DNA from: Tateyamaria sp. ANG-S1
Lineage (GTDB): Bacteria; Pseudomonadota; Alphaproteobacteria; Rhodobacterales; Rhodobacteraceae
Direction of reading: 5' to 3'
DNA length: 64,000 nt
NCBI RefSeq assembly: GCF_000814025.1
Contig: NZ_JWLL01000013.1
Coordinates: 1 to 64,000 of the forward strand
Under the pieces are notes generated by a model. The model ran no database searches, was not told where the DNA came from, and was given only the letters and a program-made list of their open reading frames with translations. Below are positions 1 to 64,000 of the stretch, in pieces. Within the stretch, counting starts at the first letter, position 1. The number at the start of each line of letters is the position of its first letter. Made by a program: the position numbers and the translations under genes.

Positions 1-1917
1 GCAACGCTGGATTCGAACACGACCAACGATGCGGGCGGCACTGCGACAATCGCCGGCATTCTGGACGGAGGCCTGGGCAACGCAGGCACCGCCACCTTGT
101 CTGGGACAGTGACGGGTGCCGTCACCAACACCGGCGATCTCAACATCGCGGGCGGCAACATTGGAACACTCCTCGACAACAACATTGGCGGGGACGTCGA
201 TGTTGTGGGTGGTGGCAGTGTTGGCACCAGCGTGACGAACGCAGCCGCCTTTGACGTCAACAGCGGCACATTCACTGTCGGCGCAGGCGCGGGTGCGTTT
301 ACCAATGAAAGCGGCAGCACGTTGGGCGTTGCAGCTGGGTCCTCGCTGGATGCGGTGGTGACCAACGAGACGGGCGGTACCGTCAACTTGTTGGGGACCA
401 TCAACGGATCGCTGACCAATAACAGCCTCTTGAACGTCAGCGGCGGCGCGGCAGCCGTCAATGGTGCCCTGACGTCTACAGCGGGCAGCACGCTCAACCT
501 GCAGAACGGCGCAACGAATGATGTTCTGACCATCTCGGGCGATGCGGACCTGAGCGGTACCGTTCAAGTCGACGTAGACCTGACTGATATCGCCGATGTG
601 GGCACCGTTCCCACCGCAAACACCGCCGACCTGGTGTCGGTCGGGGGGAACCTGTCGGGGACGGTTGACCTGAGCTTTAACAACATCGGTGCCGAAGGTA
701 ACGTCGTGAACCTGGCGCTGTTCGAAGTGACGGGCGCCGGCACCAACACGCTGAGCTTTGGCAACATCAGCGGACTGCCGTTGTTTAGTGAGTTCGAGTA
801 TTTCACCGAACTGGTGGGCAACGACATTTTCCTGCAAAGCCGCGTGAGCGCAGGTATTGCCAACCTTGCATCCACCGTGGCCCTGTCACAAACGCTGGTC
901 GATACTATTATCAACCGTCCAACAAGCCCGTTTGTGAGCGACCTAGCTGCAGACGCGAGCACCAACCCGTGCGGGGCAGGGGCCTGGGCCCGTGTGACGG
1001 GCGGCACGGCCAATGCCGATGGGTCTTTTGTGGACGAGACTAGCGGCGCCAGTGGGCAATCGCCCGTATCGTTGAACTATAGCGGTATCCAGGCAGGCGG
1101 AGACTTTGCGTGCTTTGACGGGTTCTACAATGGTTGGGATTTGGCGTTTGGCGGGATCCTTGGCTTGAACCGCGGGTCTAGCACCAACAACGTCTTTGCG
1201 ATTGATCCAAGCAGCGGTGCGACCACCGACATTTTGCTGAGTGTGACCGAAACAGACATCGAACAGACCTATGGCGGGGTATATTTGACCGCCGCGCGGG
1301 GTCGATTCTTTGCCGACTTGCAGTACCGGTTGGAGCAGACGGAATTTGAATCCACCAACTTTGCAGTCTTCGACGCAAATTCCGGGTTTGATCTGACCAA
1401 TGAAGAATACGAATCAAACAGCCGGACCCTGTCAGGGTCTGTAGGGTATTCCTGGCCGGTCAGCGCGATCGAGGGTCTGACCTTTATCTCGTCTGTAGGC
1501 TTCTCGTTCACCGACAGCGAGACGGACCCGATCAACTTGGGCGCAGACGGTACGTTGGCCGTGGACGACAGCGAAAGCCAGATCGGATTTGTCAGCGGTA
1601 CCCTCGCACGGTCGCGCATTCTGCCCGACAATGTGAGTGTTCTGAGCTATTTCGGCACCGCAACCCTGTACAATGACTTTGCAAGTGACCGGACCGCGAC
1701 CTTCACCCCCGCTGGGGGCGGAACACCGCGGCAGCTGACCATCGGGACAATCGGGTCTTATGCCGAGTTGAGCGCGGGCCTGAACTATGTGCGCCTGCTG
1801 ACACCTGGTTCCGACGGGAAGCCCCGTCAGCTCAATGCCGCGGTGCGCCTGGATGCGCGGTTTGGCGATGACGTCGAAAGCTATGCCCTGACTGGTCAGA
1901 TCCGCTTCCAGTTCTGA
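1..1917 (+). CDS. Autotransporter, 3' part (passenger end and beta-barrel); 5' end outside window
   Basis: The reading frame is open from base 1, so the gene is truncated by the window edge and the TTG at 97 is not its start; 638 residues are visible. The first ~230 residues are Gly/Asn/Thr/Val-rich short repeats with G-x-V-x-N patterns, as in right-handed beta-helix passengers. The last ~300 residues alternate amphipathic beta-strands and aromatic positions and end in Phe (R-F-Q-F), the usual terminal signal for Bam-dependent insertion of type Va barrels. It should be a surface-exposed or secreted passenger on an outer-membrane barrel. No catalytic passenger motif is visible. It ends at a shared bidirectional terminator and has no evident tie to the T6SS genes. 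Confidence 0.88.
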   Translation, partial: ATLDSNTTNDAGGTATIAGILDGGLGNAGTATLSGTVTGAVTNTGDLNIAGGNIGTLLDNNIGGDVDVVGGGSVGTSVTNAAAFDVNSGTFTVGAGAGAFTNESGSTLGVAAGSSLDAVVTNETGGTVNLLGTINGSLTNNSLLNVSGGAAAVNGALTSTAGSTLNLQNGATNDVLTISGDADLSGTVQVDVDLTDIADVGTVPTANTADLVSVGGNLSGTVDLSFNNIGAEGNVVNLALFEVTGAGTNTLSFGNISGLPLFSEFEYFTELVGNDIFLQSRVSAGIANLASTVALSQTLVDTIINRPTSPFVSDLAADASTNPCGAGAWARVTGGTANADGSFVDETSGASGQSPVSLNYSGIQAGGDFACFDGFYNGWDLAFGGILGLNRGSSTNNVFAIDPSSGATTDILLSVTETDIEQTYGGVYLTAARGRFFADLQYRLEQTEFESTNFAVFDANSGFDLTNEEYESNSRTLSGSVGYSWPVSAIEGLTFISSVGFSFTDSETDPINLGADGTLAVDDSESQIGFVSGTLARSRILPDNVSVLSYFGTATLYNDFASDRTATFTPAGGGTPRQLTIGTIGSYAELSAGLNYVRLLTPGSDGKPRQLNAAVRLDARFGDDVESYALTGQIRFQF

Positions 1918-1938
1918 TTGTAAGGGCCGCAGAACAGC

Positions 1939-1966
1939 AAAAGGCCGGGACATAGCCCGGCCTTTT
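1939..1966. terminator. Bidirectional rho-independent terminator
   Basis: A perfect 11-bp stem (1939-1949 with 1956-1966) encloses a 6-nt loop. It has an A-run on the left arm and a T-run on the right arm, so it can stop transcription from both sides. It lies 22 bp after the autotransporter stop and 20 bp before the end of the convergent tagH gene. Confidence 0.9.
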
Positions 1967-1985
1967 CGCATTTGAGAGCAGGGTA

Positions 1986-3644
1986 TCAGAGTTTGCTGAG
2001 CGCCTCTGAGTAATGCTTTGCATAGGCTTTCACAAAGGCGTCCACCATGCCGTTTTCCCCGGCAGCGGCGCGGGAGTTCCATCGTGTGATGAACTCCTCC
2101 CACTGTTTCTTGTTGCCGCCCTTGAGCATACCGCCCCCGCCTGTGTCCGCTTCGATCGACGCAGGGTCGAGGCCCGACATCACTTCGGCCATCGCCGGTT
2201 GAACGGCAGCCATCATCGCGGCCTGGTGCACGCGGATGTCTGTCAACGCATTCTGGAACCCGGCGGCCCCCGTTTGATACCCGCTTCGGGGTTGGACAAA
2301 GAGCGCCTCAAACGCCGCTTCGGGATCAGGCATGAACTTCATCGGATTGTTGCCATCCGCAATGCGCATGGTGCGATCTTCTTGCGTGACGAACAGTTTA
2401 ACCGACGCGCGGTCCTGTAACATCTGCATGATCTCTTGCGTGCAGATGCGGGCGCATTGGCCAAGGATTTTGCCCAGCTCGTGCATGGGAATGTCGAGCG
2501 CGTCCTCACTGTCAATCTCGGCCCCTTCCAAGAACCCAGCAAGGAAAGGATGTGTTTCAGGCACGGGTTCAGGTTCAGGTGCGCGAACATCCGTGTGCGT
2601 TGCCGGCGGCGCGCTGGCCGGAGCGGGCGCAATGGTGCCGGGCGGCGCCGGATTGGCGGGAAAGGGGGTCGGCAGAGGCGTTGGATCGGTGAAGCTTTCG
2701 CCAAGTCCCTTAGGCGGTTGGCTTTCCAGCGCGTCGGCGACAGAGAGCGTCGGGGTCACCACGGGGGGTGGCGTGTTGGGCACCAGGTCTGGTGCCGCTG
2801 GTGCCTGCGGCGACGGCGCATCCGGCATCAGATCAAAATCGTCATCGGGGATGAAAGGCCGCGGCGGCACAGGATCTGCGCCGTCAGTTGAGCCGAATGG
2901 TCCGGTATCGGGTGCCATGGCCGTATTTGGTGCTGGCTCTGGTGCGCGCACGGGATCCGGGGTGCCAACATCTGAGGCACTGTCGTCCTTCATATCCTTA
3001 AGGATCTCAGGGGTATCAGCCGCTTCGATAATGTCATCAACGGGATCGGACTGTGGCGACACCGGATCAGGGGCGCGCATTGATGGGGCCGCGACAACCG
3101 GAGGGTTTGACACCGAAGTATCCTGTGACGGGTTTGCCTTGAAGCGTGCAAGGTCCGGCGTTTGTGCTGCGCTGGCTGCATTTGCTGCGGGCAGGGGCGC
3201 TTTGACCTCGGGCAGGGCGCCGCCATTTATCATTGCCGCCGACGGCGGAGCCTGAACGGCACGCGTGCCGCGCCCCGCACTTGCCGGAGGCACAACGGCT
3301 GGAGGTCGCGTCGGCGCAGCCGCCACAGGCTGGACCAGGGCCTGCAACACATATTGTCCGACCTTGAACCGGTCGCCGCTGGCGATGCGATAAGGGCTGA
3401 CAATCCGTTCGTCCTGCCCTTCAAGGAAGGTGCCATTGGTCGAGCGGTCGTGCAGAAGATATTGCCCATCTTTGAACAGAATATCGAAATGGTGCCCTGA
3501 GATGTGCCGTGTCTGGTCTGGCAGGACCCAGTCATTGCCCGGCTTGCGTCCGACCCGTGCCGCGGCACCCGTAACCTCGAAACTTTGCTGCGTTTCGAGA
3601 TCTTCGGCGGTGTGGCTTTCGATGGTCAGTCTAAGAGCATCCAT
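1986..3644 (-). CDS. tagH1: T6SS-associated FHA domain protein (first of two TagH-like)
   Basis: 552 aa. Residues ~15-105 form a forkhead-associated domain with the phosphothreonine-binding residues in place (VGR, later ISGHH, then STNGTFLEG). Residues ~115-365 are a Pro/Ala/Asp-rich disordered linker. The last ~190 residues match the C-terminal domain of T6SS FHA proteins (HPFLAGFLEGAEID..., then a region ending KQWEEFITRW). Known Fha proteins bind phosphorylated TssL or other PpkA targets and promote T6SS assembly. It follows the DUF6931-like gene with a 40-bp gap and is transcribed away from tssA. A second TagH at 25069-26466 has the same plan, so the two may read different phospho-ligands. 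Confidence 0.9.
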   Translation of the reverse strand: MDALRLTIESHTAEDLETQQSFEVTGAAARVGRKPGNDWVLPDQTRHISGHHFDILFKDGQYLLHDRSTNGTFLEGQDERIVSPYRIASGDRFKVGQYVLQALVQPVAAAPTRPPAVVPPASAGRGTRAVQAPPSAAMINGGALPEVKAPLPAANAASAAQTPDLARFKANPSQDTSVSNPPVVAAPSMRAPDPVSPQSDPVDDIIEAADTPEILKDMKDDSASDVGTPDPVRAPEPAPNTAMAPDTGPFGSTDGADPVPPRPFIPDDDFDLMPDAPSPQAPAAPDLVPNTPPPVVTPTLSVADALESQPPKGLGESFTDPTPLPTPFPANPAPPGTIAPAPASAPPATHTDVRAPEPEPVPETHPFLAGFLEGAEIDSEDALDIPMHELGKILGQCARICTQEIMQMLQDRASVKLFVTQEDRTMRIADGNNPMKFMPDPEAAFEALFVQPRSGYQTGAAGFQNALTDIRVHQAAMMAAVQPAMAEVMSGLDPASIEADTGGGGMLKGGNKKQWEEFITRWNSRAAAGENGMVDAFVKAYAKHYSEALSKL

Positions 3645-3684
3645 TTCGCAAGTTGTCCTTTAGCCTGACCGCAGCAAGCGCTGG

Positions 3685-4278
3685 TCACGAAACGCGCAAG
3701 AGCCCAGCTGCGCGATCCATCATTTGATTTAAGCTGGCGCAGCGGTGGTCTGCATGGGTCTGCCCGATGGCGCGCAAAACCGCACTGCTGATCGCCCGCG
3801 GCGTACGCCAGGCCGGGACCGACACAAGATCGTTCGGCGCCAGCGGCCCACCTGACCACCCAACGGCAAGGCCGAGGTACACAATGGCTGTCTTTCTTGG
3901 AGCAAACAGTGCCATCTGCATCGTTTTCCAGCGGTTTTCGGTGCTTTGATCGTCAAGCCACGCAGCAATCCAATTTACCAACTGCGTGTCTTCCGCCGAC
4001 AAATCCGGCTGCAGATCCAAAATGGAATCAAGTGCCCATTGTATGGCTTCGGGGGTTTCGACCGCAAAACAGATGAAGGTGACAGCGTCTTCTGGCGTTT
4101 GAGAGACGCGAACACGCTGAAAGAAGGCCCTATACCCTTCTTCTGGCGCTGGCCGCTCGGTCATGAACGCGGTGATTTTGTCCATTTCCCGAAACAGATC
4201 ATCGACGCGATCAAAACGGGTGGCCCGAGCCGGGGGCAGCGTTTGTTCGGAATTGAGGTCGTCCATCCAGGTCGTCAC
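3685..4278 (-). CDS. DUF6931-like T6SS-associated protein (copy 1)
   Basis: 197 aa, soluble and acidic at the N-terminus, without signal peptide or membrane segment. It resembles the protein at 24156-24758: both have an Ala-Trp-[LV] helix followed by a D/E-x-x-R helix, an Ala-rich helix ending W/Y-x-x-x-P/G, and a final L-x-x-M-[IM]-D-R-A. I assign DUF6931 from memory of that family near T6SS loci; its molecular role is unknown. GTG at 4278 opens the frame and ATG at 4266 is an alternative; neither has a clear Shine-Dalgarno. It is the first gene of a leftward pair with tagH1, and both copies of this family sit close to a tagH gene, which suggests a role linked to FHA proteins. Confidence 0.7.
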   Translation of the reverse strand: MTTWMDDLNSEQTLPPARATRFDRVDDLFREMDKITAFMTERPAPEEGYRAFFQRVRVSQTPEDAVTFICFAVETPEAIQWALDSILDLQPDLSAEDTQLVNWIAAWLDDQSTENRWKTMQMALFAPRKTAIVYLGLAVGWSGGPLAPNDLVSVPAWRTPRAISSAVLRAIGQTHADHRCASLNQMMDRAAGLLRVS

Positions 4279-4503
4279 GATATTGATGTAAAATCACGTA
4301 TTAGATAGTGCGACGGTCGGGCGCACAGGTCAATGACTTGGATGCGTTGATGAACGGGTGGGACCGTGGGCCTGCCGCAGCAAAGTCGTTTGGCAATTGC
4401 TTGAAGCGACACAAGTTTTTCTGGCCAATGTTCGCAGCTATGGTAAGCTACCTGCGCTAGAAGTGTGAAATCGCATAACTGGGTTCCAAACCTGGGGGGA
4501 TGT
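4279..4503. promoter_or_regulatory. Divergent intergenic region between the tagH1 pair and tssA
   Basis: 225 bp separate the leftward DUF6931-like gene from the rightward tss operon, so promoters for both are expected here. The stretch is more A+T-rich than its flanks around 4280-4310 and 4380-4450. I find no convincing -35/-10 pair. The only clear signal is the G-rich Shine-Dalgarno at 4494-4500 serving the tssA ATG at 4504. Confidence 0.5.
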
Positions 4504-5538
4504 ATGGACGTTGATACCCTTCTCCAAACCCTTGGGGAAGACGCGCCAAGTGGCGACGATCTTGAATATGATCCCGCGTTCATGGAAATGGAGATCGCAG
4601 CGCAACCCGGCGAAGAACGCCAGGTGGGCGATGAGATTTTGCCGGCTGAAGATCCCGACTACAAAGACGTGCAAGCCAAGGCTTTGGCCGTTTTGGAGCG
4701 GTCTCATGACCTGCGGGCCGGCATCGTGATGGCCGAAACGCAATTGCGGCTGTCCGGGTGGCCTGGATTTGCCAAGGCCATTTCTTATTTGGCCGGGTGC
4801 CTGAGCCAGTACTGGGATACCTGCCACCCGCAACTTGATGCCGACGACGATGATGATCCGACGATGCGCATCAATGCCGTCCTGTCGCTGACAGACGACG
4901 CGCGCATCCTGCGCGGTGTGCGCCGTGCTCCCCTGACGCAAAGCCGCACGTTCGGTGCAATATCGTTGCGCGACATTGCCGTCGCTGAAGGAGATCAGGT
5001 CGCATCCTCGGATATGGACAGCGTGCCGGACCCGGCGCAGGTCGCGGCGGCCTTCCAGGACACAGATGACGATGTCCTAACCGAGATAGCACAAGCTGTG
5101 TCGAGCGTTCTGAGCGATCTGGAGATCATCAGCGCCACATTTGATGAACACACGCCAGGTCAGGGGCCCGATCTGGACCCCCTGATTAAGTTTGTCAAAC
5201 AAGCCAATACGCGATTGGCCAACGCGCGCGGCGTCTCTGACGCGCCGGCAGATGGCGACACGGACACTGCTGAGGGTGCGACTGAGCAGATGGCGACGGC
5301 CCCTGTTGCGGCTGCGGCCGGTGTCGGGGGCATCAATTCTCCAACGGACGTGCAGAACGCCTTGGACCGCATCATTGGCTACTACGAAAGGTGCGAACCA
5401 TCGAGCCCGCTGCCCCTTTTGCTTCTGAGGGCAAAAAAACTTGTGAATGCGGACTTCCTTTCGATTGTTAAGGATATGGCTCCTAACGGAATCGAAAACG
5501 TGCATCTCATCGGTGGTATCGAAGAGGACGATGACTGA
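4504..5538 (+). CDS. tssA: T6SS protein TssA (ImpA family, short C-terminus)
   Basis: 344 aa. The N-terminal ~130 residues are an ImpA-N domain (GDDLEYDPAF near the start, then GWPGFAKAISYLAGCLSQYWDTCHP). The C-terminus carries the short conserved helix pair around PTDVQNALDRIIGYYERCEPSSP. TssA proteins bind baseplate and sheath parts and prime or cap tail-tube and sheath polymerisation in the cytoplasm. An in-frame GTG at 4465 would add 13 residues, but the ATG at 4504 has a GGGGGGA ribosome site 4 nt upstream and gives the usual family N-terminus. It is the first gene of the main rightward operon, 68 bp before tssB. Confidence 0.9.
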   Translation: MDVDTLLQTLGEDAPSGDDLEYDPAFMEMEIAAQPGEERQVGDEILPAEDPDYKDVQAKALAVLERSHDLRAGIVMAETQLRLSGWPGFAKAISYLAGCLSQYWDTCHPQLDADDDDDPTMRINAVLSLTDDARILRGVRRAPLTQSRTFGAISLRDIAVAEGDQVASSDMDSVPDPAQVAAAFQDTDDDVLTEIAQAVSSVLSDLEIISATFDEHTPGQGPDLDPLIKFVKQANTRLANARGVSDAPADGDTDTAEGATEQMATAPVAAAAGVGGINSPTDVQNALDRIIGYYERCEPSSPLPLLLLRAKKLVNADFLSIVKDMAPNGIENVHLIGGIEEDDD

Positions 5539-5606
5539 TCCATGCTTGGACCACGTAAGATGATAGACAAAAACGCGATAGAGACTGACGAAGGAGAGTA
5601 AGAGCG

Positions 5607-6122
5607 ATGGCTGGGAGTTCGCAAAAGTTTATTGCCCGTAACCGCGCCCCTCGGGTGCAGATTGAGTACGATGTGGAATTGTATGGCGCCGAGAAAAAGG
5701 TGCAGCTGCCATTTGTAATGGGGGTGATGTCCGATCTGGCCGGAAAGTCAGAGGTGGAACAACCTGCTGTTGCGGATCGCAAGTTTCTTGAGATCGACGT
5801 CGATAACTTTGACGACCGGATGAAATCGATGGCGCCGCGCGCCGCCTTCACGGTTCCAAACACATTGACCGGTGACGGCAACATGGCTGTTGATATCACC
5901 TTTGAGTCGATGGATGATTTCAGCCCGGCAGCAATTGCCGCGAAGGTGGAACCACTGAAGGAATTGCTGGATGCGCGCACGCAATTGAGCAACCTCATGA
6001 CGTATATGGATGGCAAGACCGGTGCCGAGGAGCTGATTGCGAAAATCATGCAGGATCCCGCCTTGCTCAAAACCCTGGCGGCGCAGCCCGCCCCGGCATC
6101 TGACAGCGACGATCAGGAGTAA
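5607..6122 (+). CDS. tssB: T6SS contractile sheath small subunit TssB (VipA/ImpB)
   Basis: 171 aa, normal length for the family. The hallmarks are NRAPRVQIEYDVE near the start, LPFVMGVMSDL, RKFLEIDVDNFDDRM and the VPNTLTGDG segment, followed by the TssC-contacting helices. TssB pairs with TssC to build the cytoplasmic sheath that contracts to drive the Hcp tube. A strong Shine-Dalgarno (GAAGGAGAG) precedes the ATG. It lies 3 bp upstream of tssC. Its sequence is closely mirrored by the first ~155 residues of the giant fusion at 17493-21689, so the two are recent paralogues. Confidence 0.96.
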   Translation: MAGSSQKFIARNRAPRVQIEYDVELYGAEKKVQLPFVMGVMSDLAGKSEVEQPAVADRKFLEIDVDNFDDRMKSMAPRAAFTVPNTLTGDGNMAVDITFESMDDFSPAAIAAKVEPLKELLDARTQLSNLMTYMDGKTGAEELIAKIMQDPALLKTLAAQPAPASDSDDQE

Positions 6123-6125
6123 GAA

Positions 6126-7622
6126 ATGGCCGAGACAGAAACAGAAGCAGCTGGCGCCGCAGGCGCGACCGCCTTTGGGTCCTCGGATTTCGAGAACCTG
6201 CTGAAAAAAGAATTCCGCCCGAAATCGGATCAAGCCAAGACGGCCGTGGAACAAGCGGTCAAAACCTTGGCCGAGCAAGCACTGGCCAATACGTCGCTGG
6301 TCAGTGACGACGCATTGCGCACCATCGAAAGCATTGTTTCCCAGATTGATAAGAAGCTGACCGAACAGGTGAACCTGATCCTGCACCACGAAGAGTTCCA
6401 GCAGCTCGAAAGCGCGTGGCGCGGCCTGCACTATCTCGTCAACAACACCGAGACCGACGAGATGCTCAAGGTTCGGGTGATGAACATCTCGAAGAAGGAC
6501 ATGCACAAGACCCTGCGCAAGTTCAAAGGAACCGCGTGGGATCAATCGCCCATCTTCAAGAAGATCTACGAGGAAGAGTTCGGCCAGTTTGGTGGCGAAC
6601 CCTATGGCACGCTGGTCGCCGATTACCACTTTGACCACAGCCCGCCAGACGTGGAGCTGTTAGGCGAGATGGCCAAGATTGCTGCGGCGGCTCATGCGCC
6701 GCTGATTACAGGGGCCAACCCAACTCTGTTCCAGATGGACAGCTGGTCCGAATTGGCCAACCCGCGCGATCTGACCAAAATTTTCCAAACCCCGGAATAT
6801 GCCGCATGGCGGTCCCTGCGGGAGAGCGAGGATTCCAAATATGTCGGCCTGGCGATGCCCCGTTTCCTGGGCCGTCTGCCTTACGGCGCGGCGACCGATC
6901 CGGTTGAGGATTTCGCCTTTGAAGAAGACACCGATGGTGCAGACAGCAGCAAGTATGGGTGGGTGAATGCCGCCTATGCGATGGCTGTGAACATCAACCG
7001 GTCCTTCAAGGAATACGGCTGGTGCAGCCGGATTCGCGGCATCGAAAGCGGTGGCGCTGTCGAAGGGCTGCCCAGCCACACGTTCCCCACCGATGATGGT
7101 GGTGTGGACCAGAAATGTCCGACAGAGATTGCAATCTCTGACCGGCGTGAGGCCGAATTGGCCAAGAACGGGATGATGCCCCTCATCCACCGCAAGAACT
7201 CGGATCTTGCGGCCTTTATCGGGGCGCAATCCCTGCACAAACCCGCAGAGTATGACGATGACGACGCGACCGCGAACGCCAACCTTGCCGCGCGTCTGCC
7301 GTATCTCTTCGCGACCTGTCGGTTTGCGCATTACCTGAAATGCATCGTGCGCGACAAAGTGGGCAGCTACAAAAGCCGCGATGACATGCAGGCGTGGTTG
7401 CAGGATTGGGTTAACCAGTACGTTGACCTGAACTCCGCAACCTCCCCCGAAGAGGTCAAGGCGCGTCAGCCCTTGGCCGCAGCCGAAGTTGTCGTGGAGG
7501 AGGTCGAGGGGAACCCGGGCTACTATTCGTCCAAGTTTTTCCTTCGTCCGCACTACCAGCTCGAAGGGCTGTCGGTGTCACTTCGGCTTGTCTCCAAGCT
7601 ACCAACCGAGAAGGGGGCGTGA
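6126..7622 (+). CDS. tssC: T6SS contractile sheath large subunit TssC (VipB/ImpC)
   Basis: 498 aa, full family length. Recognisable blocks are ILHHEEFQQLESAWRGLHYLV, the GEPYGTLVADYHFDHSPPD segment, PRFLGRLPYGA, and the C-terminal R-x-A-H-Y-L-K region with the RPHYQLEGLSVSLRLVSK terminus. Together with TssB it forms the contractile sheath, recycled by ClpV. The ATG is preceded by GGAG overlapping the tssB stop. Unlike the TssC-like part of the 1398-aa fusion, this protein keeps the complete C-terminal third, so it is the bona fide sheath subunit. Confidence 0.96.
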   Translation: MAETETEAAGAAGATAFGSSDFENLLKKEFRPKSDQAKTAVEQAVKTLAEQALANTSLVSDDALRTIESIVSQIDKKLTEQVNLILHHEEFQQLESAWRGLHYLVNNTETDEMLKVRVMNISKKDMHKTLRKFKGTAWDQSPIFKKIYEEEFGQFGGEPYGTLVADYHFDHSPPDVELLGEMAKIAAAAHAPLITGANPTLFQMDSWSELANPRDLTKIFQTPEYAAWRSLRESEDSKYVGLAMPRFLGRLPYGAATDPVEDFAFEEDTDGADSSKYGWVNAAYAMAVNINRSFKEYGWCSRIRGIESGGAVEGLPSHTFPTDDGGVDQKCPTEIAISDRREAELAKNGMMPLIHRKNSDLAAFIGAQSLHKPAEYDDDDATANANLAARLPYLFATCRFAHYLKCIVRDKVGSYKSRDDMQAWLQDWVNQYVDLNSATSPEEVKARQPLAAAEVVVEEVEGNPGYYSSKFFLRPHYQLEGLSVSLRLVSKLPTEKGA

Positions 7623-7625
7623 CCC

Positions 7626-7663
7626 CCTCTTTACCCATTACCCTACCACCAGCAAAAAAGAGG
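7626..7663 (+). promoter_or_regulatory. Possible hairpin masking the hcp ribosome-binding site
   Basis: A 7-bp arm (7626-7632) just after the tssC stop is complementary to 7657-7663, which contains the AGAGG Shine-Dalgarno of hcp (ATG at 7673). Folding would hide the ribosome site. The loop is 24 nt and the stem is short and A/T-containing, so this is a weak prediction. Confidence 0.25.
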
Positions 7664-7672
7664 ACCTAATTC

Positions 7673-8194
7673 ATGGCTTTTGACGCATTTGCATATTTCA
7701 AAGGGACTGATGTCAAAGGGGAAACCCAAGACGATAAATACAAAAAGGAAGGCGCATTCGAGATTCTCAGCTTCGAGATCGGCGCAGAGAACAACATCAA
7801 CATCGGATCCATTTCGTCCGGTGGCGGCGCGGGCAAGGCGACGTTCAAGGAACTGAACATCACCAAGAAGACCGACAGCGCATCCTGTGGCATGTTCTCG
7901 AAACTGTGTGAAGGCAACCACTTTGACGATCTGGTCATCGAATTGCGCCGCTCGGGTGGTGCCGCTGGCTCCACAGGTCTGGTGTTCCTGAAATGGGAAT
8001 TCAAACTGGTGATGATCCAAGACATCAGCTGGACCGGTTCGGACGGTGACGACGTTTGTGAAGAAACAGTCGTCATGCAGTACGGCGCCATGAAAGTGAC
8101 CTACACCCAGCAAAAAACAGACGGCAAAGCGGGCGACCAAAAGTCCGGCGAATGGAGCCGCGTGCTCAACAAGGCCAACCTGGCCGTCAAGTAA
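7673..8194 (+). CDS. hcp: T6SS inner-tube protein Hcp (TssD)
   Basis: 173 aa, the size of Hcp hexamer subunits. It starts with a short strand carrying K-G-x-D (FAYFKGTDVKGE) and has the Hcp pattern of beta strands with one helix, including the F-S-K-L-C-E-G-N-H-F-D-D block and a C-terminal strand V-T-Y-T-Q-Q-K. Hcp hexamers stack into the tube expelled by the sheath and can carry small effectors. A clear AGAGGA ribosome site sits 9 nt upstream. It is followed by a strong hairpin at 8220-8245, consistent with the high hcp expression typical of T6SS operons. No toxin extension is fused to it. Confidence 0.93.
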   Translation: MAFDAFAYFKGTDVKGETQDDKYKKEGAFEILSFEIGAENNINIGSISSGGGAGKATFKELNITKKTDSASCGMFSKLCEGNHFDDLVIELRRSGGAAGSTGLVFLKWEFKLVMIQDISWTGSDGDDVCEETVVMQYGAMKVTYTQQKTDGKAGDQKSGEWSRVLNKANLAVK

Positions 8195-8219
8195 TACGAT
8201 CCAATTTGGACGTAAAACC

Positions 8220-8245
8220 GACCAAGCCCCATGCCGGGCTTGGTC
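8220..8245 (+). terminator. Strong hairpin after hcp (processing or partial terminator)
   Basis: A perfect 10-bp stem, 8220-8229 with 8236-8245, has a 6-nt loop and starts 25 bp after the hcp stop. No T-run follows, so it is more likely an mRNA-stabilising or attenuating structure than a full terminator. It overlaps the ATG at 8231, which argues against that codon as the tagJ start. Confidence 0.7.
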
Positions 8246-8278
8246 AACCCCTATTTGTGCCTAGTCTGGAGAGCCCGC

Positions 8279-9118
8279 GTGCAAGCCGAAGACCTGTTGA
8301 AATCTGGTGATATCGACGGTGCTCTGTCTGCACTGCAGGATGCAGTGCGCGCGGACGCGTCAAATGCTGCACTCCGGATTTTTCTGTTTCAGCTGCTGGC
8401 TGTGCGTGGCGAGTGGAAACGCGCGATTGCGCAGCTGAAAGTGTCGGCTGAATTGGATGACGGCGCAACGGCGATGGCGCAAACCTATCGCGAAGGCATC
8501 ATTTGCGAGGTCTACCGCGACAAGGTGTTCGCGGGCGAAAAAGACCCCCTTATTTTTGGTGAACCCCAGGAATGGATCGCCTTGATGGTCGAGGCCCTGA
8601 AGGCCAATGCAGCCGGGCGACACACCGAAGCTGCCGAAGCGCGCGCGCGTGCCTTTGACGCGGCACCAACCACTTCGGGCACCCTTGACGGTGAGCGCTT
8701 TGAGTGGATTGCGGACGCAGACATGCGTTTGGGACCGCTTCTCGAGGTTGTGGTGAACGGCAAGTACTACTGGATGCCTTTCACGGCTCTGTCCAAGATC
8801 GAATTCGAACCGCCCGCGGACTTGCGCGATGCCGTTTGGACCCCGGCTATGCTGACGTTGGCCAATGGCAGTGACATCGTTGCACTGATCCCGACCCGAT
8901 ATGCGGGCACACTGGATCATGGCGGTCCGTCAGAAAAGCTGGCCCGTGCCACGGATTGGCGCGATGTCGGGTCAGAGACATTTTGCGGCATCGGACAACG
9001 CACCCTGGCCACCGATCTGGGCGACACGGCCCTAATGGATGCGCGGTTGATCGAATTGGACACAGCTGCCGAGACCGAGAATCCGACCGCGGCGGATGCC
9101 CCGCTTGAGGGTGACTGA
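8279..9118 (+). CDS. tagJ: T6SS accessory protein TagJ (ImpE family)
   Basis: 279 aa from the GTG at 8279, whose GGAGA ribosome site is 7-8 nt upstream. The in-frame ATG at 8231 lies inside the 8220-8245 hairpin and is rejected. The product begins QAEDLLKSGDIDGALSALQDAVR, the standard ImpE opening (a tetratricopeptide-like helical repeat), followed by the ImpE C-terminal domain around YWMPFTALSKIEFEPPADLRD. TagJ binds the TssB N-terminus and helps recruit ClpV to sheaths in systems that have it. It ends 2 bp before tssE. Confidence 0.9.
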   Translation: MQAEDLLKSGDIDGALSALQDAVRADASNAALRIFLFQLLAVRGEWKRAIAQLKVSAELDDGATAMAQTYREGIICEVYRDKVFAGEKDPLIFGEPQEWIALMVEALKANAAGRHTEAAEARARAFDAAPTTSGTLDGERFEWIADADMRLGPLLEVVVNGKYYWMPFTALSKIEFEPPADLRDAVWTPAMLTLANGSDIVALIPTRYAGTLDHGGPSEKLARATDWRDVGSETFCGIGQRTLATDLGDTALMDARLIELDTAAETENPTAADAPLEGD

Positions 9119-9120
9119 CG

Positions 9121-9618
9121 ATGTCAGACAAAACAATCGCAGAGCGCCTGCAACCATCGCTGCTGGATCGGCTGACAGATGATGCGCCCTCGGAAAAGAC
9201 AGAGAGCCGCGATGCCCGTGTAATGGATTTACGGCAGTTGCGGGACATCCTGCAACGAGATCTGGCGTGGTTGCTGAACACGTCTGACAGCAGCGCTCAG
9301 ATTGATGCGGATCGGTATCCGCACGCCTTTGGGTCTGTCGTCAATTTCGGGATCCGTGAGGTTGCTGGCGACTATTCCACGGTCGAGCGCGCGGAATTGA
9401 TCCGAAAATCAATCGTTGATGCGATACAGATCTTTGAACCGCGCATTCATCCAGGCTCGCTCGATGTGCAGTTGCGCATTGGAGAGCAACAGCGCGAGTC
9501 CATCGTTTCCTTCGACATCCGGGCCGACATGTGGGCGCAACCAATGCCGATCGAGCTGTATCTGCGCAGTCAGGTCGATGTCACCACCGGTGAGCTTGAG
9601 CTGGAAAGGGTGGCCTGA
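9121..9618 (+). CDS. tssE: T6SS baseplate subunit TssE (gp25-like)
   Basis: 165 aa. The gp25/TssE fold is indicated by L-R-x-I-L-Q-R-D-L-x-W-L-L-N-T near residue 40, the S-V-V-N-F-G-I segment and the helix-strand block around IQIFEPRIHPGSLDVQLR. The E-P-R-I motif corresponds to the EPRL core essential for sheath assembly. TssE is part of the wedge (TssE-F-G-K) from which the sheath polymerises. The start ATG is 2 bp after the tagJ stop, so translation is probably coupled. Confidence 0.92.
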   Translation: MSDKTIAERLQPSLLDRLTDDAPSEKTESRDARVMDLRQLRDILQRDLAWLLNTSDSSAQIDADRYPHAFGSVVNFGIREVAGDYSTVERAELIRKSIVDAIQIFEPRIHPGSLDVQLRIGEQQRESIVSFDIRADMWAQPMPIELYLRSQVDVTTGELELERVA

Positions 9619-9626
9619 GACCTGCC

Positions 9627-11507
9627 ATGGATACCCGTCTGCTCAAACATTACGAAGCCGAATTGGCCTATATGCGCGATATGGGCGCAGAGTTTGCGCA
9701 AGCCTATCCCAAGATCGCGAGCCGTCTTGGTATGGACGGTGTCGAGGTGGTCGACCCCTATGTCGAACGGCTGCTCGAAGGCTCTGCCTTCTTGTCGGCG
9801 CGGGTGCAGTTGGAGCTAGAACTTCAATATCCGGCGTTGACCTCGCATTTGCTGGAAATCGTTTACCCACATTATCTGTGTCCAACGCCGTCCATGATGG
9901 TGGCCGCCTTCGAACCGGATATGGAAAATGCGTCATTGGAAGACGGTTATGTTATTCCGCGCCATTCCGAATTGCGCAGCACCCTGACCGATGACGACAC
10001 CACGCCATGTGTCTTTCGCACCTCGGCCGATGTCATCATGTGGCCCATCACGATCTCGGAGGCCGAGTATATTGACGGGCGCGGCGAACTGGTCGCGGCC
10101 GGCGTATCGCGGGACACAGCCGCACGGGCTGGCATCCGCCTGCGTTTGAAACGTCATGGGGATTTGCCCATCGCCGAATTGTCGATGGACCGGTTGGTGC
10201 TGTTTCTGGACGCGCAGTCCGGCAAGAACTGGGCGCTGCATGAGTTGCTGTGCACCCAGGTCAGCGGTGTCGTGGGTCGGTCCACCGACCGCCGCGCAGA
10301 TTGGGTGGCCGACTTACCCAATGGTGATGTCGTCCCGCGTGGCTACGACCCTGACGAAGCTTTGCTGCCGACGCCACAGCGCAGCTTTGACGGTTACCGG
10401 TTGCTGCAGGAATATTTTGCCATGCCGCAGCGGTTCCATTTTGTGGAGCTGACTGGCCTATCCATGGCCCTTGCGCGGGCAAAGGGATCGGATGTCGACA
10501 TCTACATTCTGCTAAACGAGGGCGACAGCGACGTAGCCCCCGGCGTCACACCCGAGGCGTTCACCCTGAACGCAGTGCCCGCCATCAACCTGTTTCACAA
10601 ACGCTGCGACCGTGTTCAGGTATCGCCGGCATCCGTCGATCATCATGTGGTGGCGGACCGCACCGCGCCGCTGGATTTCGAGATCTTTGCCCTGGAAAGC
10701 GTCGAAGGCATTTCTGCTGATGGCGAGAAGGACGTTGATTTTCGCCCGTTTTATTCAGAAGACGATCTGACACCATCAGGAGACGAGCACCACTCGTACT
10801 TCACCCAGGTCCGCAAGATGCGGCAACGCTCAGAACGGGAACGGCTCAAAGGGGTGCGAACCTCCTATCTGGGGTCAGAGCTGTTTGTATCACTGGTGGA
10901 CAGCGCGAAGGCGCCGTATTCCGCAAAACTGGATCAGCTTGCGGTGCAAGCCATGGTCACAAACCGTGACCTGCCGCTGCTGCTGTCCACGGGATCTAAG
11001 AACGTCTTTCACCTGCCGTCTGGCGGACCCGTCGCCAGCGTCAGCACCCCAGTCAGCCCGACGCGTCCGCGCCAATCGCTTGCCCAGGGCGATACGGCGT
11101 GGCGCTTGGTGTCCCATCTGAGTTTGAACTACATCAGTATTGCAGAAGAAGGCTCTGAATCAGGCGACAGTGCGGCCCTGCGCGAGCTTATTGGAATTTA
11201 TGCCCCGGCCGGTGACAAGGTGCTCAAAAAGCAGCTTGAAGGTCTGGTGTCGGTGTCGTCACGACCCATTGTGCGCCGCATGGCAGACGAGATTTTGTCA
11301 ACAGCCGTTCGCGGCATGGAAATCTCGGTCACTTTCGATGAGAGTTTTTTTGAAGGCACCAGCGCCTATGCTTTGGGCGCGGTGCTAGAGCGTTTCTTTC
11401 GTAAATATGTATCAATCAACAGCTTTACCGAAACCGCGCTTGTGACACAGCAGCGGGGGGAGATCACACGATGGCGGCCGAAGACCGGTCTGGGAAGGAT
11501 CCTCTGA
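9627..11507 (+). CDS. tssF: T6SS baseplate subunit TssF (ImpG/VasA)
   Basis: 626 aa, normal family length. The N-terminus (LLKHYEAELAYMRDMGAEFAQAYPKIASRLGMD) and the region LTSHLLEIVYPHYLCPTPSM are signatures of ImpG/VasA; the C-terminus F-x-R-K-Y-V-S-I-N-S-F is equally typical. TssF forms a heterotrimer with TssG in each baseplate wedge and contacts TssE and TssK. It starts 8 bp after tssE and overlaps tssG by 37 bp, evidence for coupled translation of the TssF/TssG pair. Confidence 0.95.
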   Translation: MDTRLLKHYEAELAYMRDMGAEFAQAYPKIASRLGMDGVEVVDPYVERLLEGSAFLSARVQLELELQYPALTSHLLEIVYPHYLCPTPSMMVAAFEPDMENASLEDGYVIPRHSELRSTLTDDDTTPCVFRTSADVIMWPITISEAEYIDGRGELVAAGVSRDTAARAGIRLRLKRHGDLPIAELSMDRLVLFLDAQSGKNWALHELLCTQVSGVVGRSTDRRADWVADLPNGDVVPRGYDPDEALLPTPQRSFDGYRLLQEYFAMPQRFHFVELTGLSMALARAKGSDVDIYILLNEGDSDVAPGVTPEAFTLNAVPAINLFHKRCDRVQVSPASVDHHVVADRTAPLDFEIFALESVEGISADGEKDVDFRPFYSEDDLTPSGDEHHSYFTQVRKMRQRSERERLKGVRTSYLGSELFVSLVDSAKAPYSAKLDQLAVQAMVTNRDLPLLLSTGSKNVFHLPSGGPVASVSTPVSPTRPRQSLAQGDTAWRLVSHLSLNYISIAEEGSESGDSAALRELIGIYAPAGDKVLKKQLEGLVSVSSRPIVRRMADEILSTAVRGMEISVTFDESFFEGTSAYALGAVLERFFRKYVSINSFTETALVTQQRGEITRWRPKTGLGRIL

Positions 11508-12520
11508 CCCATATCGCGCGGCTGGAGGACAAACCCGAGACATTTCACATCCTGCATGCGCTGCGCGTGATCGAAGCCGCGCACCCGGACGCGCCGCGCA
11601 TCGGCGAGGCGCGACGCCCGCGCGAAGACCCTGTGCGGTACGGACAAGAGGCAGAACTGCAGTTTCCGCCGTCGACAATCGCAGACTATACGCCTGCGCA
11701 GGGTGATGCTCCGCCGCGACTGACCAACCGCTTTTTTGGCATGTTCGGCCCGCACGGCCCGTTGCCCCTGCACCTGACAGAATATGCCCGCGACCGCCTG
11801 CGCAATCATCGCGACCCGACCCTGGTGTCATTCGCCAACATGCTGACCCACAGGCTGATGACGTTGTTCTTTCGCGCTTGGCGGTCAGGGCAGCCCGCCC
11901 CAAGTTTTGACAGGGGCGACCGCGACGAATTTGAGAGCAAGGTTGCGGCCATTGGCGGCTTTCACGGCGCACACTTGCGCCGCGCCGATGCGTTTCCGGA
12001 CGTGGCGAAGCGCCACTTTGCAGGACTACTGGCACAAGGCCCCAAGAATGCGGAGGGTCTGCAATCCATCCTCCAGGCTTTTTTCAATGCACCTGTGAAG
12101 GTCGAGGAATTTATTGCCAGCTGGCTGGAACTGGAACCGGATGACCGGTGGCAGATGGGGCAACCGGCTGTTCTGGGCCGTACCGCATCCATCGGGGACA
12201 GGGTGCGATCGCGGTCTTCCAAGTTCCGATTGCGCATTGGGCCACTGACCTATGATGACTACCAGCGCCTTTTGCCCGGTGGCGCGTCCCTGGCACGGCT
12301 TCGCGCCATTGTGCGCAACTATGCGGGTGATGCGCTGGATTGGGATGTGAATCTGGTGCTGCGCGCCGACGGTGTGCCCGAGGCAAAACTGGGCGAAACT
12401 GTCAGGCTGGGGCAGACCGGCTGGATTGGATCAAGAGATACAACAAAGGATGCGGACGACCTATATCTGGAACCCAATGTACGGGTCCTCATACAAGGCG
12501 CCGCCACGACAGGGGGATAA
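11471..12520 (+). CDS. tssG: T6SS baseplate subunit TssG (ImpH/VasB)
   Basis: 349 aa. Family markers are FHILHALRVIEAAHPDAPRIG near the N-terminus, the R-F-F-G-M-F-G-P-H-G-P-L-P-L-H-L-T-E block (here with NRFFGMF) and the C-terminal LRIGPLTYDDYQRLLPGG followed by V-x-N-Y-x-G. TssG docks on two TssF copies in the wedge. The ATG lies within the end of tssF, with a GGGGAG ribosome site at 11457-11462. Confidence 0.95.
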   Translation: MAAEDRSGKDPLTHIARLEDKPETFHILHALRVIEAAHPDAPRIGEARRPREDPVRYGQEAELQFPPSTIADYTPAQGDAPPRLTNRFFGMFGPHGPLPLHLTEYARDRLRNHRDPTLVSFANMLTHRLMTLFFRAWRSGQPAPSFDRGDRDEFESKVAAIGGFHGAHLRRADAFPDVAKRHFAGLLAQGPKNAEGLQSILQAFFNAPVKVEEFIASWLELEPDDRWQMGQPAVLGRTASIGDRVRSRSSKFRLRIGPLTYDDYQRLLPGGASLARLRAIVRNYAGDALDWDVNLVLRADGVPEAKLGETVRLGQTGWIGSRDTTKDADDLYLEPNVRVLIQGAATTGG

Positions 12521-12525
12521 AAACC

Positions 12526-15261
12526 ATGACGGAAATCAGCCGGGTCGCGCTGTTTGGCAAGCTGAACAGCCTGGGCTTCAAAGCCATCGAGGGGGCCACA
12601 GTCTTTTGCAAGATGCGCGGCAACCCCTATGTCGAGGTGGTGCATTGGCTGCACCAGATCTTGAACACCCAAGACAGCGATATCCACCACATCATTCAGC
12701 ACTACGATCTGGATGCGGGCAAGATCGCGACCGAAATGACCAAGGCGCTGGATGCCTTACCCCGTGGCGCGTCATCCGTCAGCGACCTGTCTGGTCATCT
12801 TGAGGATGTTATGGAACGGGCCTGGGTCTGGGGATCGCTGCTGTATTCTTCGAACCAGGTGCGGACCGGTCACCTGATCCTTGGGATGCTGAAGACCCCG
12901 AACCTGAAGAACATCCTGATGACCATCTCTCCGACCCTTGCATCGGTGAAGGCGGATGAATTGGCAGATGATTTCCATACGGTGACGGATGGATCGCCCG
13001 AAGATGCGATGCGCCCTCAAGATGGCTCTGTTACCGGAGGTGGGGCAGAACCGGGCGAGGCCAGCGGCGCAATGTCACCGCAAATGGGTGGCCAAGAAGC
13101 GCTGGATCAGTTCTGCACCGATCTGACCGAACAGGCCCGCAACGGAGAGATCGACCCGATCGTGGGTCGCGACGAAGAAATCCGCCAAATCGTCGACGTC
13201 CTGATGCGCCGTCGCCAGAACAACCCGATCCTGACGGGTGAGGCCGGTGTCGGCAAAACGGCTGTCGTCGAAGGGTTTGCCTTGCGCATCGCGCGCGGGG
13301 ATGTGCCACCTGCGCTGCGCGACGTGCGCTTGCTGGTTCTGGATGTGGGTCTGCTGCAGGCCGGCGCATCCATGAAGGGCGAATTTGAAAATCGCCTGCG
13401 CCAAGTGATTGACGAGGTGCAGGCCAGCACCACGCCCATCGTCATGTTTGTGGATGAAACCCATACGCTGGTTGGGGCAGGGGGCGCCGCCGGGACGGGC
13501 GATGCCGCCAACCTGCTGAAACCCGCCCTTGCGCGTGGCACTTTGCGCACAATCGGCGCCACGACATGGGCCGAATACAAAAAGTACATCGAAAAAGACC
13601 CCGCCCTGACCCGCCGCTTTCAGGTGGTGCAGGTGGACGAGCCAGATATCCCGAAGGCCGTGCTGATGATGCGCGGCATCGCGTCGATGCTGGAAAAGCA
13701 CCACAAAGTGCAAGTGCTGGACGAAGGGATCGAGGCGGCTGTCACCCTCTCGGCGCGCTATATCCCCGCGCGGCAATTGCCCGATAAGTCCGTCAGCCTG
13801 CTCGATACCGCTTGCGCACGCGTTGCGGTGTCTCAGCACGCTGTGCCTGCGCAGGTGGATGACAGCCAGCGCCGCATTGAATCGCTGACAACAGAGTCGG
13901 AGATCATTGGACGCGATGAGACCGCAGGCTACGACGTCACCGAACGCCGCGCCACGGTCGAGGCGGCTAAGGCAGAGGAAGAGGAAAGGCTGACAGGGCT
14001 CAAGGCTTCCTGGGAGGCTGAAAAGGCCCTGGTGACCGAGATCATCGACTTGCGCGCACAACTGCGTGCCGGTGGTCAACCCGTTGAGGACACACATACG
14101 CCCGAGGCCATCGCAGCGGACGAGGCTGCAGAGACTGAAGAGGGCGCAGACGCCGCCCTGAGCGACGAAGACCGCGCGGCACTGATGGACAAACTGAAAG
14201 CCAAAAACGCAGAACTGGAAGCGCAACAAGGCGACAGCCCGCTGATCTTGCCCATCGTCGATCATCAGGCCGTTGCCTCGGTCGTGGGCGACTGGACCGG
14301 TATTCCGGTGGGCCGGATGGTCAAGGACGAGATCGAGACGGTTCTGAACCTCGAAGAGCATCTGGCCAAACGTGTGATCGGACAGGATCACGCGATGAAG
14401 ATGATCGCCAAGCGCATTCAGACCAGCCGCGCGGGACTCGACAATCCGTCAAAACCCATTGGCGTCTTCATGCTGGCGGGCACCAGCGGCGTCGGCAAGA
14501 CCGAAACCGCACTGGCGTTGGCTGAGGTGCTGTATGGCGGCGAACAGAACGTCATCACCATCAACATGTCCGAGTACCAGGAAGCACACACCGTGTCCTC
14601 CCTCAAGGGCGCACCGCCTGGATATGTCGGGTATGGCGAGGGCGGCGTGCTGACCGAAGCTGTGCGGCGCAAGCCTTACTCCGTTGTTTTGCTTGATGAA
14701 GTAGAAAAAGCGCACCCCGATGTGCATGAAATCTTTTTTCAGGTGTTTGATAAGGGAGTGATGGAAGACGGGGAAGGTCGTGTGATCGACTTTAAAAACA
14801 CGTTGATCCTTTTGACGTCGAATGCGGGCACGGACCTGATCATGGACCTGTGTTCAGATCCCGACCTGCTGCCCGAACCCGAGGGCATGGCCAAAGCGCT
14901 GCGCGAGCCATTGCTCAAGGTGTTTCCACCGGCCCTGTTGGGACGGCTGGTCGCCATTCCCTACTACCCTCTCAGCCCAGACATGATCGGCAAAATCACC
15001 GTGCTGCAACTGAACCGTATCAAGAAGCGTGTGGAGGCCGCCCATGGCGTGCCTTTCGAATACACGGATGCTGTGGTCCAGGAAATCGTAGACCGCTGCC
15101 AGGAGTTGGAAAGCGGTGGACGCATGATCGATGCCATCGTCACCAACACGATGCTGCCCGACATCTCGGCCGAATTCCTGCGCCGCATGATGGAGGGCGG
15201 CGTGATCAGCAAAGTGTCCATAGATGTGAGCGATCACGCATTCACCTACGGCTTTGAATAG
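12526..15261 (+). CDS. clpV: T6SS AAA+ ATPase ClpV (TssH)
   Basis: 911 aa from the ATG at 12526 (ribosome site AGGGGGA 6-7 nt upstream, 5 bp after tssG); upstream in-frame codons overlap tssG and are not family sequence. There is an N-terminal ClpN-like domain. AAA module 1 has Walker A GEAGVGKT at residues 238-245 and a Walker B with D-E-T-H, where family members usually have D-E-A-H. A coiled middle domain includes an acidic insertion (~ETEEGADAALSDEDR), and AAA module 2 has Walker A GTSGVGKT at 652-659. ClpV threads and dissolves contracted TssB/TssC sheaths for reuse. Confidence 0.95.
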   Translation: MTEISRVALFGKLNSLGFKAIEGATVFCKMRGNPYVEVVHWLHQILNTQDSDIHHIIQHYDLDAGKIATEMTKALDALPRGASSVSDLSGHLEDVMERAWVWGSLLYSSNQVRTGHLILGMLKTPNLKNILMTISPTLASVKADELADDFHTVTDGSPEDAMRPQDGSVTGGGAEPGEASGAMSPQMGGQEALDQFCTDLTEQARNGEIDPIVGRDEEIRQIVDVLMRRRQNNPILTGEAGVGKTAVVEGFALRIARGDVPPALRDVRLLVLDVGLLQAGASMKGEFENRLRQVIDEVQASTTPIVMFVDETHTLVGAGGAAGTGDAANLLKPALARGTLRTIGATTWAEYKKYIEKDPALTRRFQVVQVDEPDIPKAVLMMRGIASMLEKHHKVQVLDEGIEAAVTLSARYIPARQLPDKSVSLLDTACARVAVSQHAVPAQVDDSQRRIESLTTESEIIGRDETAGYDVTERRATVEAAKAEEEERLTGLKASWEAEKALVTEIIDLRAQLRAGGQPVEDTHTPEAIAADEAAETEEGADAALSDEDRAALMDKLKAKNAELEAQQGDSPLILPIVDHQAVASVVGDWTGIPVGRMVKDEIETVLNLEEHLAKRVIGQDHAMKMIAKRIQTSRAGLDNPSKPIGVFMLAGTSGVGKTETALALAEVLYGGEQNVITINMSEYQEAHTVSSLKGAPPGYVGYGEGGVLTEAVRRKPYSVVLLDEVEKAHPDVHEIFFQVFDKGVMEDGEGRVIDFKNTLILLTSNAGTDLIMDLCSDPDLLPEPEGMAKALREPLLKVFPPALLGRLVAIPYYPLSPDMIGKITVLQLNRIKKRVEAAHGVPFEYTDAVVQEIVDRCQELESGGRMIDAIVTNTMLPDISAEFLRRMMEGGVISKVSIDVSDHAFTYGFE

Positions 15262-15287
15262 AACGGACATCAGAGGGGAATTGAAAT

Positions 15288-16535
15288 ATGGCCAAACACG
15301 TTGTGATGAACCTGAAGAAGGTTCCCATCAAGGTCAGCGGTCTCGACATCGTGGTGCCGCCAGATCTCAGCTTTAAGGTTGAGGTAGAGCTCGACAAAAA
15401 GATCGCCAAAGAAGCGACGAAAGATCCGCTACTGGTGCAGAAGTTCCAGTCTCAAGCCTCGGAGATTTTGGAGCAGACGAAGGACACCATCGAGAACAAG
15501 TGCAAGGTGTTCGACAAGCTGATCGTCGGGATGATCGACAAAGGTGCCGATGACAAGAAGGTCAAAGCACAGCTGAAGGGTCTGAACGACGCCATCAAGA
15601 ACGACATGAAAGTGGCCCAGAAAGCCGCTGAGCTGGGGGTTCAAAGCACCTGGAAAGAGCTGCAGTCCAAGCGTAAGGAATGGCGCGGTTTCAAGATTAA
15701 GGTTGGCGTGTCCATTGCCGGAACTCTGGCTGGTCTAGCGCTGTCGATCGCAGGGCTTGCAACATCCGGCTTTTCCGGCGGGGTAGGAGGGGTGTTGGCC
15801 ATCGCAGGCTTCATCAAATCCGGCATCTCGCTTGCGCAGGATATCAAGAAGCTGGCCATCGATATCGAAGGCGCCCGAGTGGAGCTCGACGGGCACCTGA
15901 AATTCATCGAAAAGGCCGCCAAGACTAAGGGGCTTTATACCGCAAACGAGGTGGGCGCTGCCGTACTGAACGAGTTCGTGGGCATTTCGCAGCCGTCTAT
16001 CAAATCAGCGCAAGACTGCGCCGATACGATCAAGGCGAAATATGCCCAGATGATCGTCAAGGTCCATGATCTGTCCAAGACACTGGAAAAGATCCTGAAA
16101 GAGCAGCAAAAGGTCAAAAAGGAGTTCCTGACCGAGGCGGCCAAAAGGCTGAAAAAGCACCCCATCAAAGACAAGAAGGGGCAGATGAATAAAATCTCGA
16201 CCGCCTTGGATAAAGAGCTGGATGCGAACTACAAAAAGGTCGACGCACAGATCACCCGCATTCAGCTTATGTACGCGGACACGCGCAAATGGGCCGCCAC
16301 GATCAAGGATCTGTTGAAACGTTTGGCCAAACTGGAACTAAAAGACAGCAAGGGCCTCAAGGTGTTTCGCGAAGTGCTGAAGGCCGTGGGCGCCGCGGCA
16401 GGCGCGATTGACGGAAACTCCGTCGCATCCTCCGCCCAGGAATTGGGCCTCGGTCTGGGCGAGTCCGTGGGCGGCTACGTCTATGACAAGATCTCTAGCA
16501 AGGCGCTGGATGGGACTGTGTTTGACGCCGCCTGA
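15288..16535 (+). CDS. Lys-rich helical protein with central hydrophobic hairpin; candidate T6SS effector or structural factor
   Basis: 415 aa, not recognised as a named family. It is predominantly long Lys/Glu/Ala helices with coiled-coil character (about 38-135 and 235-350), broken by one strongly hydrophobic Gly/Ala-rich segment at 139-185 that looks like a two-helix membrane hairpin. There is no signal peptide. This plan (helical bundle with one internal hydrophobic head) recalls alpha-pore-forming toxins of the ClyA/Hbl/MakA type, but I see no specific motif to prove it. It begins 26 bp after clpV inside the T6SS operon and is followed by the voltage-gated channel gene. It could also be an intracellular assembly or immunity factor. 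Confidence 0.75.
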   Translation: MAKHVVMNLKKVPIKVSGLDIVVPPDLSFKVEVELDKKIAKEATKDPLLVQKFQSQASEILEQTKDTIENKCKVFDKLIVGMIDKGADDKKVKAQLKGLNDAIKNDMKVAQKAAELGVQSTWKELQSKRKEWRGFKIKVGVSIAGTLAGLALSIAGLATSGFSGGVGGVLAIAGFIKSGISLAQDIKKLAIDIEGARVELDGHLKFIEKAAKTKGLYTANEVGAAVLNEFVGISQPSIKSAQDCADTIKAKYAQMIVKVHDLSKTLEKILKEQQKVKKEFLTEAAKRLKKHPIKDKKGQMNKISTALDKELDANYKKVDAQITRIQLMYADTRKWAATIKDLLKRLAKLELKDSKGLKVFREVLKAVGAAAGAIDGNSVASSAQELGLGLGESVGGYVYDKISSKALDGTVFDAA

Positions 16536-16559
16536 CGGTGTTGCAGCAAAAACAATCGA

Positions 16560-16594
16560 TCCCGCCCAAGTTCAGATGTGACACCTGGGCGGGA
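16560..16594 (+). terminator. Hairpin between the 415-aa gene and the channel gene
   Basis: A 9-bp perfect stem (16560-16568 with 16586-16594) has a 17-nt loop and no T-run. It lies 24 bp after the upstream stop and 15 bp before the channel start. It may act as an attenuator or mRNA-processing site that sets the channel/fusion genes apart from the upstream operon. Confidence 0.45.
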
Positions 16595-16608
16595 AGACGG
16601 GAGATGAC

Positions 16609-17496
16609 ATGACCGACGCATCGACAAAGACAGAGACGCTCAAAACCGACGCGGCACCGGACGGTACACTGTCTGTACGCGCAAGGTTGCGGGTGTTTCT
16701 TGAGCAACCAAAGGTTCACAATGCCATCCTGGCCTTGATCATCTTCAACGCCATTACCCTGGGCATTGGGACATCTCAATCGGTGCAGGCCTCAATGGGC
16801 CCACTTCTTCTGATCATCGACAGGATTGTTTTGACGATTTTCGTCATTGAATTGCTGCTCAAGCTTTATGCCTATGGACTAAACTTCTTCCGTAACTCTT
16901 GGAACATCTTTGACTTGTTTGTGGTGAGCGTCGGGTTGTTGCCACAGACCGCTGGCCTGTCGGCCCTGCGTGGGTTGCGCGTGATCCGGGCACTGCGCCT
17001 TTTGTCAGTGATCCCGCAAATGCGAGCGGTTGTGCAGGCGTTGCTGGATGCCTTGCCCGGCATGGGCGCGGTGATCGTCATGATCTCGATCGTGTTCTAC
17101 GTCTTTGGCGTGATGGCCACGATCATGTACGGGGCCAGCTTTGATGAATGGTTCGGCACATTGGGCCGGTCGCTCTATTCGCTGTTCCAGATCATGACGC
17201 TGGAAAGTTGGTCTATGGGCATCGTCCGTCCAGTTATGGAAGTTTACCCTTCGGCTTGGGCTTTCTTTGTGCCCTTCATCGTTATCACCGCGTTTTCGGT
17301 GCTCAATCTGTTCATCGGTCTGCTGGTCAACACCATGCAATCGGCCGTGGAGGAAGAGACCGAAGCCGAGTTTGAAAAGTTGCGTGCCCTTGTCAGGGAC
17401 GAAACCGATCAGGTCGATGCCCATGTGTTGGCCCTGCAGGCCGAAGTGCGAGCCCTGCGCGATGAGCTGCGTGCGGAACGGGACAACAAGGCATGA
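16609..17496 (+). CDS. NaChBac-type voltage-gated cation channel (one-domain, six-helix)
   Basis: 295 aa with one voltage-sensor plus pore unit. S1 is ~38-55 and S2-S3 ~66-110. S4 has Arg every third residue (R121, R124, R127, R130). S5 is ~152-175, and the pore filter TLESWS lies at 197-202, identical to the Na+-selective filter of NaChBac/NavMs-type channels. S6 is ~217-242 and a C-terminal heptad coiled coil spans ~250-292, as in tetrameric bacterial Nav channels. It should be an inner-membrane Na+ (or Na+/Ca2+) channel. Its last four bases overlap the start of the giant TssB/TssC fusion (ATGA), so the two are translationally coupled. I know of no T6SS in which such a channel is an established component. 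Confidence 0.93.
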   Translation: MTDASTKTETLKTDAAPDGTLSVRARLRVFLEQPKVHNAILALIIFNAITLGIGTSQSVQASMGPLLLIIDRIVLTIFVIELLLKLYAYGLNFFRNSWNIFDLFVVSVGLLPQTAGLSALRGLRVIRALRLLSVIPQMRAVVQALLDALPGMGAVIVMISIVFYVFGVMATIMYGASFDEWFGTLGRSLYSLFQIMTLESWSMGIVRPVMEVYPSAWAFFVPFIVITAFSVLNLFIGLLVNTMQSAVEEETEAEFEKLRALVRDETDQVDAHVLALQAEVRALRDELRAERDNKA

Positions 17497-20400
17497 GCAA
17501 CGGGCAGAAATTCATTGCACGCAATCGCGCGCCCCGTGTCCAGATCGAATACGATGTGGAGCTTTATGGCGCAGAGAAGAAAGTACAGTTGCCCTTTGTC
17601 ATGGGTGTGTTTTCCGATCTGTCGGGTAAATCGGAACAGCCACCGATCAACGACCGCAAGTTCCTCGAGATTGACGCGGATAATTTCGATGACCGGATGC
17701 GTGCCATCGCCCCCACGGCCCGGTTTTCTGTGCCCAATACCCTGACAGGCGACGGCAACCTGTCTGTCGATCTGACCTTCAACAAGATGGATGACTTTTC
17801 GCCCGAAGCCATTGCCGAGAACGTCGATGCCCTGCGCCCCTTGCTAGAGGCGCGGCGGCACCTAACCAATCTGACGACGTATATGGATGGCAAGGCCGGG
17901 GCCGAAGCGCTGATCGAAAAGCTGCTGGCAGAGCCCGCGCTTTTGGCTGCGATCAGCGGGGCCGAGGCATCGGACACAGATACCGACGCTGCCCTACAAA
18001 GCCTGCGGGATGCCCTGCCACAGCAGGCGGACACGGCAGATGACAGTGCTGGCGTGGCAAGCACCCTTGAGGCCTTGGCCGCACGCGCCCCTGCCGATGA
18101 CGCCCCTGAGACGGCCATTGACGATGCTCTGAGCACCTTGGCACCGCCCGAAGAGACGCCAGAAGAAGAGGCCCAGAGCGATGCGTTGGCATCCCTTCGC
18201 GATGCTGCCTTGCCTGACGAAGCCCCGGAAGACACCACGGCTGACGTCCTGAACACCATCGCACGGGTTGAAGACACACCTGCACCGGTCGACGCCGCTG
18301 ACGACGTTCTAGCAGGCATAGCACCCGTTGCCGAAACCTCCACTGACGATCCAACGGCTGGAATACTGGATGGCCTGACCTCGGACGCACCCGAGACCGA
18401 ATTGGTGGATGAGACCGCGGACGTTCTGGCCGGAATCGAACATGTCGCCCCCGAGACGGCCAAAGATGACACCAATGATATCCTGTCGGCACTGGACACG
18501 CCTGAGGACAGCCCGGCTGAGGAAGATGCCCTGGACAACATCCTCGGCACCCTCGAACCGGTTGAGGAAGACGATGGCGACACCACGTCCATCCTCGACG
18601 TACTCGACACCGTGGAAGCGCCGGTTGTCCCGGATGAAGACGAGGGCAAGCTGGACGACGTTCTGGGTGGCATCCCCGCGCAGCCTGCAGCGGGCGACAG
18701 CGCTGATCCAATGGACGATATCCTAGCAGGGATCGAGCCCCAAGCTGACACCGCGGACGATGATGACGAGCTGGACGACTTTCTCGCAGGCATCGACACA
18801 AATAGCGTCACACCAGACGGTGAGGCGGGTGACGATCTTGATGATATTCTTGGCGGACTAGACAGCGTTGCAGAGCCTGACCCTGAGCCAGACATGTCCG
18901 ATGTCCTTTCCGGAATCGAAGCGGATGACGTCGCAACCGTTCCTGATACAGAAGCAGACGTGGCAGGGATCCTTGGCGCATTAGAAAGCAGCGAGGAGAC
19001 CGAAGAGGATGCCGAAGATCTGGACGACATCTTGGGCACCCTGGATGCCGTCGACACCAATGCGGAAGAAGGTGACAGCGACAGTATAGGTGACGTTCTG
19101 GCTGGGCTGGAGGCCACAGAGGACACTGCAGAGGATTACGACACCGACCTAGACGATATACTGGGCGGACTGGACGCGCCGGAAGCTGAAGCCGCAGGTG
19201 ATGATCTGAACGATATCTTGTCGGAGATCGACACCTCTGACAACGATGCTTCAGAGGACGAGAACGCACTCGATTACATTCTGGGCGGTCTCGAAACGCC
19301 AGATGCTGAGGCCGCAGGAGAGACAAGCGAGGATTTGGACGACGTTCTTGCCGGAGTGGACACAGCGCATGTTGATCCTGATCAGCCCGCGGATGCGGTC
19401 GAGGACATTCTGGACGGTCTCGATACGGCAGCAACGGAAGAGCCAGACGATGATCTGGATGATATCCTCGCGGGCCTAGACTCCGACGAAGACGATGCGG
19501 CAGAGGACGACGACCCGCTTAAAGACATTTTAGCCGGGCTGGATGCGCCGGACGCAGATCAAGCGGACGATGACCTCGACGATATCCTGGGCGGTTTGGA
19601 CACCGTGGAAGAAGACGCAGCAGAGGACGACGATCCGCTGGGAGATATTCTGAGCGGGATTGATGCGTCAGACGATGAGGACAACGCGAGCGATGATCTG
19701 GACGACATCCTTGCAGGGCTCGACACCGCAGACGAGGACACCTCAGCCGAAAGTGACCCACTGGACGATATTCTGAGTGGCTTTGAAGCTGATGATGACA
19801 GTGCAGGCGACGAAGCTGGCGATGAGTTGGACGATATTCTGGCCGGGCTGGATGACGGCGCGGACGATGGGGGCGACACCGGCCTGGACGACATGTTGTC
19901 AGATATTGATGGCTCCCCAGACCAAGCGCCTGCACCCCAATCACCGTTTGGCAAGATCCTTGCAGATCGCCCCGTACGCGACGATCTGCACCGACCCAAG
20001 TTTCGCATGGCGCTGTTTGGTGATTTCACGGGTAGAGCCTCTCGCGGACTGCTTGACATCGGAGACGCCTTGGCGGCCCGCATCCCCATCGCGCTGGATG
20101 TGGACACGGTCGAAGACCTAATCTCTGACTTTGCAACGACGCTGCACCTCAAGATCGGCAAGGACGGAGAGACGGTTGCTGTGCCGCTCAAGGAATTGGA
20201 CGACCTGCATCCTGATGAACTGTACGACAATATTGAGATGTTCCAGGAAATCGCCGGGCTGCGCCAGCAACTGGGCACAGGGTCGATGGCAGAAAAGACA
20301 ACGAGCCAGCTCAAGACCTGGTCCGAAGCACATGCCACACCGATCAAACTTCCTAAGCGCTCGGCAAGCGCATCAGTCCCGGCCAATCTAAAGTTGAGCG

Positions 20401-21689
20401 ACTTTCAAGCTCTGATCGGCGATACGCGTGGGGATTTGACCCCGGCAGGGCCTGCGGATGATCTGATTGCCCGGATCGTCGGCCCGCATGTCGTCAAGGC
20501 CCCCGATGATGGTGCTGCCGAGATGACGCGCGCAGTTGATGCAGCGCTAAGTTCTGCGATGCGGCTGATCCTGCATCACCCCGATTTCCAGGCCATTGAG
20601 GCACAATGGCGCTCTCTCGATATGCTGGCCCGGCGGATCGAAACTGACAGCACCTTGGAAATCGTGCTGTATGATGTGTCGGCGGAGGAATTGGCCGCAG
20701 ATTTAGCCGCGCAGGAGGATCTGGGCGAAAGTGGTCTGTTCCGGTTGGTCACAGATGTGCTTGACCCCGAAGACGGCGCTGGCGGGTTTTCAGCGCTCTT
20801 TGGCCTTTACACGTTCGAGGAAACACCGACACACGCAGAGCTGTTGGCACGCATCGGGCAGGTCGGGGCGCATGTCGACGCGCCGTTCTTCTCGGCGATC
20901 TCTCCCGGATATCTTGAGACTGAAAAAGAGGATCGCCATCCGCTTGTGGCCGAGGCCTGGGACACGCTGCGCACACTACCAGAGGCCGCGTATCTTGCTC
21001 TGGCCTCGCCCCGCTTTTTGCTGCGGCTGCCCTATGGTGCCAAGTCTGAGCCGATCTACGCGTTCGATTTCGAAGAATTCACACCGCAAGAGGGCCTGAG
21101 CGGGATGTTATGGGCCAATCCGGTAGTCTTGGTCGCAATCCTGCTGGCGGCGACACATAAAAAGGATAGCAAGGCGATGGATCTTGGATCGCTTATGTCT
21201 TTGGGCGATCTGCCGTTTCACTATGTCACCGACCGGCACGGAGATCAGGTGGCCTTGCCCTGTACCGAGCGCAACCTGACGAGCGATGCAGCGCAAAAGA
21301 CCCTTGGTCGCGCCTATATGCCGGTGGTTTGGATGAAGGGCCGCAACGAGATCCGCCTTGGCACGTTCCGGTCCCTTGGTGGTGACGTGATCGCTGGCCC
21401 GTGGGAGGCCGAAGTGCCCGCGCCACGGCCTCGGCCGGGAGACGCCGGTACGACCGTTGAGATGGACATCGCAGCCGGAGACGGTCAGGATGGTGCAGAC
21501 CTCGCGGGTGATATTACCGCGGATGCCGACTTGGGCCTGGACGACCTGCTTTCCGGCAACGACGACAGCGACGATGATGACACATCACTGGATGACCTTC
21601 TGGCTGGGTTTGGCGACGATGACGACGAGGATGGAGGAGATGATGATGACATGGATCCGGAATTGGCTGCCTTGCTGGAGGGCCTTTAA
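17493..21689 (+). CDS. Giant TssB - acidic repeat region - TssB/TssC-like fusion protein
   Basis: 1398 aa. Residues 1-~155 are a close TssB paralogue (NRAPRVQIEYDVELYG, VPNTLTGDG). Residues ~165-810 are Asp/Glu/Ala-rich with ~25 degenerate copies of L-D-D-[IV]-L-[AGS]-G-[LI]-[DE] spaced ~20-30 residues apart. From 837 (FRMALFGDFTGR) a second TssB-like stretch leads into a TssC-like domain with ILHHPDFQAIEAQWRSLDML (~1025) and PRFLLRLPYGA. The TssC part stops after the core and lacks the ~130-residue C-terminal region of normal TssC; it is replaced by another acidic tail with LDDLL motifs. It cannot simply duplicate the sheath subunits and may cap, tether or regulate sheaths. It starts by ATGA overlap inside the channel gene. 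Confidence 0.88.
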   Translation: MSNGQKFIARNRAPRVQIEYDVELYGAEKKVQLPFVMGVFSDLSGKSEQPPINDRKFLEIDADNFDDRMRAIAPTARFSVPNTLTGDGNLSVDLTFNKMDDFSPEAIAENVDALRPLLEARRHLTNLTTYMDGKAGAEALIEKLLAEPALLAAISGAEASDTDTDAALQSLRDALPQQADTADDSAGVASTLEALAARAPADDAPETAIDDALSTLAPPEETPEEEAQSDALASLRDAALPDEAPEDTTADVLNTIARVEDTPAPVDAADDVLAGIAPVAETSTDDPTAGILDGLTSDAPETELVDETADVLAGIEHVAPETAKDDTNDILSALDTPEDSPAEEDALDNILGTLEPVEEDDGDTTSILDVLDTVEAPVVPDEDEGKLDDVLGGIPAQPAAGDSADPMDDILAGIEPQADTADDDDELDDFLAGIDTNSVTPDGEAGDDLDDILGGLDSVAEPDPEPDMSDVLSGIEADDVATVPDTEADVAGILGALESSEETEEDAEDLDDILGTLDAVDTNAEEGDSDSIGDVLAGLEATEDTAEDYDTDLDDILGGLDAPEAEAAGDDLNDILSEIDTSDNDASEDENALDYILGGLETPDAEAAGETSEDLDDVLAGVDTAHVDPDQPADAVEDILDGLDTAATEEPDDDLDDILAGLDSDEDDAAEDDDPLKDILAGLDAPDADQADDDLDDILGGLDTVEEDAAEDDDPLGDILSGIDASDDEDNASDDLDDILAGLDTADEDTSAESDPLDDILSGFEADDDSAGDEAGDELDDILAGLDDGADDGGDTGLDDMLSDIDGSPDQAPAPQSPFGKILADRPVRDDLHRPKFRMALFGDFTGRASRGLLDIGDALAARIPIALDVDTVEDLISDFATTLHLKIGKDGETVAVPLKELDDLHPDELYDNIEMFQEIAGLRQQLGTGSMAEKTTSQLKTWSEAHATPIKLPKRSASASVPANLKLSDFQALIGDTRGDLTPAGPADDLIARIVGPHVVKAPDDGAAEMTRAVDAALSSAMRLILHHPDFQAIEAQWRSLDMLARRIETDSTLEIVLYDVSAEELAADLAAQEDLGESGLFRLVTDVLDPEDGAGGFSALFGLYTFEETPTHAELLARIGQVGAHVDAPFFSAISPGYLETEKEDRHPLVAEAWDTLRTLPEAAYLALASPRFLLRLPYGAKSEPIYAFDFEEFTPQEGLSGMLWANPVVLVAILLAATHKKDSKAMDLGSLMSLGDLPFHYVTDRHGDQVALPCTERNLTSDAAQKTLGRAYMPVVWMKGRNEIRLGTFRSLGGDVIAGPWEAEVPAPRPRPGDAGTTVEMDIAAGDGQDGADLAGDITADADLGLDDLLSGNDDSDDDDTSLDDLLAGFGDDDDEDGGDDDDMDPELAALLEGL
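17985..19930 (+). repeat. Acidic LDDIL repeat array inside the TssB/TssC fusion
   Basis: About 25 imperfect units encode L-D-D-[IV]-L-[AGS]-G-[LI]-[DE] followed by Asp/Glu/Ala-rich spacers. Units become most regular (21-24 residues, ~66-72 bp) between about 19440 and 19900. Codons vary between copies, so the protein motif rather than the DNA is conserved. The run gives long spurious open frames on the opposite strand. Confidence 0.85.
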
Positions 21690-21989
21690 ATGAACGCAAT
21701 GGGAGACATGTCTGACCCAAGGCCAGAGCGCGGTGAGGAACCGGACATCATTTTACTCGGTATCGAAAAAACCAGTTTTTATATGTACAAAGGCGAGAAA
21801 TTTCTGAACCAGCTGCTGTTGTCGGATGGTGAATTTCCAAAACCGGTTTTATGCGTGAATTTTGAAACACTGTTTGATGCAAAGCGTGTTTTGGGCGACG
21901 GATTTTCCCCTGCCACCAGTTGGGCGATCCATCCTGAGATCATAGAGCGTCTGCGCCGGGACGACGACCTGATCGAAACCGACGCTTAA
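21690..21989 (+). CDS. Small protein of unknown function next to the sheath fusion
   Basis: 99 aa, soluble, no signal peptide. A polar start is followed by a compact alpha/beta-looking segment (I-I-L-L-G-I-E-K-T-S-F-Y-M-Y-K-G) and a helical end. I do not recognise the family. The ATG at 21690 directly follows the fusion stop, with GGAGG about 10 nt upstream inside that gene, so expression is coupled; ATGs at 21699 and 21708 are alternatives. It sits 30 bp before vgrG. Possible roles are a partner of the fusion or a VgrG-associated factor. Confidence 0.75.
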   Translation: MNAMGDMSDPRPERGEEPDIILLGIEKTSFYMYKGEKFLNQLLLSDGEFPKPVLCVNFETLFDAKRVLGDGFSPATSWAIHPEIIERLRRDDDLIETDA

Positions 21990-22019
21990 AGCAAAAGCAT
22001 AGCGACGAGGAGTATAGAC

Positions 22020-24146
22020 ATGGCGGCAGACGACGTCGAACTCAAGAACCGGCACGTTTGGATGGAGGGCGATTACGCCTCAAAACCCGTCAACCTCAAG
22101 AATGCCCGTGTCGTAGAAGGCATGAGCACGCTTTCTGAGACGACTATTGAATTCCTATCGTCCAACGACGCGCTGGACATGCAGGACATGCTGGGCAAGA
22201 CGATCCATCTGGGCCTGAAGGATGGCGACAACAAAGACCGGTTCTTTACTGGCACCTGCACATCCGTTGAATATGTTGGCTTGTACCAGGGCCTGTCGCA
22301 TTTTGTCGCTGAGCTGCGCCCTTGGCTATGGTTCCTGACCCGGACACAGGAAAACCGCATCTTCCAAGACCTCACCGTTGTCGAAATCATACAACAAGTG
22401 CTGGAAGCCTATGGTTTTTGGTCCGATGTCGAAAAAAAGCTGTCAGCATCCTACAAGACACGCGTCTATTGCGTTCAATACCGGGAAAGCGATTTCACTT
22501 TCATCAGCCGTCTGATGGAAGAGGAGGGTATTTACTACTACTTCATTCAGGACGGCAAAAAGCTCAAGATGGTGCTGGCCGATAGTATCAGCGCCCACAA
22601 GCCGACACCGGGAACATCTGAGTTCGAGTTCTTCTTCAAAGAAAGCGAATATCGGCGGCGACAGGACCACATCTTTGATTTCAACGAAGCCACGGGCGTG
22701 ACCACCGGCAAGATCACCCTGAACGATTACAACTTTGAAGCGCCGAAGGCCGACATGCGCACGGTCAAGGCAATCCCAAAGGGACAACACAAGCACAAGA
22801 GTTACGAATTCTATCGCTATCCCGGTCACAGTCGGATCGATGGCACCGGCGATGAATTTACCAAAATCCGGATGGAGGCCGAAGCCGTTCGCCACAAGCT
22901 GTCGCGCGGAGTGGCCAACGTGCGTACCCTTGGGGTGGGCCAGACCTTCAAAATGAAAGGGCATCCGCGCAAGCACAACAACAACGAATACCTGTGCACG
23001 CGGGCTGTCCATCACCTTCAGATCGAAACGGATTACGAAGACACCGAAACCAAAAAACCGCTGTTCGAAAGCAAGCTGCCGGTCGACGAAGACAACAAGG
23101 ACACATATCGTATCGTCTTTGATGTGATCCCGAAAACCGAACCCTACCGCGCGCCGCAAGACACACCGTGGCCGGTCGATATGGGTATGCACACGGCCGT
23201 CGTAACCGGCCCATCAAGCGAAGAGATTTACACTGACAAGTACGGCCGTATCAAAGTGCAGTTCCACTGGGACCGGCTGGGCAAAAAGGACGAAAAGACC
23301 ACCTGTTGGGTGCGTTGCGTGATGCCATGGACCGGCAAGAACTGGGGCATGATTTCCATCCCTCGCATCGGGCAGGAGGTCGTAATCCAGTTTGAGGAAG
23401 GCGACCCGGACCGCCCGATCTGCACTGGTATGCTGTACAATACTGATACGATGCCACCTTATGCCTTGCCCGAAAACATGACCCAGACAGGGATCAAGAC
23501 ACGGTCCAGCAAGCAGGGTGGATCAGACAACTTCAACGAACTCGTCTTCGAAGACAAAAAGGATGATGAGTTTGTCCGTCTTCAATCCGAAAAGAACTAT
23601 AGAGAGATCATTAAAAACAATGCCGAAATCACAATCGGCATTGAAAAACAGGATCCTGGCGACCTGACCCAGACGATCTACCACACCAAGACAGAGACCA
23701 TCCAAACGGGCGATCACATCTTTGCCGTCGAGACAGGCAACCAAGAGGTGTTTGTCAAAACAGACCACACCGCGAGGATCGAAGGCAAATCGAGCACAAC
23801 GATCGTCGGCGACACGTCCATGCTTGTTGAAACTGGCAGCTACACGCAAACGATCAGCACCGGTGACGTGGCGCGCGAAGTGTCGTCGGGTGGCGAATCA
23901 GTGGTCGTCAGCCTTGGAGACTACACGCTCGACACGTCCGCGGGTTCCGTTGCCATCACCGCGGGCACAGAAATCTCATTGACCGTCGGGGCCAATTCTA
24001 TCGTCATTGATCAAAGCGGCATCACCATATCCGGCACCATGGTGACAATTGAAGGCAGCGCAACTTTGGATGCGAGCGCGCCCATGACCACAGTGTCAGC
24101 CGATGGCGTCCTGACGCTTGAGGGCGGCGTGACGATGATCAACTAG
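22020..24146 (+). CDS. vgrG: T6SS spike protein VgrG (TssI)
   Basis: 708 aa. Residues ~1-370 are the gp27-like hub (VEYVGLYQGLSHFVAELRPW, RVYCVQYRESDFTFISRLMEEEGIYY). Residues ~390-475 are the gp5 OB-fold (TDKYGRIKVQFHWDR, W-V-R-C-V-M-P-W, PRIGQEVVIQFEEGDPDRP). The rest is a Thr/Val/Ile-rich gp5-type beta-helix stalk that ends at Asn without any added domain, so it is a non-evolved VgrG. It should receive PAAR tips and adaptor-loaded effectors. It is the only vgrG in the window, preceded by a GAGGAG ribosome site and followed by the DUF6931-like/PAAR genes. Confidence 0.96.
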   Translation: MAADDVELKNRHVWMEGDYASKPVNLKNARVVEGMSTLSETTIEFLSSNDALDMQDMLGKTIHLGLKDGDNKDRFFTGTCTSVEYVGLYQGLSHFVAELRPWLWFLTRTQENRIFQDLTVVEIIQQVLEAYGFWSDVEKKLSASYKTRVYCVQYRESDFTFISRLMEEEGIYYYFIQDGKKLKMVLADSISAHKPTPGTSEFEFFFKESEYRRRQDHIFDFNEATGVTTGKITLNDYNFEAPKADMRTVKAIPKGQHKHKSYEFYRYPGHSRIDGTGDEFTKIRMEAEAVRHKLSRGVANVRTLGVGQTFKMKGHPRKHNNNEYLCTRAVHHLQIETDYEDTETKKPLFESKLPVDEDNKDTYRIVFDVIPKTEPYRAPQDTPWPVDMGMHTAVVTGPSSEEIYTDKYGRIKVQFHWDRLGKKDEKTTCWVRCVMPWTGKNWGMISIPRIGQEVVIQFEEGDPDRPICTGMLYNTDTMPPYALPENMTQTGIKTRSSKQGGSDNFNELVFEDKKDDEFVRLQSEKNYREIIKNNAEITIGIEKQDPGDLTQTIYHTKTETIQTGDHIFAVETGNQEVFVKTDHTARIEGKSSTTIVGDTSMLVETGSYTQTISTGDVAREVSSGGESVVVSLGDYTLDTSAGSVAITAGTEISLTVGANSIVIDQSGITISGTMVTIEGSATLDASAPMTTVSADGVLTLEGGVTMIN

Positions 24147-24155
24147 GAGGTGGGC

Positions 24156-24758
24156 ATGTCAGATCGTTTCGCAGACCTAAAGAAGATACCGGAACAACCG
24201 GCGGCCCGCCTGTTGGCCGCGGCCAATGCCACGCTGCAAACGCAGTTGAGCGGTCCTGCCAGCACGTCGGTTCCAGATGCTCTGACCGAGCTTGAGACGC
24301 ATCAGGCCTATGTTGATATGGTGCGCCTCTTGTCCGTCTCGTTGCCGCCACGCGAATGTGTCTGGTGGGGTTGTATTGCTGGGCGTGATGTCTTGGGACC
24401 AGATGGCAAAAGCCCCTGCCTAAGTGCAGCAGAGGCGTGGGTGTTCGAGCCAACAGATCCATCGCGCGATAAACTGCAGTCCGTTTTGGAGAGCAGTGCA
24501 ACGGGCGATCCTACATCCTTGTGCGCCACAGCCGCCTTTTATGCGCCCGGCAATCTGGGACCCGGCGAGATGCAGAACCAGCCTGCGCCGGTCGGGATAG
24601 TCAGCTCGTGCTGCTTTGGCATCAACCTCAAGTCGTTGAAACTGGGGCCGGATCCCGAAACACGCTTCAATTTGATGATTGATCGCGCTCTGGACATTGC
24701 GCGCGGCGGGAATGGACAGGTAGAATTGCCCGCAGCAACGCAGGAGGAAACAGTCTGA
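24156..24758 (+). CDS. DUF6931-like T6SS-associated protein (copy 2)
   Basis: 200 aa from the ATG at 24156, which has AGGAGG 5 nt upstream; GTG at 24150 overlaps that ribosome site and is rejected. The core contains PPRECVWWGC, then AAEAWVFEPTDPSRDKLQ, an Ala-rich helix and a final LMIDRALDIARG. It parallels the 3685-4278 protein through most of its length. There is no signal peptide. Its stop overlaps the PAAR start (TGATG), so it is probably produced together with the PAAR tip, and tagH2 follows. The function is unknown; a role in loading or in FHA-linked control is inference from context. Confidence 0.72.
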   Translation: MSDRFADLKKIPEQPAARLLAAANATLQTQLSGPASTSVPDALTELETHQAYVDMVRLLSVSLPPRECVWWGCIAGRDVLGPDGKSPCLSAAEAWVFEPTDPSRDKLQSVLESSATGDPTSLCATAAFYAPGNLGPGEMQNQPAPVGIVSSCCFGINLKSLKLGPDPETRFNLMIDRALDIARGGNGQVELPAATQEETV

Positions 24759-25063
24759 TGCCAGGTCCGCCGCAAGCACGCGTGGCAGACATGCACACGG
24801 GGCCCTGTACGCTGGGCAGCCCGTTGCCCATTATGCCGCCGTGTTCTCCGACGGTTTTGGTGTGCAATATGCCTGCAGCCCGCGTAACGGATCTTTGCAC
24901 TGGGCTGATTGCCCCGCCGGCAGCCAACTTTCCACCACACCCAATTGCAAAAGGGTCAGCAACCGTTCTGATCCAAAAGCTGCCTGCTGCGCGGATAAGT
25001 GATCTCTGCGGGCTTGGCGGCACAATCGTGTCCGGTGCCCCGACGGTTCTGACGGGCGGCTAA
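24758..25063 (+). CDS. PAAR-domain spike tip protein
   Basis: 101 aa, almost entirely a PAAR domain. It shows the paired P-A-A-R-V-T-D and P-A-A-R-I-S-D turns, conserved Cys/His positions (M-H-T-G-P-C near the start, C-N-M in the middle) and a closing V-S-G-A-P-T-V-L. PAAR proteins form the metal-stabilised sharp tip on the VgrG trimer. There is no C-terminal toxin, so it is a structural tip. The start ATG overlaps the stop of the DUF6931-like gene, and tagH2 follows 5 bp later. Confidence 0.92.
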   Translation: MPGPPQARVADMHTGPCTLGSPLPIMPPCSPTVLVCNMPAARVTDLCTGLIAPPAANFPPHPIAKGSATVLIQKLPAARISDLCGLGGTIVSGAPTVLTGG

Positions 25064-25068
25064 GGTCT

Positions 25069-26466
25069 ATGCAGATCACACTTCGCTTTCAGTCTACGGG
25101 CAGCATACCCGGCAACGGTGATCCGGTGCAGATGACAGGCATCAGCCTGACCATCGGGCGCGGCAATGAAAATGATCTGGTTTTGCCCGATCCTAACCGC
25201 GAATTGTCCAAGCGCCACTGCGCCATTGAAAACCACAATGGCAACGTCATTGTCGTGGATTTTTCAACCAATGGTACGTTTCTGAATTATGGCAAGCTGG
25301 CTTTGGGCAGCACGCCGACACCTTTGAACACAGGCGATATTCTGTCTGTCGGCCCGTATGAAATTCTGGTCGACATTGCCGCGGACACACCCGCCGACCT
25401 CATTGCGGCCCCTATGGAACAAGAGAAAGTATCGCACGGTTTCGTGCTGAATGCGCCCAGTGCAGCCGACCTTCTGGACGCGCCCGGTGACGGTGGCGAT
25501 TTCCTGGATGACCTTTTGGGGGGACGTGAAGCCGCGCCCAAAGGCCCCCGCGTTGTCAGCCGGGACGAGGCCGAGGATGACGGGTTATTGCCGCCTCTTG
25601 GAGATGATGACGGCCTGCTTGGTCCGGCGCCGGATCCCTTTGCAGGGCAGGGGGCCAGTGCTGGTATGCACAACCCGTCTGCGCAGGACCATTTCAACCC
25701 CGCACCCGCCAGTTTTGGCGGCGGTGCTATTCCTGATGATTGGGACGACGATTTCCTGTCGCCGGTGCAGCCCGCACCGGGCGCACCTGCAGATCCGTTC
25801 GCGGCTGCACCGCCGCCTCCTGTAGCGCCCACGCCCGCGCGACCCGCCGCTGTAGAACGCACAGCCGCGCCCGCTCCAGCCGCCAGCGATGCCGCATCAC
25901 GGGGCTTTCTCAAGGCTCTTGGCGCCGAAGGTGTCGAAGTTAGCCCAGCCGAAATGCCTGAAACGATGACCCGTTTGGGCAAGGTTCTTCGGGCAATGAT
26001 CGAAGGGATGCGCGAAATCCTGATGACGCGCAGTTCGATCAAGTCTGAATTCCGCATCGAGCAAACCATGATCCAGGTGGGGGGCAACAACCCCTTGAAA
26101 TTCTCGATCAGCCCCGAACAAGCGATCGAAGCGATGGTACGCCCCAATGCGCAGGGCTATCTGGAGGCAACCGAAGCGACGGCGCAGGCTCTCAAGGACA
26201 TCAAGGCGCACGAAGTGGCGATGATTACCGGGATGGAGGCTGCCATGAGGGGCATCCTCAAAAAGCTTGATCCCGCAATCCTTGAACAGAAAATCAGCAA
26301 GGACAGTTCGCTCTCGGGTATGCTCAAAAGCCGCAAAGCGCGTTATTGGGAAATCTACGAGAGCATGTATTCCGAAATCTCGGACCAGGCCGAAAACGAC
26401 TTCCAAGAGCTGTTTGCCAAAGAATTCGCCCGCGCCTATCAAGAACAGCTGGACAAACTGAAATGA
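25069..26466 (+). CDS. tagH2: T6SS-associated FHA domain protein (second TagH-like)
   Basis: 465 aa. The FHA domain (~1-100) retains pThr-binding residues (IGRGNENDLVLPD, L-S-K-R-H, STNGTFLN). A Pro/Ala/Asp-rich linker (~115-270) contains FLDDLLGG, resembling the LDD[IL]L motifs of the 1398-aa fusion. The C-terminal ~190 residues are the T6SS FHA C-terminal domain (GFLKALGAEGVEVSPAEM... ending in a helical region with ARYWEIYESMYSEI). It should read PpkA-phosphorylated partners and license assembly. It is encoded with the core genes, 28 bp before tssK, whereas tagH1 is divergent. Confidence 0.92.
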   Translation: MQITLRFQSTGSIPGNGDPVQMTGISLTIGRGNENDLVLPDPNRELSKRHCAIENHNGNVIVVDFSTNGTFLNYGKLALGSTPTPLNTGDILSVGPYEILVDIAADTPADLIAAPMEQEKVSHGFVLNAPSAADLLDAPGDGGDFLDDLLGGREAAPKGPRVVSRDEAEDDGLLPPLGDDDGLLGPAPDPFAGQGASAGMHNPSAQDHFNPAPASFGGGAIPDDWDDDFLSPVQPAPGAPADPFAAAPPPPVAPTPARPAAVERTAAPAPAASDAASRGFLKALGAEGVEVSPAEMPETMTRLGKVLRAMIEGMREILMTRSSIKSEFRIEQTMIQVGGNNPLKFSISPEQAIEAMVRPNAQGYLEATEATAQALKDIKAHEVAMITGMEAAMRGILKKLDPAILEQKISKDSSLSGMLKSRKARYWEIYESMYSEISDQAENDFQELFAKEFARAYQEQLDKLK

Positions 26467-26494
26467 CGACAAGAACAACGCGGGGCGGCCTCTG

Positions 26495-27835
26495 ATGTCG
26501 TGGGATAGCAAAGTCCTATGGAATGACGGACTGTTCCTGCAGCCGCACCATTTCCAGCAGGCGGACCGCTATACCGAAAGCCTGGTCACCGGGTTGGCGC
26601 GGCGCATCACGGCCTATGGCTGGGGCGTCAACGCGCTTGAGATTGACACCGAAGTGCTGAAATTCGGTCAGTTTGCCATCAAATCCTGCGAGGGACTGAC
26701 ACAGGACGGCACCGTGTTTCGTGTGCCAAGTGCCGAAGATCACCCGCCGGCCATGGACGTCCCCGAGGGGATCAAAGACTGCGTCGTCTACCTGACCGTG
26801 CCGCAGCGTCGTCAGGGCGCGCTCGAAGTCGATATGACTGGCGCTGAATTGTCCGCAGCACGGATGCGCCCGGCCGAGATCGAGATCACCGATGTCACTT
26901 CGACCAGCAAAAAGGCGGTGACCATGGGGGTCGGCAAACTGCGCCTGCAATTTGCGTTACAAGTGGATGATCTCGCCGACCGGCTGTGCATCCCCATCGC
27001 AAAGATCATTGAGGTGAAACCGGACAAGGAGGTGGTGCTCGACACAGCCTTTATTCCGTCCTGTATCGATAGTCGGGCCGCCGGATCACTCAAGGATTTC
27101 ATCCGCGAGTTGGACGGTCTTTTAGGGCATCGTCAGTCGGCACTTGCAGGGCGCTTGTCCGAAGGCGGCGGCACCAAAGGCGTGGCCGAGATTTCGGACT
27201 TCCTGCTATTGATGTGTGTGAACCGCGCGCAACCGTTGATCAAGCATCTGTCGCAAATCGAAAACGTGCACCCGCAACACCTTTACGCAGTATGTGTTTC
27301 GCTCGCGGGGGAACTCGCGACCTTCATGGCCAATGACAAGATGGCCGAGGCGTTTCCGCCCTATGCCCACGATGACCTGACAGCGACCTTTACGCCCGTC
27401 ATCAAGACGCTGCGCCAGTATTTGTCGTCCGTTTTGGAACAGACTGCCATCTCGATCCCGTTGGATCCGCGCAAATATGGTATCAGTGTCGGCGTCATCA
27501 CCGATCGCAAGCTATTGTCGACAGCCGGGTTCGTGCTGGCGGTTCAGGCCGATATTCCGGCCGAGAACGTGCGCAGGCATTTCCAAAACCAAGCCAAGAT
27601 CGGTCCGGTCGAAGAAATTCGCCAATTGGTCAACTCGGCCCTACCTGGCATTCCATTGCGCCCGTTGCCTGTGGCACCGCGCCAGATTCCGTATCATGCG
27701 GGGGTGGTGTATTTTGAACTGGATGGCGACAGTGGCCATTGGGGCAAGATGTCTACATCGGGCGGGATTGCCGTGCACGTGTCCGGCGAGTTTCCTGGCC
27801 TCAAGATGGAACTCTGGGCTATCAGGCAGGGCTAG
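26495..27835 (+). CDS. tssK: T6SS baseplate subunit TssK (ImpJ/VasE)
   Basis: 446 aa, normal length. It opens with VLWNDGLFLQPHHFQQADRY, the near-invariant TssK start (W-x-x-G-x-x-L-x-P-Q-H-F-Q), and continues with the siphophage receptor-binding-protein-like shoulder. It ends in the C-terminal head with the P-I-x-x-L-V-N-x-A-L-P-G-I-P-L block. TssK trimers connect the TssEFG wedges to the cytoplasmic parts of TssL and TssM. It is the sole tssK here, so one baseplate type must serve whichever membrane complex is built. Confidence 0.95.
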   Translation: MSWDSKVLWNDGLFLQPHHFQQADRYTESLVTGLARRITAYGWGVNALEIDTEVLKFGQFAIKSCEGLTQDGTVFRVPSAEDHPPAMDVPEGIKDCVVYLTVPQRRQGALEVDMTGAELSAARMRPAEIEITDVTSTSKKAVTMGVGKLRLQFALQVDDLADRLCIPIAKIIEVKPDKEVVLDTAFIPSCIDSRAAGSLKDFIRELDGLLGHRQSALAGRLSEGGGTKGVAEISDFLLLMCVNRAQPLIKHLSQIENVHPQHLYAVCVSLAGELATFMANDKMAEAFPPYAHDDLTATFTPVIKTLRQYLSSVLEQTAISIPLDPRKYGISVGVITDRKLLSTAGFVLAVQADIPAENVRRHFQNQAKIGPVEEIRQLVNSALPGIPLRPLPVAPRQIPYHAGVVYFELDGDSGHWGKMSTSGGIAVHVSGEFPGLKMELWAIRQG

Positions 27836-27858
27836 GCTGACAACAAGGGGGACGACAG

Positions 27859-29277
27859 ATGTCTGATAAGGATCCATTTGCCGAACCGGATGATGCGGAC
27901 CGCACCATCATTCGCCCCAATCCGGGCGGGCGACGCCCCAGTGCTGCCGCCCCGCAACCTGCCGCGACGCCGGAACCAAACTATCCGGGCATGCCGCAGC
28001 CCAGCGGCGGGGCACAGCAACCGATGGGCATCCCCTCCGCCACCCCAGGCGCCCGCCATGGCAGCGCGGCAGAGCCGAATGTCGAACAGGGCATGACTGG
28101 CATGAACCGCATCAATGCGGCCGCAGCCACCCTTTTTTCTCTGGTTTCTCGCATCCGGAACCGTGCACAGCACATGGACCCGGACAAACTGCGCCGCTCG
28201 GTCGTGGCCGAGGTACGGGAGTTTGAAAACCGGGCTATGCAGCAAGGCGTGGATGCCCAAGACGTGAAAATCGCGCGCTACGCGATCTGCGCCACGCTTG
28301 ATGATGTTGTTTTGAACACACCCTGGGGCGGTCAATCGATCTGGGCCCAACAATCCATGGTTGGCACCTTCCACAAGGAAACGGTGGGCGGCGACAGGTT
28401 CTATGATCTGTTGGCGCGGTTAGAGAAAGAACCAGGCAACAACATCGACCTTCTGGAATTTCTTTACATGTGCCTGTCGCTTGGGTTCGAGGGGCGACTG
28501 CGTGTCGAAGACAACGGCACAGACAAACACATGCAGATCCGGGCCGGCCTTGCGCGGATTATACGGGGCCAGCGCGGCACGATCGAAAAGGATCTGTCAC
28601 CGCATTGGAAAGGCGTAGAAGAACCGCACAAAGTGCTGTCAGTCTGGCGCCCTCTTTGGATCACAACGGCGACTGTCGCCGTTATTTTGACAGGCGTGTT
28701 CTTATCGCTCAGCTGGATGTTGAACCGGTCTACGGACCGGGTCATTGGACAGCTGTCCGTGCTGGATACGGGCCAAGTCGCCGAATTGATGCGCCGGGCC
28801 CCACCTCCACCGCCGCCACCGCCACCGCCTGATGTTCAGCTGAAACGGGTGCAAGGTTTTCTCGAAGAAGAGATCGAGCGGGGCATTGTCGAGGTATTCC
28901 AGGACCAGGCAACGATCACCGTGCGTCTGGCCGGGTCGGGCATGTTTGGCTCGGGCTCAGACCGGTTGCAACAAAGCTTTATTCCACCTCTCGACAAGGT
29001 GGCAAACGCTCTGAATGACACAAACGGGCCAATTATTGTCGTGGGACACTCGGACAATGTGCCAATCCGTTCATCGCGTTTTCCGTCGAACGACCACCTG
29101 TCGCTGGCACGGGCCGAGGCGGTCATGCGCAAGCTGGCAGACCGCGTGAATGACGGCAAAAGGCTGGCTGCCGAAGGCCGCGCCGACCGCGAGCCTATTG
29201 CCGACAACGGCACCCGCGACGGGCGGGCCAAGAACCGCCGCATCGAAATCGTTTTGGTCAGGGATGACACAGCATGA
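27859..29277 (+). CDS. tssL: T6SS membrane protein TssL1 (DotU/IcmH) with OmpA C-terminal domain
   Basis: 472 aa. The cytoplasmic N-terminus has Thr16 in D-D-A-D-R-T-I-I, the type of site phosphorylated by PpkA and read by Fha in Agrobacterium TssL. The DotU domain (~85-250) has a YAICATLDDVVLNTPWGG core. One membrane helix lies at 266-288, a poly-Pro stretch follows, and an OmpA-like peptidoglycan-binding domain (~375-470) contains GHSDNVPI and N-R-R-I-E-I. It joins TssM in the inner membrane and probably anchors the complex to the cell wall. A GGGGGA ribosome site precedes the ATG; its end overlaps tssM1 by 4 bp. Confidence 0.94.
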   Translation: MSDKDPFAEPDDADRTIIRPNPGGRRPSAAAPQPAATPEPNYPGMPQPSGGAQQPMGIPSATPGARHGSAAEPNVEQGMTGMNRINAAAATLFSLVSRIRNRAQHMDPDKLRRSVVAEVREFENRAMQQGVDAQDVKIARYAICATLDDVVLNTPWGGQSIWAQQSMVGTFHKETVGGDRFYDLLARLEKEPGNNIDLLEFLYMCLSLGFEGRLRVEDNGTDKHMQIRAGLARIIRGQRGTIEKDLSPHWKGVEEPHKVLSVWRPLWITTATVAVILTGVFLSLSWMLNRSTDRVIGQLSVLDTGQVAELMRRAPPPPPPPPPPDVQLKRVQGFLEEEIERGIVEVFQDQATITVRLAGSGMFGSGSDRLQQSFIPPLDKVANALNDTNGPIIVVGHSDNVPIRSSRFPSNDHLSLARAEAVMRKLADRVNDGKRLAAEGRADREPIADNGTRDGRAKNRRIEIVLVRDDTA

Positions 29278-32200
29278 TACTCAGATTGCTGCGCCGACTG
29301 CGCTCTGGAATAGCAACAACCATCATCGTCGCGCTCGCCTTTTGCCTGGTGGTCTGGTTCCTGGGCCCGCTGCTTGGCTTTGGCGAGGTACACCCCCTCG
29401 ATAGCCCCTTTGCCCGCCTGATTACCATTGCGGTTGTGCTGCTGTTGGCGCTGACCACGATCCTTCTGATCCTGATGCGTCGCTCCAAACGCGCCAAGCA
29501 GATGGAAGAAGACATTGTAAGTTCGGTCGACACGGTGGATGACGACGACGAATTGGTCAAAGCCGAGCTGAGCGAGCTAAAGGGCAAGCTGAAGGAAGCG
29601 CTTGTCACCTTGCGCAAGTCAAAGCTTGGGCGCAGATCACTGTACGAATTGCCCTGGTACGTGATGATCGGCCCACCCGGTGCGGGCAAGACGACCGCGA
29701 TCGTCAACTCCGGCCTAAGCTTCCCTCTCGCCAACAGCTCGGGCGAGGCTGCCGCCAGTGTGAGCGGTGTTGGCGGCACCCGGAACTGCGATTGGTGGTT
29801 CACCAACAACGCTGTGTTGATTGACACCGCAGGCCGTTACACCACGCAGGAAAGTGGCGAAAGCGAGGACAACGCAGGCTGGATCGGCTTTCTGAAATTG
29901 CTGAAGCGGAACCGGACGCGCCAACCGATCAATGGCGCGGTTGTCGCTGTGTCGCTGTCTGACTTGTCGTTGCAGGATGAAGCCACCCAAAAAAGCCATG
30001 CGGCAGCGATCCGGCGACGTTTGCACGAATTGCGCGAAACTTTGGGTGTGCGCTTTCCCGTCTACGTTCTATTCACCAAATCCGACCTGATTGCAGGCTT
30101 TTCCGAGTTCTTCGACAACCTGGGCAAAGAAGACCGCGAGCAGGTCTGGGGCTTTACGCTGCCCTTGCCCAAAAAGACCAAAGCGGAACTGTCACCTGTT
30201 GCGGCCTTTGACGAAGAGTACGGCCTACTGCTCAGCCAGTTAAACGCGCAATCGCTTGAACGGATGCAGCAGGAAACCGATCATCAACGTCGGTCTTTGA
30301 TTTCGAGCTTTCCGGCGCAAGTGGCGTCCGTACGCACCACGGCCCGGACGTTTCTTTCAGAAGTGTTCCAAGACAACCGGTTCGAAAAGCGGCATCTTCT
30401 GCGCGGGGTATACTTTACTTCGGGCACGCAAGAAGGCACTCCGATTGACCGGTTGATGATGGGCATGGCCCGCACGTTTGGCATCGGTCGCCAAGCCATC
30501 GGCAAAGGGGTTGGTACCGGACGGTCCTTTTTCCTCACGCGACTTTTTGAACATGTGGTCTTTCCGGAGGCCGGGCTTGTCAGCGCCGATGACAAGGTCG
30601 AGCGTCGGTATCGCTGGACCAAACGCGCCGCAATCACAGCCGCCCTTCTGGGCGGCATCGGCATGTCTGCGGTCTGGGCCCGCAGCTATTTGGGTAACGC
30701 CGAAATGATCGCCGACGCTGCAGCCAGTGTCGAACAGTACCGCACCACGGCCGCTCAGATTCCTGGCAGCCCGATCGAAGACAGCGACTTGCCAGGCATC
30801 GTGCCCGCGCTGAACATCCTGCGTACGATGCCCGCGAACCCGGCTGCGACCGACGCGCGGCCTGATGGCGCGCTGACGTGGGGGCTGTATCAGGGCAAGG
30901 TGATTGGCAACCAGGCCAGCCAGTCCTACCGCGCGGCCTTGAACGAACACATGTTGCCCCGCCTGCTTTTGCGGCTCGAAGAGCAGATGCAGGTCAATAT
31001 GAACAACCCTGACTTTCTGTACGAAAGCCTGAAGATTTACCTGATGCTGGGACAGCAAGGGCCCATGAACAAAGACTTGGTCAAAGAGTGGATGGCACTT
31101 GACTGGTCCGTTGCGTTTCTGGGGGCAGGACGCGACGACTTGCGCGCGGACCTCACTGAGCACCTGAACGCATTGCTTGATGCACCTATGGACCAAATCG
31201 CGCTCAATGGTCCGTTGGTTGAACAGATCCAGGGGCTGTTGACCGAAATGCCGTTGGCCCAACGGGTCTATAACAGCATCATCAACTCTCCCCGCGCCAA
31301 GGGCCTGCCGCAGTGGCGGCTCACTGATGTCGGCGGCCCGGCCATCACCCGCGTCATCGTGCGCTCTTCCGGTAAGCCCCTGAACGAAGGGGTCGAAGGC
31401 ATCTTCACCTATGACGGATTCAACAACGTGTTTCTTGACGAAGCGCTTGGTGTTGCGCAACGCATTCAAAACGAAAGCTGGGTGCTGGGCGAACGCGGCG
31501 CGGCCGAGCAATCCGAAACTGCTCTGCTGGCAATGAGCCGCGATGTGCTGGACCTTTATTACAGCGATTACATCTCGCGCTATGATCAGATCTTGGGCGA
31601 CATCGACATCATTCCGATGGAGAGCCTGAGCCACGCCGTGGAAGTTACAAATGTCCTGTCCGGGCCCACATCGCCACTGGTCAATATCCTGCAAGCGGTG
31701 TCTGACGAAACCAAACTGACCGAAGAACGCGGCGCCGTCGATGCCTCGGGAATTGCGGAAGGGGCGCAGGAAATTGGCGCGCTTGAATTGCAGTCGTCGC
31801 TATCCAGCCGCAGCCAATTGTTCCTCAATGCGCTCAGCAACAGCCTGCCAGCGGGTCAGACAGAGGCGCCGCAGCAACCTGGCGCATTTGTCGAAGAGCG
31901 CTTTGGCTGGCTTCACGAATTGGTTGCGGAAGTCGACAACCAACCTTCGCAGCTGTCGGAACTGACGGGTCGCCTGACGGAGGTCTATCAGGAACTGAAC
32001 AAGCTCAGCTTTGCCGGCGGCATTGGGGCAGGGGCCGGTGACGCAACTGCCATCGTGCGCTTTCAAGAACTGGCCAACCGCTTGCCCGGTCCAATCCAAC
32101 GCTGGTCCACCCAGATTTCCAGCGGCTCATCCGGGATCACCGCGGATGGCACCCGCGCGTCCATCAACGCGCAGTGGCAATCTCAAGTTTTGCCGTTCTG

Positions 32201-32855
32201 CACCCAGGCCCTGGGCAACCGATACCCGTTTGAACGCGGCGCTCGTGCGGATGTGTCCATGACCGATTTTGGGCGGTTGTTCGCCCCGAACGGATTGATT
32301 GACGGCTTTTTCAACGAAAACCTCAGGGACTATGTCGACACCACCGTGCGCCCCTGGAACTGGAAGCGGGTCAATGACACTGATCTTGGCATCAGCCAGG
32401 CCGTCTTGCAGCAGTTCCAATATGCCGCCGAAATACGCGACGCTTTCTTTGCCGGAGGGGCGTCTCCGTCCGTGCGGTTCCAAATCACGCCAGAAGCTCT
32501 GGATCCCAAAGCGCAGGAGTTGTCGCTTGAGATTGACGGACAAACGGTCACCTTTGCCCACAATACGGCACCGCGGCCGGTTGCGATCGACTGGCCAGGC
32601 GCTGTCGGGTCTGCACGTATCGTCCTGCAACCGGTGGTCAACAACACATCTAACGGCATCACCCGTGATGGGCCCTGGGCGTGGTATCGTCTGCTCAGCG
32701 CAGCCGAAGTCCGACGCACGAATGTCTCGGACCGCAACCGCGTCATCTTTAATGTCGGCGGCCGCATTGCAATCTTCCAACTGCAGTCTGGGTCTGTCCT
32801 GAACCCCTTTGCCCTACCGGCGCTGAGCAAATTCAGCTGCCCGAAGTCGTTCTGA
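29274..32855 (+). CDS. tssM: T6SS membrane core protein TssM1 (IcmF)
   Basis: 1193 aa. Membrane helices lie at ~13-35 and ~47-68. A cytoplasmic NTPase-like domain carries an intact Walker A (GPPGAGKT, 133-140) and a D-T-A-G-R-Y-T-T motif. A third membrane helix at ~450-470 is followed by a ~720-residue periplasmic region containing the IcmF-related and C-terminal domains (including the D-G-P-W-A-W-Y-R-L-L segment). TssM spans the envelope and, with TssL, docks the baseplate. The 4-bp overlap with tssL1 and 1-bp overlap with tagF1 indicate a tightly coupled operon. No tssJ is found to supply an outer-membrane lipoprotein. Confidence 0.95.
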   Translation: MILRLLRRLRSGIATTIIVALAFCLVVWFLGPLLGFGEVHPLDSPFARLITIAVVLLLALTTILLILMRRSKRAKQMEEDIVSSVDTVDDDDELVKAELSELKGKLKEALVTLRKSKLGRRSLYELPWYVMIGPPGAGKTTAIVNSGLSFPLANSSGEAAASVSGVGGTRNCDWWFTNNAVLIDTAGRYTTQESGESEDNAGWIGFLKLLKRNRTRQPINGAVVAVSLSDLSLQDEATQKSHAAAIRRRLHELRETLGVRFPVYVLFTKSDLIAGFSEFFDNLGKEDREQVWGFTLPLPKKTKAELSPVAAFDEEYGLLLSQLNAQSLERMQQETDHQRRSLISSFPAQVASVRTTARTFLSEVFQDNRFEKRHLLRGVYFTSGTQEGTPIDRLMMGMARTFGIGRQAIGKGVGTGRSFFLTRLFEHVVFPEAGLVSADDKVERRYRWTKRAAITAALLGGIGMSAVWARSYLGNAEMIADAAASVEQYRTTAAQIPGSPIEDSDLPGIVPALNILRTMPANPAATDARPDGALTWGLYQGKVIGNQASQSYRAALNEHMLPRLLLRLEEQMQVNMNNPDFLYESLKIYLMLGQQGPMNKDLVKEWMALDWSVAFLGAGRDDLRADLTEHLNALLDAPMDQIALNGPLVEQIQGLLTEMPLAQRVYNSIINSPRAKGLPQWRLTDVGGPAITRVIVRSSGKPLNEGVEGIFTYDGFNNVFLDEALGVAQRIQNESWVLGERGAAEQSETALLAMSRDVLDLYYSDYISRYDQILGDIDIIPMESLSHAVEVTNVLSGPTSPLVNILQAVSDETKLTEERGAVDASGIAEGAQEIGALELQSSLSSRSQLFLNALSNSLPAGQTEAPQQPGAFVEERFGWLHELVAEVDNQPSQLSELTGRLTEVYQELNKLSFAGGIGAGAGDATAIVRFQELANRLPGPIQRWSTQISSGSSGITADGTRASINAQWQSQVLPFCTQALGNRYPFERGARADVSMTDFGRLFAPNGLIDGFFNENLRDYVDTTVRPWNWKRVNDTDLGISQAVLQQFQYAAEIRDAFFAGGASPSVRFQITPEALDPKAQELSLEIDGQTVTFAHNTAPRPVAIDWPGAVGSARIVLQPVVNNTSNGITRDGPWAWYRLLSAAEVRRTNVSDRNRVIFNVGGRIAIFQLQSGSVLNPFALPALSKFSCPKSF

Positions 32856-33520
32856 TGTCAGAAGGCTTTGGCGCCTACGGCAAGATCCCGGCACTGGGGG
32901 ATTTCCTGCGATCGAATGTCGGGCACGGCTTTGTCCAGGCTTGGGACGCATGGTTGCAATCTGGCATGACCGAGGTGCGTACAGCGCTTGGCGATCAATG
33001 GGACGATACCTATTTGACGGCGCCGATCTGGCGCTTTTCCCTGCCATCCGGGCTGGCCGGACCCAGTGCGATGATCGGGGTCGTCATGGCCTCCGTGGAT
33101 CGGGTGGGACGCCAATTCCCCCTGACCCTGTCTGCACCGGTAAAAACAGATGACACAGCCCGACTGCATTTCGCCAACACGTCGGTGTTTGAAACGCTCG
33201 AGCAGATCGCTCTGTCGATGCTCGAAGACGGTAGCACGCGTGAGGGGTTGGCATCTTCGCTGTCGCATGTGTCGATTCACACGCCAACATCCATCGCGTT
33301 GCCCTATTCCGGGCCAACTGCGCCGCAGCACCATCTGGCTGGCCAAGCCTTGTCCGCTGCCATCGGCCCAGGACAGGCAATTTGGTCGACAGACCTCCAA
33401 TCCGAACATCGGCTTATGGCCACCCGTGGCTTGCCCACTGGCCCTGACCTGTTTGCGCTGTTCAACGCCGGGGCCCCAATGACACCATCGTATGTCCACC
33501 ACATGATTGACGATCAATGA
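32855..33520 (+). CDS. tagF: T6SS regulator TagF1 (DUF2094 family)
   Basis: 221 aa. It starts FGAYGKIPALGDFLRSNVGHGF, the family hallmark (G-K-x-P-x-x-G-D-F), and keeps the Q-F-P-L-T-L segment. TagF is a cytoplasmic negative post-translational regulator, shown in other species to act through Fha. Start and stop overlap the neighbouring tssM1 and phosphatase genes. A second TagF with the same opening is at 56544-57254, here standing alone rather than fused to the phosphatase as in some Agrobacterium-type loci. Confidence 0.92.
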   Translation: MSEGFGAYGKIPALGDFLRSNVGHGFVQAWDAWLQSGMTEVRTALGDQWDDTYLTAPIWRFSLPSGLAGPSAMIGVVMASVDRVGRQFPLTLSAPVKTDDTARLHFANTSVFETLEQIALSMLEDGSTREGLASSLSHVSIHTPTSIALPYSGPTAPQHHLAGQALSAAIGPGQAIWSTDLQSEHRLMATRGLPTGPDLFALFNAGAPMTPSYVHHMIDDQ

Positions 33521-34230
33521 CCAACATCAGATACAGCGCCACAACCCATGTTGGGCTGAAACGCGAGGTTAACGAAGACAGCATCCTCGCACTACCGGAT
33601 CAAAAGATCTGGGTGGTTGCTGACGGCATGGGCGGTCACGCAGGCGGCGATTTCTCCTCGCAAGTAGTGGTGGACAGCGTTGCGATGATCGACCCGACCT
33701 TGCCACCCGTTGGACTTCTGAACGCATTGCGCGAAACGCTGGCACGGTCACACGCGCTGATCCAGCAAGAGGCTGCGACCCTCGGTGGCGTAACCATGGG
33801 GTCGACCGTCGTTACCTTCGCCATAGCAGAAGATCACTTTGCGACGTTTTGGGCTGGCGACAGCCGCCTATACAGGCTTCAGGGCGGCGTGCTAGAAATG
33901 CTGACAACGGACCACTCTGTGGTGGCCGAATACGTTCTCGCTGGCGATATGACTTGGGACGAAGCGGAACATCATCCGCATTCGAATGCCGTCACGCGCG
34001 CCGTTGGCGTGGGTGAAACGCTCGAATTGGAAAAGATCCGCGGCCAGGTTTTGCAGGGCGACCGCTTTTTGCTTTGCTCAGATGGGCTGACGAAATATGC
34101 GACGCTCGGGATGCTGGAACGCGTGCTCAGCCAGGAACCCATTGAAACCATCACTGATACACTGCTGCAAATTGCACTTGATGGTGGTGCAGCCGACAAC
34201 GTTTCGGTGATCGTAATCGACATCATCTAA
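33517..34230 (+). CDS. pppA: PP2C-family Ser/Thr phosphatase (PppA-like, copy 1)
   Basis: 237 aa, a bare PP2C catalytic domain. The metal-binding motifs are E-D-S near residue 22, DGMGGHAGGDFSS (~40), GDSRLYR, the L-C-S-D-G-L-T segment and C-terminal D-N-V-S-V-I-V. PppA removes the phosphate placed by PpkA and so turns the secretion switch off. It overlaps tagF1 by 4 bp. A second PppA is encoded beside the kinase at 55729-56544, so one kinase faces two phosphatases. Confidence 0.93.
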   Translation: MTNIRYSATTHVGLKREVNEDSILALPDQKIWVVADGMGGHAGGDFSSQVVVDSVAMIDPTLPPVGLLNALRETLARSHALIQQEAATLGGVTMGSTVVTFAIAEDHFATFWAGDSRLYRLQGGVLEMLTTDHSVVAEYVLAGDMTWDEAEHHPHSNAVTRAVGVGETLELEKIRGQVLQGDRFLLCSDGLTKYATLGMLERVLSQEPIETITDTLLQIALDGGAADNVSVIVIDII

Positions 34231-34239
34231 TTCCAGCGC

Positions 34240-34260
34240 AGCGCGCCAGTTCGGCGCGTT
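34240..34260 (+). terminator. Possible hairpin terminator after pppA1
   Basis: An 8-bp G+C-rich stem with one G-T pair (34240-34247 with 34253-34260) and a 5-nt loop begins 9 bp after the phosphatase stop. No T-run follows, so it would be weak or factor-dependent. It marks a plausible end of the main tss operon. Confidence 0.35.
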
Positions 34261-34320
34261 GACTTGGGGTCCTCACTCCGCCACTGTTTCTCAAAACAGT
34301 CGGCAACAAGCATACTCTAA

Positions 34321-35190
34321 ATGGACAACCGCATTATCCCGGCAATTCTGGGTGTTATGGTGCTGATCTTTGTTGGGATCGGTGTGCTGATCTATCTTGA
34401 ATTCCGGCCTGACGACGAAATCCGGTACGAGTCTGACGGCGATGTCGAATTCTCTGGGACTGCCATCGACAGCGGCGCCCGGATTGAAATCGAGTTGTTG
34501 CGCTCACAGATCGAGGCACTGTCAGGCCAGGTTGAACAGCTGGAAGATCGGTTGCGTGCCGTCGCCAATTCGCAGAGCCGCGCAACCGTTCCGCAAAGCG
34601 GCGACGCTCCGGTGTTCCAGCAAGACGGGCCCAATGACATTATTGATGCCTACGCTCAGGTCGTCCTGATTGCCAATCGTCGGAACGTGAACAAGGGCCT
34701 GCAAATCGCCTCGCCTACCTATCTGGTCGGTGTCTTTGGCAAACCGCGCGGTGACCTGAACAGCACATGCCAGCCGATGACCAACGAACGGCTCAAAAGC
34801 AAACTTCGCACGGAACAGGTTGGCCCAGTCCGGGTCAGGATGCTGGAACCGGCGATAGAATCCCTGCGCAATGTGTTTCAGAAGATTGAAGCGACCGATC
34901 CCGATCTCTATGCCCGCATCAACACCGCCGGCGCTCTTTGTGTCCGCCATGTCCGCGGTGCTCCGGGCCGGATTTCCACCCATGCCTTTGGGCTGTCATT
35001 GGATCTGAACATCGACGGCAAACTTGACCGGCTTGGCGACGGACGCACCCAACTGGGACTGACAATCCTGGCGGATTTCTTCAAAAACGAGGGCTGGTAC
35101 TGGGGCGCGGGCTTTTCCCGCGAAGACAGCATGCATTTTGAAGTCAGCCGCGGCCTGGTCGAGAAATGGATCGCAGAGGGCAAACTATAA
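34321..35190 (+). CDS. Membrane-anchored M15-family peptidoglycan peptidase (TagX-like role possible)
   Basis: 289 aa. One N-terminal membrane helix (~7-27, cytoplasm-in) is followed by a coiled-coil segment (~58-85) and a periplasmic domain whose end has the M15 zinc signature S-x-H-x-x-G-x-x-x-D (STHAFGLSLDLN) and M-H-F-E. Such enzymes cut peptide stems or cross-links of peptidoglycan. In Acinetobacter, TagX, an M15-like endopeptidase in the T6SS locus, opens the wall for assembly; the position directly after tssM-tagF-pppA supports a similar task. A T6SS effector is less likely given the membrane anchor. No clear Shine-Dalgarno is seen. Confidence 0.85.
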   Translation: MDNRIIPAILGVMVLIFVGIGVLIYLEFRPDDEIRYESDGDVEFSGTAIDSGARIEIELLRSQIEALSGQVEQLEDRLRAVANSQSRATVPQSGDAPVFQQDGPNDIIDAYAQVVLIANRRNVNKGLQIASPTYLVGVFGKPRGDLNSTCQPMTNERLKSKLRTEQVGPVRVRMLEPAIESLRNVFQKIEATDPDLYARINTAGALCVRHVRGAPGRISTHAFGLSLDLNIDGKLDRLGDGRTQLGLTILADFFKNEGWYWGAGFSREDSMHFEVSRGLVEKWIAEGKL

Positions 35191-35432
35191 TTTTACCATA
35201 ATTCCCATTATGAACAAATATAATCGAACACGTTGTTCAAGACTTGGCCGTTGCTTCGCCCTGACATTTTGATCTAGGCCGCATGAACGACTGCGCCAAA
35301 GGTGCGCTGATACAAACAAGAACCGGTGCTCCTAATGGTGCAGAATGCTGCTCGTTTGGGAAAACGCGTGTGGACACATGGAGGGTCGCCATCCACACTT
35401 GGTAGGCGCCAAAGGCAAGGGGGAATCAGGGC
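35191..35432 (+). promoter_or_regulatory. Intergenic region before the 1305-aa gene
   Basis: 242 bp. The first ~60 bp are unusually A+T-rich and contain TATAAT at 35219-35224, but no -35 element is found at the right distance. A GGGGGAA ribosome site at 35420-35426 serves the downstream ATG. Since the gene is separated from the tss operon, its own promoter is expected here. Confidence 0.4.
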
Positions 35433-38400
35433 ATGAAATGGAAAAAACTGTCCAAGCAGCAGCGTGCGTTCCTGATCAACTATATCCGACCTGACCCAGG
35501 CATCACCCTCTTTGGCAAAGCCGCACGGGACGTCAACAAGCGCATCATCAACGATTTCGGCGATTACGAGGCTGAGCGGCGCAATCTGAACGCTGCCATC
35601 GACGCGATCCCGACAGACCATACAGAGGTGCGGCAGGGTCCCATCGACAATCTGCGTACCGCAGAACTGATGGCGCAGGACGGTGATTTTACGGGTGCCA
35701 GCGGTGTCCTGCGCGCAGCGACACAAAACGCTGCCGCCGCGCTCGCCCACATTCAAAACGAGGCGCAACGGCTTCTGGGATACGTGGCTACCTTTCCCCT
35801 GCCCCAAGGCGTAACACTGGCGCAAAGTGATCTGGACAAGATGGCAGCGGCGCGACTGCAGGTGCAGAACCTTCTGGCTGCAGCGACACCAACCAAAGCT
35901 GATCTTGAAGCGGCGCAAGACGCTTACCAGACCTACATGGATATCGGCTTGGAAGCATTGCAGACCATGGGCGATGTCGCGGCCGCCGACACGCTGGTGC
36001 AAAACGCATGGAACGCACACGGAACGTACGTGCAGGCCATGGGCAATGCCGATTACGGCGACCTGGCTGGCACGACGCAGTACAACGCACTGACCACGCT
36101 GGTCAACGACGCGCAAAACCTCGAGGCAGAGTATCTCGGCCGCCGACCCCAGGACTGGGAAGAGGCGCGCAACGTGGCAGCGGCGCTGAACGCGTTTGGC
36201 GCTGCGCGGGCCGATCACGACGCGCTAAAAAATGCTGCCATCGCCGAACTGGCAACTGCGCAACGCGTTGTCTACGATGCCTTTGCCCCTGCCATCCGCA
36301 CCGGCGCGAATGTCGATCTGACGCGTTACCCAAACGGTCCAGATCTTGCAGGTATGACAACACTCCGGGATGATCTGCAAAACGACATCGCTCATATCGA
36401 AGGCACTTTGGGCGGTACGGATGTTGCCGCACTCACTGCGTTGACGGCCTACATCCCGCAGGCCAGCCGACGCGCCATCGACATGGCGGCCAAGATCAAG
36501 GAAGCCGAGCTGCAACTTTTGCGCGAGCAAATGACAGCCGAGCACGGACGCCCTGCGCATATCGAAGCCATTCTCACCCTAAAAGAAACCAACCCCGATG
36601 CGGGTCAGGCCGTGCTCGACGGGATTGCCGCCAACACCGCCAAGTTAAATGGTGAGATGGCCAATTCGCAGTTCATCAACGACCGTTGGGTCGAGCTGAA
36701 AGCGTTGGAAAACACCCTGGCAGGGCATAACCGCGATGCGGATGCGATTTTCAACCGCGCCGAAAATCGCCGCATCAACGACATCGAACCACGCAACGCG
36801 GAACTCGCGGATCTCTACAAAAAGTGGTTTCCCTCCAAGACCGAGAAAGAGCGGATGCGCCAACTCGAAGGGGAATTGGCCCAGTTGATGCAACAGCAGC
36901 GCGTCGACGCAGGTCAACTGAATGCAAAGAACGGCCAGATAAACGCGACGCAGACCCAAATTGCGGCCAAAGCCGAAATCATCAAGGCCGGCGAAGATCA
37001 ACGCGCGCTGTTTGATGCAATTACCTTTGGGCCGTTGTCACCAAACGCCACACACCCTCTGCCCCCGGTCAAAGTCAAAGAGATGATCGAACTGTTCGGC
37101 AAGGCCCCGGACATCGCCACGCGCACTTGCAAACTGGTCGCCAATGCCGAAAACGTGGACGCGCTGGTTGATACAGCGCTGTTTCTCGGCGATCAGGTGC
37201 AAGATGACTTTGCCTACCAAGCCCCTGGCACTCAGCCGCCACCAGCGCAGCTGACGCCGCAGGAATCCAAAGCCTACGCACAATCCTTGCTGGAACGAAC
37301 GGCCTATTTGGGCCAGCAATTCGCCAATGACGCCCAAGCAGCCATCACCGCTGGCGTGCACATGACCAAAAACCCTGTCATAGACCCAGACGGCGACGAA
37401 AAGGCCAATATCGCCGCCCGCGCTGCGCAGGCGGCCGACGCAATGATGCAGCCCGGCCCAGGTGGCACCGTCACCTTAGACGTAACCAGCCCTGCCTTTA
37501 CCAATATGCTGGCGATGCAAAAATTCTCTGTCAGCGGCACGGTGGCGCCTTCCACCATGCAGACCAAGGAGATCGAAAAGCTTCAGGCGGTCCTGTCGGA
37601 CCCAGCCGTCGATCCTGTGACCGGCATGACGAACAAACAGCGCGCCGAGGCCGTGCTGAACAATGTCGCCGTACCTGCCGACGCCAATGCGCGCGATCTG
37701 CTGACGCAATCGCTTGGCATCCCGGCAGCCGATTTTGATGACCCGACCAAGGTTGCAGAGATTGAGCAGAAGATGCGTACCGCAATCCTCAAGTCCATGG
37801 TCACGCCCGTCGCACAGGCGAATGTCGGATCCTGCTTTGCGACCTCAGGACTTCTGAACCTGAAGGAACAGGACCCGATGCGGGTCATGGAGATGTATGG
37901 CGAATTGGCTAACTCGGGCACATTTACGCCCAGAGCCGGCGCGGTGGTCCCCGCGATCACTAACTTGCCGCCGGGCGACGATCCGCTGAGCCGCAGCCTA
38001 GAATACAGCATTGCGACGGCCAGCGCCCGCCTCGCTCAAAGCAAGGAAAAACAGGCCGCCTTTGCCACGCTCATCTTGCCAATTCCTGCCAAAGGTCCGA
38101 CGCAACCGGCACGACCGGCCCCGTTTGACACAGTGACAGCCGCCCTTACCACCCGGGGAACAGACAGCGCAACGCTGCAAGGGTATCTGCTCAGCGCATT
38201 CTGTCTAAACGCCACGTTTGAATATGATCCCACCGAAGACGCGGACCTCGCCACTGACGGCTCTTCCGATCAGGGCATCATGTTCATGTACGATAAGACG
38301 ACGGGTCAAAAAATTGATACCGAAGCCAAGTTTATCAGCTTTCTCGAAGATCAGATCGACGCCGTATTGGCAACGGGCGATCCCAACCTCGATCCGGCGG

Positions 38401-39350
38401 ATGCGGCGATCATCAAAGCGGCTTGCAGTGACCCCGCATTCCTTGCCGGTATGAACGCGCGCCACGAGCTTAAAGCACCTTGGAAAAGGACGGGCGGCGG
38501 CTATGGTGAACAGACGGCAGCCGTTCTGCACGGTACAGCCGCAACGGTAACTGGGACCACGACGCCCATGGCCCCTGCCCCGGTGGTCTTACCAGGCACG
38601 CCAGCCCCCTCCGCGACAGTGCGATCCACTGCAGTGCTCAAAGGCATCGCAGATCACACCGCGGGCGGCGCAATGACAATGATCGGCGTAAGGGGCAACC
38701 ATTCGTTCAACGCGGTACCGCATACCCCTGAAATGCAAGCGCTCATGGTAGATCCGCCCGGCGTTGACGCCAATGTCGGCACCATTCTTGTAGGGCCGGG
38801 CAATACCATAGCGGACAACCCGATTGCGCCTCTCGAAAAGACTGTGCACCTGTTCGAGATGGAGATGCAGCGGATCATCGCGTCAATGCCCACGCCAGAA
38901 ATCGCGGACATGGTGCGGATAAACATGTTGAACCGCCCACCCAACCCAATGACACCAGCGGAGTTGCACACCCACATCGAAACGCAGATGGTCGCCGCAC
39001 ATGATGCGATTGCACAGCTGAAAGCAGACGAATGGCGGCAGAAACAAATCGACAAAGGCAACCCCGCTCCGAACAATGCGAGGATGCAACAGGTGAAGGC
39101 GTTCTATGAGAACGTAAGCAAAAACGAACAAGAGGCCCAAATGGCCGGGGCAATGGTTGAAGAACTGGGTGCACCCAAGGTGGTCATTGCAGACAGCAAC
39201 TGGGGCGACGCCAACGACCACCAGAACTTTGTCATCGCATCAAACCCGCTCACCGGAGAATTGCAGATGTTTTCGCAGTCGGTCGTGACGGGCAAGATGA
39301 AACGGATGGGTGACGATTGGCTCAACGCCGACTGGGCGAAAGAGGAATAA
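35433..39350 (+). CDS. Large putative T6SS effector with papain-like cysteine protease signature
   Basis: 1305 aa, no signal peptide or membrane helix. Residues ~1-600 are mostly long Ala/Asp/Gln-rich helices. The second half contains Q-A-N-V-G-S-C-F-A-T with Cys801, resembling the papain Q-x-x-G-S-C-W-A active site. Later come G-N-H-S-F-N-A-V (His1090) and D-S-N-W-G-D (Asn1256-Trp1257), matching the His and N-S-W-G motifs of clan CA in the right order; D1254/H1263 are alternatives. This points to a cysteine peptidase or related acyl/amide-cleaving enzyme with large insertions. Position beside the T6SS and followed 4 bp later by a small gene suggests an effector-immunity pair; that is inference. 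Confidence 0.75.
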   Translation: MKWKKLSKQQRAFLINYIRPDPGITLFGKAARDVNKRIINDFGDYEAERRNLNAAIDAIPTDHTEVRQGPIDNLRTAELMAQDGDFTGASGVLRAATQNAAAALAHIQNEAQRLLGYVATFPLPQGVTLAQSDLDKMAAARLQVQNLLAAATPTKADLEAAQDAYQTYMDIGLEALQTMGDVAAADTLVQNAWNAHGTYVQAMGNADYGDLAGTTQYNALTTLVNDAQNLEAEYLGRRPQDWEEARNVAAALNAFGAARADHDALKNAAIAELATAQRVVYDAFAPAIRTGANVDLTRYPNGPDLAGMTTLRDDLQNDIAHIEGTLGGTDVAALTALTAYIPQASRRAIDMAAKIKEAELQLLREQMTAEHGRPAHIEAILTLKETNPDAGQAVLDGIAANTAKLNGEMANSQFINDRWVELKALENTLAGHNRDADAIFNRAENRRINDIEPRNAELADLYKKWFPSKTEKERMRQLEGELAQLMQQQRVDAGQLNAKNGQINATQTQIAAKAEIIKAGEDQRALFDAITFGPLSPNATHPLPPVKVKEMIELFGKAPDIATRTCKLVANAENVDALVDTALFLGDQVQDDFAYQAPGTQPPPAQLTPQESKAYAQSLLERTAYLGQQFANDAQAAITAGVHMTKNPVIDPDGDEKANIAARAAQAADAMMQPGPGGTVTLDVTSPAFTNMLAMQKFSVSGTVAPSTMQTKEIEKLQAVLSDPAVDPVTGMTNKQRAEAVLNNVAVPADANARDLLTQSLGIPAADFDDPTKVAEIEQKMRTAILKSMVTPVAQANVGSCFATSGLLNLKEQDPMRVMEMYGELANSGTFTPRAGAVVPAITNLPPGDDPLSRSLEYSIATASARLAQSKEKQAAFATLILPIPAKGPTQPARPAPFDTVTAALTTRGTDSATLQGYLLSAFCLNATFEYDPTEDADLATDGSSDQGIMFMYDKTTGQKIDTEAKFISFLEDQIDAVLATGDPNLDPADAAIIKAACSDPAFLAGMNARHELKAPWKRTGGGYGEQTAAVLHGTAATVTGTTTPMAPAPVVLPGTPAPSATVRSTAVLKGIADHTAGGAMTMIGVRGNHSFNAVPHTPEMQALMVDPPGVDANVGTILVGPGNTIADNPIAPLEKTVHLFEMEMQRIIASMPTPEIADMVRINMLNRPPNPMTPAELHTHIETQMVAAHDAIAQLKADEWRQKQIDKGNPAPNNARMQQVKAFYENVSKNEQEAQMAGAMVEELGAPKVVIADSNWGDANDHQNFVIASNPLTGELQMFSQSVVTGKMKRMGDDWLNADWAKEE

Positions 39351-39354
39351 GACT

Positions 39355-39795
39355 ATGGACCTGCCTCCGATCGTTATGACCATGGACACATCCGGCGCGA
39401 TGGTGGTTCGCGTGGATTTCGAAGCTGACTATGACAATGCGCTCGCATTGCTGGGCGCTGTCCCTGCCTTGCAGGAACATCCCGCCAAAACCGCCGAAGC
39501 GGTCAACCACCTGACCTACGGGTTCGACTACACCGTGATTACCGATCCAGATGCGTTCCGCTCCGAATACACCGCCAAGTACGAGGCCGAAGGCGACGCG
39601 CCATTTGTCGCTGGGCGCCCGCAGCTCCACGATTTCGGCCGCCAAGACCTCGCGTCGCTGGATATCCCCACCTTGACCAGCGACGCTCTCGTGTTCTTTG
39701 CCAAGGACCAGGCTCTGGGTATTGCCTACCGCGCCGAAATGCCTCTCGACACCGGGGTGGCGACGTACAAGCCGTTGGCCACTGTATCGGAATAA
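39355..39795 (+). CDS. Candidate immunity protein for the 1305-aa effector
   Basis: 146 aa from the ATG at 39355, 4 bp after the upstream stop. It is acidic and soluble, with alternating strands and helices and no recognised domain. Small size, direct linkage to a probable toxin and the same strand fit an immunity protein. An upstream in-frame start at 39310 lies inside the effector gene and is not supported. It converges with the minus-strand immunity cluster. Confidence 0.72.
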   Translation: MDLPPIVMTMDTSGAMVVRVDFEADYDNALALLGAVPALQEHPAKTAEAVNHLTYGFDYTVITDPDAFRSEYTAKYEAEGDAPFVAGRPQLHDFGRQDLASLDIPTLTSDALVFFAKDQALGIAYRAEMPLDTGVATYKPLATVSE

Positions 39796-39878
39796 AGCAT
39801 GGGGCGAAGAGCCCCCGCCTCGGCAGTCGCCTTCGGAACGATATCGACAAACAGGAACGGTGTTGCGCGCGGTCGATG

Positions 39879-40145
39879 CTACGAAAAGGGACCACCCCGC
39901 GGCATCAGGAAATTCCACCTGTCCGGGGTCAGACCCATGTGTTCACCGGTCAACGCAATCGCATCATAGTCCGCCTGCGTCGGCACGATGTCGAACTCAA
40001 AGAGATCGTCACACAGTTTTTCAAACGCAACGCCCCACTCACCAGCCACCGCCATTTCTCGGCAATCCTGAAGTGTCTGATTGCCGAACCGGCCCTCGAA
40101 TTGGTCAATGATTTGAATAACGGATATTTGTTGTGTTTCGTGCAT
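39879..40145 (-). CDS. MafI-family immunity protein (copy 2, orphan)
   Basis: 88 aa from the ATG at 40145. The segment GEWGVAFEKLCDDLFEFDI and the closing G-L-T-P-D-R-W-N-F-L are typical of MafI immunity proteins, which neutralise EndoU-type MafB toxins. It has the same length as the protein at 42252-42518 and shares most of its sequence, including a 34-bp identical DNA run. It sits at the far end of the immunity gene run, without its own toxin, so it is probably a duplicated or captured immunity gene giving protection against variant toxins. Confidence 0.85.
   Translation of the reverse strand: MHETQQISVIQIIDQFEGRFGNQTLQDCREMAVAGEWGVAFEKLCDDLFEFDIVPTQADYDAIALTGEHMGLTPDRWNFLMPRGGPFS
39982..40015. 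repeat. 34-bp identical repeat, unit 1 (in MafI copy 2)
   Basis: These 34 bases are identical to 42355-42388 and lie at the homologous place in the two mafI genes; similarity continues with scattered mismatches on both sides. It indicates recent duplication or gene conversion and could support recombination that deletes the genes in between. Confidence 0.85.
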
Positions 40146-40214
40146 GCCCGTTCTCTGAATAAGATGTAGTGCCGTCTGCACCTCTATTGCTCAAAACCTG
40201 CAGGTGCGATCCCA

Positions 40215-40745
40215 TCAAAAACGGAACGACACCTTTTTTGCACCTGCCGTCAGTTTGCTGCTGTCGACTGGCTTTGAGACACGAACCGCACGCAGGAACT
40301 CTTCAAACGACTTGGCAACGAGCGTCAGCGCCTCGGGGCTGCCTTCGCCTTGCAGGCATTCATGGTGCCAAAATTTGACCTGCTTGTCCGCTGGATCCCA
40401 CACGAACAGGTTCCCCAGACCATCATCAGCAAAGGGCAACGGTTTGCCAAAAAACCGATCGCGATAGTCATCACTTTTCTTTGCGATGCCCAGCTTTCCC
40501 GAGGCCATGCCAAAAATTTGCAGGATCGCCAGTTTACCCTCAGCACTAAAGGATGGCGGCGGTGTGATGGCCTTGACCTCGACGCCATCCACAAATCGCA
40601 ACGCGCGGTGGTCGTTCTTGAACAGGTCAAAAAGGCCATCCGGACCTGCAAATCCAAGCAGGTTTTCCAATTGATCGCGGCGATACACTGCCTCTTCGTC
40701 ACCGATATCGAAGTGTTTGGTTTTGACATCCGATTTAAATGTCAT
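40215..40745 (-). CDS. SMI1/KNR4 (SUKH) family immunity protein
   Basis: 176 aa. The SUKH pattern is visible: an N-terminal L-G-F-A-G helix with L-F-x-x-N/H, the I-F-G-M-A-S-G region and a C-terminal FADDGLGNLFVWDPADKQVKFWHHE block with the conserved G-x-x-x-x-x-D. SUKH proteins are common antitoxins against diverse polymorphic nuclease and deaminase toxins. No partner toxin lies next to it, so it is an orphan in the immunity run downstream of the EndoU toxin. Confidence 0.88.
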   Translation of the reverse strand: MTFKSDVKTKHFDIGDEEAVYRRDQLENLLGFAGPDGLFDLFKNDHRALRFVDGVEVKAITPPPSFSAEGKLAILQIFGMASGKLGIAKKSDDYRDRFFGKPLPFADDGLGNLFVWDPADKQVKFWHHECLQGEGSPEALTLVAKSFEEFLRAVRVSKPVDSSKLTAGAKKVSFRF

Positions 40746-40860
40746 GGACCATAAACCCTTATGTCCGAAGCGGAACCAGCCTAGTGGACACTACCTTGGC
40801 AGCTGCGTTGTCGCTCAAAAACAGACTGTGCGGCAATCCAAATCCAGGACAAAACCAGCA

Positions 40861-41103
40861 TTATTTCTGCGACATCTTCTGAACCAAATGTTCCACTGCA
40901 TCTTCAAAGCTATCATGTCGCAGCGGCGAATTCTTCGCATCAACCGCAGCCCAGTATGTATACCAGTGTTTCCCCATCATCTCGATGCCCGGTATCTCTG
41001 GCTTGGTGTAGTCCGAAGGACGCAAGCCGCGATAAACGTAATCACGGCCTGATTTCAGCCCGCGACGTTGGAAATACGTCTTTACTTGCTTTTCGGTGTA
41101 CAT
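40861..41103 (-). CDS. Small candidate immunity protein, W-Y-T-Y family (copy A)
   Basis: 80 aa from the ATG at 41103; a GTG at 41130 would overlap the upstream gene. It contains I-P-G-I-E-M-M-G-K-H-W-Y-T-Y followed by an acidic helix E-D-A-V-E-H-L-V. The neighbouring 41114-41377 product has the same layout (D-G-I-E-E-I-D-G-I-W-Y-T-Y then E-E-A-V-E-Y-I), so the two are diverged paralogues. The family is not recognised. Location within the immunity run suggests an immunity role. Confidence 0.65.
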   Translation of the reverse strand: MYTEKQVKTYFQRRGLKSGRDYVYRGLRPSDYTKPEIPGIEMMGKHWYTYWAAVDAKNSPLRHDSFEDAVEHLVQKMSQK

Positions 41104-41113
41104 GCTCTGTTGG

Positions 41114-41377
41114 TCACTCTCGCCAAACACCGAATTGCTTGGCGATGACCTGTGCGCGCCGCGCTATGTACTCAACCGCTTCTTCCTCACTGGGCCACGC
41201 CTTGTAGCCCCGCTTGCTACCCCTCTCGCTAAAGTACGTGTACCAAATGCCATCAATTTCCTCGATGCCGTCAATTTCACCACCCCCAAGGCCACCGTGG
41301 GAATACACAACGCCATCTTCTGCACCGTGTGCAGCCAGATGCTTTTTCATCTCATCCAATGTCACGCGGTTATTCAC
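41114..41377 (-). CDS. Small candidate immunity protein, W-Y-T-Y family (copy B)
   Basis: 87 aa, GTG start at 41377 with a weak GAGCG upstream. It has a helix at the N-terminus, the motif I-D-G-I-W-Y-T-Y and a C-terminal helix E-E-A-V-E-Y-I-A-R-R. It is a tandem diverged paralogue of the 40861-41103 gene, separated by 10 bp. The function is unknown; context suggests immunity to a toxin not encoded here. Confidence 0.65.
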   Translation of the reverse strand: MNNRVTLDEMKKHLAAHGAEDGVVYSHGGLGGGEIDGIEEIDGIWYTYFSERGSKRGYKAWPSEEEAVEYIARRAQVIAKQFGVWRE

Positions 41378-41423
41378 TTACGCTCAAACTCCACCCACGA
41401 CAGCCGCACTTGCGGTCAGGAAC

Positions 41424-41774
41424 CTAGTCGCCAAGTTGCCTGTTAAGGCTCTCGACACTGGCATCGCCAAAGGCCTGACGAGCGAGGTCATCGAATGTCA
41501 TAACCCGACGTTGGCCAATTTGCGCGAGCATGGCGAGATGCTCGGGCGCAGAGAAGATCTGTAAGTTCTCCGCTTCAAACTGACCGCCAAGAGGGGCAGC
41601 AGGCACAAGGCCAAGCATCTGGTCCGCACCAAGCAGGCCAAGGCGGGCAGTAGCCTCTGAAAAAACGCTGCCATAGATGTTGTCCCTATCCAGCTTTATT
41701 TGGTGAAAGCACCTCTCCGCCCAACGCTGTACATCACCTGCCGCGATATCTTTGGCTTGATTGCTTCGGTTCAT
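41424..41774 (-). CDS. DUF1851 half of a Tdi1-like immunity protein, separated by a stop codon
   Basis: 116 aa. The segment DNIYGSVFSEATARLGLLGADQMLGLVPAAPLGG and the following E-N-L-Q-I-F-S-A-P-E-H-L-A-M-L-A-Q match the DUF1851 half of Tdi1-type T6SS immunity proteins. It is in the same frame as the GAD-like gene immediately upstream: that gene's TAA is followed by four sense codons and then this ATG, with no ribosome site of its own. It is probably the 3' part of one ancestral gene interrupted by a nonsense codon, expressed by reinitiation or not at all. Confidence 0.75.
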   Translation of the reverse strand: MNRSNQAKDIAAGDVQRWAERCFHQIKLDRDNIYGSVFSEATARLGLLGADQMLGLVPAAPLGGQFEAENLQIFSAPEHLAMLAQIGQRRVMTFDDLARQAFGDASVESLNRQLGD

Positions 41775-41786
41775 TTCGATTGCATC

Positions 41787-42119
41787 TTAAAGTGGCCGCA
41801 AAACGAAATTCCATCCCGTTTTTAGCCCCCAAACAATGAGGTACCCAAAAGCATCTTTTTGGACCACATAGTACCGATCAGTGCCTTCCAGCTTGGTCCC
41901 TTTCAGCCAATCCTCAAGCGCTGGCGCATAGGTTTCCGGGTTCACCAGCTGCATATAGCCGTCCTGAAACACAGAGAATCCAAAGCGTTTCCAGTAGTCT
42001 AGCATCACCTCTGGCACAGAATCAGAAAGGCGCTGCAAAACATCATCTGGCGCAGGAACAAAAACCGACGGTGTTCCATATCTCTTTGAAAAGTGTTCCA
42101 AACCTTTGGCGACTGTCAT
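41787..42119 (-). CDS. GAD-like half of a Tdi1-like T6SS immunity protein
   Basis: 110 aa. Y-W-K-R-F-G-F-S-V-F-Q-D-G-Y-M-Q-L-V-N-P and the A-L-E-D-W-L segment are typical of the GAD-like domain that forms the N-terminal half of Tdi1 (immunity to the Tde1 DNase) and relatives. A good ribosome site (GGGGAG) precedes the ATG at 42119. The frame ends in TAA at 41789-41787, exactly where the inter-domain linker to DUF1851 would be, and the next gene continues in the same frame. No Tde-like DNase is visible in the window, so it is an orphan immunity gene. Confidence 0.78.
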   Translation of the reverse strand: MTVAKGLEHFSKRYGTPSVFVPAPDDVLQRLSDSVPEVMLDYWKRFGFSVFQDGYMQLVNPETYAPALEDWLKGTKLEGTDRYYVVQKDAFGYLIVWGLKTGWNFVLRPL

Positions 42120-42251
42120 CTGGCTCCCCTACAAGGCTCAAGTCTCGTATTCATCCTGGCATTGCGCCCAACGTTTGGATCGTTTGCAACCTCACCGGTC
42201 GCTCCCGCGAGCGCCAGCTACGTTCGGATGTACCAGTCAAATACTACGTAA

Positions 42252-42518
42252 CTAGGATAGACGACCGGGCGGCGGAGCAAGAAAAATCCACGTCTCAGGA
42301 CTCATACCCATACGTTTGCCAATCAGAGCAATCACATCATACTCTGCCTGAGTTGGCACGATGTCGAACTCAAAGAGATCGTCACACAACTTTTCAAATG
42401 CAATACCCCATTCACCATCCTCTGCCATATCTCGACAGTCGTGCACGGTTTCATCATCAAGACGGCCCTTAAACTGAGCGATTATCTGTAGAACGGATAT
42501 TTGATGTGGATTTTGCAT
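42252..42518 (-). CDS. MafI-family immunity protein, cognate of the EndoU toxin
   Basis: 88 aa, ATG at 42518 one base after the EndoU toxin stop, so it is co-translated with the toxin. Family signature: GEWGIAFEKLCDDLFEFDIV and the terminal M-S-P-E-T-W-I-F-L. MafI proteins are known partners of MafB toxins with EndoU-type C-termini, so this is the cognate immunity. It is closely related to the orphan copy at 39879-40145. Confidence 0.9.
   Translation of the reverse strand: MQNPHQISVLQIIAQFKGRLDDETVHDCRDMAEDGEWGIAFEKLCDDLFEFDIVPTQAEYDVIALIGKRMGMSPETWIFLAPPPGRLS
42355..42388. repeat. 34-bp identical repeat, unit 2 (in MafI copy 1)
   Basis: Identical to 39982-40015 in the orphan mafI gene, about 2.4 kb away and in the same orientation. 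Recombination between the units would remove the intervening immunity genes. Confidence 0.85.
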
Positions 42519-42519
42519 G

Positions 42520-44157
42520 TCAGTACTTTGGGTAGGACGTAATAATGCCTTCGCCTGCAGGCTCAACAATCACGCGCATTGGTACTCCATCAACAACGGG
42601 CAAGTTTCCTGCTGCATCTGTAACAAGAAATCGGGCCGGCTTGCCAGACTTTGTGAACAACCCACCGTTTCCGGTTTGCGGTTTCCAAAAAAGGTTTGGA
42701 TCCGTTGCGACGTCGGAAGTTGCACGCATTACGCGATTCGCATCCCAGTCTTGGGGGAATGCAGTCTTGCCTGGCCCACCGGGCCACAAGTGACCACCAC
42801 CAGTAGCGTCGCCATGCAGAATATGTTGTGTGCGTTGTGGGCTCGCAACATTAGTCGAAGGATCAACCAGTGGTCGACTTGGTGGCCTGTTTGACGCATT
42901 GACCGTAGGTCGCTTGGGCTCCGCATTCCTCAACACGGGCGTCGCCTCACCCGTCGCTCCGTTTGCGCGTTCATAAATCCGGGACCGCAGGGACCGGACC
43001 AACGCTTCGACCTTGGGCTTAACGCTGATCAATACGTCGATGATCTGGGCGACGACAGTGCCGACCGTTTCTGTTCCAACCTGAACAACTTCACGCGCCG
43101 TAGCACCCAATGTGCGGATCTTCGACACCACGTTGCGGGCAAAGCCCATCAGTTTTGCAGCCAAGAGCGTGCCACCCATGCCCGCCGAAAAGAACGCGAT
43201 AATGGCAAAGATGATGGCCAGAATGATCTCCGGCACCAGATAGCCGATGCCCAGGGCCACCATATCGGTCCAGAAATTGGGCGGCGTCATCGCCAGCACA
43301 CCCATCATCGTGCCACCAATCGCATGCAGCACACCCGTACTGCGCGCAATCTCGATCATCGCCGCGGCCCATTCCGCGCTGTCTTCATAGGCCTCGCGCA
43401 TTAGGTTGGCGATCTCTTCGAGGTCGGGAAAGGCTGACACCAGCTCTAGAATAGCTTCAAACCCGGTTTGGAATTCAGACACGAGGCCCTTGGCCAGCGA
43501 CTGGATCAGGCCCAGGATTTCATCGCGGTTCTCCCATAACTCCCTTGCACCAGCGACAGCCCCGTCCCAAGCCTCGGCCGCCAGATCAGGCAGGCTCGAC
43601 AACCAATTGCCGATTGCGGTCCACAAATCCTCCTGATCGTCCCACCAGCTTGACGCACCACTGCGGATGTTGCTGAAAAAGCTTCCGATCAACCCACGGA
43701 CACCGCGATCTTCCCAGGCAATAATCCACGGCTGCAACGCGGTTTCCATGCGCTGCTCGAACGCATCAAGATCGGCAATGATCTCGGCCTCAAGCGCGGC
43801 CGGATCAGGTCCCGACGGCTCAGGCACCAATTCAACAACAAGGCGCCCTTCTTGCGGCGCCTGAAACGCATAAGTTCCTAATTCATGTCGAACGGATTGG
43901 TGCGGAATGCCATCTTCCAAACCAAACGTCGCCAAGCCCTTGGTGCGCCCGCCACTGTCGATCACCGCACCATTGATGTCTGATACCTGGACCTGAGCAA
44001 GCGGGATCGGTGTGTCCCACCGATCGTCATATTGCGCGTACATCCATCCCACCGCCTGACAGGGTTCGCACACCAGGCCAACCGGACGGGACGAGTTGCT
44101 GGCTGCAGCGTCGGCCGCATTCATCAGGCCCCCCGAGCTGTGCGGTGACGGCCCCAT
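42520..44157 (-). CDS. T6SS-delivered EndoU ribonuclease toxin
   Basis: 545 aa from the ATG at 44157, which shares one base with the upstream stop (TAATG). A short N-terminal part with C-E-P-C (30-33) is followed by helical, Trp-rich regions. A long hydrophobic stretch at ~299-329 may aid membrane passage. The C-terminal ~100 residues are a bacterial EndoU domain: HILHGDATGGGH with H445/H448 and H456, K464-T465, and the closing T540-S-Y542-P. Bacterial EndoU toxins cleave RNA in the target cytoplasm. The gene order PAAR, DUF4123, unknown, toxin, MafI shows a T6SS-loaded effector with its immunity directly downstream. Confidence 0.92.
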   Translation of the reverse strand: MGPSPHSSGGLMNAADAAASNSSRPVGLVCEPCQAVGWMYAQYDDRWDTPIPLAQVQVSDINGAVIDSGGRTKGLATFGLEDGIPHQSVRHELGTYAFQAPQEGRLVVELVPEPSGPDPAALEAEIIADLDAFEQRMETALQPWIIAWEDRGVRGLIGSFFSNIRSGASSWWDDQEDLWTAIGNWLSSLPDLAAEAWDGAVAGARELWENRDEILGLIQSLAKGLVSEFQTGFEAILELVSAFPDLEEIANLMREAYEDSAEWAAAMIEIARSTGVLHAIGGTMMGVLAMTPPNFWTDMVALGIGYLVPEIILAIIFAIIAFFSAGMGGTLLAAKLMGFARNVVSKIRTLGATAREVVQVGTETVGTVVAQIIDVLISVKPKVEALVRSLRSRIYERANGATGEATPVLRNAEPKRPTVNASNRPPSRPLVDPSTNVASPQRTQHILHGDATGGGHLWPGGPGKTAFPQDWDANRVMRATSDVATDPNLFWKPQTGNGGLFTKSGKPARFLVTDAAGNLPVVDGVPMRVIVEPAGEGIITSYPKY

Positions 44158-44858
44158 TACGGCAACGCCCGGAACATTGGCAGGATGCCGTTCACCAAAG
44201 CCTGCGGATCCGTGTGGGACGCCACGTGATGGGCCACGTGCCGGTATTGCGGATCCGCCCACCATGACATCCCAAGTGGCAAGGCCAGACAGATGTACGA
44301 CATACGCTGATGTGCATATCCCGTCTCTGGCAAACGCGGACGCAACCAATCCAGCAGCCGCGCCTCATCGTCAGGTGTGAACATGGCGGCATGACCAGGC
44401 AACACATATTCAAGGGTCTGACTGTTCAAAGGGTAGCCGCCCACAACAAGGGCACTCAGCCGCTCGCCAAACTCGGCCAACCCATCGTCCTTCCACAGCT
44501 GAGTCAGCCATTCGGTCGCATGCCCAACAAGGGTTTTGACCGCATGCGTGCGTGGCAGACCGCGGTCGCGCAAACTGACATTCACGTAATGCGCAAAACG
44601 TGGGTCTTCCCAGAATTGATGCCCCAGCGACATAGCAACACAACACAGCTGCCGCACATCCCGGTCAACGGTGCACTCGTACCGCGCCGCCCACTGCTGC
44701 ACGGCATGAACCAAAGGCAGCAAATCCACCGCTCGAATGTTCATCGCCACTAGATAATCACGATAGGTCCGCGCCATGAATTGCGCCGTATCCACGGCCC
44801 ACGCATCGACAGCCGCCTGCTCAAACCCGTCAACAACATGTGGCGAAACCCGCAGCAT
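44157..44858 (-). CDS. Unknown protein between the DUF4123 adaptor and EndoU toxin; possible co-chaperone
   Basis: 233 aa from the ATG at 44858, 7 bp after the DUF4123 stop (G-rich stretch upstream). It is helical and rich in Trp, His and Arg, with no signal peptide or membrane segment and repeated short motifs of the type F-W-E-D-P-R-F-A-H-Y / W-W-A-D-P-Q-Y-R-H-V. I do not recognise the family. Its stop overlaps the toxin start. Genes in this position often encode a second loading factor, so a toxin-specific chaperone is a reasonable but unproven reading. Confidence 0.75.
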   Translation of the reverse strand: MLRVSPHVVDGFEQAAVDAWAVDTAQFMARTYRDYLVAMNIRAVDLLPLVHAVQQWAARYECTVDRDVRQLCCVAMSLGHQFWEDPRFAHYVNVSLRDRGLPRTHAVKTLVGHATEWLTQLWKDDGLAEFGERLSALVVGGYPLNSQTLEYVLPGHAAMFTPDDEARLLDWLRPRLPETGYAHQRMSYICLALPLGMSWWADPQYRHVAHHVASHTDPQALVNGILPMFRALP

Positions 44859-44865
44859 AAATGCC

Positions 44866-45357
44866 CTAACCGCCCTGCGCCACTGCCGAGACAGGCGCGG
44901 CATCCGGTTCGAAGTATTGCGTCCCAGTCCCGTCCGCTGCAGCCACTTCCAAACCGTCAAACGGGGCCAGAAACTGCGCGCGTTGCGCATCTGTGAACCC
45001 GCCTGTCAAAAAGGTGCGGATCACCCGCGCGTCGAAATACCGGAAAAAGACGGGTTTGGGCGCGTCCTCCAACTCTGCCAGGGCAAATTTGCGCAAATGG
45101 CGGCGCAGATCAGCAAGCGCAAGATCGGTAAACACGGTGTACCCACATGACCTGTCGCGCACCTCTTTACGCCAAACAGCGCCGATATCGGGACACAGAT
45201 CCAGATCAATCAACCACGGACCAACTGCCAGAGTATCGAAATATGTCTCTTCATCCAGCAGCGAACAGCCCTTCGGAGGCGACAAGGCAACAACAGGCGA
45301 TCGGAAATCTACGGCAGACGCCAGATCAATCACGCCATATGTATGCGAAGAACTCAT
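44866..45357 (-). CDS. DUF4123 T6SS effector-loading adaptor (Tap/TEC)
   Basis: 163 aa from the ATG at 45357, which overlaps the PAAR stop (ATGA). It has P-W-L-I-D-L near residue 50 and the family block LADLRRHLRKFALAELEDAPKPVFFRYFDARVIRTFL ending Q-R-A-Q-F-L-A-P-F-D-G. DUF4123 adaptors bind specific effectors and place them on VgrG/PAAR spikes, then stay behind. Encoded between the PAAR gene and the EndoU toxin, it should load that toxin. Confidence 0.92.
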   Translation of the reverse strand: MSSSHTYGVIDLASAVDFRSPVVALSPPKGCSLLDEETYFDTLAVGPWLIDLDLCPDIGAVWRKEVRDRSCGYTVFTDLALADLRRHLRKFALAELEDAPKPVFFRYFDARVIRTFLTGGFTDAQRAQFLAPFDGLEVAAADGTGTQYFEPDAAPVSAVAQGG

Positions 45358-45770
45358 GCCTCTTTCTCGCATTGTTCACAAAACGGGCTGGCCTCGCGGG
45401 CGGCAGACAAAAGGGTGTTGGCCTGCCGAGACAGGCCTGCCATGGGCGCGGGTGCCGCACCGCCCCCGCCACCACCCTTGTCGCCGATCAGAACTGTGGG
45501 ACAACCACTCACAATCACACCACCGTGGGCAGTGCTGTCCGTGATGCGCGCCGCAGGCTTGCCTTCAATCAGAACCGAGGTCGACCCCTTGGCAATCGTA
45601 TCTGGTGGACCGACGCAGGTGCACGTGTCGCCAATACGCGACGCCGGCATCTTACCTACCATAACCGTGGCCGCACCCATGACTATGGGTCCTCCAACAT
45701 GCGGGACAGGTCCTGGATTAACCATCGGACAGGTGTGCATGTCTGAAATACGCGCTGATGGGAATCGCAA
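45354..45770 (-). CDS. PAAR-domain protein of the EndoU operon
   Basis: 138 aa. Residues 1-~95 are a PAAR domain with S-A-R-I-S-D-M-H-T-C-P, PVPHVGGPI, P-A-S-R-I-G-D-T-C-T-C and P-A-A-R-I-T-D-S-T-A-H-G-G, keeping the metal-binding Cys/His. A Gly/Ala linker and a ~40-residue Cys-containing tail follow (S-P-F-C-E-Q-C-E). The reading frame contains no ATG or GTG at the right place; TTG at 45770 with GGGG upstream is the best start. It provides a second, effector-dedicated spike tip, distinct from the PAAR beside vgrG. Confidence 0.88.
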   Translation of the reverse strand: MRFPSARISDMHTCPMVNPGPVPHVGGPIVMGAATVMVGKMPASRIGDTCTCVGPPDTIAKGSTSVLIEGKPAARITDSTAHGGVIVSGCPTVLIGDKGGGGGGAAPAPMAGLSRQANTLLSAAREASPFCEQCEKEA

Positions 45771-45887
45771 AAAGAATACCCCGAAAAAACCATACCTTCA
45801 CGGGATGGTAGAGCGGTTTTCCAAAGGGTACAATAACTTGACCATACAACCGGCAACACTCTGCAGTTGAAGACCAGCCGCAAACGG

Positions 45888-47483
45888 CTAGGCAGCCTTT
45901 TTACTGCTCAACACGGCATCTACCTGCTCCAAAGCGCGTGTCGCAGTGGCGTTAACCTTGACCGGTGCAAAACCATTGTTCCCGTCGACATCCTGAAAGA
46001 ATGGTGACTTCAACTCAGCCAAATAGTCCCGGACGATCTGGCGTGCCTGTGTCTTCATCGCGGCGCGTTTGCCTTCGTCGGGGGCCTGAACAACCGCGTC
46101 CAGCGCAGCTTCCAAACGATCATCCAGACCCTCAAGATGCGAAAACAACAGCTTGGTGTCGTTGGCCATCCCCTCAAACCCTTCGCCCTGACACGCAGAC
46201 AGAATGGCGTTTTGCAGCTTCATCATTTCGGACATCAACTGAGTGCGGATCTTGGCCCATCCCAGCCGCGCCTTGACGAAGGGGATGATATCAACAGGTA
46301 TGTCTTTTTCTGCTTCTGACCGTTCTGCCGCCTCGGCCTCCGCCAACAGCTTTTTCAATCCGGGTGCTGCCCGCATCGCATCGGCAAAGGCGCCCGCCTC
46401 ACCTTTTTCGGTGAAAAAGGCCCAGGCCGCGCGCAGCTTGCTCACGTCGCCCACTCCCCGTTGCAAAACGCTCAGGACGCTGGGCTCGAGCAGGGCGCGG
46501 GCAGCCTGCCATTGACGCCCATCCTCGCGGGCATAGGGATCAACCGGTGTGTCCTCAGGTGCTGGTTGCGCCGGTCCGGCCTTGGCAATGGCAGCGCTTA
46601 GGGCCTTTGCCGTCGCTGCCGCTTTACCAACATCGCCCGCACCGATCTGCGCCAACAAGACGTCATGCGCCTGACCCAGACGGTCAGCCGCGGGTATACC
46701 GCCCAACCCGTCAATCTGTTGGCGCAGCTGATCGGCGACCCCCTGCAGTTTGGCCCGTCTGGGGTCGTCATCCTGTGTCGGCGTGTCGGCAGCAACAGGC
46801 GCCGCGCTCTTCAGTTTTTCCAACGCCTGTTCAACGCGGTCCAGACCCGCTTCTGCTGCATCCAAGTCCCCCGACTTCATGGACGCGATCGCGCCCTTAA
46901 AGGCTTTGGCCAGGGTCTTCTGCGCCGCTGTTGGCGCTTCCTGAACGGCAGCTTGCACAGCAACCGCCTGCGCCTTCAGCCCCTTTAGCCGCTCTGCGTC
47001 TACGCCCTCTTGAGCTTGCGGTGCGACATTCGCAGGCGCCGGTGCCGACTCGTTGGATGGGGCGTCCTCTTCCGCCAGTTCGGCATCCACATCAGGAACA
47101 ACGTCAGACAGAAAGTCGTCGTCAGGCAAATCCTCGATGTCTTCTTCAACAACTGCGCCGTCGGCATCCAGCACCTTGACGTTCAGCGGGCATTTCTCAT
47201 CCCGCAACCACCGTTTCAGGCGTTTGGCAGCACCGGGCAGAACCCTTTCACATGTCAGCGTCAAAAGCTTACCGCTCAGGCTGGCATATCCGTAGGCCAG
47301 CTTTGACCCTTCGCCTTCGGCCCGCGCCGCGCGGCCAATCAGTTCCGGCGCCTTCTTGCGGTCGAGAATAAAAACATCGTCCTTGGGCTTGCCCCCTGGA
47401 CAATAGGCAAACGCCAAGTCCCGCTTCTTGGCCAGAGCAAGCATCTTCTTCAGCTGAGCACCGGAAATCGCGATATCTGCCAT
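45888..47483 (-). CDS. Unknown 531-aa protein beside the PAAR operon; possible T6SS-associated cargo
   Basis: 531 aa from the ATG at 47483. Residues ~1-105 form a compact alpha/beta domain (K-K-M-L-A-L-A-K-K-R-D-L-A-F-A-Y-C-P-G-G, later K-L-L-T-L-T-C-E) that I have the impression recurs at the front of other secretion-linked proteins, though I cannot name it. An acidic linker and then Ala/Lys/Gln-rich helices with coiled-coil character follow to the end. There is no signal peptide or catalytic motif. It is transcribed in the same direction as the EndoU operon, 117 bp upstream of the PAAR start. It may be an effector or structural accessory; function unknown. Confidence 0.7.
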   Translation of the reverse strand: MADIAISGAQLKKMLALAKKRDLAFAYCPGGKPKDDVFILDRKKAPELIGRAARAEGEGSKLAYGYASLSGKLLTLTCERVLPGAAKRLKRWLRDEKCPLNVKVLDADGAVVEEDIEDLPDDDFLSDVVPDVDAELAEEDAPSNESAPAPANVAPQAQEGVDAERLKGLKAQAVAVQAAVQEAPTAAQKTLAKAFKGAIASMKSGDLDAAEAGLDRVEQALEKLKSAAPVAADTPTQDDDPRRAKLQGVADQLRQQIDGLGGIPAADRLGQAHDVLLAQIGAGDVGKAAATAKALSAAIAKAGPAQPAPEDTPVDPYAREDGRQWQAARALLEPSVLSVLQRGVGDVSKLRAAWAFFTEKGEAGAFADAMRAAPGLKKLLAEAEAAERSEAEKDIPVDIIPFVKARLGWAKIRTQLMSEMMKLQNAILSACQGEGFEGMANDTKLLFSHLEGLDDRLEAALDAVVQAPDEGKRAAMKTQARQIVRDYLAELKSPFFQDVDGNNGFAPVKVNATATRALEQVDAVLSSKKAA

Positions 47484-47579
47484 GAAAATCCTCTTGCGTA
47501 AAATCGGCGCGCCCAATGACGCACGTTGGGCAAAGGATGGCACCAAAGCCGAAGCTGTGCAATTGCCTAGGCAGCGAGC

Positions 47580-47882
47580 TCAGCCCTCGGGATCAAGCTG
47601 CGTGTCGATATCCCTGCGCTGATGCAGGATGCGAACAACAGTGATCCGCTGCGCGTCGTGGCGAAAGAAAACGACATGACGACCCACTGACGCCTTTCGG
47701 TATCCGGCCCGGATCGCCTCGGCAGACAGGCTCGCGCGGCGCCCATCCGCCAAATCAGCGCACAACGCGGCAATGGCCCGGACGTAGGTTTCCGCCTGAA
47801 CAGGGCCCCAGTTCGTCTCGGTGTAGTCCCAAATGTCGTCAAGGTCCGCCAGCGCCGCCCGCGTCAAAACGTAACCGCTCAT
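47580..47882 (-). CDS. parE: ParE/RelE-family toxin of a type II toxin-antitoxin pair
   Basis: 100 aa. Y-V-L-T-R-A-A-L-A-D-L-D-D-I-W-D-Y-T-E at the N-terminus and the strand-rich end with V-G-R-H-V-V-F-F-R-H-D and V-V-R-I-L-H-Q-R-R-D-I are the ParE signature. ParE toxins inhibit gyrase. It overlaps the antitoxin gene by 4 bp. On a repABC replicon the pair likely helps plasmid or island maintenance. Confidence 0.93.
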   Translation of the reverse strand: MSGYVLTRAALADLDDIWDYTETNWGPVQAETYVRAIAALCADLADGRRASLSAEAIRAGYRKASVGRHVVFFRHDAQRITVVRILHQRRDIDTQLDPEG

Positions 47883-48118
47883 CCCCGCGCGCGACGGCCC
47901 GCGACATAGGCATCAATGTCCAGCGGTCGGGCAGGACCGGACGCTTCACCGGCTTCAAGCGCGGCCTGCAAAGATGCCACCTGCGCTTCACGCTCCTGCA
48001 GCAGGCGCAACCCTGATCGCACCACGTCGCTTGCGGATGCATAGCGGCCCGTCGCCACCTGATCCGAGATAAATTTTGAATAATGGTCGCCCAGGGCGAC
48101 AGACGTTGTACGGCTCAT
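47879..48118 (-). CDS. parD: ParD-family antitoxin
   Basis: 79 aa from the ATG at 48118. It has the ribbon-helix-helix start S-V-A-L-G-D-H-Y-S-K-F-I and V-A-T-G-R-Y-A-S-A-S-D-V-V-R-S-G-L-R-L-L, the classical ParD DNA-binding fold, then a C-terminal helix that binds ParE. It should autoregulate the parDE operon. The longer in-frame extension to 48184 has no family character. Confidence 0.93.
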   Translation of the reverse strand: MSRTTSVALGDHYSKFISDQVATGRYASASDVVRSGLRLLQEREAQVASLQAALEAGEASGPARPLDIDAYVAGRRARG

Positions 48119-48158
48119 AAAAGCAAATGTACCAATCTTTGGCACTCGTTCAAGGGCC

Positions 48159-48950
48159 TCAGCGAAACACGCCCGATCCGCCAATCGAAATCTGCGGTTT
48201 TACAGCCGGTGCAGCAGGCGCAGGAGTGGGGGCCGGACGCGGCGTTGTCGTGGCCCGGCGGGTTGTTGTCGTACTGGTGGTCGTTCGGCGCGGGGTTGTG
48301 GCGCGCGGCGCGGCCACAGGCGTGGGGCACGCCACATCGCCATTGATCATAATGGCACGAAACAGATCGTTCGACGGGTTCTGATCCGGCCAAGACACAG
48401 ACGTCAATTGATCAAAATAAGAGGCCACCGACCGGCGCGACCCCGGCCCCCAAGCCCCGTCAATCCCCGACCGATAGCAGTTCATCCGCTGCAACTCGAC
48501 CTGCAGAACACGGTTCAGCTGATCCGGTTCCGGGTCCAAATGCCCCTCTTCGATCAACTGCCGGAACAGGTCCGGATCATTAGCGCGCATCGCGGCACGG
48601 GCGTCCAGATCATCAAGAGCAAAGGCGACTTGCGTGACTGTCGCGGGCAACAGCGTTTCGATCCCGAACTCCGCCTCTTGCCCCGCCTCAATGGTGCCCA
48701 GAATGATGGACGGCTGCGGCAGATTGGCGGCGGTGCGCACAGCAACAGGCACAATCCCCGCCGTCTCAATCAGCGGTGTGCCAAAAACGGGTGCCGCATC
48801 TTGTGCAACAAAGGCGGTGCGCACCAACGCCCCTTCTTCAGCCACATCCAGATCCAGCGGCACAATCTCAAGACCCTGCGCCGAGACGACGACAGGGAAA
48901 AGAACGGCACAGGCCGCACTTCCGAATTTATGCTTCCAACGATGCAACAC
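48159..48950 (-). CDS. Exported protein with a peptidoglycan-binding-like motif
   Basis: 263 aa if started at the GTG at 48950; ATG at 49034 is an alternative and neither has a good ribosome site. A basic N-terminus and hydrophobic stretch ending V-V-S-A-Q-G look like a signal peptide. Residues ~165-205 resemble a PG_binding_1 repeat (L-Q-R-M-N-C-Y-R-S-G-I-D-G-A-W-G-P-G-S-R). The C-terminus is Thr/Arg/Pro/Ala-rich low complexity. It probably works in the periplasm. It is divergent from the 49219 gene. Confidence 0.7.
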   Translation of the reverse strand: MLHRWKHKFGSAACAVLFPVVVSAQGLEIVPLDLDVAEEGALVRTAFVAQDAAPVFGTPLIETAGIVPVAVRTAANLPQPSIILGTIEAGQEAEFGIETLLPATVTQVAFALDDLDARAAMRANDPDLFRQLIEEGHLDPEPDQLNRVLQVELQRMNCYRSGIDGAWGPGSRRSVASYFDQLTSVSWPDQNPSNDLFRAIMINGDVACPTPVAAPRATTPRRTTTSTTTTRRATTTPRPAPTPAPAAPAVKPQISIGGSGVFR

Positions 48951-49218
48951 GCAGCACGCACTCCAGCTCACAAATGTTATCAGTCTATCTCCGCGCCCCA
49001 AGCAACGGCAAGACCTTGATGGCGCAGACACCATACCACACTCAAAAAGTGCGTCGCAAAAAATCACCCTGCAATCGACACCCAAATGTTGAGGCCGATG
49101 CGCAAAATCTAACTAAATGCAGGGCATTCGGATGGGTTGTGTTGCAGAGAATCAGCAGAAACCCGCCACCGTAGTCAGAAAGGGTGAAAAATGCGCAAGC
49201 CACGCCTATGTTGCGAGC
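48951..49218. promoter_or_regulatory. Divergent intergenic region between two exported-protein genes
   Basis: 268 bp between the leftward 48159 gene and the rightward 49219 gene. Both genes could be read from here, and the part around 48970-49110 is somewhat A+T-richer than the coding flanks. I see no convincing promoter pair or operator. Confidence 0.35.
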
Positions 49219-49695
49219 ATGGCACGTATCGTATCTTTCTCTCTGTCTCTTGTCGCGTTCTCCGCTGGCGCAGGTTTTGGGCTGTCGTCCATCCATAAGG
49301 CCAGCATGGACGGGAACGTCGCGCATCTCGAACAACCCGGCTTCTCGGCACCGGCGGCATCGGGATTTGCATTGCCAGAATATGTGCCCGTTCGGGTGCA
49401 ACCTGCGCAAGAGGCGCCCGTTGCACCGGTGCAAGAAGCGATCGTGGACCCAGCGCCGATCATCGACCAAACGCCAGCGCCTGCGGTGACCCAACCGACG
49501 CAAAAGGCGGCTCCGGTGGCGACAGCAACGGTGCCTGCACCTCGGCCCCAGCCGGTTGTGCGCACAATTGAAGCACCCCAACCTGCGTACGATCCCAGCC
49601 GTTACAAGGCGACAGTGGCGAAACCTCAATACCAGTTTGTGGATCGCGCAACGGGTGGACCCCGGCCCAGCTATGTGGTGGGCGTCTACCGCTAA
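49219..49695 (+). CDS. Small Pro/Ala-rich exported or membrane-anchored protein
   Basis: 158 aa from the ATG at 49219; the upstream extension has no protein-like character. An N-terminal hydrophobic segment (I-V-S-F-S-L-S-L-V-A-F-S-A-G-A-G-F) can act as signal or anchor. The remainder is Pro/Ala/Val/Gln-rich low complexity ending in a short Tyr/Arg-containing tail. No family is recognised. It precedes the ExbB/ExbD operon by about 100 bp. Confidence 0.6.
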   Translation: MARIVSFSLSLVAFSAGAGFGLSSIHKASMDGNVAHLEQPGFSAPAASGFALPEYVPVRVQPAQEAPVAPVQEAIVDPAPIIDQTPAPAVTQPTQKAAPVATATVPAPRPQPVVRTIEAPQPAYDPSRYKATVAKPQYQFVDRATGGPRPSYVVGVYR

Positions 49696-49729
49696 CCCGC
49701 CTCCGGCACCAATCATCATCACTCAAGAG

Positions 49730-49758
49730 TTGACACCGCTTTCAACAGCGCTGCTAAT
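49730..49758 (+). promoter_or_regulatory. Sigma70-like promoter for the 49792-53540 operon
   Basis: A perfect TTGACA at 49730-49735, a 17-bp spacer and GCTAAT at 49753-49758 (4 of 6 to TATAAT). Predicted transcription would start near 49765, about 27 bp before the first ATG of the operon. Confidence 0.55.
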
Positions 49759-49791
49759 GCATGCGTATTTCACGTATGAATTGGGGGCTTC

Positions 49792-50217
49792 ATGAAGCGT
49801 CTTTTGACCACGGCTTGTCTGTCAGTCTTACTCTCGACATCATGGGCGGCCGCCCAGGACATCACAATCTCTCTTGAACTGAATCGCGCCAGCGCCTCCT
49901 CCGAAGGTGGATGCCAGGTTGTGTTTTTCGGCCAGAACGGACTGGACCAGGATTTCGAGGAAGTCACATGGCGGCTGGCCGTTTTCGGCGCTGACGGAGT
50001 GTTCCGCAATTTGCTGGCACTGCCTCTGGGGTCACTCAGCGCAGGCAAACGCCGGGTTGTGCAATACAACCTGCCTTCGGCATGCAGCGAATTGTCCGAA
50101 ATCATCGTGAATGATGTGGCAAGCTGCAAACTCGCTGGCGCACCGGATGCCACAAGCGATGTCTGCCTCAGCCAATTGACAGTGACCACACGCACAGAGA
50201 TCGGCTTTGGCCTCTAA
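49792..50217 (+). CDS. Periplasmic protein of unknown function, first gene of the ExbB/ExbD-like operon
   Basis: 141 aa. There is a clear signal peptide (M-K-R-L-L-T-T-A-C-L-S-V-L-L) with an A-A-A-Q signal peptidase I site near residue 21. There is no lipobox, so it does not fit TssJ. The mature part has strand-like segments and three or four Cys that may pair. It starts 28 bp upstream of the TolQ/ExbB-like gene and probably acts with it in the periplasm. Confidence 0.75.
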   Translation: MKRLLTTACLSVLLSTSWAAAQDITISLELNRASASSEGGCQVVFFGQNGLDQDFEEVTWRLAVFGADGVFRNLLALPLGSLSAGKRRVVQYNLPSACSELSEIIVNDVASCKLAGAPDATSDVCLSQLTVTTRTEIGFGL

Positions 50218-50245
50218 GGCCCGTGCCATCTGACCGGGATACACC

Positions 50246-50872
50246 ATGACCATCTTTCAAATCGCCACTCTCACGGTCTACGGCCTGCTGGGGTTTTTGT
50301 CGCTCGTTGCTTTGGGCACCGCACTTTACAAGGTGGGACAATTCATGCGCCTCGGCGTCGGCAAACGCAGCGATGCCGAACGCATCCTTGACGATTGGCT
50401 GAACGGGCGCGTGGACGAGGCGATCAATGCCGCAGGCCAGCGTCGCTCGGTGCTGTCACGCATCCTTCAGGCGGTGTTCTCGGGCATTCAGGCGCGGCCC
50501 AGCGATGTGCGCTACGCCGAAGAACTCAGCCGCCAGACCGCGATCATCGAACTCGCCAAGATGAGCGAGCGGATGCGCGCCCTCGACATGGTGGTGCAGG
50601 CGGCCCCGATGCTTGGCCTCTTGGGCACAGTGGTCGGAATGATCGACGCCTTCTCGGTGCTTGCTGTCACCGAAGGGGCCGTGGACCCAACCAGCCTTGC
50701 GGGCGGCATTTATGTGGCGCTGACAACCACGGCGGCAGGCCTTGTGATTGCGCTCTTTGCGTTCTTCATCGCCACCTGGTTCGAAGGACGGATTGACCGC
50801 GAACGCAACATGATCGAGGCGCTGATGTCCGCGGCCATTCACGGTCGGGTCGATCCCAACGCGGCCCGGTAA
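50246..50872 (+). CDS. MotA/TolQ/ExbB-family proton channel subunit
   Basis: 208 aa. One N-terminal membrane helix (~7-27) is followed by a cytoplasmic loop and two more helices (~118-140 and ~155-180). The family core is P-M-L-G-L-L-G-T-V-x-G-M-I-x-x-F and, in the last helix, A-L-T-T-T-A-A-G-L-V-I-A. Such pentameric channels use the proton-motive force with an ExbD/TolR partner to drive an envelope protein. Two ExbD-like genes and a TonB-like gene follow directly. Confidence 0.93.
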   Translation: MTIFQIATLTVYGLLGFLSLVALGTALYKVGQFMRLGVGKRSDAERILDDWLNGRVDEAINAAGQRRSVLSRILQAVFSGIQARPSDVRYAEELSRQTAIIELAKMSERMRALDMVVQAAPMLGLLGTVVGMIDAFSVLAVTEGAVDPTSLAGGIYVALTTTAAGLVIALFAFFIATWFEGRIDRERNMIEALMSAAIHGRVDPNAAR

Positions 50873-50887
50873 TCGGATCCGGTTGGC

Positions 50888-51352
50888 ATGGCCTCCCATC
50901 TCTCCACTCTGCCCGAGCGGCCCCGCCGCTACCGGTTTGTGCTGACACCGCTTGCGGACGCGATGTTTCAGCTGCTGATCTTTTTCATGCTGTCGACCAG
51001 CTTGACACCCTACTCGCTGATCACTCTTAAAACAGCCGCGGGTCCGGCTCCGGATGCCGACGCCGCGCAAGCGCAAGGGGCAGGCACCGACACCAGCCAA
51101 GCACCGCCCCCCGCGGCACAGGCCGATCTCATCCTGTGGACCCTTTCCGACGGGCGCGTGCGCACGGGCGGCCAGGATTTCGACATCGAACAAATCGGTG
51201 ATCTGGCAGACGCTGTGGGGGCCGCCGGTGTCCCCGGCCAGGTCGTTTTGATCATCGACACAACGGCGCGCATCCAGGACGTCGCCATGGCGCTCGAAGC
51301 GTTGGATGGGGCCAATGTGGACGGCGTGCAAATCACCCGAGAGGGGTCCTGA
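50888..51352 (+). CDS. ExbD/TolR-family biopolymer transport protein (first)
   Basis: 154 aa. The N-terminal membrane helix has P-L-A-D-A-M-F-Q-L-L-I-F-F-M, with the conserved Asp of the proton path near the membrane start. An Ala/Gln-rich linker and a compact periplasmic domain with L-I-I-D-T-T-A-R-I-Q-D-V follow. It would sit within the TolQ/ExbB pentamer. It lies 5 bp before a second, shorter ExbD-like gene. Confidence 0.88.
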   Translation: MASHLSTLPERPRRYRFVLTPLADAMFQLLIFFMLSTSLTPYSLITLKTAAGPAPDADAAQAQGAGTDTSQAPPPAAQADLILWTLSDGRVRTGGQDFDIEQIGDLADAVGAAGVPGQVVLIIDTTARIQDVAMALEALDGANVDGVQITREGS

Positions 51353-51357
51353 CGGCC

Positions 51358-51771
51358 ATGCCCAAGGGACGCCTCCCATCACCGCCACCCCGCAAGGCCT
51401 TTGACAGCTCACTGGCGATCATCAACATCGTCTTGCTGCTGATCTTCTTCTTTCTGGCCACTGGCTCGCTCCTCAGTTCGCGCACAGTCGAAGTGGCGCT
51501 GCCCGAAACAACACGCCTGCCGCTCGATCTTCTGCCTTCGCCACTGCTGGTGGTGGCAACGGACGGGTCCATGACGCTGGACGGCAACCCGCTCGACACC
51601 GGAACGCTGTCGGTGGCCCTGGGCGACAGCCCAATCCTGCACGTGCTCGCAGATCGCGACCTGCCCGCCACCACTCTGCTGTCCACCCTCGACGACGAAG
51701 CGTTGATCGCGGTCGAAGTGCGCCTCGTGACGCTTCACCGCAACGAGAACGAGGGCGAGGACAGCCCATGA
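51358..51771 (+). CDS. ExbD/TolR-family biopolymer transport protein (second)
   Basis: 137 aa. A single N-terminal membrane helix (~18-38: A-I-I-N-I-V-L-L-L-I-F-F-F-L) is preceded by F-D-S-S, and a periplasmic domain follows with L-H-V-L-A-D-R-D-L. The proton-path Asp is at the usual place just before the helix, though the position after it is Asn in I-N-I. With the first ExbD it could form a heterodimer in the channel. Its last four bases overlap the TonB-like gene. Confidence 0.85.
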   Translation: MPKGRLPSPPPRKAFDSSLAIINIVLLLIFFFLATGSLLSSRTVEVALPETTRLPLDLLPSPLLVVATDGSMTLDGNPLDTGTLSVALGDSPILHVLADRDLPATTLLSTLDDEALIAVEVRLVTLHRNENEGEDSP

Positions 51772-53540
51772 GCTTCCTGCCCTACGAAAGACCCAGAGGT
51801 CTCAGTTGGTACGGCTCCATGACGGCCTCTGCCCTCGCCCATGGCGGGCTGGTTGCGGTGCTGATGTCAGGTGCTGTGGCCTTCTTGCCTGAACCGGTCA
51901 CAACCGAACTGAGCGAACCCGACTTCACCGTATCGCTGGAAATCCTCGACGCTGATCTTGTGGACGAGGTGGACACTGTGACCGAAGCGGGCGTGATCCC
52001 CGACGACGCCATTCCCCTTGGCCCTGATGACCTGGTGGCCGAAGGCACCCCCGACGCCATCGCAGCTCTGGACCCAGAGACCGACCTTTTTGAGCCGGAC
52101 ACAGATGCAGCCCTGGCGCCCGAACCGGATGTCTTGCAACCCGACACCGACACTCTGGCATCCGAAGAAGCGGACGTGGCCGCGGCGGATCCCGAAGTGC
52201 TCGCCCCTGAACCGGACCTGACAACACCTGAGCCTGATGTCCTGACGCCAGAGGCCGAGCCTCTTGCGCCCGAACCCGAAGCCATACCGGAGCCCGAACC
52301 AAAGATCGCCGGACCGGAACCCGAAGCGATCGCTCCGGAACCTGAGGTGGTCGACCCCGAACCCGCAGCACCCGCCATTGAAACGGAAGCCCTCGCCCCA
52401 GAGACCGTCATCGCAGAAGAGACCCCCCTGCCCGTCCCAACGGCACCGCTGGCCGCAGATCCGGTGCCGCTGGCGATCGACAATATCAGCCCTATTGATG
52501 ATACCGTGCTGTCCCCACTCGCAGACGGTGGCGCAGCCGTTGCGCCGCAGGTAATTGCACCCGAAGACGACGTATTGCTGCTGGGCGAAACCGCCCCACC
52601 CACACCTGCAACGCCGGTCCCCGACACCGCGCCTGCACCGGCCCCGGCAGAGGACACACTCGCCCTCCTGCTGCCCGAGCCGGAAGTTACGCCGCCCACA
52701 CCCACCGATCCCGCGCCCCCAGACGCCGAACCGGACGCCGAGACAGAGGCGGATGCAGAGGCAGAGACCAGCACAGACCCTGACATCTCCGATGCAGACG
52801 ACAACGACACGGCGGTACCAGCAGCCACAGCCCCGGATGACACCCCTCTTGGTGCACCTGACGGAGAGGACGCGCAAACCACCGTGGTCACACGGTCACC
52901 CGTCCCCAATCCCAGCGCGTCCGATATCGCCATCGGCCAGCTGCTGGGCCGCATCCGCGAGGTGCCACAACCGCAATGCACCCTCGCCCTGTCCCGCCGC
53001 GCCAGTGGCACACCGGGGGCAGGCGTGTCCTTCATCGGCGCAGACACAGACGTGCTGGACACGCTCGCGCTTCAGATCATTGACGGCCTGCCTTTTGAAC
53101 CTGTCCAAACGCGGGAAGAGATTGACCTGCGCCAATGCGCCCTGCTGGATGCGCTGCGGCAAGCAGACAGCTATCCGGCCAGCCGCATTGGCCTCGCACT
53201 CGACAGCAACACGCTCAGCAGCGGCGACAGCCTGACAGGGCGGGTCATCGGGGCGGGTGGGCTCTTTGTCACGCTGCTCTTGGTCGACGACAACGGCGTG
53301 GTGCAGGACATGGCGCCGTTTGTCACGCTCGACGGCACCACACCGGTCTTCGATGCACCTATCGCTCGGTCCGGCCCGGCCCGCGCCACGCGGCAAATCC
53401 TGGTGGCACTTGGCACCACAGACGCCCCGCTCGAGATCGAGCAGCTTCTGGGGCGCGTGGCACAAGACGTGTTTACAGCAATCCCCGCAGACACCCTTCA
53501 GGGGATGGTCTTCGGGGTCGCCAGTTTCGACGTGCGCTAG
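51768..53540 (+). CDS. TonB-like envelope protein sharing a C-terminal domain with PpkA
   Basis: 590 aa. One membrane helix lies at ~17-40 after a short cytoplasmic start, as in TonB/TolA. Residues ~45-390 are Pro/Glu/Asp/Ala-rich repeats of the E-P-x type (P-E-P-D-V-L, P-E-P-E-A-I), probably an extended periplasmic spacer. The C-terminal ~185 residues are a folded domain (C-T-L-A-L-S-R-R; R-Q-C-A-L-L-D-A; I-G-L-A-L-D-S-N-T-L) matching, block by block, the C-terminus of the PpkA kinase encoded convergently. This is not a canonical TonB C-terminus. The stop overlaps the kinase stop by 4 bp on the other strand. Confidence 0.85.
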   Translation: MSFLPYERPRGLSWYGSMTASALAHGGLVAVLMSGAVAFLPEPVTTELSEPDFTVSLEILDADLVDEVDTVTEAGVIPDDAIPLGPDDLVAEGTPDAIAALDPETDLFEPDTDAALAPEPDVLQPDTDTLASEEADVAAADPEVLAPEPDLTTPEPDVLTPEAEPLAPEPEAIPEPEPKIAGPEPEAIAPEPEVVDPEPAAPAIETEALAPETVIAEETPLPVPTAPLAADPVPLAIDNISPIDDTVLSPLADGGAAVAPQVIAPEDDVLLLGETAPPTPATPVPDTAPAPAPAEDTLALLLPEPEVTPPTPTDPAPPDAEPDAETEADAEAETSTDPDISDADDNDTAVPAATAPDDTPLGAPDGEDAQTTVVTRSPVPNPSASDIAIGQLLGRIREVPQPQCTLALSRRASGTPGAGVSFIGADTDVLDTLALQIIDGLPFEPVQTREEIDLRQCALLDALRQADSYPASRIGLALDSNTLSSGDSLTGRVIGAGGLFVTLLLVDDNGVVQDMAPFVTLDGTTPVFDAPIARSGPARATRQILVALGTTDAPLEIEQLLGRVAQDVFTAIPADTLQGMVFGVASFDVR

Positions 53541-55732
53541 CGCGTCAGCTCCAGAAACGCGATATCCACGGCACCCTGACCGTCCGTGGCCAACTCTCGC
53601 ATCAAAAGCGGCATGATATCGACCGCCCCAGTCCCATCACGCATCGCGCCCGCACGCACCAGCGTATCAGCCGAAGCGGTGGCCACCACCATGTAGGTCC
53701 CCGGCGCAGCTGACGGCAACCGGAAGGCAAAGCGGCGCTGATCTCCGATCGGATCATCAAACTGACGCATCAGCGAAAACACCATGCCACTGGGGTCAAC
53801 AAGGGCAATCCAGTTCTGACGCCCGGCACTTCCGGACAACACACCTTGCACAGGATCTGCCCGCGACAGCGTGTTGGCCTCAAGCGCCACCTCGATCCCG
53901 GCACCGGCCGTGCCCTGCAAGGCATGGGCCAGATCAACCACACTGCATTGCGGGTCCGTCACGGTGCGCGGAACCACCTCGGGCGCACTGCCAAACGCCG
54001 CGCCAAAAGCGGCCCCAACACCGTCCAGCTGCGCTGGATCACGGGCAAACCCCTCAATCAATCCGGCAGACGGGCCCTGCGTCCTGCGCACGGCAAGGGC
54101 ACATTCCGGCGGCACCGCTTCGGCCAGGAATGTGGCGCGTGTGCCGGGCTCGCGCAGCAGGCCTTCTGCTACGGGATCCGTTGTTTCCGATCTGCCGCCG
54201 GGCGTGTTGCCTGTCAGCAGAAAGTCACCGGCAAAGAACACGGCGGCACCACCCGCAGCAGCCAACGCCGCCACAAACAGCGTCGCGACCAGACCACGGC
54301 GACGTTCCTTTGGTATCTCGGTCGGCGCCGCGGTGCTCGGCGGGGCGGTTCCGCCCAGGCCGGTTTGGGTCATCGTACTGGTCGCGGTAAAAGGCACAGC
54401 CTGCAGGCCGGGCACCGTCCGGTTCACGGGGGACTGCGTCGGCTGATATGTGCCGCGCATCCGCTTGCTCAGGCTCGTGTCACCCTCATCCAGATCACGC
54501 AACGCGCGGATCACAGCCGCCATGCCAGACATCCGCTGCGCCGGATCAGGCTGCAGCATCTCGTGGATCAGACCGCGAAACTCTTCGGGGATCTCTGACA
54601 GATCCGGCACGCCCTGACGAATCTGCACCGCCTCGACAAAATTGCCGCCCATATCCATGGGCTTGCCCAGCAACATGGCAACCATCAAAAGGCCCAGCGA
54701 ATAGACGTCACTCGCCGCTTCAGCCTGCCCGCCAAACGCCCCCATCTGCTCGGGCGACACATATTTCAGCTTGCCCGCAAACTCGTTGCCAATGGTCACA
54801 TCCTTGACCGTGGACGACCGGGAAATGCCAAAGTCGATCAGCACAGCCTTACCGATGTCACCATCCTGCAGCATCACGTTGTCAGGCGACAGATCGCGGT
54901 GCACAACGCCGATATTGTGCGCCCGTTCCAACCCATCGGCCAGCCGCAGGGTCAGCTTGATGGTCTGGTCCCGCGTCAACGCGCCTTTTTCTTTCAGCGC
55001 ATCGGACAGCTTGGTGCCTTCAATGAACCCCATCACCAGCGCGTGCAGGTTCAGGTTCTGATCCGGAGGCACATAGGCAAAATACCGGACAATGGCGTCG
55101 TGGTGCAGTTGGCGCAACACACGGGCTTCACGCTTGAACATGTCCGCGACTTTGGTGTCCTCGGCCATTTCTGGCAGGATGACCTTGATGGCCACCGACT
55201 CATCCGTGCCGATCTCAACACCGCGATAGACACGGCCCATGCCGCCCTGATCCAGCCGCTCTTCAACTCGGTACATATTGTTGATGATGACACCGGGTTC
55301 CAGGACGCTCAGCGGCTTGGGCTCGCTTGACTGCACGCGCGCAGCCGTTGGCGCAACGACGGTCGCCGCCTCTGCCGCTCCTGTGGCGGCAGCGCCCTCT
55401 TCCGCTGGTGCGTCAGCTGTTTCGTCGGGTGCTTCTTCGGGCGGTATGGCCTCCGCTTCCGGTGCCGGGCTGACACCGGCCTGAGGGGCTATGATGGTAC
55501 GATCCAAGTCCTCATCTGATGCCGCCGGCGTTTCATCAGAATTGGCCTCAGCCGCAGAAGGCTCAGACCGCTGGGCGATAGAGGGCGCAATGATCGTGCG
55601 ATCCGCATCGTCCTCGGGCGCCTCTTCCGGCGCTGCCGCAACACCAGGCCGTGCCGCAAATATGGTCTTTTCGTCATCTTCGGCCTCCGCTTCCGGTGGC
55701 AGACCCGAGGGTTTTTTGTCCTGATCGCTCAT
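53537..55732 (-). CDS. ppkA: PpkA-like transmembrane Ser/Thr kinase with periplasmic sensor domain
   Basis: 731 aa. An acidic N-terminal tail (~1-140) carries Thr23, Thr46 and Thr79 in D/E-x-[RK]-T-I-[IF] contexts. The kinase domain (~153-415) is intact: G-loop D-Q-G-G-M-G-R-V-Y (161-169), K183, H-R-D (278-280), N285, D-F-G (300-302). One membrane helix (~485-505) leads to a periplasmic domain whose last ~190 residues are homologous to the C-terminus of the TonB-like protein at 51768-53540. PpkA kinases start T6SS assembly by phosphorylating Fha- or TssL-type partners. It overlaps pppA2 by 4 bp and is the only T6SS kinase visible. Confidence 0.93.
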   Translation of the reverse strand: MSDQDKKPSGLPPEAEAEDDEKTIFAARPGVAAAPEEAPEDDADRTIIAPSIAQRSEPSAAEANSDETPAASDEDLDRTIIAPQAGVSPAPEAEAIPPEEAPDETADAPAEEGAAATGAAEAATVVAPTAARVQSSEPKPLSVLEPGVIINNMYRVEERLDQGGMGRVYRGVEIGTDESVAIKVILPEMAEDTKVADMFKREARVLRQLHHDAIVRYFAYVPPDQNLNLHALVMGFIEGTKLSDALKEKGALTRDQTIKLTLRLADGLERAHNIGVVHRDLSPDNVMLQDGDIGKAVLIDFGISRSSTVKDVTIGNEFAGKLKYVSPEQMGAFGGQAEAASDVYSLGLLMVAMLLGKPMDMGGNFVEAVQIRQGVPDLSEIPEEFRGLIHEMLQPDPAQRMSGMAAVIRALRDLDEGDTSLSKRMRGTYQPTQSPVNRTVPGLQAVPFTATSTMTQTGLGGTAPPSTAAPTEIPKERRRGLVATLFVAALAAAGGAAVFFAGDFLLTGNTPGGRSETTDPVAEGLLREPGTRATFLAEAVPPECALAVRRTQGPSAGLIEGFARDPAQLDGVGAAFGAAFGSAPEVVPRTVTDPQCSVVDLAHALQGTAGAGIEVALEANTLSRADPVQGVLSGSAGRQNWIALVDPSGMVFSLMRQFDDPIGDQRRFAFRLPSAAPGTYMVVATASADTLVRAGAMRDGTGAVDIMPLLMRELATDGQGAVDIAFLELTR

Positions 55733-56544
55733 TGCTGTCCTCGCAACTCGGGATATTCACCCTCGATGGCAATCTCCGGCAGGCCCATATGCCTGCACCG
55801 CACCATCACCACAGACACATTGTCCTTTCCACCCCGTTCAAGGGCAGTCTTTACAAGTTGCTCACACATGGGCCCTAGGTCTCCGTTGGCTCCTGTGTAC
55901 AACACCTCAGCCAACTCAGAATCAGCAAAATATTCAGTCAGCCCATCTGAACACAAAAGAAAGGTGTCCGCATCAGCAAGCGCACCTTCCACCATGTCAC
56001 AGTCGGGCTCAGCGGTCACGCCGATGGCGCGGGTGATCACGTTCTTTCGGGGCGACGCTTCGGCCTCTTCCAGTGTGATGGCCCCGGTGTCCAGCAAGGC
56101 CTGCACTTCGGTATGGTCGCGGGTGACACGGGTCAATGTGCTGCCACGCATGCGGTAAACGCGACTGTCGCCTGACCAGATGCAGGCGAAATGATCCTGC
56201 TGGATCAAAAGGGCTGCAACGGTTGATCCTATGACACCGCTGCCCAGCTGTTCTGCATGGGCCTGTATGTCGCGGTTGGCTTGGGTCAAACGGTCCATGA
56301 ACCGGGATTTGAGGTCCACCGCCCCCGTCGGCAGGCCCACCGTTTCCATGGCCCCCACGATGGTCTGGCTGGCAAAGTCTCCGGCTGCGTGACCACCCAT
56401 GCCGTCGGCGACCAACCACAGGCCCCAGTCCGGGCGGACTAGCACACTGTCCTCGTTCAGTGACCGGACACAGCCCACATCGGTCTTGCAGGTGGTCTCA
56501 AAAGCCATTGGCGACCCCGAGGGCCGCACCATCTGTCCCGTCAT
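55729..56544 (-). CDS. pppA2: PP2C-family Ser/Thr phosphatase (PppA-like, copy 2)
   Basis: 271 aa from the ATG at 56544, which overlaps the tagF2 stop (TGATG); GTG at 56547 is one codon upstream. The motifs are R-S-L-N-E-D-S-V, DGMGGHAAGDFASQ, GDSRVYR, C-S-D-G-L-T-E-Y and D-N-V-S-V-V-M. It is the likely direct counterpart of PpkA, encoded next to it, while pppA1 belongs to the first cluster. Confidence 0.93.
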   Translation of the reverse strand: MTGQMVRPSGSPMAFETTCKTDVGCVRSLNEDSVLVRPDWGLWLVADGMGGHAAGDFASQTIVGAMETVGLPTGAVDLKSRFMDRLTQANRDIQAHAEQLGSGVIGSTVAALLIQQDHFACIWSGDSRVYRMRGSTLTRVTRDHTEVQALLDTGAITLEEAEASPRKNVITRAIGVTAEPDCDMVEGALADADTFLLCSDGLTEYFADSELAEVLYTGANGDLGPMCEQLVKTALERGGKDNVSVVMVRCRHMGLPEIAIEGEYPELRGQQ

Positions 56545-57254
56545 CACAGCTCACGTCCCCCAGGCGCGTTGTCGTCTTCTTGGGCCGATGGCACCTCTTG
56601 TTGGGCATCCACCATCAACCAGTGCAGCGCGTCTGCCTGCGGCAAGCCTGTCACGGCCAACCACGCCGCCGCACGCCCGCGAACCGCATCGCACCACCAG
56701 TGGCTGCGCCCGCATTGCGCATGTGCGGCGTCGGGCGCTGCGGCGTCCTGCATCAAACGATCCAGATCGCCATCGGCGCGCTGCGCCCATAGCATACCCG
56801 ACGCAGGCATCTGGTCCAGTGCCTCGTCATCCTCCGGCATGGGGTCCAGCAGGTCGATCAACGCCTGCACACCCCCCTGCCCCACTTCGGCACGCGCCAC
56901 CCGGCCAAGCTGCGCCTCAAGCTGAGCATAGCGCGCAGCCTCATGCCCTTTCTGCACAGGGGGCGGCGCCGCCCCGCCCGACAGGCCAAGGATCAACGGA
57001 TACCGTCGCCCGACCGCATCCCGCGACGGGGCCCACAACCCGTAAAACGGCACGCCCAAAACATCACCGCCACACCAGAACCGCAGCACCGGGGCGCTGT
57101 CCCAAACCGACGCCCAGGCCTCACCCAGCCCCGTGCGCAAATCAGGCAACACTCGCCCGACCCACTTTTCCAGCCGTCGCGACGCGTCGACAGGCAGGCC
57201 ATGCGCCACAAAGTCGCCAAAACCGGGATGCTTGCCATAAATCACGTATGCCAT
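56544..57254 (-). CDS. tagF2: T6SS regulator TagF2 (DUF2094 family)
   Basis: 236 aa. It begins Y-V-I-Y-G-K-H-P-G-F-G-D-F-V-A-H-G-L, the TagF hallmark, with W-V-x-x-V-L next and a Y-P-L-I-L-G segment corresponding to the F-P-L-T-L of copy 1. It probably restrains assembly through Fha. It lies between tssM2 (4-bp gap) and pppA2 (overlap), the same gene order as copy 1. Confidence 0.9.
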   Translation of the reverse strand: MAYVIYGKHPGFGDFVAHGLPVDASRRLEKWVGRVLPDLRTGLGEAWASVWDSAPVLRFWCGGDVLGVPFYGLWAPSRDAVGRRYPLILGLSGGAAPPPVQKGHEAARYAQLEAQLGRVARAEVGQGGVQALIDLLDPMPEDDEALDQMPASGMLWAQRADGDLDRLMQDAAAPDAAHAQCGRSHWWCDAVRGRAAAWLAVTGLPQADALHWLMVDAQQEVPSAQEDDNAPGGREL

Positions 57255-57258
57255 CGCG

Positions 57259-60200
57259 CTATTCCAGCCGTGCCGGGCACACGAAATCGCGCCACACAGA
57301 CGACATCAAAGGCATGTCGTCCCGCCCTTCCGCCAGGATGACAAGGCGCAGCGGAACGTCGCCAATCTGCAACCGCATCTCGACACGGTTGCCGGTCACC
57401 CGCACATCCTGCGCACCCCGCAACAGGCTCACCAAGGCCCAGGCACCGCCCGGCACACGCGCACGACGCTCTGCTGGCAAACCAGCGTTCAGAACCAGAC
57501 CCACGCCGTTCACCTCTGACGGCCAGCGCACGACTACGCCCTCTGCGTCCGGGCCAAGGGATTGCAGCCCCTGCCCCACATCCAGATCCACCCGCGTCAC
57601 CCCGTCTGGCACCTCCGCCATGATCAGACGCACCGGCAGGTCCGGCACCGACGCACGGCCCGGAAACAGCGCCGCCCGCAATCCCTCGACCGCCTGAAAA
57701 TCCGCACGCACGTCGTCAGAGACCGGCAACCGAGCAGCCCCCTCAACCGCGCCATAGGTCGACCAGAACCGGTCCACCTGACCGCCATATCCAAAAAAGG
57801 CGGCAAAATCAGCCATGGGCAACGGCGCCGACCCCGCCGGAGCAAAGGGGTAAAAAGGCGTGATGCGCTGTTGGCACATGGCGGTGACATTGCGCGCCAA
57901 CGCGGCCTGCGCCCCAGGAACACCGCTCTGGCCCATCACACGCCCCACGGCATCGGGCACAGGGCCGACCTGCCGGGCAACGTCCGGCCAGCGTGCAGGA
58001 TCAGCGGCCACCTCCTCAAGCGCGCGTACAAGACGGTCGATGGGACGGTCCGCAAGCGGCCCCCGCGCCAAGGCGAACCATGGCGCAAACGGGGCCTGCA
58101 CCGCGTCAGCCGACCGGCGCAGCGCCGCCTCGGCAGCCGCAGCTCCAACACCCTGTACTTCTCCAAATTTTTTAATTATTTCAATAGCTTCTGGCGTCGC
58201 CAAACCACGCGACAGATCGGTCTGGCCCACCACCTCTTCCACCAGAAGAGGCAAGGCTGACTGCGCAGACGTACCCGACACCCGGTCCAGCATTGTCTGC
58301 CAAGCCTGTTCAAACCCCACCGCATAGCGCTGTGATACCGCATCGCGCACAGCCGCACGGTCCCAATCGGCAACAGACGCACGCCCCAACACCCAGGCCT
58401 CTGCCATCACACGCGTTTCAAGACGCGCAAGCATGTCCAGAAACACCCGCCAATAGCCGTCAAAAGTGTAAAACCCCGGCACAGCCAGCGTATCCGGCGG
58501 ACGGCCATCGCGGGCCAGCAGGCCCGGCATATTCGCAGCCAAGCGCACAGGCGGCAACGCCGATGCCTCCGCCTCCATCGCTCCAAACACGCGATCTGCT
58601 AGGTCCATATTGGCCAAATCTTCGCGCGCGCGATCCACCAACGCCCTGTCGGGCTTGATCCACGGCGACACGCGATCATCCAGTGCCAGCATGGCCGCCA
58701 GATGCGCGTTCACAGCTCGGTAATCGGCATCCGACCCCAGCGTTGCATATTCATCGGCCCAGGCCCCCGCGAAATAGCTTTGGATCGCAAGATCGTCGTC
58801 ACGGCCATCCTGCTCCTTGGCCAGCAGGATATAAACCTTCAGCGCGGCATAGGCCTCGGCCTCGTCTCTCTCTGTCAACGCTTGGACCAGGCGCCGTTCG
58901 GCCAACAGCATCATCCGCGGGCGCAACATTTGCTCCAACGCCATGGAATAGGCATCAACGGCAACCCCGCGAATGGTGTCCACCCGCGACAATCCCAGAT
59001 CAGGCAGGCCCGCATCCGGGGTCACTCCGGCATACCCTGCCGGAAGGACCCGTACCGCGGCCAAGGCGGGCAACAAGGGGCGGGTGGCCGCATTGTCGAT
59101 CCGGCGCTCGGACAAGACACGCTGCGCGCGGCTGGCATAGACCGTGGTTTGCTGCTCGGCCGCACGTACCAGCGACGCATGGGTCCAATAGCTGTAACCA
59201 ACCGCACCCGCACCGACGGCAAAAAGCGCTGCAATGGTCAAAAGCGCGGCGCCACGCACAATGCTGCGGCGCAGCATTCTACCGCGATCAAATCCGGCCC
59301 AGGACCGCTCGGCAAAAACGACCTTAGCCAACAGGTCATGCAGGAAATAGCTGCGCCCCTGCCCCGACATAAACGCCGCCGTCAGACCGGGGCCACCAGG
59401 GGGCGCAGCATAGGTGCCCAGCACCTGATCAATAGGCGATCCTTCTTGCATACCAGATGTGAAATAGAACCCTCTCAACAGAGTTTTCGACCGCGCCTGC
59501 GCACCGCTGAACACGTGGCCCAGATACGTAGCGACCGCAGGTTCAAGCATCGCCATCCGCGACGGAAATCCGAACACCGCGATCCGGGTCGCGCTGTCCA
59601 GTTCTTCGGCCATGCGGTCCGTGACTTCATCGGTCAGACGGCTGATCAGATCGTGGAACGTGGCACCCACTTCCGCGGCAATATCTGCCGGACCTTTTTT
59701 GCGCTGAAACGTCGTGCCCCACACAACTTTGCGCCGAACTTCGTCAAAACTGCCGAAATAGTCTCGAAATCCGGCGACCATATCCGCTTTGGTGAACATG
59801 ACATATACTGGCACCTTGACCTTCAGCGCCTTGGTCAATTCGTCCAAACGCGCACGCGCAGTGGCAGCATGCTGCTCCAACCCCTCAGGCCCTGCTGTCA
59901 TCAGGTCCGCACAGGACAGCGTCAGGATGACCCCGTTGATTGGCTGGTCAGGCCGCGCGGATTTCAACTGATCCAAAAAGGCGGACCAGCTCGCTTTGTC
60001 CGCGGCTGTGTCACTGTCCTGCGTGGTATACCGTCCCGCCGTGTCGATCAGAACAGCATCACGCGCAAACCAGAAATCGCAGTTCCGCGTGCCACCAAAG
60101 CCGGCAATGCCCTCAGGTTCGCTGCCCGGAAATTCCAGGCCAGAATGCAACAGAGCCGTTGTCTTTCCAGCTCCCGGCGGACCGATCAAAACATACCACG

Positions 60201-60528
60201 GCAAGTCATAAAGCGCCGCCTGCCCGCCCGATTGCTTCAGCTGCGCGACCGCATCCTGCATGCGTTCCGCCAGAATGGCGCCATCGCCCGCGCCACCGCG
60301 CAACAAGTTGGTTTCAAGCGCATCCGCTGCACGCCGACGCGCCCGCGCGCGCACCACCGCCGCTGCGGTAATCGCGACGCAAACGGCCCCGATCACACCC
60401 AGACGTGCAGGCACGCCAGCCAAAAGATCACTGCCCAGGATCGGCAACCCAACCCAGATGGCACCGATCAAAGCGGTCAATCCAACGACGATAATCAGGG
60501 CCGACACAATGTTGCGCAGCGCTCTCAC
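57259..60528 (-). CDS. tssM2: T6SS membrane core protein TssM2 (IcmF)
   Basis: 1089 aa, about 100 shorter than TssM1. Membrane helices lie at ~8-30 and ~42-60. Walker A GPPGAGKT is at 116-123, then F-G-G-T-R-N-C-D-F-W-F and D-T-A-G-R-Y-T-T-Q-D. A third membrane helix lies around 425-445 and a long periplasmic part ends in the IcmF C-terminal domain (G-A-W-A-L-V-S-L-L). All core features remain, so it appears functional. It overlaps tssL2 by 4 bp. With tssL2 it makes a second membrane complex without its own baseplate genes in this window. Confidence 0.94.
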   Translation of the reverse strand: MRALRNIVSALIIVVGLTALIGAIWVGLPILGSDLLAGVPARLGVIGAVCVAITAAAVVRARARRRAADALETNLLRGGAGDGAILAERMQDAVAQLKQSGGQAALYDLPWYVLIGPPGAGKTTALLHSGLEFPGSEPEGIAGFGGTRNCDFWFARDAVLIDTAGRYTTQDSDTAADKASWSAFLDQLKSARPDQPINGVILTLSCADLMTAGPEGLEQHAATARARLDELTKALKVKVPVYVMFTKADMVAGFRDYFGSFDEVRRKVVWGTTFQRKKGPADIAAEVGATFHDLISRLTDEVTDRMAEELDSATRIAVFGFPSRMAMLEPAVATYLGHVFSGAQARSKTLLRGFYFTSGMQEGSPIDQVLGTYAAPPGGPGLTAAFMSGQGRSYFLHDLLAKVVFAERSWAGFDRGRMLRRSIVRGAALLTIAALFAVGAGAVGYSYWTHASLVRAAEQQTTVYASRAQRVLSERRIDNAATRPLLPALAAVRVLPAGYAGVTPDAGLPDLGLSRVDTIRGVAVDAYSMALEQMLRPRMMLLAERRLVQALTERDEAEAYAALKVYILLAKEQDGRDDDLAIQSYFAGAWADEYATLGSDADYRAVNAHLAAMLALDDRVSPWIKPDRALVDRAREDLANMDLADRVFGAMEAEASALPPVRLAANMPGLLARDGRPPDTLAVPGFYTFDGYWRVFLDMLARLETRVMAEAWVLGRASVADWDRAAVRDAVSQRYAVGFEQAWQTMLDRVSGTSAQSALPLLVEEVVGQTDLSRGLATPEAIEIIKKFGEVQGVGAAAAEAALRRSADAVQAPFAPWFALARGPLADRPIDRLVRALEEVAADPARWPDVARQVGPVPDAVGRVMGQSGVPGAQAALARNVTAMCQQRITPFYPFAPAGSAPLPMADFAAFFGYGGQVDRFWSTYGAVEGAARLPVSDDVRADFQAVEGLRAALFPGRASVPDLPVRLIMAEVPDGVTRVDLDVGQGLQSLGPDAEGVVVRWPSEVNGVGLVLNAGLPAERRARVPGGAWALVSLLRGAQDVRVTGNRVEMRLQIGDVPLRLVILAEGRDDMPLMSSVWRDFVCPARLE

Positions 60529-61943
60529 AACCGCTCCTCCTTGCGCAACAGGATGTCCACGCGCCGGTTACGCGATCGCGCTTCGGCTGTGTTTGCACGG
60601 TCCAGCGGCTTGGACGCCCCTGCCCCCACAACCCGCATGCGCGTCGGATCAGACAGATATTGCGCAAGCACATCGCGAACGGCAGCAGCGCGGGCTGCGG
60701 ACAACTCTTCGTTCGTTTTGTAACGCCCGCGCCCACTCAGAGGAATGTTGTCGCTGTGACCCTCGATGATGACCTCACCTTTTTCGGCTTCAAGCACCTG
60801 CGCAATCCGCGCGATCACAGGGCTTTCCTGCTGCAGGTCCGCCGCTCCGCCAGAAAATTCAAGCGCCGGTCCCAGGCGGAAGACAAGAAAATCGCCCGTT
60901 TCAGTTATACTTGTCTGACCCGCGCGCACGTCCTCTCCAAGCTTGCCTTGCAGCCGCTCCAGTTGCCCGGTTTGTGGCGCTTCATAGACCTGCACCTCTT
61001 CAATTGGGGCATCCGGCAAACCAGTGCGCTCAATCTCGAGGACGGGGCTGGGATCATGCAGGTCCAGAATGGCCCTTTGCGCAGCTTGGGCATCCTGGGT
61101 CATGGTCCAGGCCAACGCTGCGTAAAGCGCAACCAACATGGCCGCGGCCACGCCCGTAATTCCCCAAAGTGGCATCCGCGTGTTCCGGGAAGCGCCACGC
61201 GGGATCACCGGCAACCATTGCCGCGACAGTGTCAGCCGTGGTCTTGGCACAATGCTCCGGATCCGCCGATAAAGATCAGCCCGCAGCGCAATCAGAGCCG
61301 TTGGCCCATCCGGTGCCGTGCGGTATTGCCCCTCGAACCCAAGCGCGAGACAGGCAAACATAACCTCAAGCGGCCCCGTACTCGCTGATGGATCGCGAGA
61401 CAGGCGGTGCAATCGGGTAAAAAAGCCAATGCCCGGATTAGGGTCCCCAAAAAGTTCAGCAGTGAGGCCGTGCGTGCGCCAAAATTGGACATCACTGCCG
61501 GGAAGATTTTGCGCCACATCATCGCAAGTTGCCGCCAACGCATAAGCCGCGTCGGTGATTTCGTCCTGCGGGATACGATATGCTCTGGCTTGGCTGTGGA
61601 ATTGATCCAGTGCGACCTTGAGATGTGACCGCAAGGCGTTTGTTTCCATCTCCAATCGACCGGCGCGCAACAGCCCCAGCAGCCCCAAAATATTCTGCGC
61701 GCAAGACAAAAGAACGTTGGTCGCTTTGCCGTGCAGCGGCGCGGCGTGTTCGATCACCCGATCCAACGATACCCGCTCTTGCACAGCTGGCTGAGACCGT
61801 TCCGAGCGGCGACTCAGAATTGTTACGTCGTCAAACTCATCTTGCGCCGTCTCAGTGTCCGGCGCGGGTGAGCTTGGGGCGGGCGGTGCGCGATGTGGCA
61901 GTGCTTTGCCGAAAACGGTGCGATCATCTTCGTCGCGCGACAT
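60525..61943 (-). CDS. tssL2: T6SS membrane protein TssL2 (DotU/IcmH) with OmpA C-terminal domain
   Basis: 472 aa, the same length as TssL1. The N-terminal tail has Thr9 in E-D-D-R-T-V-F and Thr41 in D-D-V-T-I-L, possible PpkA sites. The DotU domain (~75-245) contains AAYALAATCDDVAQNLPG. A membrane helix at 258-280 is followed by an OmpA-like domain with G-H-S-D-N-I-P-L and R-N-R-R-V-D-I-L-L. A GGGGA ribosome site precedes the ATG. It is the first gene of the leftward tssL2-tssM2-tagF2-pppA2-ppkA operon, next to the plasmid replication genes. Confidence 0.93.
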   Translation of the reverse strand: MSRDEDDRTVFGKALPHRAPPAPSSPAPDTETAQDEFDDVTILSRRSERSQPAVQERVSLDRVIEHAAPLHGKATNVLLSCAQNILGLLGLLRAGRLEMETNALRSHLKVALDQFHSQARAYRIPQDEITDAAYALAATCDDVAQNLPGSDVQFWRTHGLTAELFGDPNPGIGFFTRLHRLSRDPSASTGPLEVMFACLALGFEGQYRTAPDGPTALIALRADLYRRIRSIVPRPRLTLSRQWLPVIPRGASRNTRMPLWGITGVAAAMLVALYAALAWTMTQDAQAAQRAILDLHDPSPVLEIERTGLPDAPIEEVQVYEAPQTGQLERLQGKLGEDVRAGQTSITETGDFLVFRLGPALEFSGGAADLQQESPVIARIAQVLEAEKGEVIIEGHSDNIPLSGRGRYKTNEELSAARAAAVRDVLAQYLSDPTRMRVVGAGASKPLDRANTAEARSRNRRVDILLRKEERL

Positions 61944-62115
61944 CAGCGTTCCCCAAACATGTCATGCGACGGATCAATCCCAGCTGCCTGGCCCGTCATC
62001 AAACTGAACTGCACATAATCAACCTCAAATGGCGCTTTGTGCTCTCTTTCCCAATCGACTGACAACACTTTGCGGCTTGTGTCGCCGTGCGTCAAGATTG
62101 GCGCGGAAATGAGCT
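61944..62115 (-). promoter_or_regulatory. Upstream region of the tssL2-ppkA operon
   Basis: The space between tssL2 and the first parS palindrome must hold the leftward operon's promoter unless it is read through from repC. I find a good ribosome site but no clear -35/-10 pair. The closeness to parS sites leaves room for read-through or RepB influence. Confidence 0.35.
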
Positions 62116-62131
62116 GTTGACAGCTGTCAAC
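62116..62131. other. parS: parS-type centromere palindrome, site 1
   Basis: GTTGACAGCTGTCAAC, a perfect 16-bp palindrome that fits the parS consensus of alphaproteobacterial repABC plasmids (GTT-nn-C-n-GC-n-G-nn-AAC). RepB (ParB family) should bind it for plasmid segregation. An identical copy lies 37 bp further on. Confidence 0.88.
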
Positions 62132-62152
62132 TTGGACCAGCACTCGCATCGA

Positions 62153-62168
62153 GTTGACAGCTGTCAAC
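62153..62168. other. parS: parS-type centromere palindrome, site 2, overlapping the repC stop
   Basis: Identical 16-bp palindrome to 62116-62131. It covers the repC TGA (62164-62166), so the last codons of repC are part of the site. Location just after repC is a known arrangement for repABC parS elements. Confidence 0.88.
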
Positions 62169-63375
62169 TGTCGGGCGCGGTGTTCAGGCGGGCCATGATG
62201 AGGCGCGTGATCGAGAAGCGACCCTCTGCGGCTTCGCGGGTGAGGGCGCGGAGATAACCGCCGGGGGATCTTATGTCGTGGATGCGTTCGGTGAGGCAAC
62301 AGATTGTTAACCCTGCTGTGACCGGACCCATTTGGGCGACCGCGTCGTGCCATGCAGAGGGGCTGATGCCGATCATACCGCGCAGAGAAGCCCCGAGCCG
62401 AGCGAGATCATCAAAATTTCTAATCCCGTTAGTTGCATATGCACAGGCCTCAGGCAGTGCCTTTATTACGAGGGGCAGGGGCAACGTGTGTTCCTGATCA
62501 CTGTCCTTGCTATCGGTGCCATCAGTCACCGGCTTGGGTTCCTGCGCCTCAACCTCCGCCGCCTTGCTTTTTTCTAAGCAAAGTTCAAGATCAGTAGTAT
62601 TTGTATTTGAATTCTGATGGTGCCGCTCAGAACTGACGTCATTGCCGCTCATTTCTTTTGCTTTAGAGACGAATTTCAACACCTCGCCAAGCAAGTCGTC
62701 TACTTGTTCCTCAATCTCTTCAAGATCGGAAAAAGACAGTTGCCTGCGCATAGAACGGGTTACGTCCAGAAGAGTGGCGAGAATCTTTTGCCAGTCGCCG
62801 CGATACCCCTGATCCTGCCCGTAGAGAGCCAGTTTCTGAGCGTCACGCTTGCGCAAAGAGACACGCTCACGCAGCGCCTTGAAGCGTGCAGACGCGTCAC
62901 GAGCGGCCTGAGCCGCCTGGGCGATCTCGGCGCTGCGGTGATGCAACGGGGTCAGGTCGAAGCCAAAAGCACGGACCACAGCGCCATCATGGTCACGTGT
63001 GGCGTATCGTTTGCCGTTCGGACTGTCGTGACGCAGGATTACTCCTGCCTCCACCAACCGCGCCAGATGTCGGCGCAATGTGCTTTCCGCCATGCCGTGG
63101 CAGCGTTCGCCAAGGGCCCGGTTCGACGGAAAGACGATCATGTCGCCATTTCCGCCCAACATTTGATCGGGCAAGAAGCTCAGCAAGCCTTCGAGAACAC
63201 CAATTTCTCGATCTGTGAGACCAAAGGCCGTGCGGGCCGCACACAGTTCACGCAGGATGTGCCATTTGTCGACGGCGGGAAGGGTAGGGGTGTCTTCGGC
63301 CATGCGGGCCACCGCCTTGAGCAGGCCAGCAGTCACCGGCCGCTGCCCGAAGGGCGTCGTTGAAAGTCGTTCCAT
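62164..63375 (-). CDS. repC: RepC replication initiator of a repABC replicon
   Basis: 403 aa. N-terminal RepC signature: T-T-P-F-G-Q-R-P-V-T, K-W-x-I-L-R-E-L-C-x-A-R, L-T-D-R-E-I-G-V-L-x-x-L-L-S-F and V-F-P-S-N-R-A-L-x-E-R-C-H-G-M-A-E-S-T-L-R-R-H-L (winged-helix). A variable linker precedes the C-terminal domain (S-P-x-A-W-x-x-A, G-P-V-x-A-G-L-T-I, I-R-S-P-G-G-Y-L-R-x-L-T). RepC binds an origin usually located within its own gene. It lies 177 bp after repB in the same direction, the normal repABC spacing. Confidence 0.95.
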   Translation of the reverse strand: MERLSTTPFGQRPVTAGLLKAVARMAEDTPTLPAVDKWHILRELCAARTAFGLTDREIGVLEGLLSFLPDQMLGGNGDMIVFPSNRALGERCHGMAESTLRRHLARLVEAGVILRHDSPNGKRYATRDHDGAVVRAFGFDLTPLHHRSAEIAQAAQAARDASARFKALRERVSLRKRDAQKLALYGQDQGYRGDWQKILATLLDVTRSMRRQLSFSDLEEIEEQVDDLLGEVLKFVSKAKEMSGNDVSSERHHQNSNTNTTDLELCLEKSKAAEVEAQEPKPVTDGTDSKDSDQEHTLPLPLVIKALPEACAYATNGIRNFDDLARLGASLRGMIGISPSAWHDAVAQMGPVTAGLTICCLTERIHDIRSPGGYLRALTREAAEGRFSITRLIMARLNTAPDS

Positions 63376-63552
63376 TGCTGATCACAAGGCAAAAAACTAC
63401 TGTTCACCCGCCAGGTGTTGTTGACAGCCGACTCTGTGAGCGCTTAGATTCGGGGTGCTAGAACCAAATCGGAGCCTCTCGGGTCGTTATGATCTGGGGG
63501 GCTTTGATCGTTTTAGAGCCTGTCTGTGCCTCCTGTTGTTTTCACTGCTCGG
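63376..63552 (+). ncRNA. repB-repC intergenic region, expected site of the antisense incompatibility RNA
   Basis: In repABC replicons the 150-200-bp gap between repB and repC encodes a small counter-transcribed RNA that limits RepC synthesis. This 177-bp gap has the right size and place, and the RNA would run on the plus strand. I cannot mark a confident promoter or terminator within it, so the call rests mainly on position. Confidence 0.45.
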
Positions 63553-64000
63553 TTACTCATCAGACCCGTCGGCTGTGTCGCCGCTCCAGGTCTGGTGAAT
63601 CTCATCCAGATGGTCGATCAGCCACTCTTCGAACCCGCCGCCACCGGTACGGGGCAGGGTGAGGACAAGGCTGTCGGGCTTGCGCTGTACAGTGCCGATC
63701 ACAATACCCGTCTGGCGCCCTTTGATTGTGCGACGCTGGCTGGGTGCGCGTTTGCCCTTTGTAGGGACAGGTTTCGGGGGTGTCACAGCGGCATCTTGCT
63801 GCGCTGCAGCATAGGCAATTTCGAAGCGGTGGTTGCTATCGTCAGCCGAGCCGGACACCGCGATCATGTCGATCAGCATCTTAACATCGGCCTGTTCGTC
63901 ATCAATCCAAGTCGCCAGTTGCGCCCAGCGATCGCGCCCAGCGGCAGGCGCTGCACCAATCCTTTGGATCAGGTCAGGGCCAAGCCTGTCCACGATTTGC
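63553..64000 (-). CDS. repB: RepB (ParB-family) plasmid partition protein, C-terminal part
   Basis: The frame is open to the window edge, so the N-terminus lies outside; ~149 residues are visible and the GTG at 63993 is internal. The Lys/Arg-rich middle (P-T-K-G-K-R-A-P-S-Q-R-R-T) followed by G-I-V-I-G-T-V-Q-R, L-V-L-T-L-P and the acidic end (F-E-E-W-L-I-D-H-L-D-E-I) are typical of RepB C-termini. It binds parS and works with RepA, presumably encoded further right. Confidence 0.85.
   Translation of the reverse strand, partial: QIVDRLGPDLIQRIGAAPAAGRDRWAQLATWIDDEQADVKMLIDMIAVSGSADDSNHRFEIAYAAAQQDAAVTPPKPVPTKGKRAPSQRRTIKGRQTGIVIGTVQRKPDSLVLTLPRTGGGGFEEWLIDHLDEIHQTWSGDTADGSDE

What the first reader, a model, noticed from the sequence alone, without database searches (positions are those of the whole stretch)
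17493..21689. TssB - acidic LDDIL repeats - truncated TssC in one polypeptide
The protein joins a near-complete TssB copy to ~25 L-D-D-[IV]-L-x-G units, a second TssB-like stretch and a TssC core that lacks the normal C-terminal ~130 residues present in the intact tssC of the same operon. It could add to a sheath end but probably not propagate it, suggesting a cap, length control, tether to the membrane complex or ClpV decoy. I know of no described protein with this architecture.
Basis: partly seen in the sequence, partly recalled or inferred. Interest (0 to 1): 0.9.

Follow-up and report, generated by a model that had tools for sequence, protein, structure and literature searches.

The report
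Sheath-built scaffold protein of T6SS
Marine bacteria related to Roseobacter make an undescribed protein that joins two sets of building blocks of their toxin-injection machine's contractile sheath through a long acidic chain of repeated motifs, and it is usually encoded next to a sodium-channel gene, which suggests an unknown way of anchoring or controlling the machine.

Summary
The fusion is real: full TssB, acidic array of LDD[IL]L motifs, partial TssB-like stretch, TssC core without its C-terminal domain. It is no assembly artefact: 62 of 102 distinct loci carry a TssB form. (1) The C-terminal half is not a damaged TssC but a separate, apparently older family (28 loci without TssB, also from Planctomycetota and Verrucomicrobiota MAGs) with the fold of a single-chain sheath body; by alignment it lacks the handshake strands. 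(2) The repeats look like amplified copies of a motif in that family's C-tail; Fha carries a similar motif. (3) The gene overlaps a NavAb/NavMs-type channel gene; the channel accompanies 55 of 62 TssB-form loci and 0 of 49 T6SS loci without the protein. It is not ImpD. Best reading: a scaffold whose TssB joins the sheath, whose handshake-less body docks without propagating, and whose motifs recruit a partner (ClpV is one candidate). The mechanism is inferred, about 0.35.

The parts
17493..21689 (+). Fusion gene F, 1398 aa: TssB - acidic motif array - handshake-less TssB/TssC body - acidic tail
17517..17957 (+). Complete N-terminal TssB domain (aa 9-155)
17988..19943 (+). Acidic array (aa 166-817) with 11 strict to 21 loose LDD[IL]L-type motifs; disorder inferred from composition, not modelled as a whole
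20001..20273 (+). Second TssB-like stretch, lacking the first 27 profile positions
20523..21353 (+). TssC-like (VipB) core, no VipB_2 domain
21588..21611 (+). Conserved tail motif LDDLLAGF (aa 1366-1373)
21663..21686 (+). Conserved C-terminal motif LAALLEGL (aa 1391-1398)
16609..17496 (+). NavAb/NavMs-type channel gene (filter TLESWSM); its stop codon overlaps the start of F as ATGA
21690..21989 (+). 99-aa ORF directly after F, found in a subset of clusters, no Pfam or PHROGs match
5607..6122 (+). Operon tssB (normal)
6126..7622 (+). Operon tssC (normal, VipB + VipB_2)
12526..15261 (+). clpV (tssH); start placed by eye at MTEISR; R6 and D87 counted by eye on the printed protein
25069..26466 (+). 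fha/tagH; one FLDDLLG motif (about aa 145-151, counted by eye) in its linker

Best explanation
F is an accessory T6SS scaffold made of sheath parts. Shown by sequence or model: a complete TssB, a long acidic motif array, and a single-chain TssB/TssC body without the parts that carry the handshake strands. Inferred: (a) the TssB domain co-assembles with ordinary TssC and so puts F into or onto the sheath; (b) the C-terminal body docks beside or at the end of sheath or baseplate but cannot accept or donate the next ring, so it does not propagate; (c) the short amphipathic LDD[IL]L motifs in array and tail are weak, multivalent docking sites for a cytosolic T6SS partner that also recognises the FLDDLLG motif of Fha. 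The ancestral unit is body plus tail motif; TssB and the array are later additions that raise avidity and anchor it. ClpV's hexameric N-domains are one candidate partner.
Against: No interaction was tested; complexes were not modelled. L050 has no N-terminal TssB, and L053 and L081 keep only a diverged copy (41% and 34% identity), yet array and body persist, so TssB anchoring is not essential everywhere. Two divergent stand-alone relatives (L059, L061) lack the tail motif. Seven TssB-form loci have shorter linkers with 0-2 middle-pattern motifs, and L132 and L054 have 0 and 2 despite the channel. The N-terminal TssB model is poor (mean pLDDT 66.8, residues 1-43 under 50). Fha also has the motif in clusters without F, so the motif is not specific to F's function.
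Confidence: 0.35

Rival explanations
1. ClpV recruiter or decoy: the LDD[IL]L motifs imitate the TssC N-terminal helix (LLDEII) and gather ClpV hexamers, either to speed sheath recycling or to keep ClpV off extended sheaths.
For: Known or proposed ClpV-binding helices: VipB LLDEIM, HsiC2 ILDSII, HsiC3 LLDEII; single-helix affinities are weak (26 and 39 uM), which suits a multivalent array. The operon's own TssC lacks the motif (DFENLL).
Against: The shared core is only about five residues (chance likeness possible); the first hydrophobic position is mostly acidic or polar in F repeats; the operon's ClpV has R6/D87, the class said to be incompatible with such a helix. EAEC ClpV1, whose groove is bordered by charged residues, does bind one, so this is not decisive.
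Confidence: 0.2
2. Channel partner: F is the cytoplasmic partner of the sodium-channel-like protein and ties the T6SS to membrane potential or sodium entry.
For: Channel directly upstream in 55 of 62 TssB-form loci (54, plus L072, seen and missed by the gap rule); 50 of the 54 gaps lie between -17 and +8 bases; ATGA overlap in the window; 0 of 49 T6SS loci without F have the channel within the stretch held.
Against: 22 of 28 loci without TssB and 7 of 62 TssB-form loci have no channel in the stretch held, so F can exist without it; gene adjacency is not interaction.
Confidence: 0.17
3. Sheath-subunit chaperone or buffer: F holds soluble TssC (through its TssB) or Hcp and limits premature polymerisation.
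For: A complete TssB without a fused complete TssC; acidic regions often accompany chaperones (recalled, general knowledge).
Against: Does not explain conservation of the tail motif in TssB-less short forms.
Confidence: 0.13
4. Length ruler or tape measure for the sheath.
For: Long linear element between two sheath-type ends.
Against: Linker length varies from 170 to 1210 residues over 63 loci; four same-genus proteins differ by up to 337 aa. A paper on V. cholerae reports sheath length correlating with cell size (passages seen).
Confidence: 0.04
5. Decaying duplicate without function, or an assembly artefact.
For: TssB domain degenerate or lost in three loci of one group of the tree.
Against: Open frame and invariant residues over many genomes and several phyla.
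Confidence: 0.03

Closest known systems
TssB/VipA and TssC/VipB (T6SS sheath subunits)
   Same: N-terminal domain is a TssB by score (191 bits against cut-off 97.25); the C-half has the TssC VipB core fold
   Different: Both in one chain with an acidic array; no VipB_2 domain; the TssC model score of 131.3 is under its cut-off of 271.5
ImpD/TssC40, the second TssC-like protein of Agrobacterium and Rhizobium T6SS (required for Hcp secretion, PMC3702570)
   Same: TssC paralogue in a T6SS operon of an alphaproteobacterium
   Different: The Rhizobium ImpD compared keeps VipB_2 and has no TssB-like part
Single-chain sheath proteins of phages and extracellular contractile injection systems
   Different: Those polymerise (known from their structures); 7-14% identity in the rows seen; F's body lacks the handshake parts by alignment
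NavAb/NavMs bacterial sodium channels (the neighbour gene)
   Same: Ion_trans domain, filter TLESWSM; best PDB match 3.7e-79; the entry-to-name assignment NavMs is recalled
   Different: Here a T6SS operon gene overlapping F

Membership tests
TssB (TIGR03358/PF05591), N-terminal domain | Full-length domain over the curated cut-off | tested here: met
   191 bits against 97.25, profile 1-154 of 160
TssB (PF05591), second stretch | N-terminal part with the beta-1 strand (profile positions 1-27) | tested here: not met
   Match begins at position 28; 25-28 in 7 relatives
TssC (TIGR03355) | Score over the curated cut-off | tested here: not met
   131.3 against 271.5 bits
TssC | VipB_2 (gpW/gp25-like) C-terminal domain | tested here: not met
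   Absent in F and in 7 of 7 relatives; present in operon TssC. That beta-11 to beta-13 lie in this domain is my inference
TssC fold | VipB core fold | tested here: met
ImpD/TssC40 | VipB plus VipB_2, no TssB part | tested here: not met
   Compared with one Rhizobium beringeri ImpD (L149); identified as ImpD by its place between tssC and tagJ
Functional sheath subunit | Polymerises through strand exchange | not testable with these tools
   Strand content argues against it for the C-half; no experiment
ClpV-binding TssC helix | [LI]LDx[IV][IVM] motif | tested here: inconclusive
   LDD[IL]L core matches; first hydrophobic position mostly not
Phage/eCIS single-chain sheath | Single chain holding both halves of the body | tested here: inconclusive
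Bacterial Nav channel (neighbour) | Ion_trans domain and TLESW-type filter | tested here: met
   PF00520 4.3e-40; TLESWSM in the window and in 59 of 60 channels examined
Bacterial Nav channel (neighbour) | Sodium selectivity and voltage gating | not testable with these tools
   Needs electrophysiology

The most novel reading that the evidence does not exclude
Channel and fusion form a two-gene cassette that links membrane voltage or local sodium entry to the T6SS: the channel opens on depolarisation, for example when the cell is attacked, and F, held at the sheath by its TssB and capping or docking with its handshake-less body, changes the binding of its polyacidic array and so releases or recruits the sheath machinery. 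T6SS firing would then be electrically gated.
Probability: 0.1. Interest if true: 0.93.

Novelty: new variant of a known kind. Interest (0 to 1): 0.74.

Why it matters
It indicates that T6SS sheath parts were reused to build a conserved accessory protein with a multivalent motif array, and that a whole group of marine T6SSs travels with a NavAb/NavMs-type channel. The physiological role of bacterial Nav channels is poorly known (recalled); a T6SS link would be a concrete, testable one. How sheath ends are capped, recycled and tied to the envelope is also open, and F offers a natural, probably polymerisation-incompetent sheath body to study it.

Tried and rejected
ImpD hypothesis: I first took the C-half for ImpD/TssC40. 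Comparing it with one Rhizobium ImpD rejected this.

Vibrio plasmid match H13/L150: it proved to be ordinary adjacent tssB and tssC joined by the search, not a relative.

Fha motif as a general replacement for LLDEII in TagJ-class systems: not supported as a rule. It is in 2 of 15 full-length Fha ORFs outside F-bearing and Rhodobacterales-type clusters (per-cluster listing). The excerpts printed are offset by a slicing slip in my script; its counts are not affected. Its 7 motif-less ORFs of F loci include the window's second Fha.

Motif array tied to the channel: the 7 TssB-form loci without a channel have fewer middle-pattern motifs per 100 residues (0.15 against 1.24 in the 56 other loci scored, which include the TssB-less L050), but all seven lie in one group of 10 rows on the tree (the other three are short forms), so they are not independent, and L132 and L054 do not fit.

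Fold search of the N-terminal TssB: not run, because the model was poor. Structural libraries other than PDB were not searched. The array was never modelled as a whole; only aa 166-220 and 777-817 were, as short helices of low to middling confidence. Phages collection: 5 records matched, none over 80% of the query. PHROGs: no match for the body, the 415-aa ORF, the 1305-aa ORF or the 99-aa ORF.

Orphans: in Siccirubricoccus (L142) and a Spartobacteria MAG (L133) no T6SS gene was recognised among 20 neighbouring ORFs scanned over the two loci; not every ORF was scanned.

Full report
What is there. The ORF at 17493-21689 (1398 aa) sits in a T6SS operon with TssA, B, C, Hcp, TagJ, E, F, G, ClpV, a 415-aa ORF, an ion channel, the fusion F, a 99-aa ORF, VgrG, DUF6931, PAAR, Fha, TssK, a DotU/OmpA protein, TssM, TagF and a PP2C-type phosphatase. 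F has a full TssB domain, a 652-aa acidic array, a second TssB-like stretch and a VipB core without VipB_2. The array motif is far beyond chance (11 strict copies; at most 1 in any of 1000 shuffles). At DNA level the copies are diverged (one family of 14 copies of 25 nt, the other 13 at 68-88% identity to the reference), which speaks against a collapsed or falsely expanded repeat.

Conservation. In 292 genomes of the same order, 29 (own included) carry a match reaching into the C-terminal body at 544 bits or more, and two more (G053, G082) a weak one at about 138 bits. Of the loci held, 102 with different C-terminal sequence carry the body: 62 with an N-terminal TssB (two of them, L053 and L081, diverged), 28 without, 12 cut at the 5' end. 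Elsewhere the family looks sparse: in 289 genomes of the class 52 had a match, but only the own genome and G661 (whose frame holds one stop) matched from model position 17 or before; the other places began at position 74 or later, that is, mostly on the TssC-like part. None of 40 T6SS clusters sampled across the phylum has the body in a 20-kb stretch around clpV.

The N-terminal TssB. It is complete in the window; of positions 5-26, 20 are invariant or nearly so in 32 F sequences chosen for a good TssB match, in agreement with operon TssB, and much of the helix region near the C-terminus is also shared. The segment overlaps HsiB1 residues 8-29, conserved in systems with TagJ (PMC4239648, passages). 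On a TssB tree of 62 F copies and 36 operon copies the label needs 3 changes and one origin is not ruled out. On the tree of the body (102 rows, quick method, rooted on the two divergent stand-alone rows, long branches present) forms without TssB are basal and the TssB form lies within one group with 100% SH-aLRT support (84 rows), with at least 6 changes of the label against 24 in shuffles. I read this as a gain with several reversions. L050 keeps array and body but no TssB; L053 and L081 have a diverged TssB.

The motif. In the short forms the tail carries one to four middle-pattern copies, except L059 and L061 with none; typical is LD[DA]LLA[GS][FL], also in Planctomycetota and Verrucomicrobiota MAGs. 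In 56 aligned sequences L590, D591, L593, L594 and the end L615, A617, L618, L619, L622 are invariant or nearly so. I infer that the array amplified this tail motif. The linker of the window's Fha carries FLDDLLG; counts over full-length Fha ORFs are 57 of 64 in F loci, 3 of 4 in Rhodobacterales clusters without F, 2 of 15 in other T6SSs, with a chance of about 1% per linker in shuffles of the window's own. In the related loci (window not included) no motif was found in TssK, TagJ, operon TssB, TssE, DUF6931, ClpV or the channel, and few in TssA (4 of 32), TssC (1 of 47), the 99-aa ORF (1 of 26) and the 415-aa ORF (2 of 28).

The channel. The gene at 16609-17496 is a NavAb/NavMs-type channel by sequence (PF00520 4.3e-40; best PDB match 3.7e-79). 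Its stop overlaps the start of F as ATGA. It precedes F in 54 of 62 TssB-form loci by the script, and in L072, which the gap rule missed, so 55 of 62; among 28 loci without TssB 6 have it, one on the opposite strand. TLESWSM occurs in 59 of the 60 channels the script examined. None of 49 T6SS loci without F has it in the stretch held, among them 6 Rhodobacterales clusters of the same gene order. Paper searches for a T6SS and sodium-channel link showed nothing relevant in their listings.

Mechanism (inferred). Ancestral unit: handshake-less sheath body plus a docking tail. Derived unit: this plus a TssB anchor and many more motifs. A body with sheath shape but no strand exchange can dock without propagating; a full TssB can enter the lattice with TssC. 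The motif, shared with Fha, points to a common partner. ClpV is a candidate because TssC helices with LLDEII-type motifs bind ClpV N-domains weakly (passages), and an array would give avidity. Against it, the operon's ClpV has R6 and D87 (counted by eye), the class said to be incompatible with such helices, and the likeness is only about five residues long.

Known or new. RefSeq labels one such gene in Ruegeria conchae only as a contractile sheath large subunit. Agrobacterium TssC40/ImpD, required for Hcp secretion, with TssB still accumulating in its deletion (PMC3702570, passages and one section), belongs to a different type of protein if the Rhizobium ImpD I compared is typical. Paper searches showed no description of this architecture in the listings; the library lacks most subscription journals. 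I file it as a new variant of a known kind: the parts are of sheath and channel families, but the assembly and its gene partner are undescribed as far as these searches reach.

Noticed in passing
16609-17496: NavAb/NavMs-type channel gene inside a T6SS operon, overlapping the next gene; the association is conserved, and channel and body are also found on about 108-110-kb Leisingera plasmids.
   Followed up: partly
15288-16532: 415-aa ORF between clpV and the channel, with a glycine-rich hydrophobic stretch, no Pfam, NCBIfam or PHROGs match; similar or very diverged ORFs in the same place in part of the clusters.
   Followed up: no
21690-21989: 99-aa ORF starting right after the stop of F, found in part of the clusters, unknown function.
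   Followed up: no
25501-25518 and Fha proteins of related loci: A FLDDLLG motif is common in the Fha linker of this T6SS lineage, like the repeats of F.
   Followed up: partly
3685-4275 (-) and 24150-24755 (+): Two DUF6931 proteins in one T6SS region, and two Fha proteins (1986-3641 minus, 25069-26466 plus); only the second Fha has the motif.
   Followed up: no
35433-39350: 1305-aa protein downstream of the T6SS genes without Pfam or PHROGs match; a SUKH-family ORF (40215-40742, minus) follows, possibly an effector-immunity arrangement.
   Followed up: no
L059:8855-10345, L061:8805-10280: Stand-alone, tail-less relatives of the body; around L059 the ORFs, read by eye, look unrelated to T6SS. 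Both genomes have a same-type T6SS without F in another stretch (L060, L062).
   Followed up: partly
L142 and L133: Short forms with the tail motif but no T6SS gene recognised among the neighbours scanned (Siccirubricoccus, Spartobacteria MAG).
   Followed up: partly
L191 (own genome, contig C2): A second T6SS of the same genome, where two separate TssC-like frames match the body profile, as in ImpC/ImpD systems.
   Followed up: no
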